64,000 nucleotides of DNA, from positions 62,001 to 126,000 of IMG/VR virus record IMGVR_UViG_3300033149_001352. The stretch is one strand, 5' to 3'. The translations under genes and the position numbers were made by a program. This DNA comes from a virus. Positions 1 through 64,000 of this stretch are shown here, one piece after another. Under the pieces are notes generated by a model, which was not told the origin of the DNA, did not search any database, and saw only the letters and a list, made by a program, of their open reading frames with translations. Each line of letters begins with the position of its first letter. Within the stretch, counting starts at the first letter, position 1.

Positions 1-63
1 CCTGAGACTCACTCCTCCACCAGGTCTCTGCAGAGATGTGACCCTCACTCTACAGAGGTTCAT
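1..63 (-). CDS. possible partial small ORF running off the left edge
   Basis: An ATG at 63 opens a minus-strand frame that stays open to the window edge (21 codons, starting MNLCRVRV). It lies just downstream of the next gene in the same direction, as expected for this packed operon, but no clear ribosome site precedes it. Too short to judge. Confidence 0.25.
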   Translation of the reverse strand, partial: MNLCRVRVTSLQRPGGGVSLR

Positions 64-73
64 CGTAACAGGA

Positions 74-85
74 CTTAGATCTAAG
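74..85. repeat. recurrent 12-bp palindrome CTTAGATCTAAG
   Basis: Perfect palindrome CTTAGATCTAAG straddling the stop codon of the gene at 81-338. Exact copies also occur at 4582-4593, 16744-16755, 20846-20857, 24102-24113, 32931-32942, 35028-35039 and 60960-60971; 11/12 matches lie at 19134-19145 and 59056-59067. All copies except this one are inside genes and encode Leu-Asp-Leu-Ser. Codon preference for TTA-GAT-CTA may explain part of the excess; this copy, which extends past a stop codon, cannot be explained fully that way. Confidence 0.6.
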
Positions 86-338
86 TAGATGTTCTATAGC
101 TGGTATATTCTCTAATAGGACTCTCCTCTTGATAGACAACATCAAACTCTGGCGTTATGCCCAGTTCCTTTAGAGCCTTCATCAAAATAGGAAGGTCACA
201 ATCTTCTTCTAGAAAGGCATGAGTATCATTCATGTAAGAGTACTTGGATATCATGCTGTCTATCCTAAGACGGAATAATAGCTCCTTAGATACCTTGACC
301 CAACCGTGTCCTGGGTCTTGATAATATATCAGTCTCAT
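81..338 (-). CDS. small conserved phage-type protein, unknown function
   Basis: 85 aa starting MRLIYYQDPGHGWVKV. The ATG at 338 is chosen over an upstream in-frame ATG because a GAGGT ribosome site lies about 10 nt before it and the longer version would overlap the preceding gene. The features PGHGW near the N-terminus, ISKYSY at about 30, then EEDCD and a short amphipathic helix resemble a small protein I recall from many phage genomes (W.KV..IS.YSY..EEDCD); that resemblance is from memory, not a search. No catalytic motif is visible. It is the last complete gene of the minus-strand early array. Confidence 0.7.
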   Translation of the reverse strand: MRLIYYQDPGHGWVKVSKELLFRLRIDSMISKYSYMNDTHAFLEEDCDLPILMKALKELGITPEFDVVYQEESPIREYTSYRTST

Positions 339-364
339 GTTAATCCTTACCTCAGCTGTTTCAC

Positions 365-772
365 TTAACACTCACCCAATGGTATTGGCGACCAGTGGTA
401 GTCACGTTCTATAAATAGACCGAATGGTTGTGATCTGATATTACGCAATTCTACGAGATTGGTATAACCATACTCTTTCTCAAAGATGAGGGCTATCCCA
501 TAGAAGTCTGCAATATACTCATCTCCTCTCATATCAATCTCACTGAACCACCAGGTCTGGTTGCCTGAGGGATTGAAGTATTTGACAAGAGCTAGATGCG
601 TTTTCTTACTCTCTGGCCTGTTGAACTCAGCAATGAGAAGTTGCTTTATCTTATCGGGGAGCCAGTATTGCATCCTCTGCTGGCCGTTTCTATCTACAGT
701 CCGATGACCAAGTGCAGAGCACTCTGCATTTACTTCCTCTACTATCTTCTTGATCTCTTCTATACTAGACAT
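365..772 (-). CDS. DUF2958-like protein
   Basis: 135 aa. After an N-terminal helix, residues about 35-130 follow the DUF2958 pattern: LPDKIKQLLI, then a strand segment with TWWFSEID, then IADFYGIALIFEKEYGY, and a C-terminal LFIERDYHWSPIPLGE. The closing IERD.H..P.PL is the most recognisable part of the family. DUF2958 proteins are typical of plasmids and phages; their biochemical role is unknown. The gene sits between the small protein at 81 and a winged-helix-like protein at 779, in the same operon. Confidence 0.7.
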   Translation of the reverse strand: MSSIEEIKKIVEEVNAECSALGHRTVDRNGQQRMQYWLPDKIKQLLIAEFNRPESKKTHLALVKYFNPSGNQTWWFSEIDMRGDEYIADFYGIALIFEKEYGYTNLVELRNIRSQPFGLFIERDYHWSPIPLGEC

Positions 773-778
773 GCTAAC

Positions 779-970
779 TCACATCAGTCTGACTTTCCCT
801 TTCTCGTAGGAGATGTACTCCTCAGAGATAAGGTTATACAATGCTCTTAACACTCCCATTGGAGTATGATAACCCGTTAACTCATAGAGCAACCTAGGTG
901 AATTAACAACTCCTCCGTTATCGTGTAAGAACATGAGTACATCTGATTCTTCTACACTTAATATCCTCAT
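779..970 (-). CDS. small helix-turn-helix-like protein
   Basis: 64 aa starting MRILSVEESDVL. The ATG at 970 overlaps the TGA of the upstream gene (ATGA), which is why it is preferred over a longer frame inside that gene. The sequence reads as helix, helix, helix, beta hairpin (ending YISYEKGKVRLM), the topology of a minimal winged helix. A small DNA-binding regulator is likely but not proven. Translationally coupled to the HETLH protein gene at 967. Confidence 0.6.
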   Translation of the reverse strand: MRILSVEESDVLMFLHDNGGVVNSPRLLYELTGYHTPMGVLRALYNLISEEYISYEKGKVRLM

Positions 971-1293
971 TGATAGCCCAGCCCCATATCGGCACATCCC
1001 TTCAGGTAGGATTTCTCTGGAGAGTATTGATACCATATATTCTCCAGTTGGAGAGCATCAACTCCAATGGAGTCTAGCAAACAATGCAGGGTCTCATGGT
1101 TAATAACCTGCTCCACTTCTTCCTCTTTGACTATGATACCGTCGAACTCCTCGGCATCTTCATAGCCACCAAAGAAGATACAATATCCAGCTCCTGTTAA
1201 CATGGAGCCATTATGTCCTATAATAAAAACTATGTCTGGATGGAACTCCAATACATAATCAACTTCCTTATGGTCTAACTCGGTCTGATGCAA
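967..1293 (-). CDS. small HExxH-type putative metallopeptidase
   Basis: 108 aa read from a TTG at 1293. Residues 64-77 read INHETLHCLLDSIG; HETLH (H66, E67, H70) matches the zinc-binding HExxH motif of gluzincin or metzincin peptidases, inside a predicted helix as expected. Glu and Asp residues follow, but a third metal ligand cannot be assigned by eye. The length is near that of minimal viral or toxin-antitoxin-type peptidases. It could instead be a non-enzymatic protein with a chance motif. The upstream spacer (1294-1524) contains inverted repeats. Operon neighbour of the winged-helix-like gene. Confidence 0.5.
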   Translation of the reverse strand: MHQTELDHKEVDYVLEFHPDIVFIIGHNGSMLTGAGYCIFFGGYEDAEEFDGIIVKEEEVEQVINHETLHCLLDSIGVDALQLENIWYQYSPEKSYLKGCADMGLGYQ

Positions 1294-1524
1294 GGACTAT
1301 ACCTAGGAACAATATTAGTCCTCTTTTCTTCTCCCATGATGAACACTCTCCGACGGGAAGTTCCCGTGCGGAGAACCGGGGGTAGAGTGACTACTATACT
1401 GGAAGGGAATCCTGTGATGAGCAGGATAATTACCCTGTGCCCTATTGCGATCAAGGTTCTGCTCAGGCACGAATCAGCGTTAGGAACCTTCTATCAGTGT
1501 AGTGTCGTACCCCACTGTTCTCGC
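1294..1524. other. intergenic stretch with inverted repeats, no convincing gene
   Basis: Contains a GC-rich inverted repeat at about 1347-1374 (ACGGGAA / TTCCCGT core) and a second one at 1453-1490 with 7-bp arms AAGGTTC and GAACCTT. A 20-codon minus-strand frame from ATG 1337 is possible but unconvincing. It lies in the 5' region of the HETLH gene, so a structured leader or small RNA is possible. No tRNA-like T-loop is visible. Confidence 0.4.
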
Positions 1525-1710
1525 CTATGATACTTCTTCGAGAATGCCTTCAAAGACCTGTCCTTTAGTTGGATTAATGAGATAGGCTGTAGTAGCTGTC
1601 TCCATCTCATCAAGTAATACTATAACATTACAGATATAGTAATTACCAACCTTACCGTAGACATCTTCTACCGTTACTCTTACCTTCACCCTGGTTTCTT
1701 TCTGGATCAT
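1525..1710 (-). CDS. small unknown protein
   Basis: 61 aa starting MIQKETRVKVRV. The ATG at 1710 is preferred to a TTG further up because a GGGGTG site precedes it. The sequence is mostly beta-strand-like with alternating Val/Ile and contains no Cys cluster or catalytic motif. It overlaps the zinc-ribbon gene at 1652 in the same direction, which suggests translational coupling. Confidence 0.55.
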   Translation of the reverse strand: MIQKETRVKVRVTVEDVYGKVGNYYICNVIVLLDEMETATTAYLINPTKGQVFEGILEEVS

Positions 1711-1852
1711 AACATTTACACCCCACAACGAGACAGTTCATGGAAAGTACCTTCCCATTAGAATGGAACCACTGACCACAACTAAAATGCCTGTAACTCT
1801 TCTTGATAAGATGACCACAGTTAATACAGTACTGTGTTTCTGTTGATTGCAT
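1652..1852 (-). CDS. small zinc-finger-like protein
   Basis: 66 aa. Cysteine and histidine pairs are arranged as CINCGH at 9-14, HFSCGQWFH at 22-30, then C39 and VVGCKC at 42-47, giving enough ligands for one or two zinc sites. It resembles a treble-clef or zinc-ribbon protein rather than an enzyme. A CTTTATTTATC element lies about 15 nt before the ATG. One of several tiny Cys-rich proteins in this array. Confidence 0.65.
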   Translation of the reverse strand: MQSTETQYCINCGHLIKKSYRHFSCGQWFHSNGKVLSMNCLVVGCKCYDPERNQGEGKSNGRRCLR

Positions 1853-1878
1853 TGAGTATGATAAATAAAGGGGAATTA

Positions 1879-2469
1879 TTATGGGGTAGATTCTCTGGAG
1901 ATGTTGATGAAGGTCTGGTGGTTGCTTGCGTCTATAAGAGCATCGAGTTTTGACTCAAGCTCTAGGAGTTCTTCTAGTTTCTTCTGTATCTCCCGTTCAT
2001 CATAATAACGAACTGGAGTGAGGTCTAGCTTCTGTCTCTGTTCATCTGATATGTTAACTCTACTAAGCCCAGATATTGAAGCATACTCATTTATCTGGAG
2101 CTCAGCGTTCTGAGTATTGAATGAATTGTATAGACCTGTTAGCATTGATTGTATGCTCCTTCCCCTGCCGGGAACGGACTTCCACAATATGGCTTCATGT
2201 ACTGTCATCGTCGTATCCTTCCAAGTGATTGTAGTCTCAAGGTTGGATTTGGCGATAGCTACCTTAATAGCCTGCCATCTGGCTATTAGGTCTTCAGCAG
2301 ATTGCCTCTGTTTCTTAACGTAGTCTTGCTGGTTCTCTATCTCATCCTTAGATCCTGCTCTCTTAGAGCAGAACTGCTGTATATTCCGATAACGCAGTGG
2401 TAGTACCTTTGCTATTCGCTTAAGCTCAGTCAGACCTTCAGCAACAGTCATTCTGTCCTGTTCAGACAT
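1879..2469 (-). CDS. DIP1984-like phage protein
   Basis: 196 aa, mostly helical. Residues about 60-105 read as helix, then AIAKSNLETTI, a short hairpin (WKDTTMTVHEAILWK), and another helix. This matches the pattern N.T.....tl.EA known from DIP1984-family proteins, whose function is unknown. The C-terminal third (about 140-185) is a Glu/Leu/Lys-rich likely coiled coil. ATG at 2469, followed on the promoter side by a 240-nt spacer. Family assignment is by pattern only. Confidence 0.5.
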   Translation of the reverse strand: MSEQDRMTVAEGLTELKRIAKVLPLRYRNIQQFCSKRAGSKDEIENQQDYVKKQRQSAEDLIARWQAIKVAIAKSNLETTITWKDTTMTVHEAILWKSVPGRGRSIQSMLTGLYNSFNTQNAELQINEYASISGLSRVNISDEQRQKLDLTPVRYYDEREIQKKLEELLELESKLDALIDASNHQTFINISRESTP

Positions 2470-2713
2470 TTTCCTTATCCCTAAAAGTTCTCGATGATCC
2501 CACTAGACACCGGTTGACATAGGAGAGGCGACCTGCCCGCACCAATGACCCCCGAAGGGAACTCCGGAATTCTTTGAAAGCTGATTCCTAAGTCCTCAGA
2601 CCCTGAACCTTCAACCCTGATGCCTAAGTCCTGAACCCTGAGGGTAGTACCTTACATGGTTCGGCAGGTTCTGTTTTCCTAATTTACCTAGCGAATCATC
2701 GAGCATGATAGAA
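2470..2713. other. intergenic stretch with short imperfect repeats
   Basis: No ORF of note. The segment 2585-2645 holds imperfect repeats built from CCTAAGTCCT and CCCTGA (two copies of CCTAAGTCCT, three of CCCTGA). It separates the DIP1984-like gene from the gene at 2714 and may hold the promoter of the DIP1984-like gene. Function not visible. Confidence 0.4.
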
Positions 2714-2977
2714 TCAGACAGAGATACTTATAACTTCTATGTCCTTTACTCTGTCTGTTCTGGTGAACTGACCTAACATAACGGTCTTTACTATAAGGTT
2801 GCTTCCTTCTATAGTTACGGGGTAGAAGCGACTCCCGTCGTGTAGGTACCATTGACCTCTACCTTTTCTAAGGCAGGTAAGTGCGAGAAGTCTCTCTGTT
2901 ATCTCCTCTACATTAAGATTAAAGTCTCTAACCCTATCGAAGAAGTGGCTGGTTAATACTAAGTTGTACTTCTCCAT
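2714..2977 (-). CDS. small protein, DUF4258-like pattern
   Basis: 87 aa starting MEKYNLVLTSHFFDRVRD. The SHFFDRV...NLNVEEI segment followed by beta strands (WYLHDGSRFYPV, NLIVKTVML) resembles the layout of DUF4258 or BrnT/RelE-fold proteins (SxHAxxRxxxR then strands). The match is weak. No antitoxin partner is evident next to it. The structured element at 3014-3099 lies in its 5' region. Confidence 0.5.
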   Translation of the reverse strand: MEKYNLVLTSHFFDRVRDFNLNVEEITERLLALTCLRKGRGQWYLHDGSRFYPVTIEGSNLIVKTVMLGQFTRTDRVKDIEVISISV

Positions 2978-3013
2978 CTGGGAAGACACTCCTGCTAAAG
3001 ATTGTGAACTGGT

Positions 3014-3099
3014 GGGTTCTGCACTCTTCCCCTTGGGGTGCGTGGTTTACTGCTAGAGATTACCACGTCTTCTCCTAGCACCCTGTTAGTGCAGAACCC
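3014..3099. ncRNA. strongly structured element (candidate RNA or cruciform)
   Basis: A perfect 12-bp inverted repeat (GGGTTCTGCACT at 3014-3025, AGTGCAGAACCC at 3088-3099) encloses a second nested pairing (GGGTGC with GCACCC, about 3036-3041 and 3078-3083) and a third (CGTGG with CCACG, about 3041-3066). The whole element could fold as one long, stacked stem. It lies between the HNH gene end (3104) and the next gene start (2977), so it would be transcribed on the minus strand. No tRNA T-loop is present. Confidence 0.5.
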
Positions 3100-3103
3100 T
3101 CAA

Positions 3104-3571
3104 CTATGACCCACGAAGAGATCTACTAAGAACTTCCTCTTCATCATATCCCCCTGCAATATTAAATCTCTGTCCGGTTTCAGCTGCTACCTGGTGTACG
3201 AAGTAGTGACACCTACGACATAGAGTTCTTATCTGCAGGGGCTTGCTGTAATCATCGTGATGCTTGACGAGCTGCTTATCACTGCGACCACATATCTCGC
3301 ACTTATCACCGAGCGGGACAGATTGGGCTACTGCAACCGCGTGTCTTACGATTCTTCTTTCTTCAGGAGTACGCTTAACCCGTTCAGTCCATCTTTCCCC
3401 ATTGTACTTCCTGTACGATGCTCTGCGCTTCCTTCTGTACTCTGCAAAGCAGGCTAAGCACTTGTTTAAGTGACCATACTTGGCTCGTTTATCCTTAACG
3501 AATAAGTCTAGGTCTTTTTCATTATAAGCCTCAAGACCACAAACCGTACATTTCCGTAAAGGAGTATCCAT
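3104..3571 (-). CDS. HNH endonuclease with N-terminal zinc finger
   Basis: 155 aa. The N-terminus has CTVC at 8-11 and CLAC near 38-41 (one zinc site). The C-terminal half is an HNH fold: CEICGR, then KHHDDYSKPL, then LCRRCHYFVH. These give the treble-clef cysteines and the catalytic HH pair. Family enzymes nick or cut DNA and occur as free-standing homing endonucleases or as phage packaging or recombination nucleases. Being free-standing inside an early array next to a large inverted repeat favours a homing-type enzyme (inference). Start ATG at 3571. Confidence 0.85.
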   Translation of the reverse strand: MDTPLRKCTVCGLEAYNEKDLDLFVKDKRAKYGHLNKCLACFAEYRRKRRASYRKYNGERWTERVKRTPEERRIVRHAVAVAQSVPLGDKCEICGRSDKQLVKHHDDYSKPLQIRTLCRRCHYFVHQVAAETGQRFNIAGGYDEEEVLSRSLRGS

Positions 3572-3612
3572 AAGGATGGATACTCTAAGTACCTCTTAAG
3601 TCATTACATGAA

Positions 3613-3852
3613 TTAACAAGGAGTAGCCCACGACTTCATAAAGGCTAACCTCTCCATGTCTGGTTTACCATGCTTGTACCTTATTGCCCTCACCTGATAA
3701 TAGCCTAGACTTGATAACCACTTAGACCGTACAACTTGGAAGCCACGGGCTTTCAAGGATCTCTTTACTTCCTTTACTTCCTTATCGGTCTTATGTAAAT
3801 CATCGTAGGGCTCATAATCCTCTATAAATTCTCTGGTATATGCATTTACCAT
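3613..3852 (-). CDS. small unknown protein
   Basis: 79 aa starting MVNAYTREFIEDYEPYDD. ATG at 3852 lies just past the stop of the upstream winged-helix gene, so the longer TTG-started version is less likely. A Lys-rich helix (KEVKEVKRSLKARG) is followed by strand-like segments (VVRSKWL, YYQVRAIRYK). The pattern is consistent with a small nucleic-acid-associated protein, but no family is recognised. Confidence 0.55.
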   Translation of the reverse strand: MVNAYTREFIEDYEPYDDLHKTDKEVKEVKRSLKARGFQVVRSKWLSSLGYYQVRAIRYKHGKPDMERLAFMKSWATPC

Positions 3853-3853
3853 T

Positions 3854-4195
3854 CTACTCAACTACTACCTCTTGCATCCTTTCGCTACTTCTAGGATACT
3901 CCCTAAAGTAGTCACGAATATATTGTTTAAGATACAATCCCCGGGGAGTAACAACGTATTCCCCATCTATCTCTCGTAACAATCCCTCTCTCATAAGGGA
4001 GCGTAGCATCTTAGAGACTCTGCTACTCGTAACTGCAGGAGCAGTGAAACGAGCATAGTATTCAACTAAGTCCTTCTTGGTCTTGGAAGACCTATCAGGA
4101 ATATGAAATAATATCCTTAGCTTACCCAAGCTATTGGTAACCTTCTTGCCTCCGCCAACAAACCTCGGGTAGCCTTGATTGAATCTATTTCCCAT
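3854..4195 (-). CDS. winged-helix regulator
   Basis: 113 aa. Residues about 25-95 form a winged helix: helix (GKLRILFHI), helix (KKDLVEYYARF), recognition helix (SSRVSKMLRSLMREG), then a wing (LREIDGEYVVTPRG), the classic MarR/PadR-like end with a TPRG turn. The N-terminus is basic. It probably binds DNA and regulates transcription of viral genes. It is flanked by tiny genes in the same operon. Confidence 0.7.
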   Translation of the reverse strand: MGNRFNQGYPRFVGGGKKVTNSLGKLRILFHIPDRSSKTKKDLVEYYARFTAPAVTSSRVSKMLRSLMREGLLREIDGEYVVTPRGLYLKQYIRDYFREYPRSSERMQEVVVE

Positions 4196-4200
4196 CTCTG

Positions 4201-4350
4201 TTACTTCCTCGAGTCTCTTATTTCCCTGATTATCTCTTGGAAAGAGACATCAATTTCTATCTCCTCAAGTCTCAAGGATTGGTATAGCTCACTTGCTCTC
4301 TTCTTGAGACTGCAAGGTAAAGACTCTACCACCTTCTCTGTATCAGACAT
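4201..4350 (-). CDS. 49-aa protein, unknown
   Basis: A small gene with start ATG at 4350, seven bases after the stop of the zinc-ribbon gene upstream, and TAA at 4201-4203. The product starts MSDTEKVVESL and is largely helical and charged (LRLEEIEIDVSFQEIIREI). It fills the gap between two accepted genes in the operon, with codon usage like its neighbours. Function unknown. Confidence 0.6.
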   Translation of the reverse strand: MSDTEKVVESLPCSLKKRASELYQSLRLEEIEIDVSFQEIIREIRDSRK

Positions 4351-4356
4351 ACTTGA

Positions 4357-4497
4357 TCAGAACGGTTTGTATCTCCTCAAGCATTTAGGACATACCAGCT
4401 CCCTATTCTTCCTTTTAGCTCTCATCAGGAACTTAGTCCTGATAAAGTAGGTATATCCACATGGGCAGGTAACAACAGTAAAAGACACTTTCTTCAC
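4357..4497 (-). CDS. 46-aa zinc-ribbon protein
   Basis: Read from a GTG at 4497 that overlaps the TGA of the upstream gene (GTGA). The product VKKVSFTVVTCPCGYTYF... ends VCPKCLRRYKPF. It holds exactly two pairs, CPCG and CPKC, about 22 residues apart, a standard zinc ribbon. It likely binds nucleic acid or a protein partner. Tiny but well supported by the motif and the coupled start. Confidence 0.7.
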   Translation of the reverse strand: MKKVSFTVVTCPCGYTYFIRTKFLMRAKRKNRELVCPKCLRRYKPF

Positions 4498-4844
4498 TTG
4501 AAAGGAATGTACTTGATATATTTCTGTGGATGGATGCCAACTATGTTTAGGAGATTGACAATAAGCCAGTCACGCTTCAGGCTTAGATCTAAGTCCATCG
4601 CTTCTCTCCATTCTACTTCTAACAACCACCCTAAGTACATAGCTAAATCACCTCTGCGTTCAGCCATGTAATCTTCATAGATTTGTCTTTCTAGCTCCGG
4701 ACAGAGCCCTTCCCATGGATTACATTCTTCATTGAGGCAAGACTCACATTGGGGGTGTGGAAAGTCTGGTTGATTAAATGGAGCACAGGGGTCATACAGC
4801 CCGGTGATATGAGCATCTAGTCTATGAGCATCTAACCTACCCAT
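4494..4844 (-). CDS. small Cys-rich protein, unknown
   Basis: 116 aa from ATG 4844 (an AAGGTG ribosome site lies just upstream; a GTG three codons earlier is possible). A cluster CESC, C, C within HPQCESCLNEECNPWEGLC (residues about 30-48) suggests a metal site. The C-terminal half is helical. It contains one CTTAGATCTAAG palindrome encoding LDLS. Family not recognised. Confidence 0.6.
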   Translation of the reverse strand: MGRLDAHRLDAHITGLYDPCAPFNQPDFPHPQCESCLNEECNPWEGLCPELERQIYEDYMAERRGDLAMYLGWLLEVEWREAMDLDLSLKRDWLIVNLLNIVGIHPQKYIKYIPFK

Positions 4845-4845
4845 C

Positions 4846-5076
4846 TTACTCACCTTCTGACTGCTTAGAACCTGAAGTTCCCTTAATGCGCTCTAGTAGA
4901 GCACTATGTCCTGCTGTATCTTCCTGATTTAGCATGAGGCATATACGTTCAGCAAAGGCTGGTATTTCCCAAGCCCCCACAAACCCATCTTCAACTGTTC
5001 CTTGTGTCGTGTCTATAACTATATGATAGGTCTTGAATCTGTGGCTTATCTCTTTATCTTGTTGAAGTATTGTCAA
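4846..5076 (-). CDS. small unknown protein
   Basis: 76 aa from a TTG start at 5076, with no ATG alternative that keeps the N-terminal strand (YHIVIDTTQGTVEDGF). A C-terminal acidic/polar tail follows a helix (AFAERICLMLNQED). No recognised family. Its end abuts the next gene, consistent with an operon. Confidence 0.5.
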   Translation of the reverse strand: MTILQQDKEISHRFKTYHIVIDTTQGTVEDGFVGAWEIPAFAERICLMLNQEDTAGHSALLERIKGTSGSKQSEGE

Positions 5077-5115
5077 CTATATCTCAGACTCCCTTCATAC
5101 TTTTCGTATCCAACC

Positions 5116-5451
5116 TTATCCACTAGGTTTCACTTTCTCACTAATCGCAACTTCTAGAGTTGCTCCCTCCATCTCTGGAGGAAGGTAGATTAACACCCTA
5201 GCTATCTTCTTCCTGCCTTTCCATACTAGCTGTTCGAATTTGGCAGGTAGGGGGAAGTTCTTATCACCCATTTTATAGGGCTTAGTAAACCCAGTAAACT
5301 TCAGGTCAAAGTCGAGTTTGAGTGGTCGTATGGAGTCTAGGTCAATAACTACATCTTCCCACTCACTCTTAGACTTCTGGGATTTTGGAGTGTAGTTAGG
5401 CATAACAACACTAACTATCTTCTCTCCGCTTCCTATCTCGAGCCACCCCAT
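5116..5451 (-). CDS. unknown protein with VVMPNYTPKS motif
   Basis: 111 aa, beta-rich. The N-terminal motif VVMPNYTPKSQ resembles VVVPKYTPIKS in the protein at 10326-10724, so the two may be distant paralogues. A basic centre (WKGRKKIARVLIYLPPEM) is followed by a strand. The start overlaps the end of the upstream gene by 19 nt. Function unknown. Confidence 0.55.
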   Translation of the reverse strand: MGWLEIGSGEKIVSVVMPNYTPKSQKSKSEWEDVVIDLDSIRPLKLDFDLKFTGFTKPYKMGDKNFPLPAKFEQLVWKGRKKIARVLIYLPPEMEGATLEVAISEKVKPSG

Positions 5452-5690
5452 TTAAGCATCTCTTTCTTGAGAGACTTCTGCTCAGGTGTACGTGCTCTTA
5501 GGTTGGTAAAGATGTACATTACCTGAACCTTTATCGCGTGCTCCGGCTCAGACGGGTTCTCTCTAACACACTGCTCCAGAGCGTTCATGTATGATTTGGC
5601 ATAAGCTCCATTACCTGTGAAGCTAAAGCCAGCATCTATTATCTTGCCTCTAATCTCCTTACATAGGGCAAGACCCTGAGATACATTCAT
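5433..5690 (-). CDS. small helical protein, unknown
   Basis: 85 aa, almost entirely helical (MNVSQGLALCKEIRGKI; SYMNALEQCVRENP; EHAIKVQVMYIFTNLRA; a Lys-rich end). This resembles small DNA-binding or scaffold proteins, but no family is recognised. It overlaps the following gene by 19 nt. Confidence 0.55.
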   Translation of the reverse strand: MNVSQGLALCKEIRGKIIDAGFSFTGNGAYAKSYMNALEQCVRENPSEPEHAIKVQVMYIFTNLRARTPEQKSLKKEMLKWGGSR

Positions 5691-5697
5691 TTGGTCA

Positions 5698-5802
5698 CTA
5701 TCTCCTGAAAATCCATCTAGCTACTCTCATAAAGATGAGAGCAATAATGTAGGCTATCAAATATATCTTGCCTACAGTAGTTAAGACACCTAATAGGTTC
5801 AT
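5698..5802 (-). CDS. 34-aa single-pass membrane peptide
   Basis: Start ATG at 5802, stop TAG at 5698-5700. The product MNLLGVLTTVGKIYLIAYI... has one hydrophobic stretch at about residues 3-27 and a basic end (RVARWIFRR), so it would insert with the C-terminus on the cytoplasmic side. Small membrane peptides of this kind are common in viral early regions. It could be a chance ORF, but it neatly fills the gap. Confidence 0.5.
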   Translation of the reverse strand: MNLLGVLTTVGKIYLIAYIIALIFMRVARWIFRR

Positions 5803-5828
5803 GTACTAATATCAACTAGTGTTCGTAA

Positions 5829-6251
5829 TTAAAACCACTTAGCGTTTAGCTGCTTGGGTACGTTAACATAAGGACCAGCGTATGCTGCATCTTTCAGCGT
5901 GTCCATGATCAACCGGTAGTTACTGCCTCTCAGGGTGAGAATGCAGTCGCCACCGATGTATGAGTACAACACTTCAAGTTTTTGCTGAAAGCTCAAGTCA
6001 TCCACATTTTTCGGAAGACCCCAGTACGAAGCACATTCATAGGCGGCTTTTAGATCTCGTTCATCGAGAACGACGACGGATAAAGACGCGCAATACTTGA
6101 ACGGTGAATCAGGGAAATCTAGAGGGCGGAACTCGATAACGTGAGCATAATCATTACCTTCTTCGTGGAGATACCATTTCCCGCCGTAGCGGTAGGGATC
6201 CACGTCTCCCCCCAGCCACCTCCACCTACTCAACATCTTTCCCTCTGTCAC
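5829..6251 (-). CDS. unknown 140-aa protein
   Basis: Read from a GTG at 6251 that overlaps the preceding TGA (GTGA) and has AGGAGAGGA six bases upstream; an ATG at 6236 is the alternative. The product is rich in aromatic residues (SRWRWLGG, YRYGGKWYLHEEG) and alternates strands and helices (SLSVVVLDERDLKAAYECA). Local GC is higher than in neighbouring genes, hinting at a separate origin. No family recognised. Confidence 0.6.
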   Translation of the reverse strand: MTEGKMLSRWRWLGGDVDPYRYGGKWYLHEEGNDYAHVIEFRPLDFPDSPFKYCASLSVVVLDERDLKAAYECASYWGLPKNVDDLSFQQKLEVLYSYIGGDCILTLRGSNYRLIMDTLKDAAYAGPYVNVPKQLNAKWF

Positions 6252-6508
6252 AGAGGTTCCTCTCCTAATGGACTCATGTCATGTGGGGTAAGCCCTCTAG
6301 ACGAGCAGTCGAGACAGGTTATGAGGCTCGTATCTAATTGAGCCATCAACATCCAGTCTATACAGTCTGAGCAGACTTTATTACCACAGACAACACAAGA
6401 CCTCACAAAGGTATCATCAGCATGACACCTGTCACAGTGTCCGATATTCCTACGGGCTATTTCGTGTAGTCTCTGAGTAATCTGCTCCAGATGTCTCATT
6501 GGAATCAT
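6248..6508 (-). CDS. zinc-binding protein, RING/B-box-like spacing
   Basis: 86 aa with GGAGGGAG just before the ATG. After an N-terminal helix, cysteines follow as HCDRC (24-28), CVVCGNKVCSDC (about 38-49) and CLDC (65-68), an eight-ligand pattern compatible with two zinc ions in a cross-brace or treble-clef arrangement. It likely mediates protein-protein contacts. It overlaps the next gene's start by GTGA. Confidence 0.65.
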   Translation of the reverse strand: MIPMRHLEQITQRLHEIARRNIGHCDRCHADDTFVRSCVVCGNKVCSDCIDWMLMAQLDTSLITCLDCSSRGLTPHDMSPLGEEPL

Positions 6509-6526
6509 ATACTCCCTCCTTTTCTC

Positions 6527-6814
6527 CTATATTGGCAGGGCCAGGTATCGAGTCACCAATCCTAACCCAGATAGTTTCTCTATACGTTCTAGAAGCTCAG
6601 ATTCTGATATATAACCTACCTCTGCCACTACATAATCCTGTACTACACCTAATCCAACTGGGTCTCCACCAATTAGGGTGTTACCCTGTCTTTCCCAGAC
6701 GACTTTCAGGATTGTAGTGTCGTAGGTATCGAGCTTATCAAGAACGCCCATATCCTTAGCTCTCTTAAGCCAAGGTTGGATTTCTTCCTCGAAACTCATA
6801 CGAATCACGAGCAT
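6527..6814 (-). CDS. winged-helix-like protein
   Basis: 95 aa (ATG 6814; ATG 6799 is an alternative, and neither has a clear ribosome site). Helices at the N-terminus (IQPWLKRAKDMGVLDKL) are followed by SESELLERIEKLSGLGLVTRY, which looks like a recognition helix plus wing. Probably a small DNA-binding protein, but the match is weak. Confidence 0.5.
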   Translation of the reverse strand: MLVIRMSFEEEIQPWLKRAKDMGVLDKLDTYDTTILKVVWERQGNTLIGGDPVGLGVVQDYVVAEVGYISESELLERIEKLSGLGLVTRYLALPI

Positions 6815-6823
6815 AAAGTGTAG

Positions 6824-7117
6824 CTATAAACCCAGCTCATCATACGGGTCATAGTGACGCGCTGTCCATGAGTCTGGGGGTATATCTACCGTATTCCCAT
6901 ACTTATCGAATCTAGCCTTGAACTTGTGTACCTTATTATTCCAGTCATTTCCTGACATAGGGAACTCGATATACAGAGTCTCTATACCGTTAGACAAATC
7001 TATTTCCTGATGAACTATAAAGTCCTTATAGAGCTGTCTAAACTCCTCGATAGAAGCAATCGGTACACAATCTACAGGACCAAACTCGGTCTTGTCTATT
7101 ATGTCAAGTACAGACAT
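6824..7117 (-). CDS. small unknown protein
   Basis: 97 aa, acidic, mixed alpha/beta (EEFRQLYKDFIVH; GIETLYIEFPM; KVHKFKARFDKYG). It ends ARHYDPYDELGL. No recognised motif. It lies in the operon between the winged-helix-like gene and the gene at 7130. Confidence 0.5.
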   Translation of the reverse strand: MSVLDIIDKTEFGPVDCVPIASIEEFRQLYKDFIVHQEIDLSNGIETLYIEFPMSGNDWNNKVHKFKARFDKYGNTVDIPPDSWTARHYDPYDELGL

Positions 7118-7129
7118 GATAATGATAAA

Positions 7130-7441
7130 CTAGAGTATTCCCTGCTTCATCATATCCCTTATACTATCAGCAAAGATGTCCTCTAGAAACATACGCAAGC
7201 CGTAGTAGTATGCAAGGTAACCTGAACGTTGTCCCTTAAAGTGGAGCCTAAATTCCATTGGCTCTCGCTTGGGAATTATGAGCTGGAAGTCCGCCACACC
7301 TATTTCAGCTCCGTACTCGTTCAGTACATCGAAGGAGTTGTATGCACCGTAGTACTTCCTTTTATCTTCGACATCCCACTGGTAATTGATACCAGAACCG
7401 TGAGGTAGTGCCTCCTTAATCTTATCTACCTTAGTAAACAT
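7130..7441 (-). CDS. small phage-type early protein, unknown
   Basis: 103 aa with GGAGGT about 9 nt before the ATG. Segments NYQWDVEDKRKYYGAYNSFDVLNEYG and ADFQLIIPKREPMEFRLHF... (described here, positions about 19-70) form a beta-rich sheet followed by a helix pair (GLRMFLEDIFADSIRDMMK). I recall similar small early proteins in tailed phages, of unknown role. No catalytic signature. Confidence 0.55.
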   Translation of the reverse strand: MFTKVDKIKEALPHGSGINYQWDVEDKRKYYGAYNSFDVLNEYGAEIGVADFQLIIPKREPMEFRLHFKGQRSGYLAYYYGLRMFLEDIFADSIRDMMKQGIL

Positions 7442-7448
7442 CTCGTCT

Positions 7449-7559
7449 CTACCTCCACATTAACTTCTGTGTATCAGTGGTCATTAACCACTGCTGGAAG
7501 TCGAAGCTACTATCCTGTTTCATCATCTCTAAGATGTGAGTTACACTCGAGTAGTTCAT
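7449..7559 (-). CDS. 36-aa protein, unknown
   Basis: ATG at 7559 follows a perfect GAGGTGA ribosome site that also ends the upstream gene; stop TAG at 7449-7451. The product MNYSSVTHILEMMKQDSS... is helical with C-terminal WLMTTDTQKLMWR. The good ribosome site and gap-filling position support it. Confidence 0.6.
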   Translation of the reverse strand: MNYSSVTHILEMMKQDSSFDFQQWLMTTDTQKLMWR

Positions 7560-7563
7560 AAGC

Positions 7564-7749
7564 TCACCTCAGTAACTCCACTACTTTCTCTAGAGCAGAT
7601 GCTGAAGCAGTAAGTTCAGACTCTAGTTCAGAACAGAGCTTAACATAAAGCTCTCCATAGGCTTCACCTTCTTTATCGGTACAAGCTGTATCTCTAAAGA
7701 AGAGTACTGCTCTTTTGAGCCTATCTATCTCAACAATATTAAGTTCCAT
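7564..7749 (-). CDS. small helical protein, unknown
   Basis: 61 aa, all helical with heptad-like Leu spacing (IDRLKRAVLFF; YGELYVKLCSELESEL; ALEKVVELLR); likely a coiled coil or helical hairpin. CAGGTGA precedes the ATG by about 5 nt. No family recognised. Confidence 0.55.
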   Translation of the reverse strand: MELNIVEIDRLKRAVLFFRDTACTDKEGEAYGELYVKLCSELESELTASASALEKVVELLR

Positions 7750-7988
7750 AGCGTTTCACCTGAGATTACTGGGTAGGGGAACGGGGCGGGCATATTGCCT
7801 CTCTACTCTCCCCGGCGACTCAGCATCATCCCAAGCGTTCCTACGCTTGTCCACGAAGTTGTGGTCTTATACATCTTGCCACTCACCTTGGGGACGGGCT
7901 CTATAGCTGGGTCTTATTCGAGTTATGGGGTAGCTAGCAGGTTTGCTACCGGTCTCCCTTTTTGCTCCCTCTACTCTCCAGTCTCCTA
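7750..7988. other. GC-richer spacer with possible micro-ORFs
   Basis: On the minus strand, a GTG-started frame of 32 codons (ending just before the gene at 7749, tail ARPVPLPSNLR) and an overlapping ATG frame of 23 codons both exist; neither is convincing. An inverted repeat GGTAGC...GCTACC lies at about 7930-7951. The segment is richer in C+G than its surroundings and may be a remnant or regulatory leader. Confidence 0.35.
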
Positions 7989-8246
7989 TCAGCTCTCTAA
8001 TTCATCTAATGACTTTCCAGACTCCATAGAGTATTTCAATACCTCTAAGTGCTGGATAGTTGATTGGACTATACCAGAGTACCTCCTTCTTAATACCATC
8101 CTTCTATACCTCTCTAAAAGAGATATAGCGGTCTTGATTTCCTCCAGGCTCAGTGGGTCTACTTTAAAGACCGAATCGCTAATATTCTCTGGCTTAGCTG
8201 TCTTGAGCAAATTGCTCAGGTTCAGCCTTACTACTTTCTCGCCCAT
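7989..8246 (-). CDS. small helical protein, unknown
   Basis: 85 aa, helical with a basic centre (LERYRRMVLRRRYSG). The start overlaps the last 53 nt of the gene at 8194, an unusually long overlap, but codon usage and the ATG context support both. No recognised family. Confidence 0.5.
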   Translation of the reverse strand: MGEKVVRLNLSNLLKTAKPENISDSVFKVDPLSLEEIKTAISLLERYRRMVLRRRYSGIVQSTIQHLEVLKYSMESGKSLDELES

Positions 8247-8457
8247 CTTCTAACACTTCTCTAGTGAATATATCTTTTCTCTCACAACTCTTCTCGAGGC
8301 AGTCCCATACTGAAATACTCTTATGGTTGGGATAAACAGCAGAGATTATTCTCGTTGCTTCTTCCTCTGATTCAGCCTTACAATATTTAACTCGCGGGTG
8401 AGCCTTATGCTTCTCACCAAACCAGATTAGTGCCCTATAACACCTATCTTCTCCCAT
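8194..8457 (-). CDS. small unknown protein
   Basis: 87 aa from ATG 8457 (a GTG three codons earlier is the alternative). A compact alpha/beta segment (CYRALIWFGEKHK, RVKYCKAESEEEATRIISAVYP, ISVWDCLEKSCERK) resembles small phage proteins of unknown role. It overlaps the genes on both sides. Confidence 0.5.
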   Translation of the reverse strand: MGEDRCYRALIWFGEKHKAHPRVKYCKAESEEEATRIISAVYPNHKSISVWDCLEKSCERKDIFTREVLEDGRESSKAEPEQFAQDS

Positions 8458-8611
8458 CTTTCTCACAAGCTGTAATTGTTACCAACTGGAAATGAGTGAT
8501 GTCTCCCTCTAGCTCAGCCTTAGCTAAGACTCTGAGTACCTTATTCCTAGCTTCTGCAAGAGTATCTCCCTCTACCCGCAATATCACAGAGAATGTTCTT
8601 TCCTCTCCCAT
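8444..8611 (-). CDS. small unknown protein
   Basis: 55 aa from ATG 8611, chosen because AGGTGG lies six bases upstream and because the longer frame overlaps the neighbour. The product MGEERTFSVILRVEG... is a beta-alpha-beta unit (SVILRVEG, LAEARNKVLRVLAKAEL, HFQLVTITAC). Function unknown. Confidence 0.55.
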   Translation of the reverse strand: MGEERTFSVILRVEGDTLAEARNKVLRVLAKAELEGDITHFQLVTITACEKDGRR

Positions 8612-8642
8612 AATAACCACCTGATAATCTTTAGGCTTGTTC

Positions 8643-8846
8643 TTAAGACTTATCCCTAAGTGTGTGACTGGTAACAATAATGTTCTTAGTGATAAGTGCC
8701 TCTGGATTCTTCAGACCATTTAGCTGGTCCTGCCAGGACAGACGCAGAGGGTGTTTCTTACCAATTAAGCTATAGCCTAACCTCTTCCTGATGTACTCCA
8801 TTAACTCTCGATATGAAGTGAATACAACTATCTGAGCTGGAGCCAT
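8643..8846 (-). CDS. small protein; frame extends upstream into a zinc ribbon
   Basis: The ATG at 8846 gives 67 aa (MAPAQIVVFTSYREL...). The same frame is open upstream to a TAG at about 8963 and there encodes CAKCWEIWG and CTLC, i.e. two Cys pairs about 30 residues apart, the second ending directly at the ATG. The real protein therefore probably begins further upstream, but no ATG, GTG, TTG or CTG is in frame there. Either an ATT start or a one-base error in the TTATTATTT tract would explain this. A GGAGGA lies at 8965-8970. Confidence 0.5.
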   Translation of the reverse strand: MAPAQIVVFTSYRELMEYIRKRLGYSLIGKKHPLRLSWQDQLNGLKNPEALITKNIIVTSHTLRDKS

Positions 8847-8983
8847 ACAGAGAGTACAGGTATAATCATTACCGAATGGTAATGAAGCTACATATAATCT
8901 CCTGTTGTTAGCTCCCCATATTTCCCAGCACTTAGCACAATAATAAAATTGAACCAGCTCTATTCCTCCTAACTCTCGTTCAT

Positions 8984-9259
8984 CTAATACTTATCGAATA
9001 TGTTGCTGGTCTTTCTCTCTATTCCATCTCCTCTAAGGGAAGGAGCCAATCCCTCCAGCTCTAGCAAGCCTTCCCTAATATCTCCATCCTGAGACTCTAA
9101 GAAAGAATCTCTCTCGAGATGAATAGTTAGACCATCTCTGTCTGGTTCATTGTGTCTGAAATGAATCCTTATCCCGACGGCAGTCCGTACCGTCTCAACA
9201 TAGGTATACTCGCCTATGATACCCGACACATGACCAGACTTTATCCATATAGCAGACAT
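8984..9259 (-). CDS. small unknown protein
   Basis: 91 aa starting MSAIWIKSGHVSG. The N-terminal half is strand-rich (IGEYTYVETVRTAVGIRIHF) and the C-terminal half acidic (REGLLELEGLAPS). The ATG lies close to the stop of the next gene upstream (9259). No family recognised. Confidence 0.5.
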   Translation of the reverse strand: MSAIWIKSGHVSGIIGEYTYVETVRTAVGIRIHFRHNEPDRDGLTIHLERDSFLESQDGDIREGLLELEGLAPSLRGDGIERKTSNIFDKY

Positions 9260-9513
9260 TAGTTAAACCCTACATCATCCATTATCTCATCGACTAGCGT
9301 TGCAATATCATCGAATCTAACTTCAAGTACCTTGAGTAATCTATCATCTTCATCGGTAATAACCGGCAATATTAGATTCTCTAAAACTACCTCTAGCGTT
9401 GCTAGAGTAGTGTGTATCTGCTGTCTATTCTCTAGAATGGAGAATATACGAGGAATCATATCTACGACTGCACCTGGATATATGCGCCTAATAGACTTCT
9501 TGTACTCTTCCAT
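9259..9513 (-). CDS. small helical protein, unknown
   Basis: 84 aa with AGGAGAGAGAAGTAA directly before the ATG (good ribosome site). Entirely helical and acidic toward the C-terminus (LLKVLEVRFDDIATLVDEIMDD). No recognised family. Confidence 0.55.
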   Translation of the reverse strand: MEEYKKSIRRIYPGAVVDMIPRIFSILENRQQIHTTLATLEVVLENLILPVITDEDDRLLKVLEVRFDDIATLVDEIMDDVGFN

Positions 9514-9533
9514 TTACTTCTCTCTCCTAAGTG

Positions 9534-9650
9534 TTACTCACACTTATCTTCTCGGGGATTCTCTAACCCACAGAACGGCTGGCGACTGCACCACCTGTCC
9601 TGATAATTGGGGTCGAATCCAATCTTGGTCATACATTCTGTACAACTCAT
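9534..9650 (-). CDS. 38-aa Cys-rich protein
   Basis: ATG at 9650 with AGGAGTT seven bases upstream; TAA at 9534-9536. The product MSCTECMTKIGFDPNYQDR... contains CTEC, then WC, FC and a final C, enough for one zinc site. Well placed between two accepted genes. Confidence 0.6.
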   Translation of the reverse strand: MSCTECMTKIGFDPNYQDRWCSRQPFCGLENPREDKCE

Positions 9651-9700
9651 TGGTTCCAACTCCTGTTGGAGAATAATAAGAGAAGAAACCAGCTATCGGT

Positions 9701-9850
9701 CTATCTCTTGCCCTTCTCAGTCTTGGTCTTCTTCTCGAATATGAGGCGGATAGTAGGTGCTTCTTCTACACGCTTAACCAGTTCGCAGTACTCTATTACC
9801 GTCATGTTAGGCGGGTAATGTACTCTACCGCGCCATCCTCTCTTTCCCAT
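9701..9850 (-). CDS. 49-aa basic protein, unknown
   Basis: The ATG at 9850 overlaps the TAA of the upstream gene (TAATG), and TAG is at 9701-9703. The product begins MGKRGWRGRVHYPPNMTVIEYC and ends in a Lys-rich tail (FEKKTKTEKGKR). Basic at both ends; possibly nucleic-acid-associated. The coupled start is good support. Confidence 0.6.
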   Translation of the reverse strand: MGKRGWRGRVHYPPNMTVIEYCELVKRVEEAPTIRLIFEKKTKTEKGKR

Positions 9851-10329
9851 TATTCTTCAATCTCCACCCGTATTGTGAACCTGGGTATCTTATCTGGTGT
9901 AATCTTTCTCGTGCTCTTTCTCTTTTCAGTCACCTGAGTGACTGTATGCTTTCTGTAGTACTCCTTAAGCTGTCTATTCCTCTCCACCAACATAGCAGAT
10001 ATATCTTGATTCAATAGCTTAAGACGAGCCTTTATTTCTTCCATATCAGCCCTGCGGTCAGCTATCGCCGCATTGTACTTTATTATCATATCCCTAGCCC
10101 TTCTACTACTAAAGACCGGACTAACTAGGGGACAATATGAAGGTAGCTTCTTGTCCTTGATATACTCTTTAAGATTGAAACCCTCATCGAGACACACCAT
10201 GTTCTTACAGAGTGAACAGTTCCAATCCATCTTTTTAGGTCTGGGTTTAGGCTTGGAACCACTCACCCTTGGTCTCGGTGCTGGGGGCACTGGGACTTTA
10301 ACAGCTACTATCTTTTCTTTACTACTCAT
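9850..10329 (-). CDS. unknown protein: Pro-rich tail, Cys site, coiled coil
   Basis: 159 aa. Residues 1-33 are Pro/Lys/Arg-rich. A Cys cluster (CSLCKNMVC at about 38-46, then C66) follows. A long helix at about 75-130 (ARDMIIKYNAAIADRRADME..., KARLKLLNQDI) is probably a coiled coil, and a basic C-terminal tail precedes a strand (RFTIRVEIEE). The layout suggests an adaptor or nucleic-acid-bound protein. Function not recognised. Confidence 0.55.
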   Translation of the reverse strand: MSSKEKIVAVKVPVPPAPRPRVSGSKPKPRPKKMDWNCSLCKNMVCLDEGFNLKEYIKDKKLPSYCPLVSPVFSSRRARDMIIKYNAAIADRRADMEEIKARLKLLNQDISAMLVERNRQLKEYYRKHTVTQVTEKRKSTRKITPDKIPRFTIRVEIEE

Positions 10330-10724
10330 GTAAGCACCTCTTTCAGTCTGTCAAGCAGGTTAATCACCTGCTTAGATAGTAGCTTATTGTCTAGGTGCTT
10401 ACCTTTTACCAATTCCCATAGGAAATAAGATGTCTCTACCTTAACTCTAGGTGTATTAATTCTTTCACTTATAATCAGGGGGCTACCGTCAAATTGCCAG
10501 AACGTGCGTGTCTTGGTCTTGACTGGTTTAATCTTAATAGCTGTATAATCTTTACCGTAGTGTAGGTTTAGGTCGTACCTACCTACCCTAACAATATCTC
10601 CCCGTAATAACCTACCTATCTTTCCTCTAGTAGACTTTATCGGGGTATATTTAGGTACAACTACATTAACAACCTTTAGGAGATTACCCTGCTCCTGCTC
10701 TATTAGCTCTTGTTCTCCTTCCAC
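10326..10724 (-). CDS. unknown protein with VVVPKYTPIKS motif
   Basis: 132 aa from a GTG at 10724. The acidic N-terminus (EGEQELIEQEQGN) is followed by VVVPKYTPIKS, similar to the motif of the protein at 5116-5451, then a basic beta-rich domain (YDLNLHYGKDYTAIKIKPVK) and C-terminal helices. It is the first gene of the left array; the AGCTCTCG repeats lie just upstream. Confidence 0.55.
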   Translation of the reverse strand: MEGEQELIEQEQGNLLKVVNVVVPKYTPIKSTRGKIGRLLRGDIVRVGRYDLNLHYGKDYTAIKIKPVKTKTRTFWQFDGSPLIISERINTPRVKVETSYFLWELVKGKHLDNKLLSKQVINLLDRLKEVLT

Positions 10725-10826
10725 TGCCCAGCACCTTACTTATTAGCTCTCGTTAATCGTGTTAAACCAGCTCTCGGAAATATATTAGCTCTCGTCGGTA
10801 ATTGCCGATTAACTCCAGCTCTAGCT
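10704..10826. repeat. iterated AGCTCTCG motif
   Basis: TTAGCTCTCG (10743-10752), CCAGCTCTCG (about 10768-10777), ATTAGCTCTCG (about 10784-10794), plus weaker copies near 10704 (TTAGCTCTTG) and 10815 (CCAGCTCTAG). Spacing is irregular (17-41 nt). They sit between the first gene of the left array and the end of the gene at 10889, so they are candidate regulatory iterons for the array promoter. Confidence 0.45.
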
Positions 10827-10849
10827 GATAAAATCGTTATGATAGAATA

Positions 10850-10857
10850 TAAAAAAG
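10850..10857 (-). terminator. T-run terminator candidate
   Basis: A run of six T on the minus strand just past the stop of the gene at 10889, within an A/T-rich stretch. Short T-runs are the usual archaeal (and viral) intrinsic stop signal. Confidence 0.4.
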
Positions 10858-10888
10858 GGAATGGGTATCTCCACACTCGCCGGTTCCC

Positions 10889-11149
10889 CTATCCGAGTGT
10901 AAAGATAACCTTTTCTTTGCCTTCGGACATAGCTTCACGGAATTTGTCTATGACTTCGGGGAACCAGAATTCCGCTAACTCTTTAGCCACTGCAGTTCTT
11001 TCGTAGTTGGGGAAGGTGTTATTGAGGGCTATCTTATGTGAATCCTCCTCGAAGGTCACATAGATTTTGGCGGGAAGGTCACCGGTTCGTACCTGTGTGG
11101 GTATGCGAAGGCTAACATTCGTTTCCTTTTCGTTGGGTTTTGCCGACAT
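10889..11149 (-). CDS. small unknown protein of the leaderless block
   Basis: 86 aa starting MSAKPNEKETNVSLR. Strand-rich N-terminus (VSLRIPTQVRTG, PAKIYVTFEED) and a helical, charged C-terminus (VIDKFREAMSEGKEKVIF). The palindromic TATA-like box TTTATAAA lies about 34-41 nt upstream and no Shine-Dalgarno is seen. Function unknown. Confidence 0.6.
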   Translation of the reverse strand: MSAKPNEKETNVSLRIPTQVRTGDLPAKIYVTFEEDSHKIALNNTFPNYERTAVAKELAEFWFPEVIDKFREAMSEGKEKVIFTLG

Positions 11150-11182
11150 AACGCATCAGCGTTCTAATAGCGGTTCAATGGA

Positions 11183-11190
11183 TTTATAAA
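11183..11190 (-). promoter_or_regulatory. TATA-like box for the gene at 10889
   Basis: TTTATAAA in otherwise moderately GC-rich DNA, 34-41 nt before the ATG at 11149. Matches the archaeal TATA consensus and the placement seen at other genes in this block. Confidence 0.55.
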
Positions 11191-11509
11191 CCTATCGCCG
11201 CCCATCGCCCTAACGCTACTACCACCATTCTTCTACGGTTAATCTGATTATTCTATCTTTAACATAATAATATACCCTATACATACATACATACCCTACA
11301 CCCTACTTATGATAGCTATCGGTCAATCGGTGATTAATCTGTCGTTGGTCAACCTTTCATAAATCAATCAGCTAAGTCGTAAACAGCTAAGTCGTAAGTC
11401 GTAAACAGTTGACACAACTTTACAATTGATTGAGGCGGTTTCCTTTACTGATTTACTGATTGAAACGGTTTTACACAAGACCGTTTCTATAAGGAAATAA
11501 AAGGGGTAT
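11191..11509. other. non-coding stretch with direct repeats
   Basis: No ORF. Contains a CATA/CCCTA-rich tract (about 11272-11306), two tandem copies of CAGCTAAGTCGTAA (11369-11382 and 11384-11397) followed by GTCGTAAACAG (11398-11408), and the GAAACGG palindrome at 11462-11487. The longest gene-free segment in this part of the window; candidates are a replication origin, a small RNA or a regulatory hub. Confidence 0.5.
11462..11487. promoter_or_regulatory. GAAACGG palindrome, copy 1
   Basis: Arms GAAACGG and CCGTTTC separated by 12 bp, with core TTACACAA. It lies 3' of the gene at 11510 and about 270 bp upstream of the TATA box for 10889; no TATA box follows it directly. Part of a four-copy family (12403, 12775, 14647). 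Confidence 0.7.
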
Positions 11510-11845
11510 TTAGGATATTCTCCTTATCCATTGTTGGGGATGTATTGGTTTGTTTATTCTACTCATGTCTATGATACACGCTTTACAGTCTGATACAGAT
11601 ATGGTTACGCCCCTGTTGGTACAATACAGCTCGGTTGAATCACCAATTAACCATATCTCTATGTACGGGCATTGGAACCGACCGCGTGTAAGACAACCGT
11701 TCATCTTCTCTAATTCCTTTATGCGGTTCTGTATATATTCTATCTCTCTGGTTCTGTCCCTATCTGTAAGTGTCTGTTGGTATTCTAATTCCATGTATAA
11801 ACCATGTAGACTTAGACTGTCTATCATATCCTTAAACTCTAACAT
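11510..11845 (-). CDS. coiled-coil protein with C-terminal Cys cluster
   Basis: 111 aa. The N-terminal half is a predicted coiled coil (TREIEYIQNRIKELEKMNG); the C-terminal half has C51, C59, C75 and C88 in a spaced pattern (QCPYIEIW, LYCTNRG, DCKAC) suggesting a metal site. The ATG overlaps the upstream stop (TAATG), so it is coupled to the winged-helix-like gene. Function unknown. Confidence 0.6.
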   Translation of the reverse strand: MLEFKDMIDSLSLHGLYMELEYQQTLTDRDRTREIEYIQNRIKELEKMNGCLTRGRFQCPYIEIWLIGDSTELYCTNRGVTISVSDCKACIIDMSRINKPIHPQQWIRRIS

Positions 11846-12357
11846 TATATCGCCTCTATTATGCTGTGTGTAGGTGTTAGCTCTTGTAGTGCCGAAGGTA
11901 GTGATTCATCCACCATCTTAGGCGGGTAAGATATAGGATATGCTAAGTGCATCCCTGTCCTCGTTAATTCATAATACGTTAGTTTATCCCATCTTTTCTT
12001 TTTAGACTCACGGTTCCTAATCCTTAATACACTTCTTATTTCTATTATCCCTAACTCTAAGAGTGTAAGAATAACCTTAGTAGCTGTAAACTCTGTTATG
12101 TCTCTTAGCTTATAGTGCTTACGTAATCTTATCTCCAGTTCCTTTCGTTGGAAAGGCTTACCGTAGATTAACCTAAGTAGCTTCCTGTCTATGTTAATGG
12201 GTTGTTCTATATTCATTAACTCTCGCTGTATCCGTAAAGCATAGCCTACGCTTAGTTTACCGTGTTCTCTCATATGTTCTAGTTTTTGTTGTAGCTGTGG
12301 GGATATGCTACCTTTGGATACAGTCTTAGGGAGTTTCGGCATAGTGTTGACTGACAT
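11845..12357 (-). CDS. winged-helix-like DNA-binding protein
   Basis: 170 aa starting MSVNTMPKLPKTV. The basic N-terminus and helices at about 60-110 (IDRKLLRLIYGKPFQRKELE, TEFTATKVILTLLELGIIEI) are followed by a basic wing-like hairpin (KKKRWDKLTYYELTRTGM), reading as a winged helix. It is the first gene after a GAAACGG palindrome and a TTAAATA box 25-31 nt before the ATG, so it probably belongs to the palindrome-controlled set. Confidence 0.6.
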   Translation of the reverse strand: MSVNTMPKLPKTVSKGSISPQLQQKLEHMREHGKLSVGYALRIQRELMNIEQPINIDRKLLRLIYGKPFQRKELEIRLRKHYKLRDITEFTATKVILTLLELGIIEIRSVLRIRNRESKKKRWDKLTYYELTRTGMHLAYPISYPPKMVDESLPSALQELTPTHSIIEAI

Positions 12358-12381
12358 AGTGGATAAACGACATCGGATAGC

Positions 12382-12428
12382 TATTTAACACTTTGCATTA
12401 ATGAAACGGCTTTACACAAGACCGTATT
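12382..12428 (-). promoter_or_regulatory. promoter with GAAACGG palindrome, copy 2
   Basis: TTAAATA (minus strand, 12382-12388) lies 25-31 nt before the ATG at 12357 with no ribosome site between, typical of a leaderless archaeal transcript. The palindrome (12403-12428, core TTACACAA, right arm degenerate CCGTATT) starts 14 bp upstream of the TATA box, where an activator or repressor could contact the transcription machinery. Confidence 0.7.
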
Positions 12429-12437
12429 ATGTTGTCA

Positions 12438-12731
12438 TTAACATACTCTCTTACCATGTATAGGGTGGTATTCCCCTATGTTGATTATATGAGGGGGTAG
12501 AGTCCTTAATCCGTTTACAAATCCTATACGTTCCATCTCTCGATAAAGGTTCTGTATAGGCTTAGTAACTACAACATTAAACGGCTTCGTGAGTGGGGCA
12601 TTATCCTCATACAGATATGTGCCTCTGCTTAGACTCCTTAGATGAGTTAAGCTCTCGACTTTGATAAATCTCTGAGTGAATAAGGTTTGAGTGTATATTG
12701 GCGTCATCGTAAACTCTATTGTTGACGACAT
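12438..12731 (-). CDS. small unknown protein
   Basis: 97 aa starting MSSTIEFTMTPIYTQ. Mixed strands and helices, no Cys cluster. It is expressed from a TTAAATA box (12756-12762) with the palindrome just upstream and no Shine-Dalgarno. No family recognised. Confidence 0.6.
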   Translation of the reverse strand: MSSTIEFTMTPIYTQTLFTQRFIKVESLTHLRSLSRGTYLYEDNAPLTKPFNVVVTKPIQNLYREMERIGFVNGLRTLPPHIINIGEYHPIHGKRVC

Positions 12732-12755
12732 TGGGTAAGAAGAAAGAGAATAGAG

Positions 12756-12800
12756 TATTTAACACTTCCTACATGAAACGGCTTTGTGTAAGACCGTTTC
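12756..12800 (-). promoter_or_regulatory. promoter with GAAACGG palindrome, copy 3
   Basis: TTAAATA at 12756-12762 (25-31 nt before the ATG at 12731) and a perfect-arm palindrome at 12775-12800 whose core reads TTGTGTAA, the reverse complement of the core in copies 1 and 2. Spacing from palindrome to TATA (12 bp) is almost the same as in copy 2. Confidence 0.7.
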
Positions 12801-12812
12801 ATAAAGGAATAG

Positions 12813-12856
12813 ATAGGTTAAGGGTTATGTCAGCGATTATATTGCCCTCAACCTAT
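12813..12856. repeat. 12-bp imperfect inverted repeat
   Basis: ATAGGTTAAGGG (12813-12824) and CCCTCAACCTAT (12845-12856), one mismatch, 20-nt loop, between the end of the zinc-ribbon gene at 12912 and the palindrome-controlled promoter. Could terminate transcription from 12912 or bind a regulator. Confidence 0.45.
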
Positions 12857-12911
12857 CCGAACATATAGCTTATGGAGTATATTTAAGATTATCGAAATAA
12901 AGGGGGAAGTG

Positions 12912-13184
12912 TTATCTATTGTATTTGTGTCTATACTTATTTCTCTTATGGACATAAGACCCCTTAGTATTTCCGTGGATAGTATAAGCTGTTTCAAACA
13001 ACTTATTATCTATCTGTGTTTGGGTTTCAGCTAAACATGAGTTATACTCTGTCACTCTTACTTTACCCCTACACCGTGGACATCTTACAACAGTGCCCAA
13101 TCTATCAACGGCGTGAGTAAAGATATATCCACATACCTTACCCCTCTTATTTCTGTTTAAACAGCGTATAAGGCGGTTAGGCAT
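12912..13184 (-). CDS. zinc-ribbon protein
   Basis: 90 aa. Cysteines C9, C18, C35 and C38 (RCLNRNKRGKVCGYIF and VVRCPRCRGKVRV) give a zinc ribbon with a knuckle CPRC; a basic, Asn/Tyr-rich tail follows (HKRNKYRHKYNR). Phage Com- or transcription-factor-like zinc ribbons look similar. The start touches the stop of the membrane protein gene upstream. DNA or RNA binding is likely. Confidence 0.65.
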   Translation of the reverse strand: MPNRLIRCLNRNKRGKVCGYIFTHAVDRLGTVVRCPRCRGKVRVTEYNSCLAETQTQIDNKLFETAYTIHGNTKGSYVHKRNKYRHKYNR

Positions 13185-13510
13185 TAGGGCTGTATCTCCG
13201 TTAAGTTATATCGTGGTTCTCTGTTGTTGAGTGCGTCCATGTATCCCTCATAATATCCACTTAAGCGTCCGTTTTGATATGATACATGATAAGCGTCCAT
13301 CCATCCCTTCAATGACTGTTTAGTATTATTTAGTATCTCCGTTGTTAGTTGGTGAGTCTTTAGCAGTTTATCGTATTCGTTAGTTAGTGCTTTATTCTCT
13401 GTCTCTAATTCTTCTATACATTCCCTTAATGGAGTTATCTGTGTCTGATATAGAAAGGAAAGAAATAGGAGATTAAAGGCTATGGGTATAGCGTAGTATT
13501 TCTTACGCAT
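13184..13510 (-). CDS. membrane-anchored coiled-coil protein
   Basis: 108 aa. MRKK is followed by a hydrophobic segment (about residues 5-21, YAIPIAFNLLFLSF) that would act as a signal anchor, then a coiled coil (IEELETENKALTNEYDKLLK, about 30-65) and a polar C-terminus. The bulk would face the outside. Possible roles include envelope interaction or lysis accessory; none is proven. Overlaps the next gene by 8 nt. Confidence 0.6.
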   Translation of the reverse strand: MRKKYYAIPIAFNLLFLSFLYQTQITPLRECIEELETENKALTNEYDKLLKTHQLTTEILNNTKQSLKGWMDAYHVSYQNGRLSGYYEGYMDALNNREPRYNLTEIQP

Positions 13511-13874
13511 CTAACCACTCACCATAACCGTGACTCTGTAACCATTGAGTATAGGCTTTCACTGTGTCTTTATCGTGGTCTGTGTTTATCGTAAAACCAT
13601 TCGACGTAAGATATTGGTGAACATTGATAAAGTCTAAGGCATAGGGTGTTCTCTTAATCATTGGAGCTAAACCCCATAAATCGTAGTCGTTATCTTCCTC
13701 AACCACATGGATAGATAGGTAGCCGCCAACATAATGTATCATGGCTGTATGTTTGTGTTCATTATTGAACATTAAGTAGTAACCGCTTAGTGAAACGGAT
13801 ATGGGACGTAGGTAGTGATTAGAGAATAACATTAGCTTCTCTTTAGTGTCTGTTACCTCAGCATAAGTCATCAT
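13503..13874 (-). CDS. unknown protein, possible paralogue of 13871
   Basis: 123 aa from ATG 13874, which overlaps the TGA of the upstream gene. It shares the pattern HTAMIHYVGGYLSIHV with DTAMIHIKTND...LTIYV in the protein at 13871, suggesting an old duplication. Otherwise strand-rich with a C-terminal helix (KDTVKAYTQWLQSHG). No family recognised. Confidence 0.55.
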   Translation of the reverse strand: MMTYAEVTDTKEKLMLFSNHYLRPISVSLSGYYLMFNNEHKHTAMIHYVGGYLSIHVVEEDNDYDLWGLAPMIKRTPYALDFINVHQYLTSNGFTINTDHDKDTVKAYTQWLQSHGYGEWLDA

Positions 13875-14215
13875 ATGACACAACTCTGCTTAAGTCTATA
13901 ATGAACGTCTATTAATGAGATAACAGCGTTTAACATAGCCTCTCTGTTATAGTATTGAAGTTGCATACCTTCGTTATGAACGGTTGCCCACCGTGGTTCA
14001 TGTTCATCGTAGGGGTGCACATATATTGTTAGTGTATGTTCTCTGTGTGGTATCTTAAAGCCTTCAAATCGGATAACTGTATCATTGGTTTTTATGTGTA
14101 TCATGGCTGTATCCGACAAATCCATAGAAGGGATAAAGTCTATGGTTTCAGTGTAGAAGGGTATTCCCTCACGTATCTTATTCTCATATTCTTCACTTAG
14201 TATCATCTTTATCAT
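13871..14215 (-). CDS. unknown protein, possible paralogue of 13503
   Basis: 114 aa, starting MIKMILSEEYENKI. Beta-rich centre with TAMIHIKTNDTVIRFEG and HTLTIYVHPYDE, then a helix (REAMLNAVISLIDVHYRL). It overlaps both neighbouring genes, consistent with translational coupling in the leaderless block. Function unknown. Confidence 0.55.
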   Translation of the reverse strand: MIKMILSEEYENKIREGIPFYTETIDFIPSMDLSDTAMIHIKTNDTVIRFEGFKIPHREHTLTIYVHPYDEHEPRWATVHNEGMQLQYYNREAMLNAVISLIDVHYRLKQSCVI

Positions 14216-14411
14216 CTCTCGAGTATTTCCTAACTATGTAAGCGTGGTTCTCTGTTATATCGCGGAACGATATACGGAATAAGTGAATAAGAATATCTAA
14301 CTCTGTATTTAGTTTTAGGTGTTGGAACATATCCCAATTTTGGATTAGGCGGATTAGTCTATTTCGTAAGCTGTTAGGATATTCGTCGAGCTGTATTGTT
14401 ATCGCTGACAT
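14193..14411 (-). CDS. small helical protein, unknown
   Basis: 72 aa starting MSAITIQLDEYPNSLRN. Mostly helical (LRNRLIRLIQNWDMFQHLK, DILIHLFRISFRDI) with a basic/acidic tail. First gene behind the TTAAATA box at 14437-14443, with no ribosome site. No family recognised. Confidence 0.55.
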   Translation of the reverse strand: MSAITIQLDEYPNSLRNRLIRLIQNWDMFQHLKLNTELDILIHLFRISFRDITENHAYIVRKYSRDDKDDTK

Positions 14412-14436
14412 AGTTGAAATAAAAGAGGGTTAAGGG

Positions 14437-14443
14437 TATTTAA
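14437..14443 (-). promoter_or_regulatory. TATA-like box for the gene at 14193
   Basis: TTAAATA on the minus strand, 26-32 nt before the ATG at 14411, matching the boxes at 12382 and 12756. A half-site CACCGTTT lies about 25 bp further upstream, inside the end of the gene at 14447. Confidence 0.6.
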
Positions 14444-14446
14444 CGT

Positions 14447-14584
14447 TTATGATTCATGCTCTAAACGGTGCATTGATTTTAGTTGGTGATAGAGGCAGTT
14501 AATGATTAGGCTAAAGTATCTTAGTCTCTCTGTCTGTGTCCGTGCCTTTTCGAATCTTATGAGCAGTGGATTTCTGTCACTCAT
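14447..14584 (-). CDS. 45-aa protein, unknown
   Basis: ATG at 14584, TAA at 14447-14449. The product MSDRNPLLIRFEKARTQTE... is helical and basic. Like its neighbours it begins MS and follows a TATA-like box with no ribosome site. The palindrome copy 4 lies about 60 bp upstream, so it is probably part of the same regulon. Confidence 0.6.
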   Translation of the reverse strand: MSDRNPLLIRFEKARTQTERLRYFSLIINCLYHQLKSMHRLEHES

Positions 14585-14603
14585 GAATAAAAGGCTACAA
14601 CAT

Positions 14604-14672
14604 GGATAAAAAGAGATTATGGATTATGTATCTATGTTGTCTGCATGAAACGGTGTTGTGTAAGACCGTTTC
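14604..14672 (-). promoter_or_regulatory. promoter with GAAACGG palindrome, copy 4
   Basis: CTTTTTATCC (minus strand, 14604-14613) is a candidate TATA box 20-29 nt before the ATG at 14584. The palindrome at 14647-14672 has perfect arms and the TTGTGTAA core. It is also directly downstream of the HTH/transposase-like gene. Confidence 0.6.
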
Positions 14673-14737
14673 AATTGGGTATTGTTGGTGGCCAGATTCA
14701 TGACTTTGACGCCTCATAAAAAGAAAGGGATTAGTAG

Positions 14738-15505
14738 TTAATCCATATGGGTATTGGGTATTGCTACCCTTTCGCTTTTCCGTATTTGTTGTGCGTTCCA
14801 TCGTGCTAAGGCTGTATCATCGTATTCCCAATACACCTTCAATATTGCCTCAAACAGTTGCTTAGCTGTTTCTATGTCTACGTTTTGAAACTTCTCTAAG
14901 ATAGAGTAGAAGCATTTACTGATATTACCAAATTGCATCTCAGCTGGTGAGTTATATGGTGTATCTGTCGTTTTACTATATACTATTGGTGTTATTCCCA
15001 ATTTCTCTAACCCCTCAATAACTGCATTGATTTTTCTATCCATTCTTAGGTATTTGATTTCTTCGCCGTTATCTATTGCTTTTTGTATGAGTTGGAGTAT
15101 CCTAACTGTCGTTTCTGTTGGTTCATAATATATATGATAATACCTTTTTTGTGTCTGAACGTTAACGAGCATCAACATTTTAATTATTGCTTTATCTTCA
15201 TACCGTACGTAACCACGTGCATGATGCCGACGTTTTATAGAGCCGTTAGATAGCCCATATCCGTCTAAAGCGTGAGTAACTAATTCTTTAGGTTTATCCG
15301 TGTTGTAGCTCTGCTTTTCTATTTCATATTTACGGTCGAATACTCTCTTAGGTGATATGCCGAACTGTCTCTTTAGTCTATGTAGTTGTGTTTTATTACA
15401 TTTTACACCTTTCTTTCTTAACACCCTAACCGATACATCTAATCCGATACCGTATTCGTTAAGTAGCCTTAAGGTGTCTTCCTTTTCCTTTTCTTTCGCT
15501 GACAT
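14738..15505 (-). CDS. HTH protein with transposase/integrase-like core
   Basis: 255 aa from ATG 15505. A longer ATG at 15622 is rejected because the TATA-like box and inverted repeat at 15511-15548 sit between them. Residues about 8-50 form a helix-turn-helix (TQLHRLKRQFGISP). Residues about 98-215 follow the rve (DDE) integrase pattern: a strand block after VRYED, then YLRMDRKINAV (second acidic position), GITPIVYSK, and TPYNSPAEMQFGNI (the conserved Glu). The usual DxG after the second Asp is changed (DRK), so catalysis is uncertain. It could be a captured transposase now acting as the block's regulator (inference); its own promoter carries a GAAACGG half-site. Confidence 0.65.
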   Translation of the reverse strand: MSAKEKEKEDTLRLLNEYGIGLDVSVRVLRKKGVKCNKTQLHRLKRQFGISPKRVFDRKYEIEKQSYNTDKPKELVTHALDGYGLSNGSIKRRHHARGYVRYEDKAIIKMLMLVNVQTQKRYYHIYYEPTETTVRILQLIQKAIDNGEEIKYLRMDRKINAVIEGLEKLGITPIVYSKTTDTPYNSPAEMQFGNISKCFYSILEKFQNVDIETAKQLFEAILKVYWEYDDTALARWNAQQIRKSERVAIPNTHMD

Positions 15506-15510
15506 GGTTA

Positions 15511-15548
15511 TACCCCTAACCGTTTCACTATATAAACTGTTAGGGGTA
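15511..15548 (-). promoter_or_regulatory. self-contained operator/TATA of the HTH gene
   Basis: Perfect 10-bp arms TACCCCTAAC (15511-15520) and GTTAGGGGTA (15539-15548) enclose, on the minus strand, GTTTATATAGTGAAACGG: a TATA box about 27 nt before the ATG at 15505 joined to a GAAACGG half-site. A protein bound here would cover the TATA box, suggesting autoregulation. Confidence 0.65.
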
Positions 15549-15622
15549 TTTTGGGAGGTGTTGGGTGAAAGTGACTCGCCTACTATATTCACCCTTTCTG
15601 TTTCTTCGTTTTGAGGTTTCAT

Positions 15623-15857
15623 GTTCTCCTCAATAAATAAAATTCAACCTTAAGGGTGACTCTGCATATAGATACGCGTCGTCATATGTCAGTGTCTAAT
15701 CCAAATCCAGATCATAACTGTATCGTAGTTGTTGGTGTAGTATAAATCTAGATCCTAATTGTATAGGATCCCCGTGCCCGTTAACATCCATAAAGTCCCC
15801 TATACAGTAGTAAATGTACTAGCTCCAAAAAATATATGGATAGGGATATGGTACAGG
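15623..15857. other. intergenic stretch with terminator-like signals
   Basis: Between the NrdD stop and the HTH gene. It contains a 7-bp hairpin GATCCTA/TAGGATC (15751-15757 and 15764-15770) and, just past the NrdD stop, a run of six T on the minus strand (about 15827-15832), both likely to end NrdD transcription. No ORF is convincing. Confidence 0.45.
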
Positions 15858-18800
15858 CTATGCTACATTGATGTAAGTCCTATCATTAAACTCCTGGAGC
15901 TTGCCCTTGTTGTATTTGTTAGTTGACCTATAATATCCTACGACTCTGGAGAATACCTCAGTTGCACCACCACAACTGCTGCAGTCATAGTGTACACCAC
16001 GTTGGTAGCTACCACATTTGGGGCATATACTAAACGTAGCAGAGAAGTCAAAGTATGGTACCTTGGTGTTCTTAGCTATACTCTCCGTTAGCTTAGCTAG
16101 ACCTGCTGGGTGCGGGTCAGCTTCTCCTACATATATTCTATGGACTGTACCACCGGTAAAGGTAGTGAGATATGGCTCTTCAAAGAGCAGTCTCTCCTCC
16201 ATTCCCATTTCATAGGAAGGTGGAGTTATCATAGAAGTATAGTATGGGGAATCTGTCTCTCCCATCGTATATATATCTGGGTACTTCTTCCTGTCTTTGA
16301 TGGCTAAGTCAGTAGCAGAACCTTCAGCCGGTGTCATCTCAAAGTTCCACAGCAGACCCGTTTCCTGCTGTGTTGTCTTAGTCCAGTTCCTGATGTATTG
16401 AAGGACTCTAATTGCTAAGTCTCCAGCTTCTATAATATTACTTCCTGTATGGTTGATGCACATCTCATTAAGACCGACTATACCAATAGTACGGAAGAAT
16501 CTACTCAGGTCTACTTCGTAGATTCTTGCTATAGGCATAAGTCCACTATTAATAGACTTATTGACTATATCGCCCTTAATCTCTAGTGCTTCCCTAGCCA
16601 TAGAAAGAGTCATGTCTAGGTTATCAAATAACTCACTCTCTTCACGACTGATATACCCCAGACGACCTAAATTCAGTGTTATTACTCCTATTGAACCTGT
16701 GTTGCCTGATAAAGCCCACCTACCTCCTGCAGGTGGTAGCTGACTTAGATCTAAGTTTAATCTACAGCAGTTATGCGTTATTACACCATTAGCTAGTTGA
16801 TACAGATGCGGCTCTGGTAATTCAAGAGTATATACAGTGTCAGCGTGATACTTCTCCTTAATGTCTATGACCGATACCCACTGATAACCACCTTGATCAG
16901 TGTACTTACTGCTATTATCCTTACAGATACGTATTACCTGTGATGTCTTTAGTGTTCTAGTATATTTTATACCAAGGCTTCCTAATACATCACAGATATC
17001 ATCGGCTAACTCTGGATTGTTAATGTGTAGTTCATTGTCTCTATTGTAGCCGTCCCCCTGCCATAGACCATCTATCAGTCCTTGTCTGAAGTCTACAGAC
17101 CCTCTAAAGACAGCAGCTCTTAGTTTCTTCTCGGTGGATAACCTTCCACTCACGAAGCTTCTGACTAATCCTCTAACAGATTTATCATACGTTAATAGGG
17201 AAACAGCAGAGGATCTAGGATCAGGTACCTTAATCGACCTCGCTCCTAACGTGCGTTGCAGGAACTTAGTTATAAAATCTATATGTTCTGCTTCATCAGA
17301 ATGGAAGGTGAACTGTATCGCTTTACCAGTGTCTAGTCCTTCTGCAATGTATAGTCCAATTAGCCTACCTAGATCATAAGTTCCATATTCTGTATCATAT
17401 GGAGTAGATGCCATTGGGAGTCTCACTCCCGGTCGTAAGTCAACGGCTCTAATCACTCCATCATCTGTTAGGAATAGATGTGATTTCGTAACCTTTAGTA
17501 TGTTACCGTTGTCTAGATAAACATACAATAGATTGCTATCGTACTGATAAGCATCTACGTAGCAGGGAACAAACTCACCATTGACTAGTGCTTCTATGTT
17601 GTGTTTAGTGCTCGTTCTATAGAGATTCCTTAAGGTATCTCTAGAAACTCTACCATCAACGCGATAGATGACTTTGGTTTCTCCCTGGAAGCACATTGCT
17701 TGTACGCTGTCTTCATCAATGCCAGAACCTACATAGTTCATGTAGTACCAGTTACCGAACTTAGCATCTGTACGCATTATCTCATAGAATAGATCTGAAC
17801 TAAAATCTGTAGACTTGATCAGATTTAGAGTTGGTATAGGGAACGTAAACACAGATCCTATTCCGTCCCCTTCATACAGAACATGATTAAAGGCTTTGAT
17901 TATAGTCTCTGCTTCATCTGCAAAGTCTTCATATGTATTACCATTGTCTAATACAGGTAACTCCCTGAGTTGTTTAGGACACTTAGAGTCAAATATTAAA
18001 TTAGTAAAGGGTGTATTACCAGTGAAGGCTATCTTACCATTTCTAAGAACTATCATGCTATTGTTGTCTGTATTAATACCATACACTCTTCCATCGTAAG
18101 GAATAGTCTCAACCTCTGCATAAGTTCTATCTGTGAAGTCCCTAACTATAGATATATCATAAACTCCGTTGTCTCTTAATCTATTATTGGTTAAGTACCC
18201 AGCAATAACACATAATTCTTGGAATCTCAATAAGTCGGATTCGGAATTAGTATATAGCCTAAATCTGGACTTAGATGCGTCTCCCAACCTATATTCAGAT
18301 AAGAACAATCTGGCCTGGTTTCTTGACAACAAAGATGTCCACTTAGGTATGGATTTACTATATCCACTCTTATAGAAAGTAAATCTCTTGACTGGTGCAT
18401 TAGCACACCCGCCGGAATATTCAGACTCTGTCCATTCTATACCATTATCAGACAGAGTGGATCTTATGCACTCTATATTCTCTGGATTGAGTATAGATTG
18501 TCCTATTACTATTCTATCCTCTTTGGTTTTGTTAGGTGTTATATTACCCTCAGAGACTATCCATGCCCACAACCTTATTTCTTCATCCGTAATTGGATAA
18601 TCTTCCCTGTCAATAAGTCCCATAGCAGGAACTAAGACTCTAGATTTCCTATCGAATATGTCTTTAGCCATCTCAAATCTAGGAGTATCATCATAATAGG
18701 GAAATGTAATAACTCTGTGTTCTGGAACAACTAATTGATCAGTTCTCTCATTGTGTATGTGATACATTAATCCATTGTAACTGTATCTAACTACCTTGTG

Positions 18801-20447
18801 AATGGGCAATACCTCTATTTCTCTAGTCTCCATATTGAAGGTTAAGGCTAAGTCGGACTCAGATATCTCATCTATTGATTTCCATCCATCTAGAGTTAGA
18901 GTAAGGGTATCTTCGGATACACACTGATAACCTGCTCTAGAAGGATAATTTAGATTGAATATAAGCCTCTGCATCTCCTGCTTAACTTCCTCATAGGATA
19001 GGTTGTCGTGGTAGACAAACGGGGCTAACAACCAGTTGACATTAGATATAGCTTGGGCACCAGCCCATTCCTGCTGTGATGTAGCCATAAAGTTCACTAT
19101 ATGGTCTACAGCTGTATTAAGGTGCTTAGCAGGCTTAGATCTAATTCTTGTAGTTATTAGTCCCATATTCAACAGCTTGAACAGATCAGCACCATAACAA
19201 TTATGTACTTTGAGTCCAACAGTAGAGAATATACCAGATTCTGTTGTTATATCATAGACCATCTTCCCCTTCCAAGGAATCCTCCATAGCTTCTTTACTC
19301 TAGGAGTTCTGTCGTAGTAATCTATATTGCCTGTCTTTCCAACTCTGTACCGAATATCATTCTTACTGGTAATCTTTAATGATTCAGAGAATAGAGTGAT
19401 GCATCTCTCTTCCATGAATATCTTAAGTTTGAATATATTCTCAGTGGTACTAAATCTCATTGCTACCGGAAGACGTATGATATCAAACAGTGTCTTTAGT
19501 TGGCTGACTAATTCATATGATGTAGTGTCTATCCCAATTATAGATGCTCCTTGTTTAGGGGTGATACACCAACCGTCTCCGTCTATTATACCTGCTATGA
19601 TATCAAAGAAGGTCTCTTGGGTGAAGTCAGTATATGGAATAGCTTTATTGTGGGATCCGTTCTCCGGAACAGAGAATAGACGTTTGACTAACAGATTATC
19701 TCCATTAATAACTATATCCTTCCCGTATATCGAGAAATCTATATTATAGTCTACTAATACCCTTAGTATCTTGTTCTTCTCTGGTGAATCGTATTCTATA
19801 CAATAGTTCTTCCCTCTTTTGAATCCTTTGGCTATGTACATTCCTAACAACCAGGCAATATCAGACGCAATGTGTGTTCTTCCAAAGACAAATCGTCTAG
19901 ATGGAAGAGCTGTAGTTAACTTATCTCCTACATTCAGTTCTGAAGCAGGCACAGTAGTTTCTGTAAGTCCTACAAAGATAGGGTGATCCTCTGTTACAAT
20001 TAGTATCCTTCCATTGTCTGTTTCAATTCCAATTAGATCACAGTGTGAGGGATGTGACTGTGTATCAATTATATTAACCCAGGTAGCATTGTCCTGTAAA
20101 GTCTCTAGATTGCTCTTACCTTGTACGTCTTTAAGAGACGTAAAGAAAGGTCTCTTGATGTTAGCATCTCGAACTAGGATTGATGTAGAGCCTATATACG
20201 AATAGGGAACTATACCATCGCTGAGATTATGTATATGGAAGTACCCATCTAAGTAAGCCTTCCTAATCATATCGGGATACTGGCTTAGTGAGTATCTCTT
20301 AATGTTCTTCTTAGTCATATATGCCTGTAGACCTGAGTATGATATATCTGAGTTAGCGTTCTCCTTAATCTGCCAGTCACTCTTCTGTATGTAACTCTCA
20401 ATATCATTACTCCACGAATCGTCAGTGGTCCTTAATAGCTCATCCAT
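15858..20447 (-). CDS. nrdD: class III anaerobic ribonucleotide reductase, with three inteins
   Basis: 1529-aa precursor; removing the inteins (residues 83-416, 509-811, 919-1226) leaves a 584-aa enzyme. The family reduces ribonucleoside triphosphates to deoxy forms with a glycyl radical, without oxygen. Visible marks: GYFHIHNLSDGIVPY joined to CYGADLFKLL, MCCRLNLDLSQL after splicing (active-site Cys region), the zinc site CPKC...CSSC (1475-1492) and the glycyl radical motif RVVGYYR with G1504. No N-terminal ATP cone, so overall allosteric control may be lacking. AAGGAG precedes the ATG. The activating enzyme NrdG is not in the window and must come from the host or elsewhere in the virus. It supplies dNTPs for viral replication in an anaerobic host. 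Confidence 0.95.
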   Translation of the reverse strand: MDELLRTTDDSWSNDIESYIQKSDWQIKENANSDISYSGLQAYMTKKNIKRYSLSQYPDMIRKAYLDGYFHIHNLSDGIVPYSYIGSTSILVRDANIKRPFFTSLKDVQGKSNLETLQDNATWVNIIDTQSHPSHCDLIGIETDNGRILIVTEDHPIFVGLTETTVPASELNVGDKLTTALPSRRFVFGRTHIASDIAWLLGMYIAKGFKRGKNYCIEYDSPEKNKILRVLVDYNIDFSIYGKDIVINGDNLLVKRLFSVPENGSHNKAIPYTDFTQETFFDIIAGIIDGDGWCITPKQGASIIGIDTTSYELVSQLKTLFDIIRLPVAMRFSTTENIFKLKIFMEERCITLFSESLKITSKNDIRYRVGKTGNIDYYDRTPRVKKLWRIPWKGKMVYDITTESGIFSTVGLKVHNCYGADLFKLLNMGLITTRIRSKPAKHLNTAVDHIVNFMATSQQEWAGAQAISNVNWLLAPFVYHDNLSYEEVKQEMQRLIFNLNYPSRAGYQCVSEDTLTLTLDGWKSIDEISESDLALTFNMETREIEVLPIHKVVRYSYNGLMYHIHNERTDQLVVPEHRVITFPYYDDTPRFEMAKDIFDRKSRVLVPAMGLIDREDYPITDEEIRLWAWIVSEGNITPNKTKEDRIVIGQSILNPENIECIRSTLSDNGIEWTESEYSGGCANAPVKRFTFYKSGYSKSIPKWTSLLSRNQARLFLSEYRLGDASKSRFRLYTNSESDLLRFQELCVIAGYLTNNRLRDNGVYDISIVRDFTDRTYAEVETIPYDGRVYGINTDNNSMIVLRNGKIAFTGNTPFTNLIFDSKCPKQLRELPVLDNGNTYEDFADEAETIIKAFNHVLYEGDGIGSVFTFPIPTLNLIKSTDFSSDLFYEIMRTDAKFGNWYYMNYVGSGIDEDSVQAMCFQGETKVIYRVDGRVSRDTLRNLYRTSTKHNIEALVNGEFVPCYVDAYQYDSNLLYVYLDNGNILKVTKSHLFLTDDGVIRAVDLRPGVRLPMASTPYDTEYGTYDLGRLIGLYIAEGLDTGKAIQFTFHSDEAEHIDFITKFLQRTLGARSIKVPDPRSSAVSLLTYDKSVRGLVRSFVSGRLSTEKKLRAAVFRGSVDFRQGLIDGLWQGDGYNRDNELHINNPELADDICDVLGSLGIKYTRTLKTSQVIRICKDNSSKYTDQGGYQWVSVIDIKEKYHADTVYTLELPEPHLYQLANGVITHNCCRLNLDLSQLPPAGGRWALSGNTGSIGVITLNLGRLGYISREESELFDNLDMTLSMAREALEIKGDIVNKSINSGLMPIARIYEVDLSRFFRTIGIVGLNEMCINHTGSNIIEAGDLAIRVLQYIRNWTKTTQQETGLLWNFEMTPAEGSATDLAIKDRKKYPDIYTMGETDSPYYTSMITPPSYEMGMEERLLFEEPYLTTFTGGTVHRIYVGEADPHPAGLAKLTESIAKNTKVPYFDFSATFSICPKCGSYQRGVHYDCSSCGGATEVFSRVVGYYRSTNKYNKGKLQEFNDRTYINVA
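16770..17693 (-). mobile_element. NrdD intein 3 (LAGLIDADG)
   Basis: Residues 919-1226 of the precursor (308 aa). Begins CFQGETKVIYR, ends GVITHN, and is followed by Cys as +1 residue; removal restores AM-CCRLNLDL. Endonuclease motifs LIGLYIAEGL (about 1029) and LIDGLWQGDGY (about 1124) both retain the acidic residue, so homing activity is plausible. The insertion splits the radical-cysteine region of NrdD. Confidence 0.9.
18015..18923 (-). mobile_element. NrdD intein 2
   Basis: Residues 509-811 (303 aa). Begins CVSEDTLTLT, ends KIAFTGN, with Thr as +1; removal restores SRAGYQ-TPFTNLIFD. A splicing block with PEHRVIT (about 575) and a partial LAGLIDADG motif (LWAWIVSEGN, about 626) are present; the second motif (FLSEYRLGDAS) is diverged. 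Confidence 0.88.
19200..20201 (-). mobile_element. NrdD intein 1 (Ser-type start)
   Basis: Residues 83-416 (334 aa). Starts with Ser (SYIGSTSILVRD) instead of the usual Cys and ends GLKVHN before Cys; removal restores DGIVPY-CYGADLF. TEDHPIF (about 152) is the B block. Motif LLGMYIAKGF has Lys where an acidic residue is expected, while IAGIIDGDGW is intact, so endonuclease activity is doubtful. Confidence 0.88.
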
Positions 20448-20645
20448 CGGATTAATCTCCTTGTGGATGATTGTATTCTATTCCTTATCTTAAAAGCATA
20501 TCCTTGATCCCTATGAATCTCAGTTGTCAATGAAATCACGTAGCTATAACTCGCTCTTGGAGCATTATAAGTCTGCTTTCACGTAATCATAACGATAGTT
20601 AGACTTAATTCTATACAGACTGTAAAGATAGTAGGAGAGACACAG

Positions 20646-22742
20646 ATGCCCTATAAGTCTATCTCTGAGTTACCTGCCAGTGTCAGAAATACACTACCAG
20701 TGTCTGCATTAAGGATATGGATGAATGCATATAATTATGCCATAGCCAATCCAGATAAAGTCGAAGGTGAGCCAGCCCGGTATGCTTGGGGAGCTGTTAA
20801 GAAAGTCTATGAGAAAAGGGACGGTAAGTGGGTTAAGAAGAACAACTTAGATCTAAGTGTGCAGGAGATAGAAGACCTGCAGCTTACTACTGCTGACATT
20901 GTAGACATACTTCCTAAGAGGTTCTGGGAAGTTCCTGTTAGATATGGGTACAGAGTTGCGTCTGACATAGGTAGATTGCTATGGAATGGGTTGAAGAGTA
21001 CGTTTACTTCTAGTGTCAGCCTTGATGACTATGTAGGACAGCCTATCCACCTAATAGAAGATGTAGTATCCTACGGTACCTTCATCCTTAAGAAATCAGT
21101 AAGTAAGAGAAAGGATGAGGACGAAGAAGATGAGTTTGACTTCTATGTATATGAAATAGACTGGCTTAGGAAGTTCCCTGGTCCTTTGCCTGTTAGGGTT
21201 AGGAAGAAAGAGTATGGTCTACTCGATAGGAAAGACTATTCCTTTAAGATGTTAAGTGGACTTAGTAATAGAGACCTACTCTATATACACTCTTACTGCC
21301 ATAGTGGTCACCATCTCGGGATAAAGGAGTTTCATGACCTTGTAGCTAAGGAAATGGAGAGAAGAGGTATAATACATCCAGTCTATGCACCAATGGATAA
21401 GGACACACCTGAAATACCTGCTCCTGACATTGGGGATACACCTCAATTAGATATAGAGGATAAAGTTACATTAGAGCAGTTCCTGTCTATGCTACCAGAT
21501 CAGTTTTCTCTAGACGCTCCTCCACCTAAGATGTGGGTTACAGGGGATATAGTTAACAAAGGGATAACTACAATATCTGATGGCATAGACATAGTGGTAG
21601 GGCAGGATGAAGTAGATCCCCGCATAATCAGTAAGATAGCCAGCTTAATAGGAGATGACAGAGTTAAGAAGAGTATCAGGGTCATATTCTCTACAGAGGG
21701 TCCTCCCTTTGGATATAGTATTCCCCTTTACAGGGATGCATTCCAGAAACTAAGCTATAGAAGCACATTTAATCCTACAGACTACCTTAGATATACGCGT
21801 CCATCAGACAATACATATACTAATCTACAGACTTTATGGGATGAGTGGGGCAGCGTTAGAATAGATGACGGTTTATTCGTAGAGAAGAGATATGATGGTA
21901 TACCTGTATCTGTACATCATTTCCCTGGCAGTCGTACAATAATCCGCAAGAACAAGGTACCACTTAAGTTAGATTCGATAGAGTTAGAACTTAGTAAAAT
22001 TGATAGACAGTTTGTAGGTATGGGTACAATAGTCCAGTATGACTGCAACAACATCAAAGTGAATAAGATAGAGGAGCTCTGTAAGCCTATCCCCGCTGGT
22101 GCTGAAAAGTTAAGGAAGAAGCCATTTGGATACACACACGCATCTGACTGTACAGTCCTCCACTTACACGAAATAGTATTCTTAGATAATACACCAATAC
22201 ATAACGGATCATATAAAGAAAGGGTAGAGTTAATGGACTCCCTCATCCCGGATGATTTAATCCACGTGAGGAAAGTACCCTATTCATTGGTTAAGTCCAA
22301 AGCAGAATTAGAGAGTGCAGTATCTCAGTTATTGAGTATCGGATCAGACGGTGTCAACATTAAGGAAGCTACCTCAACATTCAACTTCAGTGGTAAGAGT
22401 AAACAGATGGTAGACTTAGACAAAGACAGTGATGTTATTGTAATAAAGCTAAAGGACTGTACTCTGTTTCATGATGAGAATATATGTCCTCTCTACACCT
22501 TAACACATCATTCATTAACTAAAGTAGCTATTGAAGAATTACAGTACCCAGTGAAGTGTCAATTAGCATCATTAGTAAAGTGTCCCTTGGTGAAGGACTA
22601 CTACTATCAGTTATCTAAGCCTGTAGAAATTAAGAACTGGTTTATACCCTTGACAGAACCAGATCCTTCAGATACTCATACTCCTCTAAATCAATCAGAC
22701 CAGCCTTATAGGACTTATACAGAAACCGGAGGGCTTTCCTAG
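20646..22742 (+). CDS. ChaB-domain / DNA-ligase-like nucleotidyltransferase fusion
   Basis: 698 aa, GGAGAGA before the ATG. Residues 1-62 are a ChaB domain (MPYKSISELPASVRNTLP, then RYAWGAVKKVYEKRDGKWVKK). A middle part (about 208-250, LSNRDLLYIHSYCH...EMERRGI) resembles a helical segment found in phage structural/ligase proteins. From about 405 the pattern of ATP-dependent ligases appears: VEKRYDGIPV (motif I, but with R415 at the position of the nucleotidylated Lys, K414 next to it), YKERVELMDSLI, SDGVNIKEA (motif IV, about 567) and DLDKDSDVIVIKL (motif V). It could be an active ligase with a shifted Lys or a non-catalytic end-binding protein. Divergently transcribed from nrdD. Confidence 0.75.
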   Translation: MPYKSISELPASVRNTLPVSALRIWMNAYNYAIANPDKVEGEPARYAWGAVKKVYEKRDGKWVKKNNLDLSVQEIEDLQLTTADIVDILPKRFWEVPVRYGYRVASDIGRLLWNGLKSTFTSSVSLDDYVGQPIHLIEDVVSYGTFILKKSVSKRKDEDEEDEFDFYVYEIDWLRKFPGPLPVRVRKKEYGLLDRKDYSFKMLSGLSNRDLLYIHSYCHSGHHLGIKEFHDLVAKEMERRGIIHPVYAPMDKDTPEIPAPDIGDTPQLDIEDKVTLEQFLSMLPDQFSLDAPPPKMWVTGDIVNKGITTISDGIDIVVGQDEVDPRIISKIASLIGDDRVKKSIRVIFSTEGPPFGYSIPLYRDAFQKLSYRSTFNPTDYLRYTRPSDNTYTNLQTLWDEWGSVRIDDGLFVEKRYDGIPVSVHHFPGSRTIIRKNKVPLKLDSIELELSKIDRQFVGMGTIVQYDCNNIKVNKIEELCKPIPAGAEKLRKKPFGYTHASDCTVLHLHEIVFLDNTPIHNGSYKERVELMDSLIPDDLIHVRKVPYSLVKSKAELESAVSQLLSIGSDGVNIKEATSTFNFSGKSKQMVDLDKDSDVIVIKLKDCTLFHDENICPLYTLTHHSLTKVAIEELQYPVKCQLASLVKCPLVKDYYYQLSKPVEIKNWFIPLTEPDPSDTHTPLNQSDQPYRTYTETGGLS

Positions 22743-22800
22743 TGTCCCACTTCAGTATTATATCTGGATCTATCTTAGTAGGTCTATACATCGTCTCTCC

Positions 22801-22812
22801 AAATATAAATAC
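22801..22812 (+). promoter_or_regulatory. TATA-like box for the gene at 22848
   Basis: AAATATAAATAC, 36-47 nt before the ATG, followed by a GGGAGG ribosome site. Same geometry as other late genes (TATA about 40-45 nt from the start, strong ribosome site). Confidence 0.5.
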
Positions 22813-22847
22813 ACCTACAGGCTATATACACATTAGGGAGGAATATC

Positions 22848-23168
22848 ATGGCTAGACTGGAATTAGTAAGGAATGACTACGGTTACCCATTAACATTTAC
22901 TATAAAGGATTCCCAGGAGAACTTAGTAGATTTAACCAATGCTACGGTTACGCTCAAGGTAAAGAAGTCTGGTCAAACAGGTTTGACCATAGACGCCGAA
23001 TGCACAGTAGACCCAGATCCAACAACAGGAGTTTGTACATATATTGTTCAAGACGAAGACTTTGATACTGTTGGTAGATATGTAGGAGAGTTAGAGATAG
23101 AGTGGACTGGTGGGAAGGTTATGACAGCTACAGACCTTAACATCGATATAGTCCCAGATCTCTCTTAG
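22848..23168 (+). CDS. BppU-like N-terminal domain protein
   Basis: 106 aa, GGGAGG before the ATG. The order RNDYGYPLTFTIKDSQENLVDLTNATVTL, then GVCTYIVQDEDFDTVGRYVGELEIEW matches the immunoglobulin-like N-terminal domain of baseplate upper proteins (BppU, DUF2479), which attach appendages to the tail tip. Here the domain stands alone. Convergent with the gene at 23203. A structural role is likely. Confidence 0.65.
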   Translation: MARLELVRNDYGYPLTFTIKDSQENLVDLTNATVTLKVKKSGQTGLTIDAECTVDPDPTTGVCTYIVQDEDFDTVGRYVGELEIEWTGGKVMTATDLNIDIVPDLS

Positions 23169-23202
23169 CCTATATGTGATCCATATTTGGTCTAATGGTG
23201 AT

Positions 23203-23580
23203 CTAAGATTCCTTCTTGAATATTGCAGACTTTGGTATTACACAACTGTCGTCTTTGTACATCTTCCATATGCCTTGGAGCTTCTCCCCTCCGAAGATCA
23301 TAGTTGTACCTTCTTCACTATCTATGATATTAATTAAGCCAGAGTCTATATTGACGATATTACTCTCAATACCCTTGGGAACGGGTCTCAGCTTCCTTTC
23401 TATAACTATGGTAGATTCGGTTGTAGTAGGATCATCTACTAAACTCCATTCAGAGTTCCTACCTTCAACACGTATGTCCCAGTGTGTCTTAACTTCACCG
23501 TCTACAACAATATCATGCTGATTAAGTGTAAAGTCCCTGGGTTTTATATCCTTGAGCATATCCTTAGTTATCTTCACCAT
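23203..23580 (-). CDS. LigD 3'-phosphoesterase-domain-like protein
   Basis: 125 aa. FTLNQHDIVVDGEVKTHWDI followed by RVEG carries H22, H33, D35 and R37, aligned with the metal-binding H...H.D.R set of the phosphoesterase domain of bacterial DNA ligase D. A following EWSLVDDP and MIFGGEKLQGIWKMYK resemble its later strands. The family removes 3'-terminal ribonucleotides or phosphates at DNA ends. Located next to the ligase-like gene at 20646, so the two may form a split end-repair system. Catalytic state unproven; similar stand-alone domains occur in archaea. Confidence 0.6.
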   Translation of the reverse strand: MVKITKDMLKDIKPRDFTLNQHDIVVDGEVKTHWDIRVEGRNSEWSLVDDPTTTESTIVIERKLRPVPKGIESNIVNIDSGLINIIDSEEGTTMIFGGEKLQGIWKMYKDDSCVIPKSAIFKKES

Positions 23581-23861
23581 CTGTACCTCTGTTTGAACTT
23601 AGCCTCTAAGGTAGTACTAGTCTTCTTGATGTATGTTAAGGCTTCTATGTCCTGAAGTGATAGAGTAGCTACCTGCGATTTGAGATATATATCAGACGCA
23701 GTATCCATTAGATGCATAATATATGGTATCCTGTTAAGCGGAGATGTGAACTCAGATAGAAACACACTCTCTGTTAAGTTAACTGAGTAATTCTTACCAG
23801 ACTCATTAGATATGTAGACATCATCTATATAACCCTCCCGTGTCTCAGACCAATCACTCAC
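23574..23861 (-). CDS. small unknown protein
   Basis: 95 aa, starting MSDWSETREGYIDDVY, mixed N-terminus and helical C-terminus (LQDIEALTYIKKTSTTLEAKF). Overlaps the phosphoesterase-like gene by 7 nt and follows the helical-repeat appendage gene. May be a chaperone or small virion component. No family recognised. Confidence 0.5.
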   Translation of the reverse strand: MSDWSETREGYIDDVYISNESGKNYSVNLTESVFLSEFTSPLNRIPYIMHLMDTASDIYLKSQVATLSLQDIEALTYIKKTSTTLEAKFKQRYRW

Positions 23862-23863
23862 TT

Positions 23864-24970
23864 CTAATCTCCTCTTATCTTAGTATATATGTCAGTGGCT
23901 ATATCCCTTATAGTAGCTATAACAGTAGTTGCTGCTGTATACATGAGTGCACCTGTATCCTTAGTTAATATGTCTGTTTGTATACGCTTTAGATATACTG
24001 TTACATACTTACTGAGGACTATCCACCATGTATAGAAGTCTGAGATAATAGGAGCCTCTTGCCATGTTCTATACCACTCGGACACTCTACTAAAGTAATC
24101 ACTTAGATCTAAGCCCTGTAATCTAACCGATTGATATTCCTTAACTATGAAGTCCTGTGCTGAGATACCTTGGGTCCTTAGCATGAAATATGTCCTGTAG
24201 AGGATATGGTATAGATTGATAGGGGTATACGGACTCCTGTACCAACTTAATGTCCTGTTATAGGCATCCTGTATTCTAATATCCGTAATCCTGCGATGGT
24301 TGTATCTATTGGAGATATTGTCAATGACGGACATACCTGTCTCTGATACCCACCCATACACTTTGGAGAGATAACCTGCCATTAGAGTACTGTCATACAT
24401 ATTACGGTAATATTCTACCTCCCTGAAGAAGATGGAGTATAGACTTAGGTACTCATTGAATACGAATAACATATATTGCTTAAAGATAAAGTATCCATCT
24501 ACAACTACAGAGTCTACTAGAGTCCTACTGTATCCCCACACTCTCTGTGATGTAGCCGAGAGAGATGTAGAATGAGTCAGCTCCTTACGTACATCCCATA
24601 TTCTGTTATATAGACTATACATGGACCATGATTGGATCAAAGATGGTCTAAAGTCTGCCTGGCGAATAGCAGATGCAATTAGAAGTAATGTGTCCTCACA
24701 TACCTGCCTAAAACCATACGTTGTTATTATGTAATCTAAGAGATATATGGACTCTACAAATCCTTGAGATACAAGTGGCTTTAGATAACTAAAGTAATCT
24801 GCTATAGAGATACCCTGGATTAATGACCACTGTAACTGAGATACTGCGCTGTAGTAGTGTGATAGTATTAAAGATTGTAATAGATTTAGATACTCGCCAA
24901 CAATACCATAACTTCGGGTTATGAGCTGTTGGTGCTCACCGAGTCCTCTGGTTATGATGGTATGTGGCAT
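23864..24970 (-). CDS. helical-repeat virion protein
   Basis: 368 aa. The N-terminus has paired TIITRGLG and LITRSYG motifs. The rest is made of recurring segments such as QGISIADYFSYLKPL and QGLDLSDYFSRVSEWYR, Tyr/Trp-rich with a repeated (I/L)S(I/L)xDYxS turn. The same repeat style builds the 931-aa protein at 32486 and the N-terminus of the open frame at 60187, so all three probably share a fold, possibly stacked amphipathic helices in a tail appendage. Contains one CTTAGATCTAAG palindrome. Confidence 0.65.
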   Translation of the reverse strand: MPHTIITRGLGEHQQLITRSYGIVGEYLNLLQSLILSHYYSAVSQLQWSLIQGISIADYFSYLKPLVSQGFVESIYLLDYIITTYGFRQVCEDTLLLIASAIRQADFRPSLIQSWSMYSLYNRIWDVRKELTHSTSLSATSQRVWGYSRTLVDSVVVDGYFIFKQYMLFVFNEYLSLYSIFFREVEYYRNMYDSTLMAGYLSKVYGWVSETGMSVIDNISNRYNHRRITDIRIQDAYNRTLSWYRSPYTPINLYHILYRTYFMLRTQGISAQDFIVKEYQSVRLQGLDLSDYFSRVSEWYRTWQEAPIISDFYTWWIVLSKYVTVYLKRIQTDILTKDTGALMYTAATTVIATIRDIATDIYTKIRGD

Positions 24971-24972
24971 TA

Positions 24973-25848
24973 TTATTCAGGTACTCTTTCGTATACCTTA
25001 GTACTTGAAGGTAGTCCTGCATCATCCTTAAGATTGAAGGTTATTAGTGGAGTAGTACCATCAGTATCATAGAATGTCATCTTATTGGTGGACGTATCTA
25101 TCTTCCACCTGCCCATTTCCATTTGATATATAGAAGACACCTGTGCTAACATAGTCTGTTCGTCTATGATGATTCCTTGTGATGTTACCTGGAACTCCAT
25201 TCCTACATATCCCTGATCTGGTATAACCCACCTAGGAGAGCCGTCATCTGTGATTAGAGTTCCACTTACAAACGATTCATAATCATCACTCGCTACTGTC
25301 TGTCCCGCTGTTAAAGTAACTATGGTATTACCTAGGCTATCTTTAATGATTATATCACCAGCGGTGGCTGCAGATAGTAGGACGTAATATATACCACTGT
25401 TATACCCTCTGGCAGTGAAATCTATTGGTGATCCACTCTTAGTGATATCAACTGGATTCGTTCCATTAAGTGTGATAGCATCCGATACATCTGGATCTCC
25501 TGTATCATCATAGCCGTAGACTGTAATGGTTTGTGTAGTGTCACCAGAATCTGTGGATTCTGCTGTTATTTTAGTAGAGTCACTGTCAATTGCATTGAAG
25601 CTATGTCCTGAAGTAGCCCATGGCTTAATCTTCCAGTTATTGACTAGACTGTACACAGAGTCGGTGTACGCTCCTCCACCCAACGGAGCTTTACCGGTAG
25701 ATGACATAGGAACGTCGTATCCCATATTTTGTACTTCATCACACCAATCCATTGATTCATCATATAATTCCTGACCGCTGTAGACAATGTGTGGTTCATT
25801 AACTAATATGCACTTAGTAGCAGGATCGAAGGTAAACTTAGATGTCAA
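24973..25848 (-). CDS. beta-rich virion structural protein
   Basis: 291 aa from a TTG at 25848, with GGGAG five bases upstream; the GTG two codons earlier directly abuts the ribosome site. The central part is Gly/Ser/Thr/Asp-rich and strand-like. The last 70 residues (MLAQVSSIYQMEMGRWKIDT..., MTFYDTDGTTPLITFNLKD) match a C-terminal module I recall from tailed-phage structural proteins. Probably part of the tail appendage with its neighbours. Confidence 0.65.
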   Translation of the reverse strand: MTSKFTFDPATKCILVNEPHIVYSGQELYDESMDWCDEVQNMGYDVPMSSTGKAPLGGGAYTDSVYSLVNNWKIKPWATSGHSFNAIDSDSTKITAESTDSGDTTQTITVYGYDDTGDPDVSDAITLNGTNPVDITKSGSPIDFTARGYNSGIYYVLLSAATAGDIIIKDSLGNTIVTLTAGQTVASDDYESFVSGTLITDDGSPRWVIPDQGYVGMEFQVTSQGIIIDEQTMLAQVSSIYQMEMGRWKIDTSTNKMTFYDTDGTTPLITFNLKDDAGLPSSTKVYERVPE

Positions 25849-25883
25849 CGGCACTCCCTATATAGGAATGATCACACTGTGCT

Positions 25884-26075
25884 TTATTGTTTATTCTCAT
25901 TCCTTTCTATAAGAGAAATATAGAAACTGTACTCGGTTATAGTCTGCTTTTCCTTAGCAATGGCTTCTTCGTACATCTTGATATTATCTTCTGCCCTGGC
26001 TATATTCCTTTTCAGAGCTTCTTTGTCATAGTTGAGGATGGTTTTTAGCTGTCTTTCTGTATATCCCACAGTCAT
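25884..26075 (-). CDS. small coiled-coil protein
   Basis: 63 aa, all helical with heptads (LKRNIARAEDNIKMYEEAIAKEKQ...). Between two structural genes, so likely a small assembly or linker protein. No family recognised. Confidence 0.55.
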   Translation of the reverse strand: MTVGYTERQLKTILNYDKEALKRNIARAEDNIKMYEEAIAKEKQTITEYSFYISLIERNENKQ

Positions 26076-26083
26076 TACACCTT

Positions 26084-29000
26084 CTATGATACTATCGAGT
26101 CTGTTGTTCTGGTTGCTGGAATACTTACTCCATCGCTGTCGAAGTCTGATTCTATCTCAAACGGAATGATGCCTTTCTTCCTAACCCTGGCTAAGATGTC
26201 TCTATCTGTGGTGTATATTACCGTAACTGTTTCTGTTGATCCAGTAGCCTGCTTGTCTATGAACGGAATATATGCTGTGTCTGATCCAGTTAGTGTCTCT
26301 GGGATGGTATGGAAACTGTATGTGTCTCCGCTGTCCCATGTATTTCCAGATCCACCGGACAGTGCTGTAGTTGTTACTTGTCCAGCTGCAACTGTAACAG
26401 CGTAGGCATAGCTACCATCTGTTTCATTACATACTATATCTCCATAGATGATACCATTGTTAACAAAGTCACCGTCTGCATCATATAGTATTGTTGCACC
26501 ACCGTTCTGGTCTGTTGTCGAAGTCACCTTGGTTCTTAGCGTAACTGTGTCGCTACTCCACGATGCATACCTAATCCTGTACTCTAAGGACTCTGAGTCA
26601 TCAACTATTCTGAGTACACCGGTCGTTGGAGTGTCGTCATCTAGTGAAGCTGTCATTACTACTGAGCTACCATACTGTGAACCACTGGATACTGTGTATA
26701 TGTCCTTATCTATTTCTCCACCATTACCGGTCAGTCTAAACACAGTTACTCTATCTCCTGACTCCAGACCTGTGATAGTTATTGGCTGCTTGTTTGGAGG
26801 ATTGCGCACTGATCCATCTGAGTCGATAAGGGAATATGCCTGTTCGTCAGAGGTAGCCATATTCTCAATCCATACACCCTGTGCACCGAAGAATACACCT
26901 CCGGCAAAGGTACCGAATGGACTTGCTGCCTTTTCTGCATAACCATAGTATGCTGTGGTATACTCTTCTCCAACTTCTGGATTATAGATTTCCCACATGT
27001 ATCCCTGCCCTATTACTGGGTCAGTTGTAGTTGATGAGAACGATGAGACTCTGGCTCTTACCCAATAATAGTCTTGTTCAACTGTACCGTCACCATCACC
27101 TGCTGCCCAGTTTGTGGGCATATCCCACCAAACGGCATACCATCCAGTTCCTGAGCCATCGAAATCACCAGCACCTGTTTGACTCTCTCCTTCACCGGCG
27201 TCTCCATTGTGTGTTACAGCAGTCCATGTAGAACCATTGTAATATTCCCACGTGATGGTGTTAGCATGGTCTCCTTCTGTAGTCAGATTATACCATACCT
27301 TATTGAATTTCTCAGTTGATCCAAAGTATAATGCATCTTCTTGTTCAGTCATATCAAAGAGTACGTCATCCGCTGTGTCACTAATCCAATCGGACGTCTC
27401 ATCTGTATAGGACGTTCCAGTCTCGTTATAGAAGTAGACCTTACCCCACGGTCTCTGTACTTTGTATATGCTTGTACTACTATCCCATCTATTTACAAAC
27501 TTAAGGTATTCATATAACTCTGCAACGGTATGTGGAGCCATGTGGTAGCTCTGTGTACCTGCAATATCGTAGTAGTTCATATCTATGATTACGTCATAGT
27601 TGTATGAGCTGCCTAACTCGTAATTCTTTGTTGTTGTGTGTATTATTTCACCTGTACCATCAGCAACTGCGTGAGTTGTGAATCCTCCGCCAGTAGCATC
27701 TTCAACCTGTAAGTTTTCATCGTCTTGGAATGGACCAGTTACATTCCCTAAAGTTAGAGTACCGCTAGTTCCCTGATCATTGTCTGCTATAACTATACCG
27801 AATGAACCAGAAGTAGCTCCTTTAACTATATCTCCCACACTGAAGTTTACTGTCTGTCCATCATATGCTAAGTCCAAGTTTACATTCTGTATTTTGATAT
27901 CACTATAGCCAGATACACAGTGTACGGAGTAGCCTGCTATAGTCTGACCCATCACAGACCCTGATGTCATGTTGACATCTGCGGTATTTGTACCATCAGA
28001 TATAGTCTCATCATCAACATACTTGTGATAGTGGTACTGTTCATCCTGTAAGTTTGTTTCAGATGAAGGAGAAGCTCTTAGTACTAATGCGGAGTTAGTT
28101 GAGTCTTTACCAACCAGTAACCTGCGTGCTGTTGAACCTGACGTAGCGTAATATATTGTATTGGTTGTAAGTGTACCCGATTCATTATCAAAGTACATGA
28201 ATGTATCTCCAACACAACCAGCAGTACTGTCACCGTTTGCGACCCCTCTAGTTGCTCCTGATACCTGTAGGTTTTCATTATCTGTAAAGTCACCAGAAAC
28301 ACCGATAAGCCTTAGTACGCCTTCTGTTCCCCAATCTGTAACTGCCAGTATTTCAGCTTCAGAACCTGATGATGCCCCTACAATAATGTCTCCTGCAGCA
28401 AATCCACCGCCAGTTTCTCCATCGTATAGTAGGAAGTAATCTCCTGTGTCGTCTTGATCTAGGTCAGTAGATGTAGCCAACGGTACCGCGTTACGACCGC
28501 CTGCACTCAAGTCAATTTCGAAGTGGTTGTATAAGTCTCCTCCTTGCCTAGCGAACACAGTAACAACTGCACCATCAATCTCTACTCCCATCTCTTTGAC
28601 TTGTATAACAATGTCTATATGTCCTCTATCCCAGTTTGTTAAACTTGACCACTCTGCAATAGCCTCTTTGTTCTGGAAGACATATATTTGGGGATATGGA
28701 TTTGTTGCAATGGTACCTAGAGTATAGATGTTAGCAAACAACTCATCTCCAGACAATGTACCATTAACGTCTTTTATACTACCATAGCTTACTCCACCAA
28801 CGTCAATGGTATTGGTTGTATCTGAGAATACGTCACCTGTGTCATCCTGTCTAACCCATAGATAGTGGTTTGTATTGTCATATCCTATCAAAACACCAGT
28901 TGAGCCATCTCCACCTGAATTATAGTCAACGACATCTCCAATATCTCCAGAAGTGAGGGTGCCACCAGTCCATGCTTCAAGTTTTAATAATCTAATGACA

Positions 29001-29269
29001 TTCGTTTGACCACTTGTTGCGATCGCTCCGCCTCTTAGGTATTTGTGGGCATTGGAATCGTCTCCTATATCAAGCCACCAACCATTCACCATCGTATACT
29101 CAGTTGGCGTTTGAGCTGTCATAGGAACTTCGTCATCCATCTGGACTAGTTCGTCAAACGTATCCTGTAACCATGAGTATAAGGCATTAACAGTATAGAC
29201 AGTTGTACCACTTGTATGATGTATCCTCTTGTAGTTGTAGTCTATACTGAAGTCATCACCTATAGCCAT
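26084..29269 (-). CDS. large multidomain virion appendage protein
   Basis: 1061 aa, GGGAGAGA before the ATG and a TATA-like box further up. The N-terminus (about 1-80, NALYSWLQDTFDELVQMDDEVPMTAQTP; named here only by position and WLQDTFDEL) is an attachment-type domain. At least two copies of a module GDI(I/V).GA(S)SG...ENLQVSGAT follow (about 290-345 and 475-530). A later part has WEYYNGSTWTAV, a typical beta-sandwich. The C-terminus shares (V/I)CNETDGS.A..T and WDSGDTYS with the protein at 29316. Probably a tail fibre or spike. Acidic, almost no Cys. Confidence 0.7.
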   Translation of the reverse strand: MAIGDDFSIDYNYKRIHHTSGTTVYTVNALYSWLQDTFDELVQMDDEVPMTAQTPTEYTMVNGWWLDIGDDSNAHKYLRGGAIATSGQTNVIRLLKLEAWTGGTLTSGDIGDVVDYNSGGDGSTGVLIGYDNTNHYLWVRQDDTGDVFSDTTNTIDVGGVSYGSIKDVNGTLSGDELFANIYTLGTIATNPYPQIYVFQNKEAIAEWSSLTNWDRGHIDIVIQVKEMGVEIDGAVVTVFARQGGDLYNHFEIDLSAGGRNAVPLATSTDLDQDDTGDYFLLYDGETGGGFAAGDIIVGASSGSEAEILAVTDWGTEGVLRLIGVSGDFTDNENLQVSGATRGVANGDSTAGCVGDTFMYFDNESGTLTTNTIYYATSGSTARRLLVGKDSTNSALVLRASPSSETNLQDEQYHYHKYVDDETISDGTNTADVNMTSGSVMGQTIAGYSVHCVSGYSDIKIQNVNLDLAYDGQTVNFSVGDIVKGATSGSFGIVIADNDQGTSGTLTLGNVTGPFQDDENLQVEDATGGGFTTHAVADGTGEIIHTTTKNYELGSSYNYDVIIDMNYYDIAGTQSYHMAPHTVAELYEYLKFVNRWDSSTSIYKVQRPWGKVYFYNETGTSYTDETSDWISDTADDVLFDMTEQEDALYFGSTEKFNKVWYNLTTEGDHANTITWEYYNGSTWTAVTHNGDAGEGESQTGAGDFDGSGTGWYAVWWDMPTNWAAGDGDGTVEQDYYWVRARVSSFSSTTTDPVIGQGYMWEIYNPEVGEEYTTAYYGYAEKAASPFGTFAGGVFFGAQGVWIENMATSDEQAYSLIDSDGSVRNPPNKQPITITGLESGDRVTVFRLTGNGGEIDKDIYTVSSGSQYGSSVVMTASLDDDTPTTGVLRIVDDSESLEYRIRYASWSSDTVTLRTKVTSTTDQNGGATILYDADGDFVNNGIIYGDIVCNETDGSYAYAVTVAAGQVTTTALSGGSGNTWDSGDTYSFHTIPETLTGSDTAYIPFIDKQATGSTETVTVIYTTDRDILARVRKKGIIPFEIESDFDSDGVSIPATRTTDSIVS

Positions 29270-29304
29270 TGCTTTCTCTCCCTAACAACATATACCATGG
29301 AGAC

Positions 29305-29317
29305 AATATTAAATATT
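29305..29317 (-). promoter_or_regulatory. TATA-like box for the gene at 26084
   Basis: AATATTTAATATT, about 36-48 nt before the ATG at 29269, followed by GGGAGAGA. It overlaps the last codons of the gene at 29316. Confidence 0.5.
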
Positions 29318-31337
29318 ATCCACCAATGGTATCTTCGACCAGTGTAATAGTTATACTGTAACTTCCAGTGAATGATGCTGATACATTGGCTGGGAGGTAT
29401 CGTGTGCCGGAGTCTGGCGAATGTCTTACTCTAATTATGGCATTTACTGTACCACCTGGATGGTTATATGATAGGGAAACATTACCATCGCTATCTGTAT
29501 TGCTGTTGATTAAGGGTACAGTAAATGTGTCTGATCCATCATATGACTGCGCAAGGCTGCAAATACTATATGTATCGCCGGTATCCCAATAATTATCAGT
29601 ACCATCGATTAGTGGAGAATGAGCAACATGATCAGCGTCAATAATCTTAGTTACTTGTGCCCATGAACCATCTGTTTCATTGACAATCATATCTCCCTCT
29701 TCAATATCAGATGTTAAGAAGTTGACACCACTATCATAAAGGACTGTCGGAGAATCATCAGTGTTATCTGCCTGAGCAGTAGTTTCGGGTGGGAATGTAA
29801 ATACAGTACTAGACCTTGAAGCATATCTATACCAGTGCCATTCCTTTTCGTCAACTGCTCTAACAGTTATCCATCCACTGGATGGCGTATCAGAATCTAC
29901 TGAGGCTGATGCCTCAAATGTAGTGTCTCCTTGGTTGTTGTTAGTTGCATGGCTATAATAGGTGGTTGGGTTAGTCTTCTGCATATATACCTGTGCCCCT
30001 TCAACACTATTCCCATCACCATTTTCAATATGGATATCTATCGATACTGTAGTCTCAAAGGATACTGTTGAACCCGCCGGGTTGTATGAACTTGCATTGC
30101 TATCAGTATTAGTTACTGTTATTGCACTGCCTGATGAGTTATAAACATCATAGGTATTGTTTGTAAATGTTAGATTGTTGAATCCAATTGCAGATGCCAC
30201 ACTGATCTCAATAGCATCTGGATTACTGATAAAGCTACAGTAGGTAATATTGTGTGATGCAGATTCTATCAACACCGTGCCGTTACCGGCCGTTGGACCG
30301 GAGATGAAGTTACAGTTCGTTACATCCATTGTGTTTGGTTGGAACTGTCCCTGTCCATTAGCAAAGTTACAGTTAAGAACTTCTAGATTTGTACCATCTG
30401 GCTGTAGGTCTATAGTTCCATAAGTATCAAAACTTGAACCATATAATCCAAAATCATCTACATCTGTGTCTGTAGCAGTAAACTCAAAGGCAAGGGTTGT
30501 AGCATTACATCTTATCGTACATCCGTTTATTCCCGCCGTGCCTGACTTTTCACCTAACTCAAATCTCTGTGTTGCTCCGGTTGAGTTGCCCACTACTGTA
30601 ATGGAGTATAGTGATGGAGATACGTAATCACTCTTATCTTCGAATATTACTACCTGGTTCTTGGCTACAAAGTCACTGCTGGACGTACCAGTATCTCCTA
30701 TGGTAAGGCTACCTGATGCGTAGTATATTCCTCCAAACTTCTTTAATACACCCCATCCACCGGTTGTTGCACTATCAGCCAAATAGATGTCTTCAAAGTC
30801 AAATGAACTTCCACCATCGTCTCCATAGGCTGTCAATCCATCACAGTATATTAGGTTGTCCCACCAGAAGTTATCTGCGTTCTTTGCAATGCTAGTCAAG
30901 TTTATTCTGATTATGATATCTGTTATAGCATTCATACTTGTTGGTTTTGTACCAGAGTCTACAGCCGTTGAAATATCTATAATTGCCTGATACCACCCGC
31001 CCGGATACTCGTCTCTACCACTAACATACCAGTAACCAGTGTTGGCTCCATCAGTAAGTCCTAACTGCACTCCGCCACCACTCTTGGTGTTGAGCAGTGA
31101 ACCATGAGTGCTGATGAACCAAAACCGTACATGTTTAGTTCCGGAGAGGTCAACAGGTGATGTGGGTGTGAATGTGACATCGTTGTTACCACTGCTCTTC
31201 ATTATAGTAGATAATGATGCACTACCCTCTACATATTGTGCGGTGTCCTGGCTTCCACTATCCCACGATCCGCCTGCACTTGTAGAGTCACAGCTGCTCA
31301 TCTGTAAATAATTTACTCCAGTTACTGTAACCGTCAT
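29316..31337 (-). CDS. beta-helix/jelly-roll virion protein
   Basis: 673 aa. Residues about 40-165 look like a carbohydrate-binding jelly roll (VRFWFISTHG, GYWYVSGRDEYPGGWYQAII, DNFWWDNLIYCDG). Residues about 190-410 are a repeat-rich beta-helix (NCNFANGQGQFQPN, CNFISGPTAGNG, ITYCSFISNPDA), typical of fibres or glycan depolymerases; catalytic residues cannot be assigned. The C-terminus is Ig-like and shares NETDGSWAQ with the protein at 26084. Likely a host-surface binding protein. Confidence 0.7.
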   Translation of the reverse strand: MTVTVTGVNYLQMSSCDSTSAGGSWDSGSQDTAQYVEGSASLSTIMKSSGNNDVTFTPTSPVDLSGTKHVRFWFISTHGSLLNTKSGGGVQLGLTDGANTGYWYVSGRDEYPGGWYQAIIDISTAVDSGTKPTSMNAITDIIIRINLTSIAKNADNFWWDNLIYCDGLTAYGDDGGSSFDFEDIYLADSATTGGWGVLKKFGGIYYASGSLTIGDTGTSSSDFVAKNQVVIFEDKSDYVSPSLYSITVVGNSTGATQRFELGEKSGTAGINGCTIRCNATTLAFEFTATDTDVDDFGLYGSSFDTYGTIDLQPDGTNLEVLNCNFANGQGQFQPNTMDVTNCNFISGPTAGNGTVLIESASHNITYCSFISNPDAIEISVASAIGFNNLTFTNNTYDVYNSSGSAITVTNTDSNASSYNPAGSTVSFETTVSIDIHIENGDGNSVEGAQVYMQKTNPTTYYSHATNNNQGDTTFEASASVDSDTPSSGWITVRAVDEKEWHWYRYASRSSTVFTFPPETTAQADNTDDSPTVLYDSGVNFLTSDIEEGDMIVNETDGSWAQVTKIIDADHVAHSPLIDGTDNYWDTGDTYSICSLAQSYDGSDTFTVPLINSNTDSDGNVSLSYNHPGGTVNAIIRVRHSPDSGTRYLPANVSASFTGSYSITITLVEDTIGG

Positions 31338-31339
31338 TC

Positions 31340-31555
31340 CTATATGTCCCCCGGCTTAGGATTTTCTATTCTTATTATAGACTGAATATGCTGGCAGCCA
31401 TTTTCGAATATATAGTCTTCTAGACAGGCTAAACATAACAGCTTATCACTCAGCTCAGCGTCAAAGTCTTTACCGCTTCTGGTTGTTCTGATGTAGTAGA
31501 ACTTATCATCATTTGTTTCTGCAATACTAAGACATTGAACACATTGCTTAGCCAT
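31340..31555 (-). CDS. small zinc-finger-like protein
   Basis: 71 aa from ATG 31555, after GAGGT at a spacing of 7. CVQC near the start and CLAC around residue 40 form one zinc site with a central hairpin; a third Cys (GCQH) follows. Coupled to the YkgJ-like gene upstream. Confidence 0.6.
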   Translation of the reverse strand: MAKQCVQCLSIAETNDDKFYYIRTTRSGKDFDAELSDKLLCLACLEDYIFENGCQHIQSIIRIENPKPGDI

Positions 31556-31557
31556 AG

Positions 31558-31827
31558 TCAAACCTCACCGACCTTTAATCGTCTATTATTGTTCCATGTA
31601 TCCAAGAAGTAATATCCACACCCTTCGTGTAAGATAGGGGGCATCTCTGGGAATAGTTTACATCTTAATGGTCTTTCTTTCTTTCCATAGATCTTACAGC
31701 TATATGTTCCATCTGACAGTTTCTCCAGATGCGGACACGGCGGGTCCTCAGTAAGACAACACCACCCACATCTAAGACACCTTCCCTTTCTAATGTATCG
31801 ACGTACCGGCCTATCTGGTATCTGCAT
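31558..31827 (-). CDS. YkgJ-like CxxCxxCC protein
   Basis: 89 aa. CLRCGWCC (C17, C20, C23, C24) followed by PPCPHL, C44, RPLRCKLFP and GCGYYF matches the YkgJ family, proposed to bind zinc or an iron-sulfur cluster. Some members modify or assist other proteins; the role in viruses is unknown. First gene of a minus-strand unit that shares an A/T-rich region with the divergent gene at 31911. Confidence 0.75.
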   Translation of the reverse strand: MQIPDRPVRRYIRKGRCLRCGWCCLTEDPPCPHLEKLSDGTYSCKIYGKKERPLRCKLFPEMPPILHEGCGYYFLDTWNNNRRLKVGEV

Positions 31828-31863
31828 GGATATCTCTATGTTATATCCCTGCTGGTAATAGAT

Positions 31864-31875
31864 AACTTTTAAAGA
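31864..31875. promoter_or_regulatory. shared A/T-rich divergent promoter element
   Basis: AACTTTTAAAGA lies about 36-47 nt before both the TTG at 31911 (plus) and the ATG at 31827 (minus). Its TTTTAAA core is symmetrical, so it could act as a TATA box both ways. Confidence 0.4.
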
Positions 31876-31910
31876 CTCTTAGGATTATTAGATATACAGG
31901 AGGAAGAGAC

Positions 31911-32366
31911 TTGCAGAAGCTAAGTGATAGGAATGCTCTCAAGGGTTATGTTACGATGCTCTTATTCGATGAAGAAGGTAACCTATCCGAGACCAGAGAT
32001 TTCAGGAATCTTGTGGTTGACATTGGTCAGGATGGAGCTATGAGCAGAATATCAGAGGTTGCTACTGGTGTTCTACCTGCTAATTACATAAGATTGGGTA
32101 CAGTTTCAACAGCACCTGGTGCTACTGACTCTCGCTTAACGGGTGATATTGGAGAGCCTAAATCAGCAGCTTATACACGTCTAGGCATAGGTTCATGGAA
32201 GTTGGTTGCTACATGGGGAACCGGTGAAGCTGTAACAGGTCTAACTGAATCCGGCGTATTCTTTGGTTCACATACTGGTTCTATGCTATGCAGGCAGACG
32301 TTTAACGTCATCAATAAGCAATCAGCAGACACACTAGAAGTAACATGGGGCTTTACCCTGGCGTGA
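31911..32366 (+). CDS. phage-type fibre/appendage protein
   Basis: 151 aa from a TTG at 31911 with AGGAGGAAGAG just before it. Pattern: an N-terminal strand, DFRNLVVDIGQDGAMSRI, ANYIRLGTVSTAP, then GESGVFFG-like (LTESGVFFGS) and a C-terminal LEVTWGFTL. This matches a small structural protein family of tailed viruses in which NLVv..G and the final W.F are conserved (from memory). Stands alone on the plus strand between minus-strand appendage genes. Confidence 0.65.
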   Translation: MQKLSDRNALKGYVTMLLFDEEGNLSETRDFRNLVVDIGQDGAMSRISEVATGVLPANYIRLGTVSTAPGATDSRLTGDIGEPKSAAYTRLGIGSWKLVATWGTGEAVTGLTESGVFFGSHTGSMLCRQTFNVINKQSADTLEVTWGFTLA

Positions 32367-32443
32367 TACTTGTGTCTCACACGTACCCTTATAGACATGA
32401 CAAACGTCTTGAAGAGATATATCAATAGATGAAACTGCTTAAT

Positions 32444-32466
32444 CACAGGGGGATTATCTCCTAGTG
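32444..32466. terminator. possible bidirectional terminator
   Basis: A short hairpin with GU pairs (CACAGGGGGATTATCTCCTA...) lies between the convergent gene ends at 32366 and 32486. Weak. Confidence 0.3.
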
Positions 32467-32485
32467 ATTTTACAATCGTCTAATC

Positions 32486-35281
32486 TTATCTATGCCTTTG
32501 TAGATTCCCTATCAATGTTGTCTTAATCTTCTTTGTGTAGAGCAATATCGTGTGGTATGCATCTACTACCGGTCTCCTAAAGTAATCTTCTAGGAGTGTA
32601 CCGTTTATTAGATGTCTACGAATGTTCCACACAGTAGAGTGTAGGTCTTGTATAATAGCAGAGTCGCTAAGATGTACCCTAGCACCCATTCTAATACTAT
32701 CAGAGAAGTATTCATAGTCCGTTACGTACTTACGATAGAGATTATAGAAGACACCATCGATAATCACTTCCTGTATGAAGCTATACGTAATATAGAATAA
32801 TACCCCAGGGTCATAGACTTCTATTTCTTGCCTCAACCGCATTCTGTACAGTCTACGCAGTATTGTAGCAGTAATATCCATATCTTCAGTTAAGTGTCGT
32901 ATATGGTCTAAGGCATAGGTATAGACACCACTTAGATCTAAGTCCTCAGATCGTAGGATTGTTATGAATTGACCGAATACAGTACTTAAGGTATCTATCA
33001 GGTCCATTGACTGAGATAGTATCTGAACTATGTACCTGTATAGTTCGTTATAGTCTAATATTACCAGCTCTTCTAACTCTCTGCTTACAGCTACCTGGAA
33101 CGCTACTTCCCTTCCCATAGCTATCCATTCTTTCATTAATCTAAAGGCTGTAGATGAAGTGAGTACAGATGATATGATTGCTATGTCCTGTAACATATCC
33201 TTATAGAACTGAGAGATATGACTAAGGGTTCCTGTCAGCTGTATTTGCTCTACGAATATCTCCACCTGACCTACAAACATTACAGTAAGTGCTTCGAAGT
33301 ATATCCTGTCTTCAATCGATCTATAGAATGATACGATATTGTTTAGAGTGTCTATGATACCTGTAGACTCTATGTAATCCCTAGTCCAACTACTAACAGA
33401 ATCAATATAATCTGCTGTAGTAATAGTCTCAGACCACCCATATACCAACGACATTAGATAGCTTAGATGTTCAGTAACTACGAGGTATTCTTTATGTGCA
33501 CTATAGACATCTGTAACTCTATAATACAAGCTCTGGATTGACAATACGTCTGTGATATACTTACGGTAGAGATGCGTTACTGAATCAGAGATTGATATTG
33601 GTGTTAGCAGGTCAATAACAGATCCAGTAAATACTCTATCTAATATTGAGATAGCTTCTGTTGATACTCTCCTAATAGCCCTTGTTATATCTGATTGTAC
33701 TGCCATTATATCAGATACGTATTGTCTGATAGACCTAGATACTATAATCGCTGGGACTATAGATAATCCTCGTATCAGGGATGCATGCCATTCAGATATA
33801 TGACTGAGGGAATCGCTTAGCAGTGTACTTACTACGATATACACCCTACCCGACCACCGTATAAATGAGACATCTACGAACTGTAATGTATCTATAAGAT
33901 CAACCAACGTAGTACCAACTGACTCCAACATATCAGCCACCGTAACTCCAACGTTCAATGACAGTACAAAGGACGAGATTGTACCAAAGAATGGCTGCCA
34001 CAGGTTCATACCATCTACAATCTCGAAGAACGTATTCCAGGCTCTGCCCCAATAATCAGATAGACTAATGGATTGGTACACCCGGTAGTGCACGTCCCAT
34101 ATAGTAGACGTAATATAATCTGTTAGTAGTCTTACCTCTGTGTCTAAGATAAGTATATGATATTCGAAGTATGCTGTCTTGAGGTAATGTATCAATGTCA
34201 TTGGCTGTGATACGTATCTCTCTATTTGCCATATGGTAGAGAATAATACCTGTGTTATGTCTAATCCTTGGAGGAAAGTTATAGCTCTGCCTATTAGTGG
34301 TTCTAAGTAGTCTCCTGTGTCTATATCATTAACGAAGTCAATGTACGCTAACCACGCTGAATTGTAGTAGCTATCTAACAACACTGGCTGCATCATTGCC
34401 TCATACCACTCGGAGATATACGATATGAAATGGGATAGACTTATGGACTGTAGTATGTAGCATATGTGTTCCTGTGATGTCTTGATGAGCCCTGTTATGT
34501 CTATTGATTCTCCTACCAATCTGTCAATGTTCCACACAGATGGGTGTAGATAGGAGGGAAACGTGATATACTCGTTCCTTAGTCTAAAGGAGCTCCAAGT
34601 CTCTCTAAATATTGAGGTTATGTCCATCTCCTGCAGCCTGACTAAATAGAAGCTGATATTGCAGGATAGGTAATCTGTTATATCTATAGATTGAAGGATA
34701 GTGTATAACCAGTTAGATACTGTATCGTACATGTCTGCTAGATTGATACTGCTGTAGATGCTTAGATACGCATTCCATGCTCTATATCTATAATCGATCA
34801 AGTCCACCAATTGTAGCATTGTAAGCTTCAGTCTTATCTTTTCTAACATGTCTTGTAAAGCAGTGGATTGTGTCAGGATTAAGAAGATGGTCCATATGTG
34901 GTACAGATAAGAGTTTAGTGTCATCTGTTCCAGGTAGATACTAAAGGTGTCGGATGCGTAGGATAGGTAATCTCCTATAGCAACAGATTGCTTACTGTAG
35001 TGTGTTATGGACTTAGAGATATAGTGACTTAGATCTAAGCCCTCGTGGGGAAATCTTGCAATATTCCATAGATACCTATAGAAGCTCTGTAGGTACATTG
35101 CATCTACTATTAGAAGACTGACTATACTAGCAATATAATCTCCTACACTGAGTGTATCAAATACATTCTTGGTAAGTCTAAATGATAATGTAGCTTCCCA
35201 TATAATAGGAAACGTATATGGGAAATCACCAGCAGTATGTATACCCAGGTTCTCCTCAAAGTCCTTAGTATAGGAAGCCAT
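32486..35281 (-). CDS. large helical-repeat virion protein
   Basis: 931 aa, GGAGAGA before the ATG. It is built almost wholly from a degenerate unit of about 45-60 residues: a helix rich in Tyr/Trp, then a phrase such as QSISLSDYWGRAWN, QSIDITDYLSCNISFY or EDLDLSGVY. No Cys-based metal site. The length, repeat style and position among appendage genes suggest a fibrous or plate-like tail component, or a tail-tube accessory. No family recognised; the repeat is shared with 23864 and with the open frame at 60187. Carries two CTTAGATCTAAG palindromes. Confidence 0.65.
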   Translation of the reverse strand: MASYTKDFEENLGIHTAGDFPYTFPIIWEATLSFRLTKNVFDTLSVGDYIASIVSLLIVDAMYLQSFYRYLWNIARFPHEGLDLSHYISKSITHYSKQSVAIGDYLSYASDTFSIYLEQMTLNSYLYHIWTIFLILTQSTALQDMLEKIRLKLTMLQLVDLIDYRYRAWNAYLSIYSSINLADMYDTVSNWLYTILQSIDITDYLSCNISFYLVRLQEMDITSIFRETWSSFRLRNEYITFPSYLHPSVWNIDRLVGESIDITGLIKTSQEHICYILQSISLSHFISYISEWYEAMMQPVLLDSYYNSAWLAYIDFVNDIDTGDYLEPLIGRAITFLQGLDITQVLFSTIWQIERYVSQPMTLIHYLKTAYFEYHILILDTEVRLLTDYITSTIWDVHYRVYQSISLSDYWGRAWNTFFEIVDGMNLWQPFFGTISSFVLSLNVGVTVADMLESVGTTLVDLIDTLQFVDVSFIRWSGRVYIVVSTLLSDSLSHISEWHASLIRGLSIVPAIIVSRSIRQYVSDIMAVQSDITRAIRRVSTEAISILDRVFTGSVIDLLTPISISDSVTHLYRKYITDVLSIQSLYYRVTDVYSAHKEYLVVTEHLSYLMSLVYGWSETITTADYIDSVSSWTRDYIESTGIIDTLNNIVSFYRSIEDRIYFEALTVMFVGQVEIFVEQIQLTGTLSHISQFYKDMLQDIAIISSVLTSSTAFRLMKEWIAMGREVAFQVAVSRELEELVILDYNELYRYIVQILSQSMDLIDTLSTVFGQFITILRSEDLDLSGVYTYALDHIRHLTEDMDITATILRRLYRMRLRQEIEVYDPGVLFYITYSFIQEVIIDGVFYNLYRKYVTDYEYFSDSIRMGARVHLSDSAIIQDLHSTVWNIRRHLINGTLLEDYFRRPVVDAYHTILLYTKKIKTTLIGNLQRHR

Positions 35282-35320
35282 CGTCTCTCCTTATAGAGAT
35301 ATAGGTAGAGAGACTAATAC

Positions 35321-35548
35321 TTATTCCTGCTCCTCTTCCTTATCTTCTTTGGATAGAGCTTTGTACTTTTCCATCTCAGCTGTGACTGCAACTAACTGGT
35401 TACGTAGATTATTGATAAGTATAGACTGATCCTTGGCAGCCTTACTAATATCATAGAAGTCTCTATAGACACAGTTCTGACATATCTGTGCATACCCTGG
35501 TAGAACAACTGGCTGAAAGTCTTTCTTATCTTCTGCCATTCGTATCAT
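35321..35548 (-). CDS. small coiled-coil protein with Cys pair
   Basis: 75 aa (ATG 35548, or ATG 35539). CQNC at about 23-26 precedes a long helix (LINNLRNQLVAVTAEMEKYK) ending in an acidic tail. Typical of a small structural or scaffold protein. No family recognised. Confidence 0.55.
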   Translation of the reverse strand: MIRMAEDKKDFQPVVLPGYAQICQNCVYRDFYDISKAAKDQSILINNLRNQLVAVTAEMEKYKALSKEDKEEEQE

Positions 35549-35572
35549 AGATTAATGGAGAGTGGGTATATA

Positions 35573-35675
35573 TTACTCTATCAGTTCTAGTTTCTTACCG
35601 GTTGCAGTTTCTATCTCTCTGGCATCCTGAATCCCAGTTTTGTGAGGACATCACCGTAACAGCTTTATCTTTCAT
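35573..35675 (-). pseudogene. small gene with a one-base frameshift
   Basis: The ATG at 35675 overlaps the stop of the upstream gene (ATGA) and opens MKDKAVTV; the reading then looks random. Shifting by one base after GTG gives CPHKTGIQDAREIE and ATGKKLELIE followed by TAA at 35573-35575, a protein-like continuation of 25 residues with no start codon of its own. The 103-nt length is one base too long for an intact frame. One inserted A in the GGTGATGT stretch would explain it (error, mutation or frameshifting). Confidence 0.45.
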
Positions 35676-35929
35676 ACGTCAAATCCCTCCTTCTTGAGTA
35701 CTTCACGATATTTAGCGTAGCCCATCCTGTTTCTTTTGGATGCTATATCTGCCTTGATATAGGCGATGACAGTCATATTCTTCAAGCCCGTCAGTCCAAT
35801 GCCGCTACTTTCTGCTACCTCCCTGAGTTCCTCGTCACTCCAGTAGTCCTTCATCTTGCTAGTGAGGAAATCCCTGTCCACCACTACCTTGCAGAGTGGA
35901 AGCGTCTCAAGCACTATTGTGTCAGCCAA
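35672..35929 (-). CDS. small unknown protein
   Basis: 85 aa from a TTG at 35929, with GGTGGTGA seven bases upstream. N-terminal strand (IVLETLPLCKVVVDRDFL), then helices (SDEELREVAESSGIGL, MTVIAYIKADIA, YAKYREVLKKEG). Possibly a small virion or assembly protein. The TTG overlaps the end of the fibre gene before it. Confidence 0.55.
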   Translation of the reverse strand: MADTIVLETLPLCKVVVDRDFLTSKMKDYWSDEELREVAESSGIGLTGLKNMTVIAYIKADIASKRNRMGYAKYREVLKKEGFDV

Positions 35930-36818
35930 TTTTATTCACCACCATAGATCTCGTCGAGGTGTCCGTGTTTACGAAGCCTACCTTATCAGCTTCGCCTACT
36001 ACTCCGATGATTCTTGCCTCTTTTATCCAGTAACTGCTTGTGGGTCTCCAATTACTTACCCCATCGTGATAGAACTGCAGGGCTAGGTCTCTCGCTCCAA
36101 CGGCACTGAATATCCCGCTTACGCTGGGAACCACCCTCGCGTCGGCAGCTAAATCGTCGTCATACACCTCGGCGAATACCAGAGGCGATGCTGTCAGCGT
36201 CCTCGTTCCATGACCCCAGACCTCCGACGCCGTCGCACCTCCTGCCTCTGATACTTTCGCATCAAGATTGTCGTAGATGCGTCTGCCTATGCTGTTCGCA
36301 GGGTCTCCAGACTGACAGACGCTTTGCCGGACATCTGCCGCTGAGTGCGATGACCTTGAGGAGATCGCCGCGTCCAGACGCGCCAGCCGGGTCTCGGTGC
36401 AGACAGACGCAAGAGCCGCGTTGTCGGTACCGCGTTCTGTTACATAGTCAGCAGAAGCGAGTCGGCTTGATACAGTTGCATCGAGGTTATCCAGACTTGC
36501 AGCTCTACCAGTGGCTGTCCCCGATATCCCAACAAGAGCTCCAGCGTAGTTACCATCCTTTAGTTCCACTGGATCGCCATCCTTCAGCATCTGAACTGCA
36601 TTACTTCCATCTGGAGACAGATAGACATTATCTAGATCACTCCTAAACCATAATAATCCCTCAGATAAGCTAGGATTACTGGTCCTAGAATCTAATTTGA
36701 TTAAGTCTAAGTAAGCAGTCTCTTCACCAGTAGTCTTAATCTTATTTACTGTAATCTCGTCTATGGTTATGCCTTTGAAGAGTCTATTTAGAATCCATTC
36801 CTTAATCTTCCCTAACAT
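35922..36818 (-). CDS. fibre-like virion protein with GC-rich module
   Basis: 298 aa from ATG 36818 (GGAG nine bases upstream; it overlaps the previous gene by 17 nt). The N-terminal part (IDEITVNKIKTTGEETAYLDLI, GLLWFRSDLDNVYLSPDG) resembles fibre attachment segments. The middle (about 110-215) contains the NLDA.VSSRLASADY and ASEVWGHGTRTLT phrases found in many tail-fibre-associated proteins. That module is clearly richer in G+C than its flanks, suggesting acquisition from another genome. Probably part of the host-binding appendage. Confidence 0.65.
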   Translation of the reverse strand: MLGKIKEWILNRLFKGITIDEITVNKIKTTGEETAYLDLIKLDSRTSNPSLSEGLLWFRSDLDNVYLSPDGSNAVQMLKDGDPVELKDGNYAGALVGISGTATGRAASLDNLDATVSSRLASADYVTERGTDNAALASVCTETRLARLDAAISSRSSHSAADVRQSVCQSGDPANSIGRRIYDNLDAKVSEAGGATASEVWGHGTRTLTASPLVFAEVYDDDLAADARVVPSVSGIFSAVGARDLALQFYHDGVSNWRPTSSYWIKEARIIGVVGEADKVGFVNTDTSTRSMVVNKIG

Positions 36819-39249
36819 ACTTAATTTCTCCACTTATTATTATATCTCCGTTACTTGTTAATTTAAATATTGGCTTACCGGTCTGATTCTTGATCACCAC
36901 ATCATCACCGTCCTCTGTCAGTATTATATCATTCTTGAATTTAACGTCCCCTACATCTATATTTGTTGTATAGACAGTACCGGCAAAGTAACCATCGGCT
37001 ATTTGATTGCTTGGTCCACCAAGATCATAAGAATCATTATCTTGTGGCATAAAATCATTACCTGAAGAGATCTTCCATCTATCACTACCACCAACCCCAA
37101 AGAACATAGCAGAACCAGAACTATAAATCCACTCAGCACCATCAGTGTAGAAGTATATCTTTCCAGTCCCTATATACAGATTAGCCCATTCATTATCTGT
37201 CCCTCCCAAGTCATATGTATTTGCAGAGTGAGGCAGTACATTACTTCTCGTTCTGATGACAGCATTGCCAGTTCCTATATATAGGTAGCTCTCAGAATGA
37301 TCCCTCCAAAAGTAATTTGCAGTACCATCGGTTGTATCACGTAAGATAAGGTCAGCATCGTCAGCCGTAATAGTTACTGTTCCGTTATTGGTTCCATCTC
37401 CCCTTACAAACGATGCAGAACTAATCCCATCAAGATAATCAGCATTTAGATGTGTTACTTTCGTTGTTGATGCTACAGTAAGTGGTGCTGTACCGGTAGC
37501 TACATCTGACTCAAATGTTTTCGCTCTTATCTCATGGTCGCCAGCATCCCAATCTGCAGTAAGACTACCTAGTGCAATTGTTGTACCTGATATGGCTAAG
37601 CCACTTCCCGGCGTTAACCAGTCAGATGCAGTTTCGCTATCATCCCAGAAATATATTCTGTCCCCACCGGGATCGGATAAATCTTCTAATCCAAGCATAT
37701 CAACGTTAAATGTCCTGTTTGTGCTGATGTCTCCTCCTCCACTAAGTCCATCTCCTGCTGTCAGAGTGACAGATGTGTGATTAATATGCTCATTAGCTAT
37801 AAAGTCACTAAATTGATCGTGTCCAGCACCGCCACCCGTGAGAGCATTTCCCTGCGTATCAATTGTACCATCGGTACCTACCTCAAAGAGCAATGTTGCA
37901 CCGTTTCTAATCTGAAACGGGTCATCAATTGTGATTTCTACTGCATCATATCCGCCACTACCTGTCTCAGGATGGTGAAGACCCCAAACACTAGAAGGTC
38001 CCATAAAGCCTTCATTGTCACCATTATCATTTATAGTAATGCTATTTACTTCTGTTATACTGTGATTATTCATATCGATGTCAGAAGTTAATGTCAATCC
38101 TGCAAATGAGGGAGTACTGCCTGTCGTAACGCTCTGATTAATGTATGTGTGGTCTGCACCGGTTGAACCATTGGCATGTGTCCACGCACTGTCCCAGTTG
38201 CTGCTTGATGTGTGGCTCCACGCATGGGTGTGGCTTGTTGCAGAAACTGAGTTTGTACTTGATTGTGTTACATCGGATGGTGTGCCAAGGACAACTGAAC
38301 CACTTGAGGTTATTGTGGTAAAGTTCATACCATTACCGGCAGATACCGATGTTACAGTACCAGTATTGCTTGTCCAACCAGAATCATTGTTAAAACCGCT
38401 TAGTGCAATATTGGCTTTAGTTAACTTATACTGTGCACCATCACCTGAGTCTACAACAACAAAGTAGTCACCATGGGCATTAGTTGTGCTAGTTGTCAAT
38501 TCATTAAGGTCTACATCAATCGTAGCGTCTGCACTTATATCAGTACCACCTACACTATAGCTTAATCCAGTCCCTGCTGTAATGGTTACAGATGTATGAT
38601 CAATGTGTTCATTACTTACAAAGTCAGCAAACGCATCGTGTCCAGTTCCTGGATTGGTTAAGTTGAGACTGCCTAGATCAAGTGCTGAGGTAGATATGTA
38701 TACTTTATCTGCTCCTCCAACACCAAAGTATAGATTGGTTCCATTACTATAGATGTATTCACCCTGATCTGTGAAGAAGTATACTCTTCCGGCAATGTAT
38801 GCGTTCTTCCACTCAGCTGTGGTACTGCCTAAGTTTCTGGTATTAGATCCGTCAGGCACTAAGTTCCCAGATACAGCTCTACTTGCATTAGCTAGTAGAT
38901 ATTGTGTGTGATCATCATTCCCTAAGTTACCTAAAGACCCGTGACTTACTGAAGATTTAGCTACGAATTCTAATGCATTTGGTGTACTGTTCACCATTAC
39001 AAAGTACCCAGCATATCCACTGTAGACCGATGGTGTATCTGAGAAGTCCAGGAAACTATCTATTGTGAGTTCTACCCATTCAGTATTTGTACGGATATAC
39101 CACTTGTGTTCATCACTTCTATAGAATAGATCTCTTTCTGAAGGGGAGCCCGGAAATGATGTACCCTGGGCTAAGTTGTGTTCGTTAGAACCTGTATATT
39201 CGGCTTGAGTAAGTTCACTACCGGGGTCAGCATGTGATATACCTGTCAA
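36802..39249 (-). CDS. long tail-fibre-like protein
   Basis: 815 aa from a TTG at 39249 (GGGAGAGAA right before it). Low-complexity Ser/Thr/Asn/Gly-rich segments, repeated HDAFADFVSNEHIDHTSVT-type phrases, SATSHTHAWSHTS and paired LGSTTAEWKNAYIAGRVYFF / GTDNEWANLYIGTGKIYFY elements mark a trimeric fibre shaft. The C-terminus ends in KNDIILTEDGDDVVI. Likely a long tail fibre; the host receptor is unknown. Confidence 0.8.
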   Translation of the reverse strand: MTGISHADPGSELTQAEYTGSNEHNLAQGTSFPGSPSERDLFYRSDEHKWYIRTNTEWVELTIDSFLDFSDTPSVYSGYAGYFVMVNSTPNALEFVAKSSVSHGSLGNLGNDDHTQYLLANASRAVSGNLVPDGSNTRNLGSTTAEWKNAYIAGRVYFFTDQGEYIYSNGTNLYFGVGGADKVYISTSALDLGSLNLTNPGTGHDAFADFVSNEHIDHTSVTITAGTGLSYSVGGTDISADATIDVDLNELTTSTTNAHGDYFVVVDSGDGAQYKLTKANIALSGFNNDSGWTSNTGTVTSVSAGNGMNFTTITSSGSVVLGTPSDVTQSSTNSVSATSHTHAWSHTSSSNWDSAWTHANGSTGADHTYINQSVTTGSTPSFAGLTLTSDIDMNNHSITEVNSITINDNGDNEGFMGPSSVWGLHHPETGSGGYDAVEITIDDPFQIRNGATLLFEVGTDGTIDTQGNALTGGGAGHDQFSDFIANEHINHTSVTLTAGDGLSGGGDISTNRTFNVDMLGLEDLSDPGGDRIYFWDDSETASDWLTPGSGLAISGTTIALGSLTADWDAGDHEIRAKTFESDVATGTAPLTVASTTKVTHLNADYLDGISSASFVRGDGTNNGTVTITADDADLILRDTTDGTANYFWRDHSESYLYIGTGNAVIRTRSNVLPHSANTYDLGGTDNEWANLYIGTGKIYFYTDGAEWIYSSGSAMFFGVGGSDRWKISSGNDFMPQDNDSYDLGGPSNQIADGYFAGTVYTTNIDVGDVKFKNDIILTEDGDDVVIKNQTGKPIFKLTSNGDIIISGEIKYVRED

Positions 39250-39282
39250 TTCTCTCCCTGTAAATAGAAGAGCTGAAGTACC

Positions 39283-39465
39283 TTATCTATTCTTCTCGCC
39301 AAATAATATCTTATAGATAGAAATAGGAATTAGGAGTATAAGTGCTATAATGACTATAATAGGATTGAGTCTATTGGAGGTTCTTACCTGTTTAACCCTG
39401 CCATCAGGTCCTCTTAGGACTATGTCTACCTGGTCTTTCCACTGCATATCATCTTTAGCACTCAT
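39283..39465 (-). CDS. small C-terminally anchored membrane protein
   Basis: 60 aa. The polar N-terminus (VDIVLRGPDGRVKQVR) is followed by one hydrophobic segment at about 32-53 (LNPIIVIIALILLIPISIY) and a basic end (KILFGEKNR). The ATG overlaps the stop of the glycosyltransferase gene. Could be a virion or holin-like accessory protein; phage proteins with this arrangement are common. Confidence 0.65.
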   Translation of the reverse strand: MSAKDDMQWKDQVDIVLRGPDGRVKQVRTSNRLNPIIVIIALILLIPISIYKILFGEKNR

Positions 39466-41309
39466 GGAGGATCACCGAACTTTACCTGCTTCATTATCAG
39501 TTGATCCTGATGTCTCTTAAAGTCTTCATAGGTAACCGGGTAGTTCATAGCCAGATGCTTGAGTTTAACGTTGGTGTCTACCTTTATCTTGAATCCTGAT
39601 TCTCTAACTTTAGAACAGTTATGTACAGTGATAGATTCTGCGACGTACGACTCTGCTCCATCAACGCTAATGTTATACACTGGTCCTAGATATCGTTGTC
39701 TATGTATAGATCGGATGGGAATCCAGAATCCTCCTTGTGTGCTCAATGAGTCTCCTATTCTCAAATGATCAACCTCTCGAATCATACTTGTTTTACCCTT
39801 TAACCTTCCACTTATTCCAGTAAGGGCATTGAACCTATCTTGCATCTGGGACGGTATTTGGATTACATATCTGTAATTATCATAGGACTTGATAGAAGGC
39901 AATATACCAGTTCTTAATAACACATACTTTAATTGTCTTGATAGGAGTGGAGACGTTGTAACAGCAGATTGGTAGTGTCCATCTCCTTTGAAGTATCCTG
40001 TTAATATATATCCTATCTGGTCTGATGAGAGAGAGTTAATGAATCTGGGTAGTCTCTTAAGGCTAGCTCCCTTCCCGAATAGATTAGTAAACAACCTAGC
40101 CATTATCTTGGAGTTTATGTACACCTTAGTAGCGGAGTCATCTTCTGATACATGCACATCTATACCTATATCTTCCATGGTATTCTTTGTGTGATCTATC
40201 ATATTGTGTTCAGAAGATCCAAAACAGAAGTATACTTGGTGTTGTGTTGAGTACCCTTCTGCTATATAGTACCCCATGGTTTCTAAGACGGAGTCTGTTA
40301 AGTCTATTCTATTTGGGATGTGATTATGTCTTGCTCTATTATAGTACCACTCATTGTTACTTCTACTTAATTGATTGGTGGAGATATAATGCGGCAGATA
40401 GATTGAAGACAGATGTCTACGATTATCTACATATTTAGGAATGAATACCCTATCACTTCTATTGATATATTTTGCTATCTTCCACTTATTCTTTAGATGT
40501 ACATTAGCTGACTCTATAGATTGTACTAGTACTGGATGATTGCCAGTTAACCATACCGTGTTGTCATAATACGGTTCTATTCCAATGAGGTACCCATTGT
40601 ATGGTCTAGACATGACATCTGTGACAGTAGAGAGATTACCTCTATGTGTAAGTACTCTATCTCCTATCTTCAGCATCTCAATTGGAGACAGTGTATCTCC
40701 TAATATTAGTGTACCAGGGGGTACACAGAAGGAGTAGTCTTCGGAGAACTCTGTAAACTCAAATGGTGGGAACTCTATCTCTTGGAATACATCCCTGCGT
40801 ATGAGTACAAATCCCATACCTATTCCGTCTACGTAATATGGTTGTCCATCCTTCCATTGGATTAGGTGAGTATATCCTTCTTGATTATCTAAGTTCTTGA
40901 CCTTGAGTGACATTAACGGATGGTAGGGGGGACCCTTCTGGAAATATAAGCCTGAGACTATAGGTTCATTATGGAGCCACAGTCTCATCAATGCATCAGG
41001 TTCAGGTATGCAGTCATCATCCCAGAATAGTATATGTGTTGCATTGGGAGCCTTTACTAGAAAGTCAGCTACCAGTGCATTCCTAGCCTTATCCAGCGGT
41101 ATCATGTTTGTTGAATGGAAGTAATGTTTAGGCTTAATTAATCTGATATAGGAGTTCATTAACTCTATAGATATTATACCTTCGCTGGGCATAGCAATGA
41201 ATATCTCCCCATCCATAACTTCTTCATCAAGGTGCTGGTGCTGATTGCTCTTTAGGGACGCTGGCTCTCCCTTTATCTGATTGGCTAGTTCCTTCAATTT
41301 ATCACTCAT
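39462..41309 (-). CDS. GT-A glycosyltransferase interrupted by an intein
   Basis: 615-aa precursor from ATG 41309 (overlapping the stop of the methyltransferase gene). Removing the intein (residues 195-564) leaves about 245 aa. The enzyme half has IFIAMPSEG at the N-terminus, NALVADFL, FWDDDCIP (the DxD-type metal motif, about 97-99) and VDGIGMGFVLIRRD, then SEDYSF joined to CSKVRESGFKI after splicing, as in family 2-like transferases. The intein breaks the conserved ED.-C region near the active site. It probably transfers a sugar to virion, DNA or host-surface acceptors as part of the cassette with 42951-47145. Confidence 0.85.
   Translation of the reverse strand: MSDKLKELANQIKGEPASLKSNQHQHLDEEVMDGEIFIAMPSEGIISIELMNSYIRLIKPKHYFHSTNMIPLDKARNALVADFLVKAPNATHILFWDDDCIPEPDALMRLWLHNEPIVSGLYFQKGPPYHPLMSLKVKNLDNQEGYTHLIQWKDGQPYYVDGIGMGFVLIRRDVFQEIEFPPFEFTEFSEDYSFCVPPGTLILGDTLSPIEMLKIGDRVLTHRGNLSTVTDVMSRPYNGYLIGIEPYYDNTVWLTGNHPVLVQSIESANVHLKNKWKIAKYINRSDRVFIPKYVDNRRHLSSIYLPHYISTNQLSRSNNEWYYNRARHNHIPNRIDLTDSVLETMGYYIAEGYSTQHQVYFCFGSSEHNMIDHTKNTMEDIGIDVHVSEDDSATKVYINSKIMARLFTNLFGKGASLKRLPRFINSLSSDQIGYILTGYFKGDGHYQSAVTTSPLLSRQLKYVLLRTGILPSIKSYDNYRYVIQIPSQMQDRFNALTGISGRLKGKTSMIREVDHLRIGDSLSTQGGFWIPIRSIHRQRYLGPVYNISVDGAESYVAESITVHNCSKVRESGFKIKVDTNVKLKHLAMNYPVTYEDFKRHQDQLIMKQVKFGDPP
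39618..40727 (-). mobile_element. intein in the GT-A glycosyltransferase
   Basis: 370 aa, begins CVPPGTLILGD, ends SITVHN, +1 Cys. B block TGNHPVLV. LAGLIDADG motifs MGYYIAEGY and LTGYFKGDGH both keep acidic residues, so a working endonuclease is plausible. A glycosyltransferase is an unusual intein host. Confidence 0.9.
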
Positions 41310-42951
41310 TATTCTCACCTGGTTTAGTTGCCTCTATGTAAATAGATACCTCTGGATGCAGGTCGTATGTCTGGTTTCTTATTATATCTGACTTAGAGCT
41401 ATTGAACTCAGATACATGAACATCTATGAATCCAGCATTCTCAAGTAGATTGGTTAGTGCCACGGCATCATACACTGTTCTGTGTCCAGCCATAGAAACT
41501 AACCACAGTCTTTGGGCATCGTCCTCTGCATCTCTTACGTTCTTATCGAATATACCAAAGTCTCCTATGGATCCATCGGCATATTTGCTACATATCTTTC
41601 TTAGGTCTGGCGTAGCTACACGGAATGTACCGCCTGGTCTGAGAACCCTAAAGACCTCATTTACTACTTTCTTTCCCTGTTTTCGATCAAGATGCTCCAT
41701 TATGTGTGAGGCAACTACACATTCTACGGAGCTGTCCTTTTCTCTTATCTTTAGACTGATGTCGTACTGGGTAAATCTACATCCTAGATGCTCTGCATTG
41801 CTATGAAGAGGCAGTATGTCTATGTTCTTCCAACCATAGCTGAACATATCCATATATGAACCCAGATTCAATTTGATGAGACCATCATCAGGTGGCATAT
41901 TTCGATGTGGGTCTCCACACTCCATCTCCTCTTTATCTACAATCTCAACCTTATGGTCCGGTGCTATGTTGCTAAATTGCTCTATCCACCACTCCCTTGG
42001 TTTAAGAGTACCTTTATCGTGGGTTGGGTCTACATCATCTACTGGATGCTCAAACGTAATTCCGTGTAGACTTCTGTTGGATATGCGGCTTATCTCCCTA
42101 ATCATATCTTCAATGTACTCTTCAGATATATGTTCTAGGGTAGCTATACTGACAACCATATCAAACTGTTTATCGCTGAAGGGATATGGTGTTACCCGTA
42201 AGTCCCACATGATATGATCCTTAATGACTCTATTTGCATTACACCACCCTGATATGTCTAGGTTGGTGGTGGGTATACCTAGTTCTTCTAGGTGCTTTGA
42301 TACATATCCCCTGGCACCTCCAATGTTCAGTATTGATTCAGGGATCCTCTGCATAATAAACTTCACCGTATTCCAATGTACCGGGAAGTCTAAGTATAGG
42401 TCATAAGGAGCACCAGGTCCACCATCAAAGTATTCTATTTCGTAATCTGTTGTGGTGTCGTAACCTTTGTTTGCTACTACTATCATATCTGTGTTACAGG
42501 TTGGAAGGGGTCCCCACACCACCTTCTTAAACCCTACTTCCTTGAGGAGTTGTGTTATCATCTTTGGAGAGAATCCTGCCTTATGGGTATTGTCAGAGTA
42601 GTTCTGATCCCCGAATATCATACATACATCATTAAAGTCCCAGTAGTCTTTATCTGCTAATATCCTTGCTTGTTCCTTTAAGTTAGGTATAACAAATACA
42701 GCCTTACCATCAAAGGTTAGTATTCTATAGCACTCTCTAAGGAAATCTGGTACTTTACGCCACGGTATATGTTCTAATACGAATTGAGCATATACTCCAT
42801 CGAACTGTCCAGAGTCTATCGGGAAGGGTGTTATCTCTAGGTCATGAACTATGTCTACTGTAGGTCCCGGCCTGATATCGATGTTTGGTCTAAAGACCGG
42901 TTGATCACCACCACCAAGTTCTATTACTCTATCAGATGAACTGAATATCAT
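41302..42951 (-). CDS. triple methyltransferase fusion
   Basis: 549 aa from ATG 42951 (TAATG overlap with the upstream gene). Three class I SAM-methyltransferase-like segments follow one another: (1) VIELGGGDQP at about 9, then LEHIPW and YRILTFDGK; (2) ILNIGGARGYV at about 205, then TLEHISEEY; (3) KLNLGSYMD at about 357, then IMEHLDRK and FRVLRPGGTF. All have the glycine-rich motif I or a variant and an LEH/MEH motif. Probably methylates sugars or other cell-surface or virion groups with the neighbouring glycosyltransferases; acceptors unknown. Confidence 0.85.
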   Translation of the reverse strand: MIFSSSDRVIELGGGDQPVFRPNIDIRPGPTVDIVHDLEITPFPIDSGQFDGVYAQFVLEHIPWRKVPDFLRECYRILTFDGKAVFVIPNLKEQARILADKDYWDFNDVCMIFGDQNYSDNTHKAGFSPKMITQLLKEVGFKKVVWGPLPTCNTDMIVVANKGYDTTTDYEIEYFDGGPGAPYDLYLDFPVHWNTVKFIMQRIPESILNIGGARGYVSKHLEELGIPTTNLDISGWCNANRVIKDHIMWDLRVTPYPFSDKQFDMVVSIATLEHISEEYIEDMIREISRISNRSLHGITFEHPVDDVDPTHDKGTLKPREWWIEQFSNIAPDHKVEIVDKEEMECGDPHRNMPPDDGLIKLNLGSYMDMFSYGWKNIDILPLHSNAEHLGCRFTQYDISLKIREKDSSVECVVASHIMEHLDRKQGKKVVNEVFRVLRPGGTFRVATPDLRKICSKYADGSIGDFGIFDKNVRDAEDDAQRLWLVSMAGHRTVYDAVALTNLLENAGFIDVHVSEFNSSKSDIIRNQTYDLHPEVSIYIEATKPGENNE

Positions 42952-44015
42952 TACCACTTCACTCCCTCAACTATACGATCAAAGGTATGTAAGTATTGCT
43001 TAGAGATTATAGGTATACTAAATCTCTCCTCTACAGTCTGGCGACACTTGTGATTGTCTATTGTGTCTACCTTCTGTATATATCTAGCCCACTCTACTGG
43101 GTCTGATGTATTAACTATGAACCCATTCACTCCGTGTTCTATTATTTCTGGTAGAGCTCCACTGTTGGATGCTATGACTGGAGTTCCACATGCTAGTGAT
43201 TCCAACGCTAGTAGGCTCCATGCTTCATCTACTTTAGATGGAAGTAATAGTGCCTTAGATCTCTGTAATAGATTTACTTTGGTGTCATGAGACACTGTTC
43301 CCCACATTATAATGTCGGGTCTTTTACCTGCATAATAGCCCCCTATGTCTGGTTCTATCAGGCTGTTGATACGCTCTTTATATTCTTGATTTGTACCGAA
43401 TTCGGTTTCTCCGGCAATGTCTATAGGAACATTAGCTATCTTAGCGGCATTAATAGCTGTGTCGTGTCCTTTATGCGGTAGCATAACTCCCATACACAGA
43501 AGTTTATTATCCTTGTCATACTCTGGGGTGTACTTTTCAGTGTCTACACATAGATGAATAACTAATGAATCTTTACCATACCTCTTTACTGTATCTGTAG
43601 CTTGCCATTGAGATATGGCTATTAACCTAGGATATTTCTTTGGTAATTGAACTGGTCTTAGGTGGGATAGGTTAGATGGCGGTATACCTGACCATGTTTG
43701 TACACCGTGCATTGTCCCTGTTATCGGAACGTCTTGTAGGTAAGCCCATTTATTATGAGAATGATCACTAATTACGTCAAAGTCCTTTAGTTGATCTTTG
43801 TACATTTCATATGCACGTTGACCGAAATCTGACGTTTCTGGTGTGGGGAATAGTTCGACTCCTCGAGGAGCTTTACTTCCCTCAAGTGCAAACAATGTAA
43901 TGTCCCAGTCTGATTGAGATATGCCGCAACAGAGATCATAAACAAATGCCTCTAATCCACCGTATGTGTCTGGTGGAGTTTTAAGTACGGAGGATGATAT
44001 TACGGCTAGCTTCAT
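42951..44015 (-). CDS. GT4-family glycosyltransferase
   Basis: 354 aa, GT-B fold. N-terminus PPDTYGGLEAFVYDLC (the glycine loop), then HDHSHNKW-like DHSH, LIAISQWQ, MGVMLPHKGHDTAI, and the C-terminal ESLACGTPVIAS with E.x7.E signature (WSLLALESLACGTPV). Closely related in layout to 46123. Likely transfers sugars with retention of configuration. Confidence 0.9.
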   Translation of the reverse strand: MKLAVISSSVLKTPPDTYGGLEAFVYDLCCGISQSDWDITLFALEGSKAPRGVELFPTPETSDFGQRAYEMYKDQLKDFDVISDHSHNKWAYLQDVPITGTMHGVQTWSGIPPSNLSHLRPVQLPKKYPRLIAISQWQATDTVKRYGKDSLVIHLCVDTEKYTPEYDKDNKLLCMGVMLPHKGHDTAINAAKIANVPIDIAGETEFGTNQEYKERINSLIEPDIGGYYAGKRPDIIMWGTVSHDTKVNLLQRSKALLLPSKVDEAWSLLALESLACGTPVIASNSGALPEIIEHGVNGFIVNTSDPVEWARYIQKVDTIDNHKCRQTVEERFSIPIISKQYLHTFDRIVEGVKW

Positions 44016-46129
44016 TCTAGTAACCTTCTATAGACGTTGATGTACTTCTTTTGTATCTTATCCCACGTATATCTCTTAGCTACCTTACGTGCCTCTAATC
44101 CCATCTTCTTGACTTCGTTGGGGTTGTCATAGAAGTAATTGATATGTGTAAGTAATGTCTCAGCATCTCTAGGTTCAAACAGTAGTCCAGACTTTCCATC
44201 CTTAATCAGTTCTGATGCTCCTACACCCTTAGATGCTATGACAGGTCTGCCAGCAGCCATAGCCTCTAGTAGAGGGATTCCGAATCCTTCTGTGACTGAA
44301 TTACCAGATAGAGCAATTATTCCATTGCGTTCTACGAACAAGTTATGGTTTTGAGTTTGTACGCACCACACTATACCATTATAGCCTGACGTAGATATAT
44401 GCTTATCACATTTTAATGATCCTTTGTTGTGCAATTGTCTTATAGATATCATCCAATATTGGCTTGGTCCTATGCATTGCCCAGTCTTATTTATAATATG
44501 ACCGTTGTTGAATCTTCTCCAGAATCTGGGGGAATAACCCATCTTCAGGCACAATTGTATTAAGTCATCTCTTAATTGATCTGATACTGTATAGTATAAT
44601 ACGTGATTCCCGGATACACTGCTGCCTCCCTTCATTATACCGTCGTAGAGTTCCTTTAGCAGTCTTGTGGAATATTGTAAACACCAATCTGGTATTTTCT
44701 TATTATGACTATCACTGCCACACTTTTCTAATATTTCAGTAAGGCGAACGGAATATACCTTAATACATCCATTGTCTCTAGTGGGATGCAATCCTATATC
44801 TTTAACTAGATCAGATATTTCACCTAAGTTAACTTCGTCTTGGTTAGCGAAATGTACGAATCTGTTGCCCTTAATGTCTTGAATGTACCCCTTTGCTATA
44901 TACCATCCAATTAAACGCAATAATGATGGTAGATATAATTTATCTGGTAAGTCCTTTACTCTATATTGGGATGGATATTCTTGATTGCACAGATCAGAAG
45001 TATTGATATAGTTGCAGTCCGTTCCGTCCCATAACCCAGTTGTTGGGATATAATACCTAGTTGTTTTGTTTAAGAACCATATCGCCTCCCTGGTTCTTAG
45101 GATATCTCGTTGTTTGGGAGTATAGTAATACATTCGGTGATTAGGTGTTACAGATAAATTGAATTGATTACTGGTGAAGTTAATCATTTGACCCACGTAG
45201 GGGTTTATGTAGATCTTTTCTATTGGATTAAGTTCTAACTTGTTATTGTTTAATGTCCACACTAGATCACCTATTTCTACATCCCATATAGATTTAATAC
45301 CAGTGGCGGTAAGGAGGTTGGAGTCTTCTGAATAACAGGGTTGTACGTATACTGACATGTCATTATAGAAGTTCCACTTGTTATCTATGAATCCTCTTAG
45401 GTGTATATCTGCATGTGGATTAGCGTTCTCTACAGCAGACTTCCACTTTGATAGGGAGTTACTGTGCTTCCCGGCAAAGTGGAGTTCACCGTCATCATGT
45501 ACGAAGGCTCCCCATGCCATCATCAGGTACTTTAATCCTTTATCGGGTCCGATGGCACCCATATATCCTACCTTAAAATCATCTGGTGGTTCTACGTATT
45601 CTGGTATATATGTACCGTGTCTAATTACCTTAACATTCTTAGCTCCTATATCATTAAGGATATGTTTCTTAGACATTCTAGAAGCAGACAGTACAATATC
45701 TGCTTCTCTAATGTGTTTGGTATATAACTTGTATAGGAAGGGATTAACCATATGGTTGAAGGGATACATACCATAGACAGCATTCCATTCCTGTATACTC
45801 TCCTTTCTATTATGTGCGGGACAGTCTACTACTATCTTACACTCAGGGTTGATTTTGTGTATCTCTTCTATAGTCCTGCCGAATGGATCACCATTGAAGT
45901 GAGCTAGGTCAAACTTATTACCCCTTTCCCTTACTATCTGTGAAGCTATGTAATCTATAAAGAAGGGGTTAGATGGTACATTGTATGCAGGACATCCTAT
46001 TAGGTTGGCATCTACCACCTTAACGTCATCAAAGTACCTTGATTGAGCCTTTAGCTCATTAGTTACTACAGCACTAGCGCCTGCCGTTCTGGCTATAATC
46101 TCAGTGGTGCAGATAAACCCAGTTACCAT
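44012..46129 (-). CDS. GT4-family glycosyltransferase interrupted by an intein
   Basis: 705-aa precursor; the intein spans residues 265-610, leaving about 359 aa. The enzyme has VGYMGAIGPDKGLKYL in the middle and, after splicing, YVQP-SVTEGFGIPLLEAMAAG, the catalytic E.x7.E motif: the intein sits directly before it. Overlaps the two neighbouring transferase genes by a few bases, so all are co-translated. Confidence 0.9.
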   Translation of the reverse strand: MVTGFICTTEIIARTAGASAVVTNELKAQSRYFDDVKVVDANLIGCPAYNVPSNPFFIDYIASQIVRERGNKFDLAHFNGDPFGRTIEEIHKINPECKIVVDCPAHNRKESIQEWNAVYGMYPFNHMVNPFLYKLYTKHIREADIVLSASRMSKKHILNDIGAKNVKVIRHGTYIPEYVEPPDDFKVGYMGAIGPDKGLKYLMMAWGAFVHDDGELHFAGKHSNSLSKWKSAVENANPHADIHLRGFIDNKWNFYNDMSVYVQPCYSEDSNLLTATGIKSIWDVEIGDLVWTLNNNKLELNPIEKIYINPYVGQMINFTSNQFNLSVTPNHRMYYYTPKQRDILRTREAIWFLNKTTRYYIPTTGLWDGTDCNYINTSDLCNQEYPSQYRVKDLPDKLYLPSLLRLIGWYIAKGYIQDIKGNRFVHFANQDEVNLGEISDLVKDIGLHPTRDNGCIKVYSVRLTEILEKCGSDSHNKKIPDWCLQYSTRLLKELYDGIMKGGSSVSGNHVLYYTVSDQLRDDLIQLCLKMGYSPRFWRRFNNGHIINKTGQCIGPSQYWMISIRQLHNKGSLKCDKHISTSGYNGIVWCVQTQNHNLFVERNGIIALSGNSVTEGFGIPLLEAMAAGRPVIASKGVGASELIKDGKSGLLFEPRDAETLLTHINYFYDNPNEVKKMGLEARKVAKRYTWDKIQKKYINVYRRLLE
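44300..45337 (-). mobile_element. intein in the GT4 glycosyltransferase
   Basis: 346 aa, begins CYSEDSNLLTATG, ends IIALSGN, +1 Ser. B block TPNHRMY. Both LAGLIDADG motifs have lost the acidic residue (IGWYIAKGY; DGIMKGGS), so the endonuclease is probably dead while splicing persists. Confidence 0.9.
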
Positions 46130-47145
46130 TTATCCCCACTCTCAATTCTATCATATAATTTCATATAGTTATTAGTCATTATCTCCTTAGTAAAGTTGTG
46201 CTCTACCCATTTGCGACACTTACGAGGATCGATTAGGTCTACCATTTGCATGTAATCCTTAAACTCCTCTTCGGTGTTAGCTAAGAAGCCAGTCTTACCG
46301 TGTACAACAGTTTCCTTGAATACTCCTCTGTTCCAAGCTACTATAGGAGTACCAGACGCATTAGCTTCTGGTATAATCAAACCGAATGGCTCATTCCATG
46401 TATCTGAACATGGGAATATCAATGCCTTAGCATCTGACAGTAGTTTTCTTTTCTCTTCATGTGTTACGGGACCGTGATACCTCCACTTAGATCCAAGTCT
46501 GCATAGTTTTGCAACTTCAATTGCATATGGGGTTGGATCATCTTCTAGCATGCCACCAACCATATCAAGAGGAACGTCTAGTTCCCTACAATATCTTATA
46601 GCAGTTAGATTCCCCTTATCTGGGTGGGGTCTACCCATGAATATATATCTATCAGACTTGTCTGTCTTATAGTCGAATCTATCCAGGTCTATACCGTTGT
46701 ACACTACCTCTGAATTATATCCATACCTTTCTCTTATTCTATCTCTATGGTCCCTGGATATAGTTATCAGACAAGGATTAACTACTGGGTAGAGTATAGA
46801 GTCGGGGCAATGTAAGGTAGAACAATACCTATTGTCATCCTCAAACTCAGATAGGAATTGATATATTAACTTCTGGTGAGAGTGATCATGAATTATGTCT
46901 GCCTGTTCTGCATAGGGGAGGTACTTTAACAGAGCTATATTCTCATCCCATTTATTAGTATTAACATCTACTGTAGGAACAAGAGTAATACCATCTGGCA
47001 ATTCACTACCTTGAGGAGCAGCTACTGTAACGTCATATCCTTTATCATGTAGGGAGGTAGCTAAATCATATACAATCATCTCCAGTCCACCGTAGTGGTC
47101 TGGAGGTACCTTAAGGCAGGCTGTGCTTATTAGCATAATATTCAT
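46123..47145 (-). CDS. GT4-family glycosyltransferase
   Basis: 340 aa. PPDHYGGLEMIVYDL at the N-terminus, DIIHDHSH, LITISRDHR, FMGRPHPDKGN and the closing EPFGLIIPEANASGTPIVAW (E.x7.E). First gene of the glycan cassette, driven by the divergent palindrome promoter at 47176. It has no Shine-Dalgarno-like site directly before the ATG, unlike the structural genes. Confidence 0.9.
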   Translation of the reverse strand: MNIMLISTACLKVPPDHYGGLEMIVYDLATSLHDKGYDVTVAAPQGSELPDGITLVPTVDVNTNKWDENIALLKYLPYAEQADIIHDHSHQKLIYQFLSEFEDDNRYCSTLHCPDSILYPVVNPCLITISRDHRDRIRERYGYNSEVVYNGIDLDRFDYKTDKSDRYIFMGRPHPDKGNLTAIRYCRELDVPLDMVGGMLEDDPTPYAIEVAKLCRLGSKWRYHGPVTHEEKRKLLSDAKALIFPCSDTWNEPFGLIIPEANASGTPIVAWNRGVFKETVVHGKTGFLANTEEEFKDYMQMVDLIDPRKCRKWVEHNFTKEIMTNNYMKLYDRIESGDKW

Positions 47146-47175
47146 TATATTTCATGTTATTTGTTATGTACAATT

Positions 47176-47193
47176 CTAATAAACGTTTATTAG
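47176..47193. promoter_or_regulatory. 18-bp perfect palindrome with divergent TATA boxes
   Basis: CTAATAAACGTTTATTAG reads the same on both strands and presents TTTATTAG-type TATA elements outward: about 40 nt before the ATG at 47231 (plus, head genes) and about 35 nt before the ATG at 47145 (minus, glycan genes). A shared bidirectional promoter, possibly also a regulator site. Confidence 0.75.
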
Positions 47194-47230
47194 ACCTAGG
47201 GCACTTTAGATATTACAGAGGGAGAGACCT

Positions 47231-48913
47231 ATGATTCAAGATGCTCTAGAGAGTATACTAGCAGAAACTCTTGCTCAGTTAGAAGAAGCAACTAAGACAA
47301 GGGAATCTTTAGCTTTCTATACTGAGATAGAACATGATCAGGGCAGACCTATAGTTATCACCGGCGTTGCTTTAGCTGAAGGGGATTGGCATGGAGTAAG
47401 ATATACAGCAGACGAAATCAAGAAAGCAGCTAACTCCTTGAAGAACCTTAAGCTGATGGTGGAACACTCTAAGACATTTGAATTCTCTGGTGAACCAGTA
47501 GGTAAAGTAACTCATGTAGAATGGGATGATATGCTACATGCACTTAAGTTTAAGGCTGTAGTTACTAATGCTGAAGCAAGGGAATTGGTGCGTAGAGGAC
47601 ACCTGAAGTCTGTATCTGTACAGACATATGTTGATAAGGTTCCTACTGACTCATTGCCAATTGCTAAGAACCTGATGTTTGTTGAGTTATCTCTGGTATC
47701 TGAGCCAGCATGTGAGACATGCAACATCTTCCACTGGGAATCTCTCTCAAAGAATAAGGAGGATAATAATATGGAGAACCTAGCAGTATGGAGTACTGCT
47801 TATATAAACGATCTCCCAGACTCCTCATTTGCTTACATCGAACCAGGTGGAAGCAAAGATAGTGAAGGAAAGACTACACCACGGAAACTAAGACATCTGC
47901 CATACAAGGACAAAGACGGGAAGATTGATGAAGTACACCTTAGAAATGCTCTTGCAAGACTACCACAGACCAATATATCATCTAGTGCGAAGGCAAGTGC
48001 ACGCAGAAAGCTGTGTGCAGCAGTGGAGTCATGGAACAGGACTCACACGAAGAAGATACGCAGTAGTGTGTGTGGGACAGAGAGCAATAGCTTAGATGCA
48101 CTTAAGGATATGTCAGAAGAGGAACTAAGAGCTGTTATCGATACAGTAGTTCTGAAGATCATGGAGACTCTTAAGGGAGGAACAGATGAACCACTGAGGA
48201 TAGTATGCGAGTTCTGTACGGAGGGAACAGAACCACTGTGGTTCCTGTCTATGGATGAGTACGAGGAGCATCTTAAGACGCAGCACCCCGAAGAGTACAT
48301 TAAGATGCTTAAACAGGGTAAGTTTCAGGTAACTGGACCAACAGACGATAGAGTTTCAGAACCATCAGAGCCTGGTAATCCAACTCTAAGTAGCGAACCA
48401 GAGGGTTTATCTTCGACCACTGATTCAGATACATCAGATACGGAGGTAAATCAATTGAGTCAAACAGATGGAATTACTGGAGATGGAGACCCTACACAGC
48501 CTACTGAGCCAAGTGAGCCGACTGAGCCGACAGAACCTACTCAGGAGCCAGTGTCTGAGCCATCAGAACCAGCAGAACCTACAGTAACAGCTGAACCTGC
48601 TCCAAGTGAGCCCGTTAAGGAGGATAGAGTTGTAGAACGTGTTATAGAGAGGGTGATATATGTACCACAGACAGCAGCACCAGCTGCTCCCCTACCAACT
48701 GTACCTGTAACCGGTACACAGACAACTGTTCAGGAACCTGCACCCACAGAGCCTTCTACACCGGCTGAGCCAGCAGTTTCAGAGCCAGCTCCTGCTGAGC
48801 CCTCTGAGCCAGCTAAATCAGTTGACCCCTATGAGGCTACTAAGGATCTGTCTATTGGTGAGTTGATCCATATCCTATATAGTAGGAAAGAGGAGCTACC
48901 TGAAGCGGACTGA
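47231..48913 (+). CDS. prohead protease fused to scaffold-like extension
   Basis: 560 aa, GGGAGAGA before the ATG. Residues 1-170 match HK97/U35-type prohead proteases: MVEH (H79), LKSVSVQTY (Ser at about 127-129) and VELSLVSEPAC. Residues about 189-275 hold a helical domain (AYINDLPDSSFAYIEPGG, LRNALARLPQT) seen in many phage proteins. Residues about 333-360 look like a C2H2 finger (CEFC...HLKTQH). A Pro/Glu/Thr/Ser linker and a short C-terminal helix follow. Likely protease plus scaffold in one chain, acting before the capsid gene. Confidence 0.85.
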   Translation: MIQDALESILAETLAQLEEATKTRESLAFYTEIEHDQGRPIVITGVALAEGDWHGVRYTADEIKKAANSLKNLKLMVEHSKTFEFSGEPVGKVTHVEWDDMLHALKFKAVVTNAEARELVRRGHLKSVSVQTYVDKVPTDSLPIAKNLMFVELSLVSEPACETCNIFHWESLSKNKEDNNMENLAVWSTAYINDLPDSSFAYIEPGGSKDSEGKTTPRKLRHLPYKDKDGKIDEVHLRNALARLPQTNISSSAKASARRKLCAAVESWNRTHTKKIRSSVCGTESNSLDALKDMSEEELRAVIDTVVLKIMETLKGGTDEPLRIVCEFCTEGTEPLWFLSMDEYEEHLKTQHPEEYIKMLKQGKFQVTGPTDDRVSEPSEPGNPTLSSEPEGLSSTTDSDTSDTEVNQLSQTDGITGDGDPTQPTEPSEPTEPTEPTQEPVSEPSEPAEPTVTAEPAPSEPVKEDRVVERVIERVIYVPQTAAPAAPLPTVPVTGTQTTVQEPAPTEPSTPAEPAVSEPAPAEPSEPAKSVDPYEATKDLSIGELIHILYSRKEELPEAD

Positions 48914-48918
48914 TAGAG

Positions 48919-49167
48919 ATGAAGCCAGAAGAAGAGTTGGAGTTGCTTAGACTTAAGCTAAAGATACTTGAGCTTGAGAAAGAGAAGGAACTCTCCAAGT
49001 CTCAGAACATTGAGGAGTTAGTGGACAACGAACCTGCACCTATTGTGTTACAAGGTATGAGGAGACGTTACATAACTCGAGAAGAGTTGGATAAGCTAAC
49101 ACCCGGTGAGCTGTTCATCTTGGCAAGAAGGAAAGGCATTCCTGTAGAGAGCATATTCCCTATATAG
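48919..49167 (+). CDS. small helical protein in the head operon
   Basis: 82 aa, almost all helical at the N-terminus (EELELLRLKLKILELEKEKE, a coiled coil) with a C-terminal segment TREELDKLTPGELFILARR. It lies five bases past the protease stop. Possibly a scaffold or decoration helper. No family recognised. Confidence 0.6.
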   Translation: MKPEEELELLRLKLKILELEKEKELSKSQNIEELVDNEPAPIVLQGMRRRYITREELDKLTPGELFILARRKGIPVESIFPI

Positions 49168-49215
49168 TTCCAGACACCACTTTCTATGTTATTTAGAAGT
49201 TAGAGCTAGGATATT

Positions 49216-49224
49216 GTTTTATTC
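49216..49224 (+). promoter_or_regulatory. TATA-like box before the capsid gene
   Basis: GTTTTATTC about 40-48 nt before the ATG at 49264, followed by AGGAGGGAGAGA. Would let the capsid gene be transcribed separately at high level. Confidence 0.45.
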
Positions 49225-49263
49225 TAGTTAGGTATATTTAGTAACAGGAGGGAGAGACAACAA

Positions 49264-50373
49264 ATGTACTCACTGAAGTCCCTTGAGGAACTACAGCTGA
49301 AAACCTCAGACATAACTGATATTCTCCCTAAGAGAATGTCTGATTTTGTTGAGCAGGAAGCTCGTAGGGTGAGGTATGGTAGACAACTACTCAGGATGAA
49401 TACCCAGCTACTGGGTACGAAGGGTAGATCAGTTCACCTGCCAAAAAGGGGAAGTATCAGTGCTGTAAGGCTGTCTGAAGCATCCACTCCGACCGAGCAG
49501 AACGTTAGTTGGGCAACCACTGAGGTTACTCCTTTTAAGTTAGGTAGCCAGCTCTACATCACTCAGGAGTCTATTGACGGAACTGAGATAGATGTGATAA
49601 ACGGTTCCATCGAAGAGACAGGTATAGCCCTGGCTGTTAAGGAAGATGATGAAATCTTCTCTGAGATGCTGGGTCGTCAACCTGATCCAGTTGCCGATGG
49701 GAACGGTATATGGACCTGGACTGCAGAGGCTGATAACTTCACTGGTGACGGTACAACAACTAAGTTCACTCTGTCTAACAGTCCCGTTATTGAGATGTCT
49801 ACGGTTACTGTTAACGCTGTAGCAACTACTGCGTTTACTGTAGACTATTATGACGGTGAGATAAACTTCACTACTGCGCCGACCTCTGGTCATGCAATTG
49901 TAGTGAACTACTGGTATTCAGAGAGAACGAATTACCAGCGTGCCAACACCGCAGCTTCCTTCAAGTATGAAGACATCGTAGCTGCTAAGACAACCATGAG
50001 ATCTAACAAGATAGCGTGTGACGTCGTGGTTCTGAATCCCGACGAATACGCAGACATCCTGTTGGACAGCAGGTTTGTTGATGTCAGTCAGTATGGTTCT
50101 CGTGAAGGAATACTGAATGGTGAGATAGGGCAAATCGCCGGTGTTAAGGTTCTTGTAACAACTGCTATGCCTTCGGGTACTGCTCTGTTCCTTGCAACAA
50201 CAAGGGCAGGATGGTACGTCCTGAAGAGAAACGTAGATGTTAAGAGGAAGGAAAGTCAGGAAACTGACTCATACAAGTTCTTCTTCTACTTCGAGTTTGC
50301 TCCAAAGATTACCGATGACAATGCGGTCGTAGTGTCTGTTAACCACGCCAGCAACGCAGCAGATATAGCCTAA
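49264..50373 (+). CDS. HK97-fold major capsid protein
   Basis: 369 aa, AGGAGGGAGAGA before the ATG. The N-terminal helical part (ITDILPKRMSDFVEQEARR), then GSISAVRLSEASTPTEQN, then helix DIVAAKTTMRSN followed by VVVLNPDEYADILLDSRF and GQIAGVKVLVTTAMPSGTAL (the P-domain/E-loop order of HK97-type capsids) is clear. A beta-rich insertion at about 150-220 (FTGDGTTTKFTLSN) is extra. Located directly after the protease, as usual. Most abundant protein expected. Confidence 0.9.
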   Translation: MYSLKSLEELQLKTSDITDILPKRMSDFVEQEARRVRYGRQLLRMNTQLLGTKGRSVHLPKRGSISAVRLSEASTPTEQNVSWATTEVTPFKLGSQLYITQESIDGTEIDVINGSIEETGIALAVKEDDEIFSEMLGRQPDPVADGNGIWTWTAEADNFTGDGTTTKFTLSNSPVIEMSTVTVNAVATTAFTVDYYDGEINFTTAPTSGHAIVVNYWYSERTNYQRANTAASFKYEDIVAAKTTMRSNKIACDVVVLNPDEYADILLDSRFVDVSQYGSREGILNGEIGQIAGVKVLVTTAMPSGTALFLATTRAGWYVLKRNVDVKRKESQETDSYKFFFYFEFAPKITDDNAVVVSVNHASNAADIA

Positions 50374-50383
50374 GCTCTATAGT

Positions 50384-50423
50384 TCCTCATTTATTTAATT
50401 GAGGACTCTGCTCCTGAGAGGAG
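50384..50423 (+). terminator. double hairpin after the capsid gene
   Basis: TCCTCA...TGAGGA (50384-50405) and CTCCT-GAG-AGGAG (50411-50423) follow the capsid stop by 11 nt. Likely ends or attenuates capsid transcription. Confidence 0.55.
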
Positions 50424-50483
50424 TTGGGTCTAACACCTATTCTTAATATAACATACCATCCGTTTTATTCCATGTTTTGTACA

Positions 50484-50490
50484 TTTATAT
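50484..50490 (+). promoter_or_regulatory. TATA-like box for the AbrB-like gene
   Basis: TTTATAT, 33-39 nt before the ATG at 50523, with AGGTGAT as ribosome site; AGGTGAT matches the 3' end of archaeal 16S rRNA well. Confidence 0.55.
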
Positions 50491-50522
50491 TCTAGGGTAC
50501 TGTATTACATGTAGGTGATAAG

Positions 50523-50783
50523 ATGCCAGGCGAAATAGGTAAAGGTCAACAGTGGGAGGGCGCAAGCGAGCGTGTGTCACAGCTATTCTTCTGGATAGGT
50601 CAGGTAGATGGTTCTGGTAGGGTTACTATTCCATCTACTCTCAGGACATTATTGGGTATTAGTAGCAGTGACTATGTGAGATGTCACGTCACTAAGTTGA
50701 GTGGTGTCCCATCTGGGGAGACTGCTGAAACCATACATGACCCGGTACATGCTGCAAAGCAAAGAAGGCACGTGGATGAGTAG
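50523..50783 (+). CDS. AbrB/SpoVT-type transcription regulator
   Basis: 86 aa. The segment GQVDGSGRVTIPSTLRTLLGISSSDYVRCHV is the swapped-hairpin AbrB DNA-binding fold (the GRVTIP turn is diagnostic; here written by position and the motif GRVTIP). Common in archaea. It has its own TATA box and is enclosed by hairpin terminators on both sides, so it is transcribed alone within the head operon. May regulate late genes or the host. Confidence 0.8.
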   Translation: MPGEIGKGQQWEGASERVSQLFFWIGQVDGSGRVTIPSTLRTLLGISSSDYVRCHVTKLSGVPSGETAETIHDPVHAAKQRRHVDE

Positions 50784-50801
50784 TTCCGCTAGTAGCGAAC
50801 A

Positions 50802-50823
50802 TAAAGCCTAGTAAATGGCTTTA
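50802..50823 (+). terminator. hairpin after the AbrB-like gene
   Basis: Perfect 7-bp stem TAAAGCC (50802-50808) and GGCTTTA (50817-50823), 19 nt past the stop codon. An additional short stem (CGCT/AGCG) lies before it. Confidence 0.55.
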
Positions 50824-50833
50824 TCCCAGACTC

Positions 50834-50842
50834 TTTATATTT
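50834..50842 (+). promoter_or_regulatory. TATA-like box for the connector/tail operon
   Basis: TTTATATTT, 32-40 nt before the ATG at 50874, followed by AGGAGAGA. The following genes (50874 to about 53099) are closely spaced, so it may drive them all. Confidence 0.55.
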
Positions 50843-50873
50843 CCTTAACATTATTCTTTTATAGGAGAGACAG

Positions 50874-51518
50874 ATGACTAGTGGAAGATATTGTACAGCA
50901 CACGACGTTAGAACGTTTACTGGACTATCTAGAGTAGATGCTGATGACTTGGATTTAGAGGATTTCCTTGATCCGGCTACTAAAGCAGTTATTGAGCAGA
51001 TAACAGTAAGCAAGGATTGGGAAATACTCAGCGGTACTGAAGATAGCACCATATGGTATACTACTAAGTATCCTATAGCAGATGTAGATGGTGATAATAC
51101 TGTGGATACCTCTGACGTAAAGATATATGAATGGTCTGATGTCAATGATGCCAGTACAAAGTCTGAGATTACGTCATTTACTGTTACGGCTAGTGAAGGT
51201 AAGATAACATTGACTACTGCAGCTGCATATGATACCATCACTGCTAACTACAGATATTATCCAAATCAGGTGGACTTAGATCTACTTAAGCACCTAACTG
51301 CTCTATACTGTGGATATCTGTATACATTTACCAAGTGGGTATGGATACCCGATACCTATCAGCTGGGTCCTGTTAGAGCTAGGAACCTAATACCCATGTG
51401 GGAGAAGATATACAAAGAGTATGTAAGATTACTACAGCTAGTTCAGAAGAGACAGTATGCTGTCAGGGAACCCTACATAAAGAAATCTCTGGAGTCTATG
51501 GATAAGGTGGTTAGATAA
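50874..51518 (+). CDS. head-tail adaptor (connector) protein
   Basis: 214 aa. N-terminal helix with YCTAHDVRTFTGLSRVD, typical of gp6/gp15-like adaptors (T..dV....G), a beta-rich insertion at about 40-125, then helices (LLKHLTALYCGYLYTFTKW, MWEKIYKEYVRLLQLV). Position directly after capsid genes supports it. Forms the ring below the portal; the portal gene is not in the window. Confidence 0.65.
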   Translation: MTSGRYCTAHDVRTFTGLSRVDADDLDLEDFLDPATKAVIEQITVSKDWEILSGTEDSTIWYTTKYPIADVDGDNTVDTSDVKIYEWSDVNDASTKSEITSFTVTASEGKITLTTAAAYDTITANYRYYPNQVDLDLLKHLTALYCGYLYTFTKWVWIPDTYQLGPVRARNLIPMWEKIYKEYVRLLQLVQKRQYAVREPYIKKSLESMDKVVR

Positions 51519-51586
51519 TGGATCTAAACTACTTATTTCTGGTATCAGAGTCGACAGCTCTATGGTATGGAGGATAAAGGAAAGGA

Positions 51587-51997
51587 ATGACTACTATCAA
51601 CCTAGATATACTAATGAGACGCCTGCTACGACAGACAATTACAATAAGTAAGCTTACTGAAGTTGAGACTTCTGCTCCTTATGGTTCAGTGAGGAGAACT
51701 AGGACAGACTATGATGTTAGAGGAGCGGTATATACCAATCCCATGGAGTACAGTTACTGGACTACTTTAGGTGGGATGGACTATGGTGAAGCTAGAGGTT
51801 TCTTCTTCAAAGAATATGAGAAGGACACGGGAGAACCTCCACATGGAGTCCCTGAACCAGAGAATCTCATTGTTATAGAAGAGTCTGATTGGGTTACTGA
51901 TGAAAATGGAGTAGAGTGGGAGATTACTAGGCTAAACTATCATACAGAGTGGGGCTATACCGTAGTAGAAGCTATACTGAGGAGGAGAACTGCATAA
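51587..51997 (+). CDS. head-closure (stopper) protein
   Basis: 136 aa, AAGGAAAGGA before the ATG. A short helix then strands: ITISKLTEVETSAPYGSVRR, DVRGAVYTNP, LIVIEESDWVTDENGVEWEI, YTVVEAILRR, the beta-barrel order of SPP1 gp16/HK97 stopper proteins. Ends by TAATG overlap with the next gene. A 19-codon ORF between 51518 and 51577 (TAATG-coupled) is possible but not counted. Confidence 0.65.
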   Translation: MTTINLDILMRRLLRQTITISKLTEVETSAPYGSVRRTRTDYDVRGAVYTNPMEYSYWTTLGGMDYGEARGFFFKEYEKDTGEPPHGVPEPENLIVIEESDWVTDENGVEWEITRLNYHTEWGYTVVEAILRRRTA

Positions 51998-52629
51998 TGG
52001 GTGGTATAGAGTTTACATTTACTCCTGTGCCGGTAAAGCCCAAGAGGAGTAGACAACCAAATAGTAAGTGGAGAATGTTTGCAGATGCATTTGCTACATT
52101 TAGAGGCACTCTTCCCCACCGTATGAAGGCTAGGTCGAATACAAAGAGGTTGGAACTGATACGATGGTTAGAGGAACAGGAACCAGAACTAAAGGGAGCG
52201 TACACTTCAACTCTACTAGACTGGTCGAAGGGACATGAGATACAGATAAGGTGTAGGACTGAGTTAGCAGAGGCTGTAGCTAGAAAGCAGTTTGGTTATC
52301 CAGATAGACCAGGAGACGCACCTAAACCTATTACGTTCACCTCACCTGAGAAGATAGCTGAGGTACTGTCAGAGATGTTGACAGAAAGGGCGGTGTGGGA
52401 AGCTATGGGCAAGTACAGAGGAACTGGTAGGAGTAATCCCTTTGGGAAGGCAGCAGAAGAGAAGTTACTTAGAGAAGGTAAACTGATAAGACGTGGACCT
52501 ATCGGTGGTTCTCCAGGTACTCGTTATATAGACACTATGATACAAAACAGACTACCCGATATTAGGGAGAACTTTGCGTCTGTTGTAAGGAAGACCTTCA
52601 GGGATTCCTTTAGGAAGGTGATCAAATGA
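51997..52629 (+). CDS. neck/tail-completion protein
   Basis: 210 aa from ATG 51997, overlapping the previous stop (TAATG); the longer frame inside the stopper gene is rejected. The basic helical protein (KRSRQPNSKWRMFADAFATF, LRKLIRRGPIGGSPGTRYID-like C-terminal region at about 165-195, RENFASVVRKTFRDSFRKV) resembles HK97 gp10-type neck proteins. Position between stopper and terminator agrees. Confidence 0.6.
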   Translation: MGGIEFTFTPVPVKPKRSRQPNSKWRMFADAFATFRGTLPHRMKARSNTKRLELIRWLEEQEPELKGAYTSTLLDWSKGHEIQIRCRTELAEAVARKQFGYPDRPGDAPKPITFTSPEKIAEVLSEMLTERAVWEAMGKYRGTGRSNPFGKAAEEKLLREGKLIRRGPIGGSPGTRYIDTMIQNRLPDIRENFASVVRKTFRDSFRKVIK

Positions 52630-53099
52630 GCTTCTTTAGAACTAACATTAGTGGATTGGTAACATATCTTAGGAGCAATTGTACACCAGTTGGTATTAAC
52701 AAGACACAAGAACTGTTCTATGTTGGATACCCTCGTTACGATCCTGTTGAGTTCCCATTAGTAGCCATAACTCAGGGTGGTGGATCCGGTGACAGGATGT
52801 CTATGGGTGATCAGGGAAATAGATATACTGAAATATATCAGGTAGATATTTATACAGACTCTGATGCTGAGGCTGATATTGGTGGTGGAGTCTACTACAC
52901 ACAGAATGAACTTGTTAACTATATTGGAGCAGAGATCAACAGTACCATTAGGGATGAGAGATGTACCATAACTGATACGCTCAATTGGATAGATATATGG
53001 ATATCAGCTCCACCGAGGATTATGCCTTACAATGAGGACTTAGATCTGTATAGAGGTATAATGAGATTAACAATACAGTACAACGATCCTAAGACATAG
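52626..53099 (+). CDS. tail terminator protein
   Basis: 157 aa, ATGA overlap with the gene before. Helix (ISGLVTYLRSNC), then PLVAITQGGGSGDRMSMG, EIYQVDIYTDSDAEADI, helix (LVNYIGAEINSTI) and strands ending MRLTIQYND match the alpha/beta fold of lambda gpU/SPP1 gp17 terminators. It caps the tail tube. Confidence 0.65.
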   Translation: MSFFRTNISGLVTYLRSNCTPVGINKTQELFYVGYPRYDPVEFPLVAITQGGGSGDRMSMGDQGNRYTEIYQVDIYTDSDAEADIGGGVYYTQNELVNYIGAEINSTIRDERCTITDTLNWIDIWISAPPRIMPYNEDLDLYRGIMRLTIQYNDPKT

Positions 53100-53110
53100 G
53101 GATATTCTTA

Positions 53111-53117
53111 TTTATAT
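53111..53117 (+). promoter_or_regulatory. TATA-like box before the tail tube gene
   Basis: TTTATAT, 38-44 nt before the ATG at 53155, followed by AGGAGGGAGAGA. Same geometry as the capsid gene promoter, fitting another abundant protein. Confidence 0.55.
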
Positions 53118-53154
53118 CGGAAGTACTTAGAATTATAGGAGGGAGAGATTTAGT

Positions 53155-53601
53155 ATGTCTCAATGGCAAACCATGACCAAGTCCTATAAGGGAGTTAACG
53201 CAAAGATATACATCCCAGAAGTAGATAGTGTATATCCCTGTGCTTATGCCGAGAGCGCATCAGTAGATATAGCATCTAACATAGAGGGTGCATATACACT
53301 AGGTTCAGGTGCTGCGGCTACTATGACTGCTGGCAATATCGAGATCAGTGGAACTCTATCTGGCTATTGGATTGATACTGAGTTTATTCAATTGATGCAG
53401 AGAGATGCATGTTGGGCAATGTCTCAGGAGTTTACAATGCTATTCTATTCGAACCAGTGTCAGGCATCTGGTGCACCTTATATGAGATTGACTGGTTGTA
53501 AGGCAGATGGACTATCGTTTGACTTTAGCCAAGATGGATTCCTAATGCACGATCTGGACTTTGTCTGTACGGACTGGGCATACGGTACTTACACTGCGTA
53601 A
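53155..53601 (+). CDS. major tail tube protein
   Basis: 148 aa, strong ribosome site. Mostly strands (NAKIYIPEVDSVYPCAYAESASVDI, AGNIEISGTLSGYWI, FTMLFYSNQCQ, GLSFDFSQDGFLMHDLDFVC), as expected of a tube-forming beta-sandwich; a helix-like segment (TEFIQLMQRDAC) lies in the middle. Position between the terminator and the chaperones and its own promoter support it. Confidence 0.75.
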   Translation: MSQWQTMTKSYKGVNAKIYIPEVDSVYPCAYAESASVDIASNIEGAYTLGSGAAATMTAGNIEISGTLSGYWIDTEFIQLMQRDACWAMSQEFTMLFYSNQCQASGAPYMRLTGCKADGLSFDFSQDGFLMHDLDFVCTDWAYGTYTA

Positions 53602-53647
53602 GTTCCTTATCCCTAACTAAATACTCTCTAAATGAAAGGTGAAAGAG

Positions 53648-54013
53648 ATGAGTAAAGAAGGAAATATACTGACACTGGATGAGCTTCTTGGTAGAGATGA
53701 GGACAGGACCAAGACAGTCTTTGTTGAGGAGCTTGGTGGTTCTATAGTCATTCGTAAACTAACCCTAGGAGATCTGGCTAAGGTCAATGCCTTTAATAGA
53801 TCTAAGGGTTGGGAAGATGATGATATGCGTAGCACCATCGGCATCATACAAAGGGGTGTTGCTAATCCCGAGATGCAGTACTCACAGGTAGAATCCCTAC
53901 CTATCCGAAAGGCAACAGCCATCGTCAGTGCAATAACTGACTTTGCAGGCTGGACACCTGAGGCATTGGAGTCAGCCAGAAATTTATCAGATCAGACGAC
54001 GGAGTCTACTTAG
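53648..54013 (+). CDS. tail assembly chaperone (G-type)
   Basis: 121 aa from ATG 53648, with AGGTGA five bases upstream (a GTG three codons earlier is possible). The acidic N-terminus and VIRKLTLGDLAKVNAFNRSKG then LPIRKATAIVSAITDFAG are the pattern of gpG-like chaperones that coat the tape measure during tail assembly. The last codons overlap a -1 frame that continues (see the next entry). Confidence 0.75.
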   Translation: MSKEGNILTLDELLGRDEDRTKTVFVEELGGSIVIRKLTLGDLAKVNAFNRSKGWEDDDMRSTIGIIQRGVANPEMQYSQVESLPIRKATAIVSAITDFAGWTPEALESARNLSDQTTEST

Positions 54014-54174
54014 TAATAGCCACTATGCTCCACGCTGGGTGGACTTACGAGTACATGGCTAGTTTAGATGCTGTACAGTTAGTAGCTGCTGTAGAAGCGT
54101 ATGCCAGAACAAAGGAAGAAGAGATAAATCTCATGGCATCGTTACTAGGAGTGAAAATGAAGGGAGGGAGATAG
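53648..54174 (+). CDS. tail assembly chaperone G-T fusion by -1 frameshift
   Basis: The -1 frame is open from 53962 to TAG at 54172-54174 and has no good start of its own before ATG 54025. It encodes IRSDDGVYLVIATMLHAGW and a helical, acidic end (VAAVEAYARTKEEEINLM). Slipping at A AAT TTA (53980-53986) would yield a 175-aa product: 113 residues of G then 62 residues of T. The layout is the classic lambda gpG-GT arrangement just upstream of the tape measure gene, which begins one base after the stop. Confidence 0.75.
53980..53986 (+). promoter_or_regulatory. -1 ribosomal frameshift site AAATTTA
   Basis: The heptamer A AAT TTA is in the correct register of the zero frame (AAT at 53981-53983, TTA at 53984-53986), fitting X XXY YYZ. 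The same heptamer is used by avian retroviruses for gag-pol. It lies inside the overlap of the G and T frames. Confidence 0.75.
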
Positions 54175-57132
54175 ATGTCTGAAAAGCCAGTAGTAGATCT
54201 TCTTATCAAAGTCAGGACTAATTTCAGTTCAGCCCTTTCAAGTGTTAAGAAGTTAGAGACCAAGGTAAGAGGTTTACTCGACACCGTTGAACGTTTAGAG
54301 GCTAAGCGTGTTACTTTAGATATAGATACTTCAGGTGTCACTCTCTCCATCAAACAGGCACAGAACGAACTAGAGACACTCCATAAACTAATGGAGAAGG
54401 CTAAGACAGGTAGGATCACTGAGAAAGAACTGAAGCAGATGAAAGAGACAGCACAACAACTGTTCCTACAAGCGAAGGTTAAGGATCATCATCTAAAGTT
54501 AGCAGAGAAGGCATTAGAGAAGGAAAAGGAATCTGTTAGGTATGCACACGACCTCATAGAGGTAGAGAGGCGTAAAACATCAGAGGCTAGTAGACAAGTA
54601 GATACACTGAAGCAGATAGTAAGGACTGGAGGAGATATAGTAGACCAGACTAAGATCATGGATTGGGGTCCTGAGAAGTTAAAGGCTCTATTAGAAATGA
54701 CCGGTAAGATGCCTGAGCTAAGTAAGGAATGGGCAGATGCAGTTGCCCTAGGTGGGAAGGAATACAAGAAACTCCTACAGTACCAGAAATGGACCTTACC
54801 AGAAGTTAGAGATTACATAAACATTCTATATGATGGACAAAGAGCACTGTCTAGGTCTAAGAAGGAGCTGGACTATCACTTAGATACTATGACAGACCTG
54901 AAGAAAGCTGGTAAGGTAACTACTGAGCAATTTGAGAGATACAAGGCTGTAACTACGGAAACCGGTGCCCGCTTAGATGATACAAGGATTGCATTGAATA
55001 GATTCCAGAAGTTATCTGAGGACACTGCTAACCTTACTACACGTATAGCTAAGGAAGGAGGTCCTCTACCATACTACCAAAGCACATTGAGAGTCCTAGA
55101 TGATATTTTAAAGTATAGGAGTGAGAAGTTCCCGTTCTTCAGGACATTCCGTCTACCTAAGTCCTTAGTAGAGGACATGGTCCAGATAACACACGGTATG
55201 GAGAATTCTATAGATATATCTGAGAAGTGGCTTGGTACAATCAAGAATACTATAGGCACGGCACTGACCTACACAGGTCAGTTTGATAGACGTATGAGAT
55301 ATCTATCTAGAGACCTGTATATCTTTGGTCTATACTTTGATAGGTTAGGAAAAAGTGCAGTAGCTAGGTTTAAGCAGCTGATACAGACCAGCTCAGACTT
55401 AGAGGGAGCATTCGAGGATCTAGGTATCGCTGGTAGTGATGCAATGGAACCTATAATGGAGTCTATTGCTCCAATTGTCGAAGACGTTGCAGAAGTTGTA
55501 GAGGGTATAGCAGACTTTACAGAGAATATGCCAGGCAGGGGAGCAGTAGGTACTATTATACTGTTGGGCACTGTGTTCCTATCACTGTTCGGTACATTAA
55601 TGAGAGGGTTATCTGTCATTAACCTGTTCAAGAACTCTGCAATGGTTATGATAGGACAACAGAAGGAGTTAGCGGCAGCACAAGCAGACCATGAGAGACA
55701 CTTGTACAACCTTGGTATTCAGATGCAGAGTACAATTGAGAAACTTAAGGTACTAAGGGAGATGGGTGTAGATGAAGCAGAAGTCCTTAAGGTAATGGAA
55801 CATGACTTCAGGGTTCTTGATGGTGAGATAAACAGAGTACGCCAAGAGATGGTTAGCTTTGGTGGAGATACCAGTAGAACCTTATTGCTGTTAGCGGCAG
55901 GCATCGACACATTCATACGGAAAGTAAAAGCTGGTGAGATAGATAGGATAGGATTGGCTACTAAGTTAGGTATGGATGATGCTAGAGAGAGTCTATATGC
56001 CGTTAACTCAACCATGGAGGTTTTCAGAAGGAGATCTCTGGAAGGGGAAGAAGGTATACTCTCTGTTGCTAAGGCACTTAGTGGTATATTACTTGGGAAG
56101 GAGGTAGCACCTAAAGAAGATATTCTAAAGGAATTAGGGTATGACCAAAAGGTACTGGCTGAACAGACTTCAGCATTAACAAAGAGGACTAAGAGATCAG
56201 CATCTGCTAATCTTAGATGGACCGGCAGTGCGTTTGGTATGATGGTTACAGGTGGACTGACCACTGCTATGATGACGGAGATGGCTGGTGCAACAGATAG
56301 TCTAGGTGCTGGCTTTGCCAATCTATTACAACCATTCCAGCCTCTATTCGAAGCATTTGAGAGATTTACTGAATGGTTTGAGGATATCACAGAGAATATG
56401 CCTGGTTGGGGGAAGGCATTAGCCGGTGTGGGATTAATACTTGGTGGTGGTGCAATAGGAGGGGTATTAACTCAAGCTATGAGTGCTTTATCTACAAAAC
56501 TGTGGGGAATACTGTTTGGTAAGTCTATGGTTGATGCAGCTGGCGCAGCAAATGTCCCAGGACTACTATCTCCAATAATTACTAAGGCAATGGCTGTATT
56601 CAGTGGATTTGCTACCTGGTTAGGAGGTATACTATCAGCAACCTTCTTAGGTATTCCTGTTATTGGGTGGATAGCAGGTGTAGTGCTAGCTATTGGATTG
56701 ATATGGTTAGCATGGAAGAATAACTGGGGCAACATCAGGGAAAAGACTAAAGCTGTACTAGATGATATCAGGGGCTGGTTAGAGAGTATAAGTAACTGGA
56801 TACGTAAGCATCTTACTGAGCCTATCAATGAGTTCTTTGATAGAATTACAGGTGGAGGGGGACCTGCGGTTACTAAACCGGGTTATGTAACTCCGAATGT
56901 GCCTGGACTGCAGACAGGCGGAATAGTTCAGAGAGCTGGTCTCTTTAGTCTACATCCAGGGGAGACTATACTTCCATCTAATATGACGAGGGACTTGAGT
57001 AGAAGCAGTATTACTAACCACATCTATGTCACAGTAGCTATTGATAGAAGTGTAGCTAGTAGCATAGATGAGAATACAATAGGACGTATTGTCTCAGATC
57101 ACATAGCTAGGCAGTTGGGGAGGAGGATATAA
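54175..57132 (+). CDS. tape measure protein
   Basis: 985 aa, GGAGGGAG directly before the ATG. Long helical/coiled-coil N-terminal 420 residues, then hydrophobic segments at about 460-490 (GTIILLGTVFLSLFG), 745-775 (LAGVGLILGGGAIGG) and 800-850 (IPVIGWIAGVVLAIGLIWLAW), and a C-terminal domain with GLFSLHPGETILPS, typical of tape measure C-termini. It sets tail length and is ejected into the membrane with the DNA. Suggests a tail well under 200 nm (about 1.5 angstrom per residue, inference). Confidence 0.9.
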   Translation: MSEKPVVDLLIKVRTNFSSALSSVKKLETKVRGLLDTVERLEAKRVTLDIDTSGVTLSIKQAQNELETLHKLMEKAKTGRITEKELKQMKETAQQLFLQAKVKDHHLKLAEKALEKEKESVRYAHDLIEVERRKTSEASRQVDTLKQIVRTGGDIVDQTKIMDWGPEKLKALLEMTGKMPELSKEWADAVALGGKEYKKLLQYQKWTLPEVRDYINILYDGQRALSRSKKELDYHLDTMTDLKKAGKVTTEQFERYKAVTTETGARLDDTRIALNRFQKLSEDTANLTTRIAKEGGPLPYYQSTLRVLDDILKYRSEKFPFFRTFRLPKSLVEDMVQITHGMENSIDISEKWLGTIKNTIGTALTYTGQFDRRMRYLSRDLYIFGLYFDRLGKSAVARFKQLIQTSSDLEGAFEDLGIAGSDAMEPIMESIAPIVEDVAEVVEGIADFTENMPGRGAVGTIILLGTVFLSLFGTLMRGLSVINLFKNSAMVMIGQQKELAAAQADHERHLYNLGIQMQSTIEKLKVLREMGVDEAEVLKVMEHDFRVLDGEINRVRQEMVSFGGDTSRTLLLLAAGIDTFIRKVKAGEIDRIGLATKLGMDDARESLYAVNSTMEVFRRRSLEGEEGILSVAKALSGILLGKEVAPKEDILKELGYDQKVLAEQTSALTKRTKRSASANLRWTGSAFGMMVTGGLTTAMMTEMAGATDSLGAGFANLLQPFQPLFEAFERFTEWFEDITENMPGWGKALAGVGLILGGGAIGGVLTQAMSALSTKLWGILFGKSMVDAAGAANVPGLLSPIITKAMAVFSGFATWLGGILSATFLGIPVIGWIAGVVLAIGLIWLAWKNNWGNIREKTKAVLDDIRGWLESISNWIRKHLTEPINEFFDRITGGGGPAVTKPGYVTPNVPGLQTGGIVQRAGLFSLHPGETILPSNMTRDLSRSSITNHIYVTVAIDRSVASSIDENTIGRIVSDHIARQLGRRI

Positions 57133-58217
57133 TGTCATGCACACCGGTACTTAGATTACTACCATACGACTATGAGAGGTATGCACAGGTATGGGGAACA
57201 GTTAGTAACTCTGATCTATGGCTTACCCTCATCGACGGACAGAGTGCAGGGGTTAACGACATACGCGTAGATACTAAGGAGGAGAAGAGACTCACCAGCT
57301 ATAAGTATGTCAGAACAGGTAAGAATACAGAAACTGGGAAGGGAGGAGATAAGACAAGGATTAAGCGTATCAGACCGAAGGATAGGAAGAAGGAGAACTT
57401 AGACATACAGATTAGTGGATGGTTGCAGGGTGATAATGCTAAGAGAACTGCTGGTCTGATCAACTACTATGCTAACAAAGCTAATCTGGCAATGCTCCTT
57501 GTTACAAATCAGGTAGACTTCATAGACTCTATGGGCGGACCTAGGTTAGACTCTACACACGAATGGAGCTTTGATACAGCAGCTGACTTTACAGCCGGTC
57601 CAACTGGTAGTTTAGACACAACTGACGTATCTACCCGGACAGATGATTTTGTCGAAGGAAACGGGTCTGTTAGATATTATGAGATATCTCCTACCTCAGG
57701 TGGTCTCCATATACTTCGTTATAATCCCAGCTCAACCATGAGCATGCTAGGCAACTACTTCCATTTCTGGTTCAAATGTGATCATGACCATGACTCTATG
57801 GATAAGTTTACCTTCCAGATAATGGATACTGATGGAGACAGCGTGTACATTGATTTTGCAGGAGATGCGGTGTCCAATCCTCTGCAGCCCTTTAAGAGCA
57901 ACACATGGACTAGGATAGTGATCTACAAACAGGATATGACAGAGATGGGAACGTTTAACGCAACTAGTGTTGACTACGTTGATTGGGAGATAGACCTGAA
58001 AGCTGGTGACAGCGGTGCCTTTACTGTATGGGTAGATTATCTAGATAGCTTTACTCATTATGATGGTAGTACTACGTTAAAGAATCAGGGAGCTAAGAGA
58101 GACTTCCCATTCTTTACTATTGAGCAGGCTCAGGTAACTAAGAGAGCCGGTGTACAGAATGATAGATACGAGTACACCATAGTGTTAAAGAGGATACTGG
58201 ATCCACCATATGGTTAA
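57132..58217 (+). CDS. distal-tail-like protein with inserted beta domain
   Basis: 361 aa, TAATG overlap with the tape measure. The N-terminal part (DIQISGWLQGDNAKRTAGLINYYANKANLAML; cited by position about 95-125) and the C-terminus (NDRYEYTIVLKRI) resemble a distal tail hub. A jelly-roll-like insertion at about 135-300 (HEWSFDTAADFTAGP, YFHFWFKCDHDHD, FTVWVDYLDSF) looks like a carbohydrate-binding module. Links tail tube and tip. Confidence 0.65.
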   Translation: MSCTPVLRLLPYDYERYAQVWGTVSNSDLWLTLIDGQSAGVNDIRVDTKEEKRLTSYKYVRTGKNTETGKGGDKTRIKRIRPKDRKKENLDIQISGWLQGDNAKRTAGLINYYANKANLAMLLVTNQVDFIDSMGGPRLDSTHEWSFDTAADFTAGPTGSLDTTDVSTRTDDFVEGNGSVRYYEISPTSGGLHILRYNPSSTMSMLGNYFHFWFKCDHDHDSMDKFTFQIMDTDGDSVYIDFAGDAVSNPLQPFKSNTWTRIVIYKQDMTEMGTFNATSVDYVDWEIDLKAGDSGAFTVWVDYLDSFTHYDGSTTLKNQGAKRDFPFFTIEQAQVTKRAGVQNDRYEYTIVLKRILDPPYG

Positions 58218-58228
58218 AAGTGATATAG

Positions 58229-60187
58229 ATGACAGACTGGGCATGGGAGATAAAGGTATACGATGTTGGATCAGATAAATGGATATCTGGTATAGACCAG
58301 GATCTAATTGGTCCCATAGACGTTACCAGGTCTGTCACAGAGAATGTAGGGGAATTTCACTTTGACTTTGATGTAGAGGACACTCTCATTAGTAATGAGG
58401 ATGTTGTCATACTAAATGTAGGTGTATTCGGTTCATCAATATCTAGGTGGTTTGTCGGTAGAGTAGAACAGGCTAAACAGAGAATAGACGAAGAGGACTT
58501 CTACTATGCTATAGAAGGGAAAGGTATAGACAAGGTACTACTTACCCATGACGCACCAGAAACTACATTTGGGAGTGCTCAGCAGGTAGACATTATTAAG
58601 GGCATAGTTAGTGATATTGAGTATGATTATACTAGCTCTCCGACGTGGATATCAAATGAACCTATATATGTTGAGCAGAAGGATCAGTGGCAGGACTTAT
58701 GCGTAGATGAGATAGTATCTGGGTCTTGGACTTTAACATATAGAGGCTCTACTCAATCCTATGGAACTGATTATGAGATAGACCTGAGCGGGACACCGTA
58801 CCCTTATGGTAGAGTAAAGATACTCTCTGACGCTATCAGGCTGGGTGACTATGCGTATATTACATATCAAACTACTAGAGCCAGACCGTTTGGTGACTTA
58901 GAGGACGGAGCCAGAGTTTATAGGATTACTACTTCTAACGTGTATGATGAAAACCAGACACTTGATATCAACGTTAATGGATTTGATATGTTAGGAGCTT
59001 TACAAGGAGTTACTATAGAGACAACGATACCATATGACTTTTGGTTAGATACGAGCTTAGATCTAAATACACGGGGTAGAACATCTGGAACAATACACAC
59101 CCTCTCTTATGATACAGTAGATGAGCTGTCTTACTATGAGGATTCTTCTTTCATTATCAATGAAACTCTTGTTAAACAGGCAGGCGGTGGTAATTATACA
59201 TTTACTCCAGATCCTATAGATTCATGGACTGAGTTTACTTCTAGTCCGTCACAAGAGTATTGGAGTACTGCTGGAGCTACTAAAGGTGTGTTTGACTTAG
59301 TTCGGTTCTCCGATACGTCTGCTCAGGCTGTAACGTATGGCGGGACGTTCCTAGATGATTGGGATTATACCCCAGGGATATCATCGTATACAACTGGTGT
59401 AAAGGATGGGAGCAACTACGTAGGTACTACGACTGCTACACCTGTTTATGTCACTAAGTTATGGAGAGAGTTCCCTAGTCCTCTCAACCTAAGCAACATC
59501 AACTTACGTAATCTGTTTAACTTCTACGAGTACGGTAATCCATCTTATGGTACTGTATCAGCAAAGTTATTACTAGAAACAGATACTGACAATAGAGGGG
59601 AGAAGGAATGGAACTTAGATAGCTCGTTCCCACCTGATAGATTAGTATTGGATGGGGGATGGACTGCCAAGGGATCACCTGATTACAACAACATCAGCTA
59701 CCTTAGTTTCATGGTGTATTCCGATAGTAAGACAAACATGGAGTTGTATATCGATGGAGCATTCTTTGGTAGACATCCTATACAGGCAACAGCCAGTGAC
59801 TCAGCAAGTCAGGCATTGTATGGTCTATCTAAGAGTAATGGAATAATACCATACCCAGTAATAGATAATACCATTACAACTCAGAACGAAGCACAACAGA
59901 GAGCAAACTCTATCATAGAGATGTACAAGGATCCTATTCCTATATTAGAAACAGTGACCTTTACCGATGGTAGATTGGACTTACTACCAGGAGATCAACT
60001 AAAGTTAGAGACTTGGAACTCTGGTACATATTTCCCCACGACCCGTATCGTGTCAGTTTCTCATCATATAGAAGATGAAGATATGCAGACTACTATAGAG
60101 TGCAAATCCAGTTCACCCACCGGCATAGAGTCATATATGCAGGAACTAGAAATAGAGATAAGGAGACTGGAGATGCGTGAGCTATAA
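58229..60187 (+). CDS. tail-tip/baseplate hub protein
   Basis: 652 aa. N-terminal strands (AWEIKVYDVGSDKWI, DVTRSVTENVGEFHFDFD), WFVGRVEQAKQ, FYYAIEGKGIDKVLLTH and a C-terminal LDLLPGDQLKLETWNSG with AQQRANSIIEMYKDP match phage hub proteins of the gpD/Tal type. An inserted beta domain lies at about 320-520. Ends by TAATG overlap with the following large gene. Confidence 0.7.
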   Translation: MTDWAWEIKVYDVGSDKWISGIDQDLIGPIDVTRSVTENVGEFHFDFDVEDTLISNEDVVILNVGVFGSSISRWFVGRVEQAKQRIDEEDFYYAIEGKGIDKVLLTHDAPETTFGSAQQVDIIKGIVSDIEYDYTSSPTWISNEPIYVEQKDQWQDLCVDEIVSGSWTLTYRGSTQSYGTDYEIDLSGTPYPYGRVKILSDAIRLGDYAYITYQTTRARPFGDLEDGARVYRITTSNVYDENQTLDINVNGFDMLGALQGVTIETTIPYDFWLDTSLDLNTRGRTSGTIHTLSYDTVDELSYYEDSSFIINETLVKQAGGGNYTFTPDPIDSWTEFTSSPSQEYWSTAGATKGVFDLVRFSDTSAQAVTYGGTFLDDWDYTPGISSYTTGVKDGSNYVGTTTATPVYVTKLWREFPSPLNLSNINLRNLFNFYEYGNPSYGTVSAKLLLETDTDNRGEKEWNLDSSFPPDRLVLDGGWTAKGSPDYNNISYLSFMVYSDSKTNMELYIDGAFFGRHPIQATASDSASQALYGLSKSNGIIPYPVIDNTITTQNEAQQRANSIIEMYKDPIPILETVTFTDGRLDLLPGDQLKLETWNSGTYFPTTRIVSVSHHIEDEDMQTTIECKSSSPTGIESYMQELEIEIRRLEMREL

Positions 60188-63100
60188 TGTCGGCAGAGGA
60201 GAAACTAGTTTCACTATTTAGAAGGGTCAGGCGTCTCCAGGCTTTAGCTGCATTAGGAGAGATATTAGAAGATATATTTACTGATTCACTATCCTTTACA
60301 GAGTACTTCAGCTATATCATCAGAGTTCCTACTTTATCGATCTTAGAGGAGATACTATTCCAGACGTATCTATCAATAAACGTAGTTGGTAGAATAACGA
60401 TAGAGCTACTAAACATATCTCCCTTACTTAGGTGGTCTATAGGACCATATACGGATTCATTGGATATCTCTGGCACCCTTCATACAGTTCTCTTCTTTAC
60501 GGAGTCTATCTCTGCACCTGAGATATTATCGCATCTCAATGTGTACATCAATAAAAGCATTAGCCACAGCCTCCGATACATCATAGAAGTTCTACTAACA
60601 GAGACTGTATCTACGTTAGTTGAGCTCTATGCTGCTATATTCACCGCTGAGTCAGTACAGATCACAGATACTATCAGCACATATCTGATACTCCTTAAGT
60701 CTATAACATCGGAGATAGGGTATGCTATACTGATAACATATAGTGAACTAGTCGATGTCGATAGTGGAATATTGCCCAGTATTTACCAGACTGAGTCTCT
60801 GTCCATACAAGAAGGATTTGATAGCCTATACGCGTCTGTGAACAAGTCTGTCAGTGTCATAACAGATATGACATGGTTTGTTAGGAGTGAGGTACTCCTC
60901 CCCGAGGTCATTGCTCTATCTACTCTAATATTTGCAGTGCTCAGCAATCTGATAGAGGACTTAGATCTAAGTGATAGTGTGTACAGCATTAATACGGCTA
61001 GCATTAAGTCCATAGAGATGATTGATCAACTGCTCTCATACATGAGACTTGTATTATCAGACTCTTTAGACATAGTTCCCGGTAACTTAGTAGGATTATT
61101 GATAGGTGAGGGACTGTCTGTATCTGATACAGTAGACAACTGCTACACAGCACTGAGCGTAAGCGTAGCCAGTATAGATCAGCTACTTATGTATATGTCT
61201 ACGTCATTATCAGACACTCTATCTATAGTCAGTGGTATGATCACAGGGGTAACTGTATCTGACAGTATGAGTGTTGTAGATACATCCCGTAATGTCTATC
61301 CTGCTCATAGATTGGGGGGATATATGCCACCGCTAGATTGTAGGTTATGGTTAACCTTTGATGAGGGAACCGGTATAGATGTGTATGATGTAACTGATTA
61401 CCAGAATGATGGACAGCTGGTTGGTGGAGCTGGCTTTACAGATGGAATCCGTGGTAGTGCGTATGCCGGTGGTGGTTCAACGGAGAGGTGTAAAATCGAT
61501 CATAGTACGTCTCTGGATTTCACAGATACCGTATCTTGCTGTGGATGGATATACCAAGATGGTAATGCTACATCAACCTACCAGAGAATCACTGACAAGG
61601 GTGGGGCTATAACTTGCTGGTTGGAGGATGAGAGCAGTTCTCCCTCGGGCGCATTTGCAGTTAGGCTCACAGCATCTAAGGGCAGTAGCTACCAACAGGT
61701 TAGGTTCTATACTGGACTATCATTAGATATACCATACTTCTTTGCATGGACATATGATAAGGATGACTCAACTAAGAGACTTAGGTTGTGGATAGATGGA
61801 GAGGAGTTTAATGGTAGTACAGAGCCTAGTGATGGGTACAACTACTACTATGGGTCTATGTCAACTAACACAGACGACCTTTACGTAGGTAATCAGGAAA
61901 CTGGTGATAGAGGTTGGTATGGATGGATAGATGAGCTGATGTTCTTTAATGATCCATTTACGGATGATATAGTTACCAGCTTATATCGTAATGGACCTCC
62001 TCTGAGGTTTAGAGTTAGATTGCTTACCACCCTAGCCAATATTATCGCAGATACACTATCGGTCAGTGGCAAGATAATATCAGGTATAACTAGTAGTGAC
62101 TCTCTATCCATTACTGATTCTATGGAGAATATCAGAACCAGATTTACTAAGTCTGTAAGTGTTGGTGTACTATTGATGTTCTCATTAGTCCATATACTGC
62201 AGGAGTCCATTGGTGTAGCTATTGCCCTCAACACAGGAGTTTCAGCTTATGGACTTGGTTTATATGTAGATACTACCTTCTCAGAAGGAGGAGCTTACAT
62301 CAAGCGTTCAGTTAGTGCTCCATGTACTACTGATGGAGAATGGCACGCAGATGACTGGAGTGATAGCGATCATACGGACTGGACAGACTATTTAGATAGT
62401 TATGTAGATAATCCACACGCTGATCATTCTGATGGACACAACGATTGGACAGATCACTACGAGGACCATCAGGATGACTTACACAACGACTGGAGTAACT
62501 ACAATGATCATATCAATCACGATGATATGGTATGGTCAGATGCACACCTTAACTGGACTGACCACGCCAATCACCAGGATGATACTCACGGAGACTGGGA
62601 TGACTATACTGATCATAGTGACTGGAGTGATACTCATATAGATCACAATGATCACGATGATGTTTCACATGACGACTGGAATGACCACAGTAATTGGACA
62701 GATCATGGTGATCATCAAGATGATACTCATACAGATTGGGACGATTATACTGATCATGTAGATACCTACGATGACCATGATGACCACGATGACCATGATG
62801 ATACATACGATGACCATGATGATCATAATGATCATGATGATAGTCACTCGAATTGGACAGATCATACTGACCATCAAGACGATACTCATCAGGACTGGTC
62901 GGATTATTCAGACCATCAAAATCACTGGGATGGTCCTGACTACGGAGACCACACAGATAACACATACACTGACTGGGACGATTATGAACATAACGATCAC
63001 AGTGATGGTCATAATGACTGGACTGATGAACATCAAGACCATGACGATCATGATGACCATAGTGACCATCAGGATCATGATGACTACGATGATCATGGTG

Positions 63101-64000
63101 ATCATCAAGATGATATTTACACTGATTGGAATGACTACGATCACAACGATTGGTCTAATGGACATAGCGACCATAATGATTATGATGATGACCCATATGA
63201 CGACCACGACGATCATGGCGACCATACAGATCACAGTGACCACCAAGATGATGGCTATAGCGATTGGAATGATTACGATCATAACGATTGGTCTAATGGA
63301 CACGACGACTGGACTGATCACTACGAAGACCATACAGATAATCTACATAATGACTGGAGCGATTATACTGATCACATCAACCACGACGATAGTCTATGGA
63401 CTGACAGTGCTCACGCTAATTGGTCTGATCATAATGACTGGACAGATACAGTCCATACAGATTGGACTAATCAACCACACGCAGATGACCCACCCCATTC
63501 AGACCATTGGAATTGGGAAGATCATCTAGATGACATTTCTCCAACAGGTGGCGTTAGTCCGTGGGGAAGGAAACAGGCTAATACCAGTAACGCTACGGTG
63601 AATCATTGTAGGGCTATGGGAGGACAGAGCCCAGACAGACCTGGTATGAAGCTAAAGGCAATAGCTATCTACGTCAACAATACGATTGGTGACATTAGAG
63701 TTGCAGTTTACCAAGGTGGAAGCTTGAGTGGTGGTCCTGAAGGAGCTTCGTTGAGGTGGGATGCAGGTACTATTGGGGAAGGACAGACTGGCTGGGTAAT
63801 TAAGTACTGCTCGTCAGATGTGAGTTTATCTGCTGATACTCCAACTTGGATAGCTTGGAAAGCGAATGATAATACAAGAGAGGTAAGGTTCTCTGCGTCT
63901 AGTAGTGATGCTGGTGATTTTCAAACAGCTAGGGGTAGGTGGGATTCAACTTCTATGAGCATCGATGAAACTACAACCTACCCATCAACCTGGCCGACTG
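60187..64000 (+). CDS. giant appendage protein, open at the window edge
   Basis: At least 1271 aa in frame from ATG 60187 with no stop before the edge. Residues about 1-375 are made of the helical LSxSD(S/T)(L/V)S-type repeat also seen at 32486 and 23864. Residues about 379-605 form a LamG/concanavalin-like beta sandwich (CRLWLTFDEGTG, STSLDFTDTVSCCGWIY, WYGWIDELMFFND). Residues 719-1118 are an Asp/His/Trp-rich repeat. Residues from about 1130 form a beta-rich domain (IAIYVNNTIGDIRVAVYQGG, TPTWIAWKAND). The start overlaps the hub gene stop. Probably the main fibre or spike that contacts the host surface. Confidence 0.8.
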   Translation, partial: MSAEEKLVSLFRRVRRLQALAALGEILEDIFTDSLSFTEYFSYIIRVPTLSILEEILFQTYLSINVVGRITIELLNISPLLRWSIGPYTDSLDISGTLHTVLFFTESISAPEILSHLNVYINKSISHSLRYIIEVLLTETVSTLVELYAAIFTAESVQITDTISTYLILLKSITSEIGYAILITYSELVDVDSGILPSIYQTESLSIQEGFDSLYASVNKSVSVITDMTWFVRSEVLLPEVIALSTLIFAVLSNLIEDLDLSDSVYSINTASIKSIEMIDQLLSYMRLVLSDSLDIVPGNLVGLLIGEGLSVSDTVDNCYTALSVSVASIDQLLMYMSTSLSDTLSIVSGMITGVTVSDSMSVVDTSRNVYPAHRLGGYMPPLDCRLWLTFDEGTGIDVYDVTDYQNDGQLVGGAGFTDGIRGSAYAGGGSTERCKIDHSTSLDFTDTVSCCGWIYQDGNATSTYQRITDKGGAITCWLEDESSSPSGAFAVRLTASKGSSYQQVRFYTGLSLDIPYFFAWTYDKDDSTKRLRLWIDGEEFNGSTEPSDGYNYYYGSMSTNTDDLYVGNQETGDRGWYGWIDELMFFNDPFTDDIVTSLYRNGPPLRFRVRLLTTLANIIADTLSVSGKIISGITSSDSLSITDSMENIRTRFTKSVSVGVLLMFSLVHILQESIGVAIALNTGVSAYGLGLYVDTTFSEGGAYIKRSVSAPCTTDGEWHADDWSDSDHTDWTDYLDSYVDNPHADHSDGHNDWTDHYEDHQDDLHNDWSNYNDHINHDDMVWSDAHLNWTDHANHQDDTHGDWDDYTDHSDWSDTHIDHNDHDDVSHDDWNDHSNWTDHGDHQDDTHTDWDDYTDHVDTYDDHDDHDDHDDTYDDHDDHNDHDDSHSNWTDHTDHQDDTHQDWSDYSDHQNHWDGPDYGDHTDNTYTDWDDYEHNDHSDGHNDWTDEHQDHDDHDDHSDHQDHDDYDDHGDHQDDIYTDWNDYDHNDWSNGHSDHNDYDDDPYDDHDDHGDHTDHSDHQDDGYSDWNDYDHNDWSNGHDDWTDHYEDHTDNLHNDWSDYTDHINHDDSLWTDSAHANWSDHNDWTDTVHTDWTNQPHADDPPHSDHWNWEDHLDDISPTGGVSPWGRKQANTSNATVNHCRAMGGQSPDRPGMKLKAIAIYVNNTIGDIRVAVYQGGSLSGGPEGASLRWDAGTIGEGQTGWVIKYCSSDVSLSADTPTWIAWKANDNTREVRFSASSSDAGDFQTARGRWDSTSMSIDETTTYPSTWPT
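62341..63540 (+). repeat. Asp/His/Trp-rich repeat region
   Basis: 400 codons dominated by Asp, His, Trp, Asn, Thr, Ser, Tyr and Gln; no Lys, Arg, Cys or Phe occurs. Units look like (D/N)DWxDY, DHxDH and DHQDDTH. DWNDYDHNDWSNGH is repeated exactly at 63124-63165 and 63262-63303. Shadow ORFs on both strands in this region are side effects of the repeat. Confidence 0.85.

Follow-up and report, generated by a model that had tools for sequence, protein, structure and literature searches.

An aromatic-X-Asp/Asn triad repeat in a putative viral tail appendage and its neighbouring radical SAM enzyme: a probable substrate for tandem cyclophane stapling

The DNA analysed here comprises positions 62,001-126,000 of the IMG/VR virus record IMGVR_UViG_3300033149_001352; this 64,000-nt stretch is referred to as the window. 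The features of interest are given below in window numbering, which is continued past the window end where required.

54175-57132: tail tape measure gene, upstream of the appendage gene (PHROG tail tape measure, E=3.6e-9)
60187-64000, plus strand: putative virion appendage (tail fibre-like) gene, 1290 aa; an ORF with no stop in the window, completed in L002:1187-5059, with the stop codon at 64057-64059, past the window end
60187-61320, plus strand: N-terminal part with 'SLSxxD'-type repeats (translations read directly; no family in Pfam)
61477-61968, plus strand: LamG/concanavalin A-like lectin domain (PF13385 Laminin_G_3, E=6.3e-10, 39.8 bits against a cut-off of 27.6)
62341-63540, plus strand: array of 112 triads [H/W/Y]-X-[D/N], the candidate cross-linking substrate region (codon reading, triad parse)
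63541-64000, running on to 64056, plus strand: C-terminal domain, 172 aa, in which Cys, Arg and Lys are present again; no Pfam family matched
64097-65338 (L002:5097-6338), past the window: next gene, radical SAM/SPASM maturase, 413 aa, with an HxD tail (PF04055, E=7e-17; SPASM cysteines)
65341-66189 (L002:6341-7189), past the window: DUF483 protein, 282 aa, after the radical SAM gene (PF04467, E=1.2e-4, family profile)

An initial annotation of the window had described a tail-module protein with a LamG-like domain and a repeat acting as a linker. This description held: the gene lies downstream of the tape measure gene, PF13385 matched, and the repeat joins the LamG domain to the C-terminal domain. 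Gene order and domains together point to a virion location for the protein, as an appendage. Its end was found 59 bases beyond the window; since the ORF has no internal stop and closes there, the formerly open gene end is now closed and the 1290-aa frame is complete. The N-terminal 'SLSxxD' part is similar to two further long ORFs of the virus (32486-35281 and 23864-24970, minus strand). The radical SAM gene lies outside the window, so it could not be seen by the earlier reader, and its presence changes the interpretation of the repeat.

Direct reading of 62341-63540, in the frame of the ORF starting at 60187, gave 400 in-frame codons that lack Lys, Arg, Cys and Phe, as had been reported. The composition was D135, H70, N31, T30, W29, S27, Y21 and Q11, these eight residues accounting for 88.5% of the region. 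When the position of Asp and Asn was scored relative to each aromatic residue, D/N lay exactly at +2 for 112 of the 120 W/H/Y, compared with 49.7 expected (sd 4.6); the maximum in 5000 composition-preserving shuffles was 67. All eight exceptional aromatics adjoin or fall inside a valid triad, and the region can be parsed into 112 non-overlapping triads that cover 336 of the 400 residues. The repeat unit is a triad, aromatic-X-Asp/Asn. Earlier described as 'DH/DDH pairs at two- to three-residue spacing', the regularity is better put as this triad code. Trp, which had been thought regularly placed, showed no special spacing; it shares the first position interchangeably with His and Tyr. Cys is absent from the repeat, as it is, or nearly so, in most family members, which makes thioether chemistry unlikely.

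In pairs of orthologues, amino acid change was 7.7% at the aromatic and 8.2% at the D/N position, compared with 30.6% at X and 31.9% in the linkers, while synonymous change was about 25% at all position classes. The substitutions were aromatic-for-aromatic (H/F/Y) and D-for-N. Judged from these rates, the triads are under purifying selection in the orthologues. Across the family, His is the dominant aromatic in most members and was followed by D/N in 1991 of 2019 cases. Tyr was accompanied by D/N in only 40% of cases family-wide, against 86% in the window. Two viruses carry nearly all-Phe repeats: that at locus L285 has 43 Phe, 37 of them with Asn at +2, and that at L346 has 105 Phe, 100 of them with N/S/Q/D at +2. 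The repeat proteins of the window virus and of the Thermus phage Cumys matched no family in Pfam, PHROG or NCBIfam.

The enzyme encoded by the next gene contains the radical SAM motif CX3CX2C, with C14-C18-C21 invariant in nine sequences, and the SPASM auxiliary-cluster cysteines C249-X14-G264-X4-C269, C300-X2-C303-X5-C309-X3-C313 and C329 are equally invariant; the same was seen for both sets in 40 sequences. Its own tail is an HxD repeat, and among viral cases the enzyme itself carried the HxD motif in 62 of 78. Against the cyclophane maturase families of NCBIfam it scored 84 bits for DynA (cut-off 450), 76 for AmcB (425) and 65 for YhhB (445), far below the curated cut-off of every named family, and hence it was not assigned to any of them. 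Sulfatase maturases were matched about as well. The family to which the enzyme belongs is thus not enough to tell which reaction it catalyses. By fold and sequence together, the nearest enzymes were anSME and ChlB. The DUF483 protein was modelled with a pLDDT of 94.5, and the model gave no significant match in the PDB (best E=0.04). A chromosomal relative of the radical SAM enzyme adjoins an aKG-HExxH peptide beta-hydroxylase (TIGR04267, E=3e-25), a type known to modify His and Asp residues in cyclophane peptides. A Bradyrhizobium clade of the enzyme is without an HxD neighbour.

Recurrence of the gene pair was assayed in reverse, with the search seeded from the radical SAM sequence only and the repeat protein not used. 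A single-sequence search with the window enzyme gave no close relative, but an alignment search did find relatives, and 80 viral loci were obtained. An aromatic-X-D/N repeat protein was present at 72 of these (65 of 73 without the seed contigs), and 69 of the 72 repeat genes lay upstream of the enzyme on the same strand, mostly within 100 bases. DUF483 was likewise found at 72 of the 80 loci. In the controls, repeat proteins were scored for reversed sequence at 3/80 loci, at 0/4 other phage radical SAM loci and at 0/7 chance-match loci from a pattern scan; the four other phage loci took the place of a control scan with another radical SAM enzyme of the window virus, which found nothing. Among the eight negative loci, L346 has the Phe-X-N/S/Q repeat upstream, and most others start near a contig end. 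Pattern scans were also run. W.DH.DH.D gave seven matches in IMG/VR, all due to chance (the loci used as the control above), and W.DW.DW.DW gave mostly trivial Trp repeats. H.DH.DH.DH.D gave nine genuine repeat loci, two of them near-identical; its further matches were alternative-frame shadows of collagen-like 'HKD' genes and were discarded. The module is present in the cultured Thermus phages Cumys, phiMa and phiLo, and the gene just upstream of the Cumys radical SAM gene, Cumys_12, encodes an HxD-repeat protein, Cumys_13, of 343 aa, in keeping with the mention in the initial annotation of a related repeat in hot-spring phages. The DUF483 protein of Cumys is Cumys_11. Since dozens of phages have this gene pair, chemical stapling of virus fibres by such a system is probably widespread.

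We consider it likely that the virus encodes a cross-linking system of which the repeat is the substrate, and that the appendage shaft is stapled by tandem cyclophanes. In the proposed mechanism, the radical SAM/SPASM enzyme would abstract a hydrogen at C-beta of every Asp/Asn and bond that carbon to the ring of the aromatic residue at -2 (His, Trp or Tyr; Phe in relatives). The product would be a chain of three-residue cyclophanes, more than 100 in one structural protein, resembling those of triceptide RiPPs. Stapled in this way, the strongly acidic chain could serve as a stiff shaft that withstands heat and proteases and connects the LamG domain of the tail appendage to its distal C-terminal domain. 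DUF483 may be an accessory, for example a substrate presenter or a second modifying enzyme. The sequence data establish the triad code, the selection that preserves it, the gene module and the family of the enzyme; that the enzyme modifies the repeat, which bond it forms and what the shaft does mechanically are what we infer here. In its more general form, which on balance we favour, the tailed viruses of archaea and bacteria have in common a dedicated radical-enzyme system that would turn a disordered virion protein, ribosomally made and stapled post-translationally, into a rod of 20 to >100 tandem cyclophanes, the tail of the enzyme being a copy of the motif.

It is unlikely, but deserves weighing, that the enzyme modifies the same triads by a reaction other than an aryl to C-beta cyclophane linkage, such as Asp oxidation or hydroxylation, epimerisation, or formation of a C-N or C-O bond. 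Its distant relationship to characterised cyclophane synthases, no closer than that to sulfatase maturases, would allow this, as would the almost constant presence of DUF483, of unknown function, and the beta-hydroxylase beside the chromosomal relative. However, the motif, which has an aromatic residue at i and D/N at i+2 (N/S/Q as well where Phe comes first), agrees with the one known for cyclophanes. It also seems to demand an aromatic ring, for which hydroxylation or epimerisation would have no use; for thioethers, there is no Cys. The initial annotation had taken metal binding as the defining principle, that is, an unmodified metal-binding or pH-responsive shaft, to which the radical SAM gene would be merely a neighbour. 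We regard this as very unlikely. The 70 His and 135 Asp in 400 residues and the prevalence of His in most family members fit it, but the enzyme alone retrieved the repeat at the great majority of loci, HxH is almost absent, and His is exchanged for Phe in orthologues. Moreover, the nearly all-Phe repeats at L285 and L346 cannot be metal sites. The finished, modified shaft may still bind metal.

Modification of DNA by the radical SAM/DUF483 module, as suggested for Cumys in a published account (PMC11437467), with the repeat protein unrelated to it, seems hardly credible. That account places cyanobacterial relatives among deazapurine DNA-modification genes, whereas the repeat gene just upstream of the Cumys enzyme forms a conserved pair with it, the enzyme mostly carries the motif itself, and its nearest relatives act on peptides. 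An artefact, whether of assembly or of low-complexity DNA, is a negligible possibility for the region. Short tandem DNA repeats of 9 to 39 bases do occur, in part of the region only, but 1290 codons are open, and the orthologue triads are under purifying selection, with the synonymous change noted above. Synonymous codons are mixed (GAT 85/GAC 50, CAT 42/CAC 28), so the repeat is not a recent DNA microsatellite. With arrays that are only short and codons that are mixed, a DNA-level repeat was rejected as the explanation.

Cyclophane formation by radical SAM enzymes is familiar from natural products that are small peptides; its known substrates are mostly short peptides with a leader, and we know of no cyclophane substrate as long as the 1290-aa repeat protein. 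No earlier description of phage cyclophanes, or of a phage radical SAM enzyme acting on tail proteins, was met in the literature searched, which lay mostly outside subscription journals. Evidence for the i/i+2 motif as many as 112 times over in one virion protein, beside a maturase and in dozens of viruses, would carry this chemistry into structural biology. If stapling is correct, phages could harden their fibres with neither disulfides nor intertwined trimers, a phage gene module published without an explanation would receive one, and a genetically encoded stapled polymer would become available. The stapling mechanism is directly testable in the cultured Thermus phages, which are harmless.

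The tip of the T4 long tail fibre, gp37, is an iron-binding HxH needle and, like the window protein, has a His-rich repeated motif in a tail fibre. The regular His-X-His of such metal-binding fibres was not found in the window repeat (+2 His in 3/120); its triads are HxD, with His replaceable by Phe, Trp or Tyr. Among solved structures, anSME gave the best PDB match to the viral enzyme (4k36/4k37, E ~1e-25), with the same SPASM layout. It targets Ser or Cys of sulfatases, in contrast to the window repeat, where Ser is mainly at variable positions and not at the conserved third. Cys in substrate repeats, as in the thioether-forming sactipeptide and ranthipeptide systems, was likewise not found (0 Cys in the window repeat). 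ChlB/ChlH was the next-best group (Foldseek E=1.1e-14; profile E=1.2e-19). ChlB, termed a 'multiple cyclophane synthase' in a cited title (PMC12636437), acts on a RiPP precursor and has ~18% identity to the viral enzyme. The pairing of a cyclophane synthase with an aKG-HExxH beta-hydroxylase in ChlB/ChlH has its counterpart beside the chromosomal relative; no HExxH protein was seen in the window virus.

The closest likeness in motif is to triceptide systems, whose enzymes link i to i+2 as Trp-Asn/Asp, Tyr-Asp, Phe-Asn/Ser and His-Ala/Arg (PMC11002830). There, as here, an aromatic residue (Trp, Phe, Tyr and His being known) stands at i and Asn/Asp/Ser/Arg/Ala at i+2, XncB, OscB, MscB, YxdB, HaaB and YhhB are radical SAM enzymes with SPASM (PMC11002830), and a substrate with aromatic-X-X3 motifs lies beside the enzyme. 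The precursors differ, mostly short bacterial peptides as against a viral structural protein of 1290 aa that carries 112 motifs; rather than a short precursor with leader and cleaved core, the window virus has its repeats mid-protein, with LamG before and the 172-aa domain after. The viral enzyme also differs from triceptide enzymes in scoring below all curated cut-offs, in its HxD tail and in its tie to DUF483. The accessible part of the 2024 account of the Cumys/phiMa 'rSAM module' gives it as of unknown role and makes no mention of the repeat (PMC11437467). With that module the window virus, a different, archaeal-type virus with many WxD and YxD triads, shares three genes in the same adjacency: the HxD-repeat protein, the radical SAM enzyme with its HxD tail, and DUF483.

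Codon counting confirmed the repeat that the initial annotation had described, 400 in-frame codons at 62341-63540. It contains 135 Asp, 70 His, 31 Asn, 30 Thr, 29 Trp, 27 Ser and 21 Tyr and lacks Lys, Arg, Cys and Phe entirely. It lies in a tail fibre-like gene starting at 60187 on the plus strand. The end of the protein was sought in the complete IMG/VR record (136,445 bases; the window is G000:62001-126000), where a stop codon was found 59 bases past the window, giving a product of 1290 aa. The LamG-like flank was also borne out, N-terminal to the repeat (PF13385, E=6.3e-10), and a domain of 172 residues follows the repeat. Upstream of it lie the gene for the tape measure protein (identified by its PHROG match, E=3.6e-9) and two further ORFs, a tail-module order. 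Two long minus-strand ORFs, 32486-35281 and 23864-24970, are built of repeats of the type 'S-I-S-L-x-D' and look like the fibre gene's N-terminal part; a PHROG search with the former gave no match.

Within the repeat, Asp or Asn stood exactly at +2 of 112 of the 120 His, Trp and Tyr residues (99 D, 13 N). Composition-preserving shuffles (n=5000) gave an expectation of 49.7 (sd 4.6) and a maximum of 67. At +1 and +3, D/N was rarer than background (0.34 and 0.16 vs 0.415). All eight exceptions adjoin or fall inside another valid triad. The repeat could be parsed into 112 non-overlapping [HWY]-X-[DN] triads, comprising 336 of 400 residues and mostly placed back to back (75 of the 111 steps have a gap of 3). 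The first position accepts His, Trp or Tyr interchangeably.

Nine orthologue pairs were compared, and amino acid change was 7.7% for the aromatic, 8.2% for D/N, 30.6% for the middle residue and 31.9% for linkers. Synonymous change was about 25% in every site class. At the first position one aromatic mostly took the place of another (H to F in 18 cases, F to H in 10, H to Y in 7, Y to H in 4), and third-position swaps were mainly D for N (44); as repeat alignments are biased toward matches, we relied on the closer pairs. Over 62 distinct repeats, D/N followed at +2 for 98.6% of His, 65% of Phe, 58% of Trp and 40% of Tyr, against a background of about 24%. Two viral repeats, L285 and L346, are Phe-based, with N at +2 in 37 of 43 F, and N, S, Q or D at +2 in 100 of 105 F, respectively.

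Two genes follow the fibre gene:
64097-65338, radical SAM/SPASM protein (rSAM) of 413 aa, starting 37 bases past the fibre stop (PF04055, E=7e-17)
65341-66189, DUF483 protein (E=1.2e-4)

The best curated matches of the rSAM were peptide maturases, all well below the curated cut-offs: the cyclophane-forming dynobactin DynA, AmcB, YhhB, OscB/GrrM, XyeB and FxsB, and also sulfatase maturases. Its cysteines comprise CX3CX2C and the complete pattern that marks SPASM domains, CX14GX4C-CX2CX5CX3C-C. The closest relative, from viral locus L268, is 49% identical; its AlphaFold model (pLDDT 81, tail disordered) retrieved anSME first (E=1.7e-17) and ChlB next (E=1.1e-14) in Foldseek. The enzyme is a new subfamily, and hence homology does not fix its exact reaction. 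The C-terminal residues of the window virus rSAM are GGHWDGIEHSDGDERHLDSDTRQEDHVDGITHTDGGTIHQDGEVHEDC, in which each His opens an HxD triad. A disordered HxD-repeat tail occurs in 62 of 78 viral rSAMs and almost never in chromosomal versions (3 of 33); it may be a self-substrate or serve docking or regulation. A confident structure model of the DUF483 protein gave no informative match among known structures. In two viruses, genes reading like glycosyltransferases come after these two genes (L268:10005-11297; L002:7171-8955, a piece of the window record), and the fibre may therefore be glycosylated as well.

When IMG/VR was scanned for four HxD triads in a row, genuine repeat proteins turned up at nine loci, of which two are near-identical. 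Eight of these nine records matched the Pfam radical SAM family vs none of seven other records of the scan; an atypical rSAM-like ORF adjoins the repeat in the ninth. Beside HxD repeats at two viral loci, rSAM-like ORFs have the first cysteine motif widened to CX9CX2C (L031:1471-2823, L115:12071-12481), by sequence a possible variant of the enzyme.

In the reverse test, rSAM sequences were the query, with patterns from the enzyme core only; 109 relatives were found and 80 loci kept. A dense aromatic-X-D/N repeat ORF was present at 72 of the 80 (65 of 73 without seed contigs), upstream of the rSAM on the same strand in 69 and mostly <100 bases away. DUF483 was likewise at 72 of 80. Reversed sequences of the same loci gave a repeat ORF in 3 of 80, other phage rSAM loci in 0 of 4 and unrelated loci in 0 of 7. 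Among the eight negative loci, L346 carries its Phe-X-N/S/Q repeat directly upstream of the rSAM, L276 has YGD/HGD repeats within the rSAM tail itself, and most others start near a contig end. An enzyme-substrate relation between rSAM and repeat is strongly supported.

The viral relatives are nearly all metagenomic, Thermus phages excepted: among annotated cultured phages, only Cumys, phiMa and phiLo matched strongly, phiLo with three HxD-repeat proteins. A 2024 paper describes the three-gene 'rSAM module' of Cumys and phiMa and suggests an unknown DNA modification (PMC11437467). Chromosomal rSAM relatives were found in many phyla, many with a large HxD-rich protein upstream:
L348-L380 (e.g. 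L353, L361, L364, L354, L363), chromosomal loci in which large HxD-rich proteins precede rSAM and DUF483, with fusion in some

At L364, an aKG-HExxH peptide beta-hydroxylase (TIGR04267) lies beside the rSAM relative. A Bradyrhizobium clade had no HxD. The chromosomal loci with HxD-rich proteins probably represent a cellular branch of this chemistry.

The window virus record also encodes:
L003:9489-10556 and L004:6220-7107, two TFIIB-like transcription factors (PF00382, E=5e-41 and 5e-27)

Because of these two proteins, the host is most likely archaeal. The same record has a clear serpin (L005:14724-15737, PF00079, E=5e-87). The virus appears unusually intein-rich: inteins split its anaerobic ribonucleotide reductase (NRDD, 15858-20447), and apparent inteins also occur in glycosyltransferases (44012-46129) and in further genes (39462-41318, L002:8952-10829, L002:13450-15222, L003:17817-19634).

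The initial annotation had read the repeat as a metal-binding or pH-responsive shaft. Metal binding alone fails as its principle, since some versions are based on Phe and HxH hardly occurs. Thioether cross-links are unlikely, since the repeat has no Cys. Together with the resemblance to triceptides, these points lead us to propose a cyclophane-stapled shaft: the rSAM would staple the repeat through up to 112 cyclophanes, making it stiff. Both the bond type and the mechanical role are what we infer. Triceptide enzymes link C-beta of residue i+2 to the aromatic ring at i, with Trp-Asn/Asp, Tyr-Asp, Phe-Asn/Ser and His-Ala/Arg as established pairs (PMC11002830). The viral module likewise pairs an aromatic at i with D/N (or N/S/Q) at i+2 beside a SPASM radical SAM enzyme, which is the triceptide signature. 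ChlB, second to anSME as structural match of the L268 rSAM model, is named a multiple cyclophane synthase in a paper title that PMC12636437 cites.
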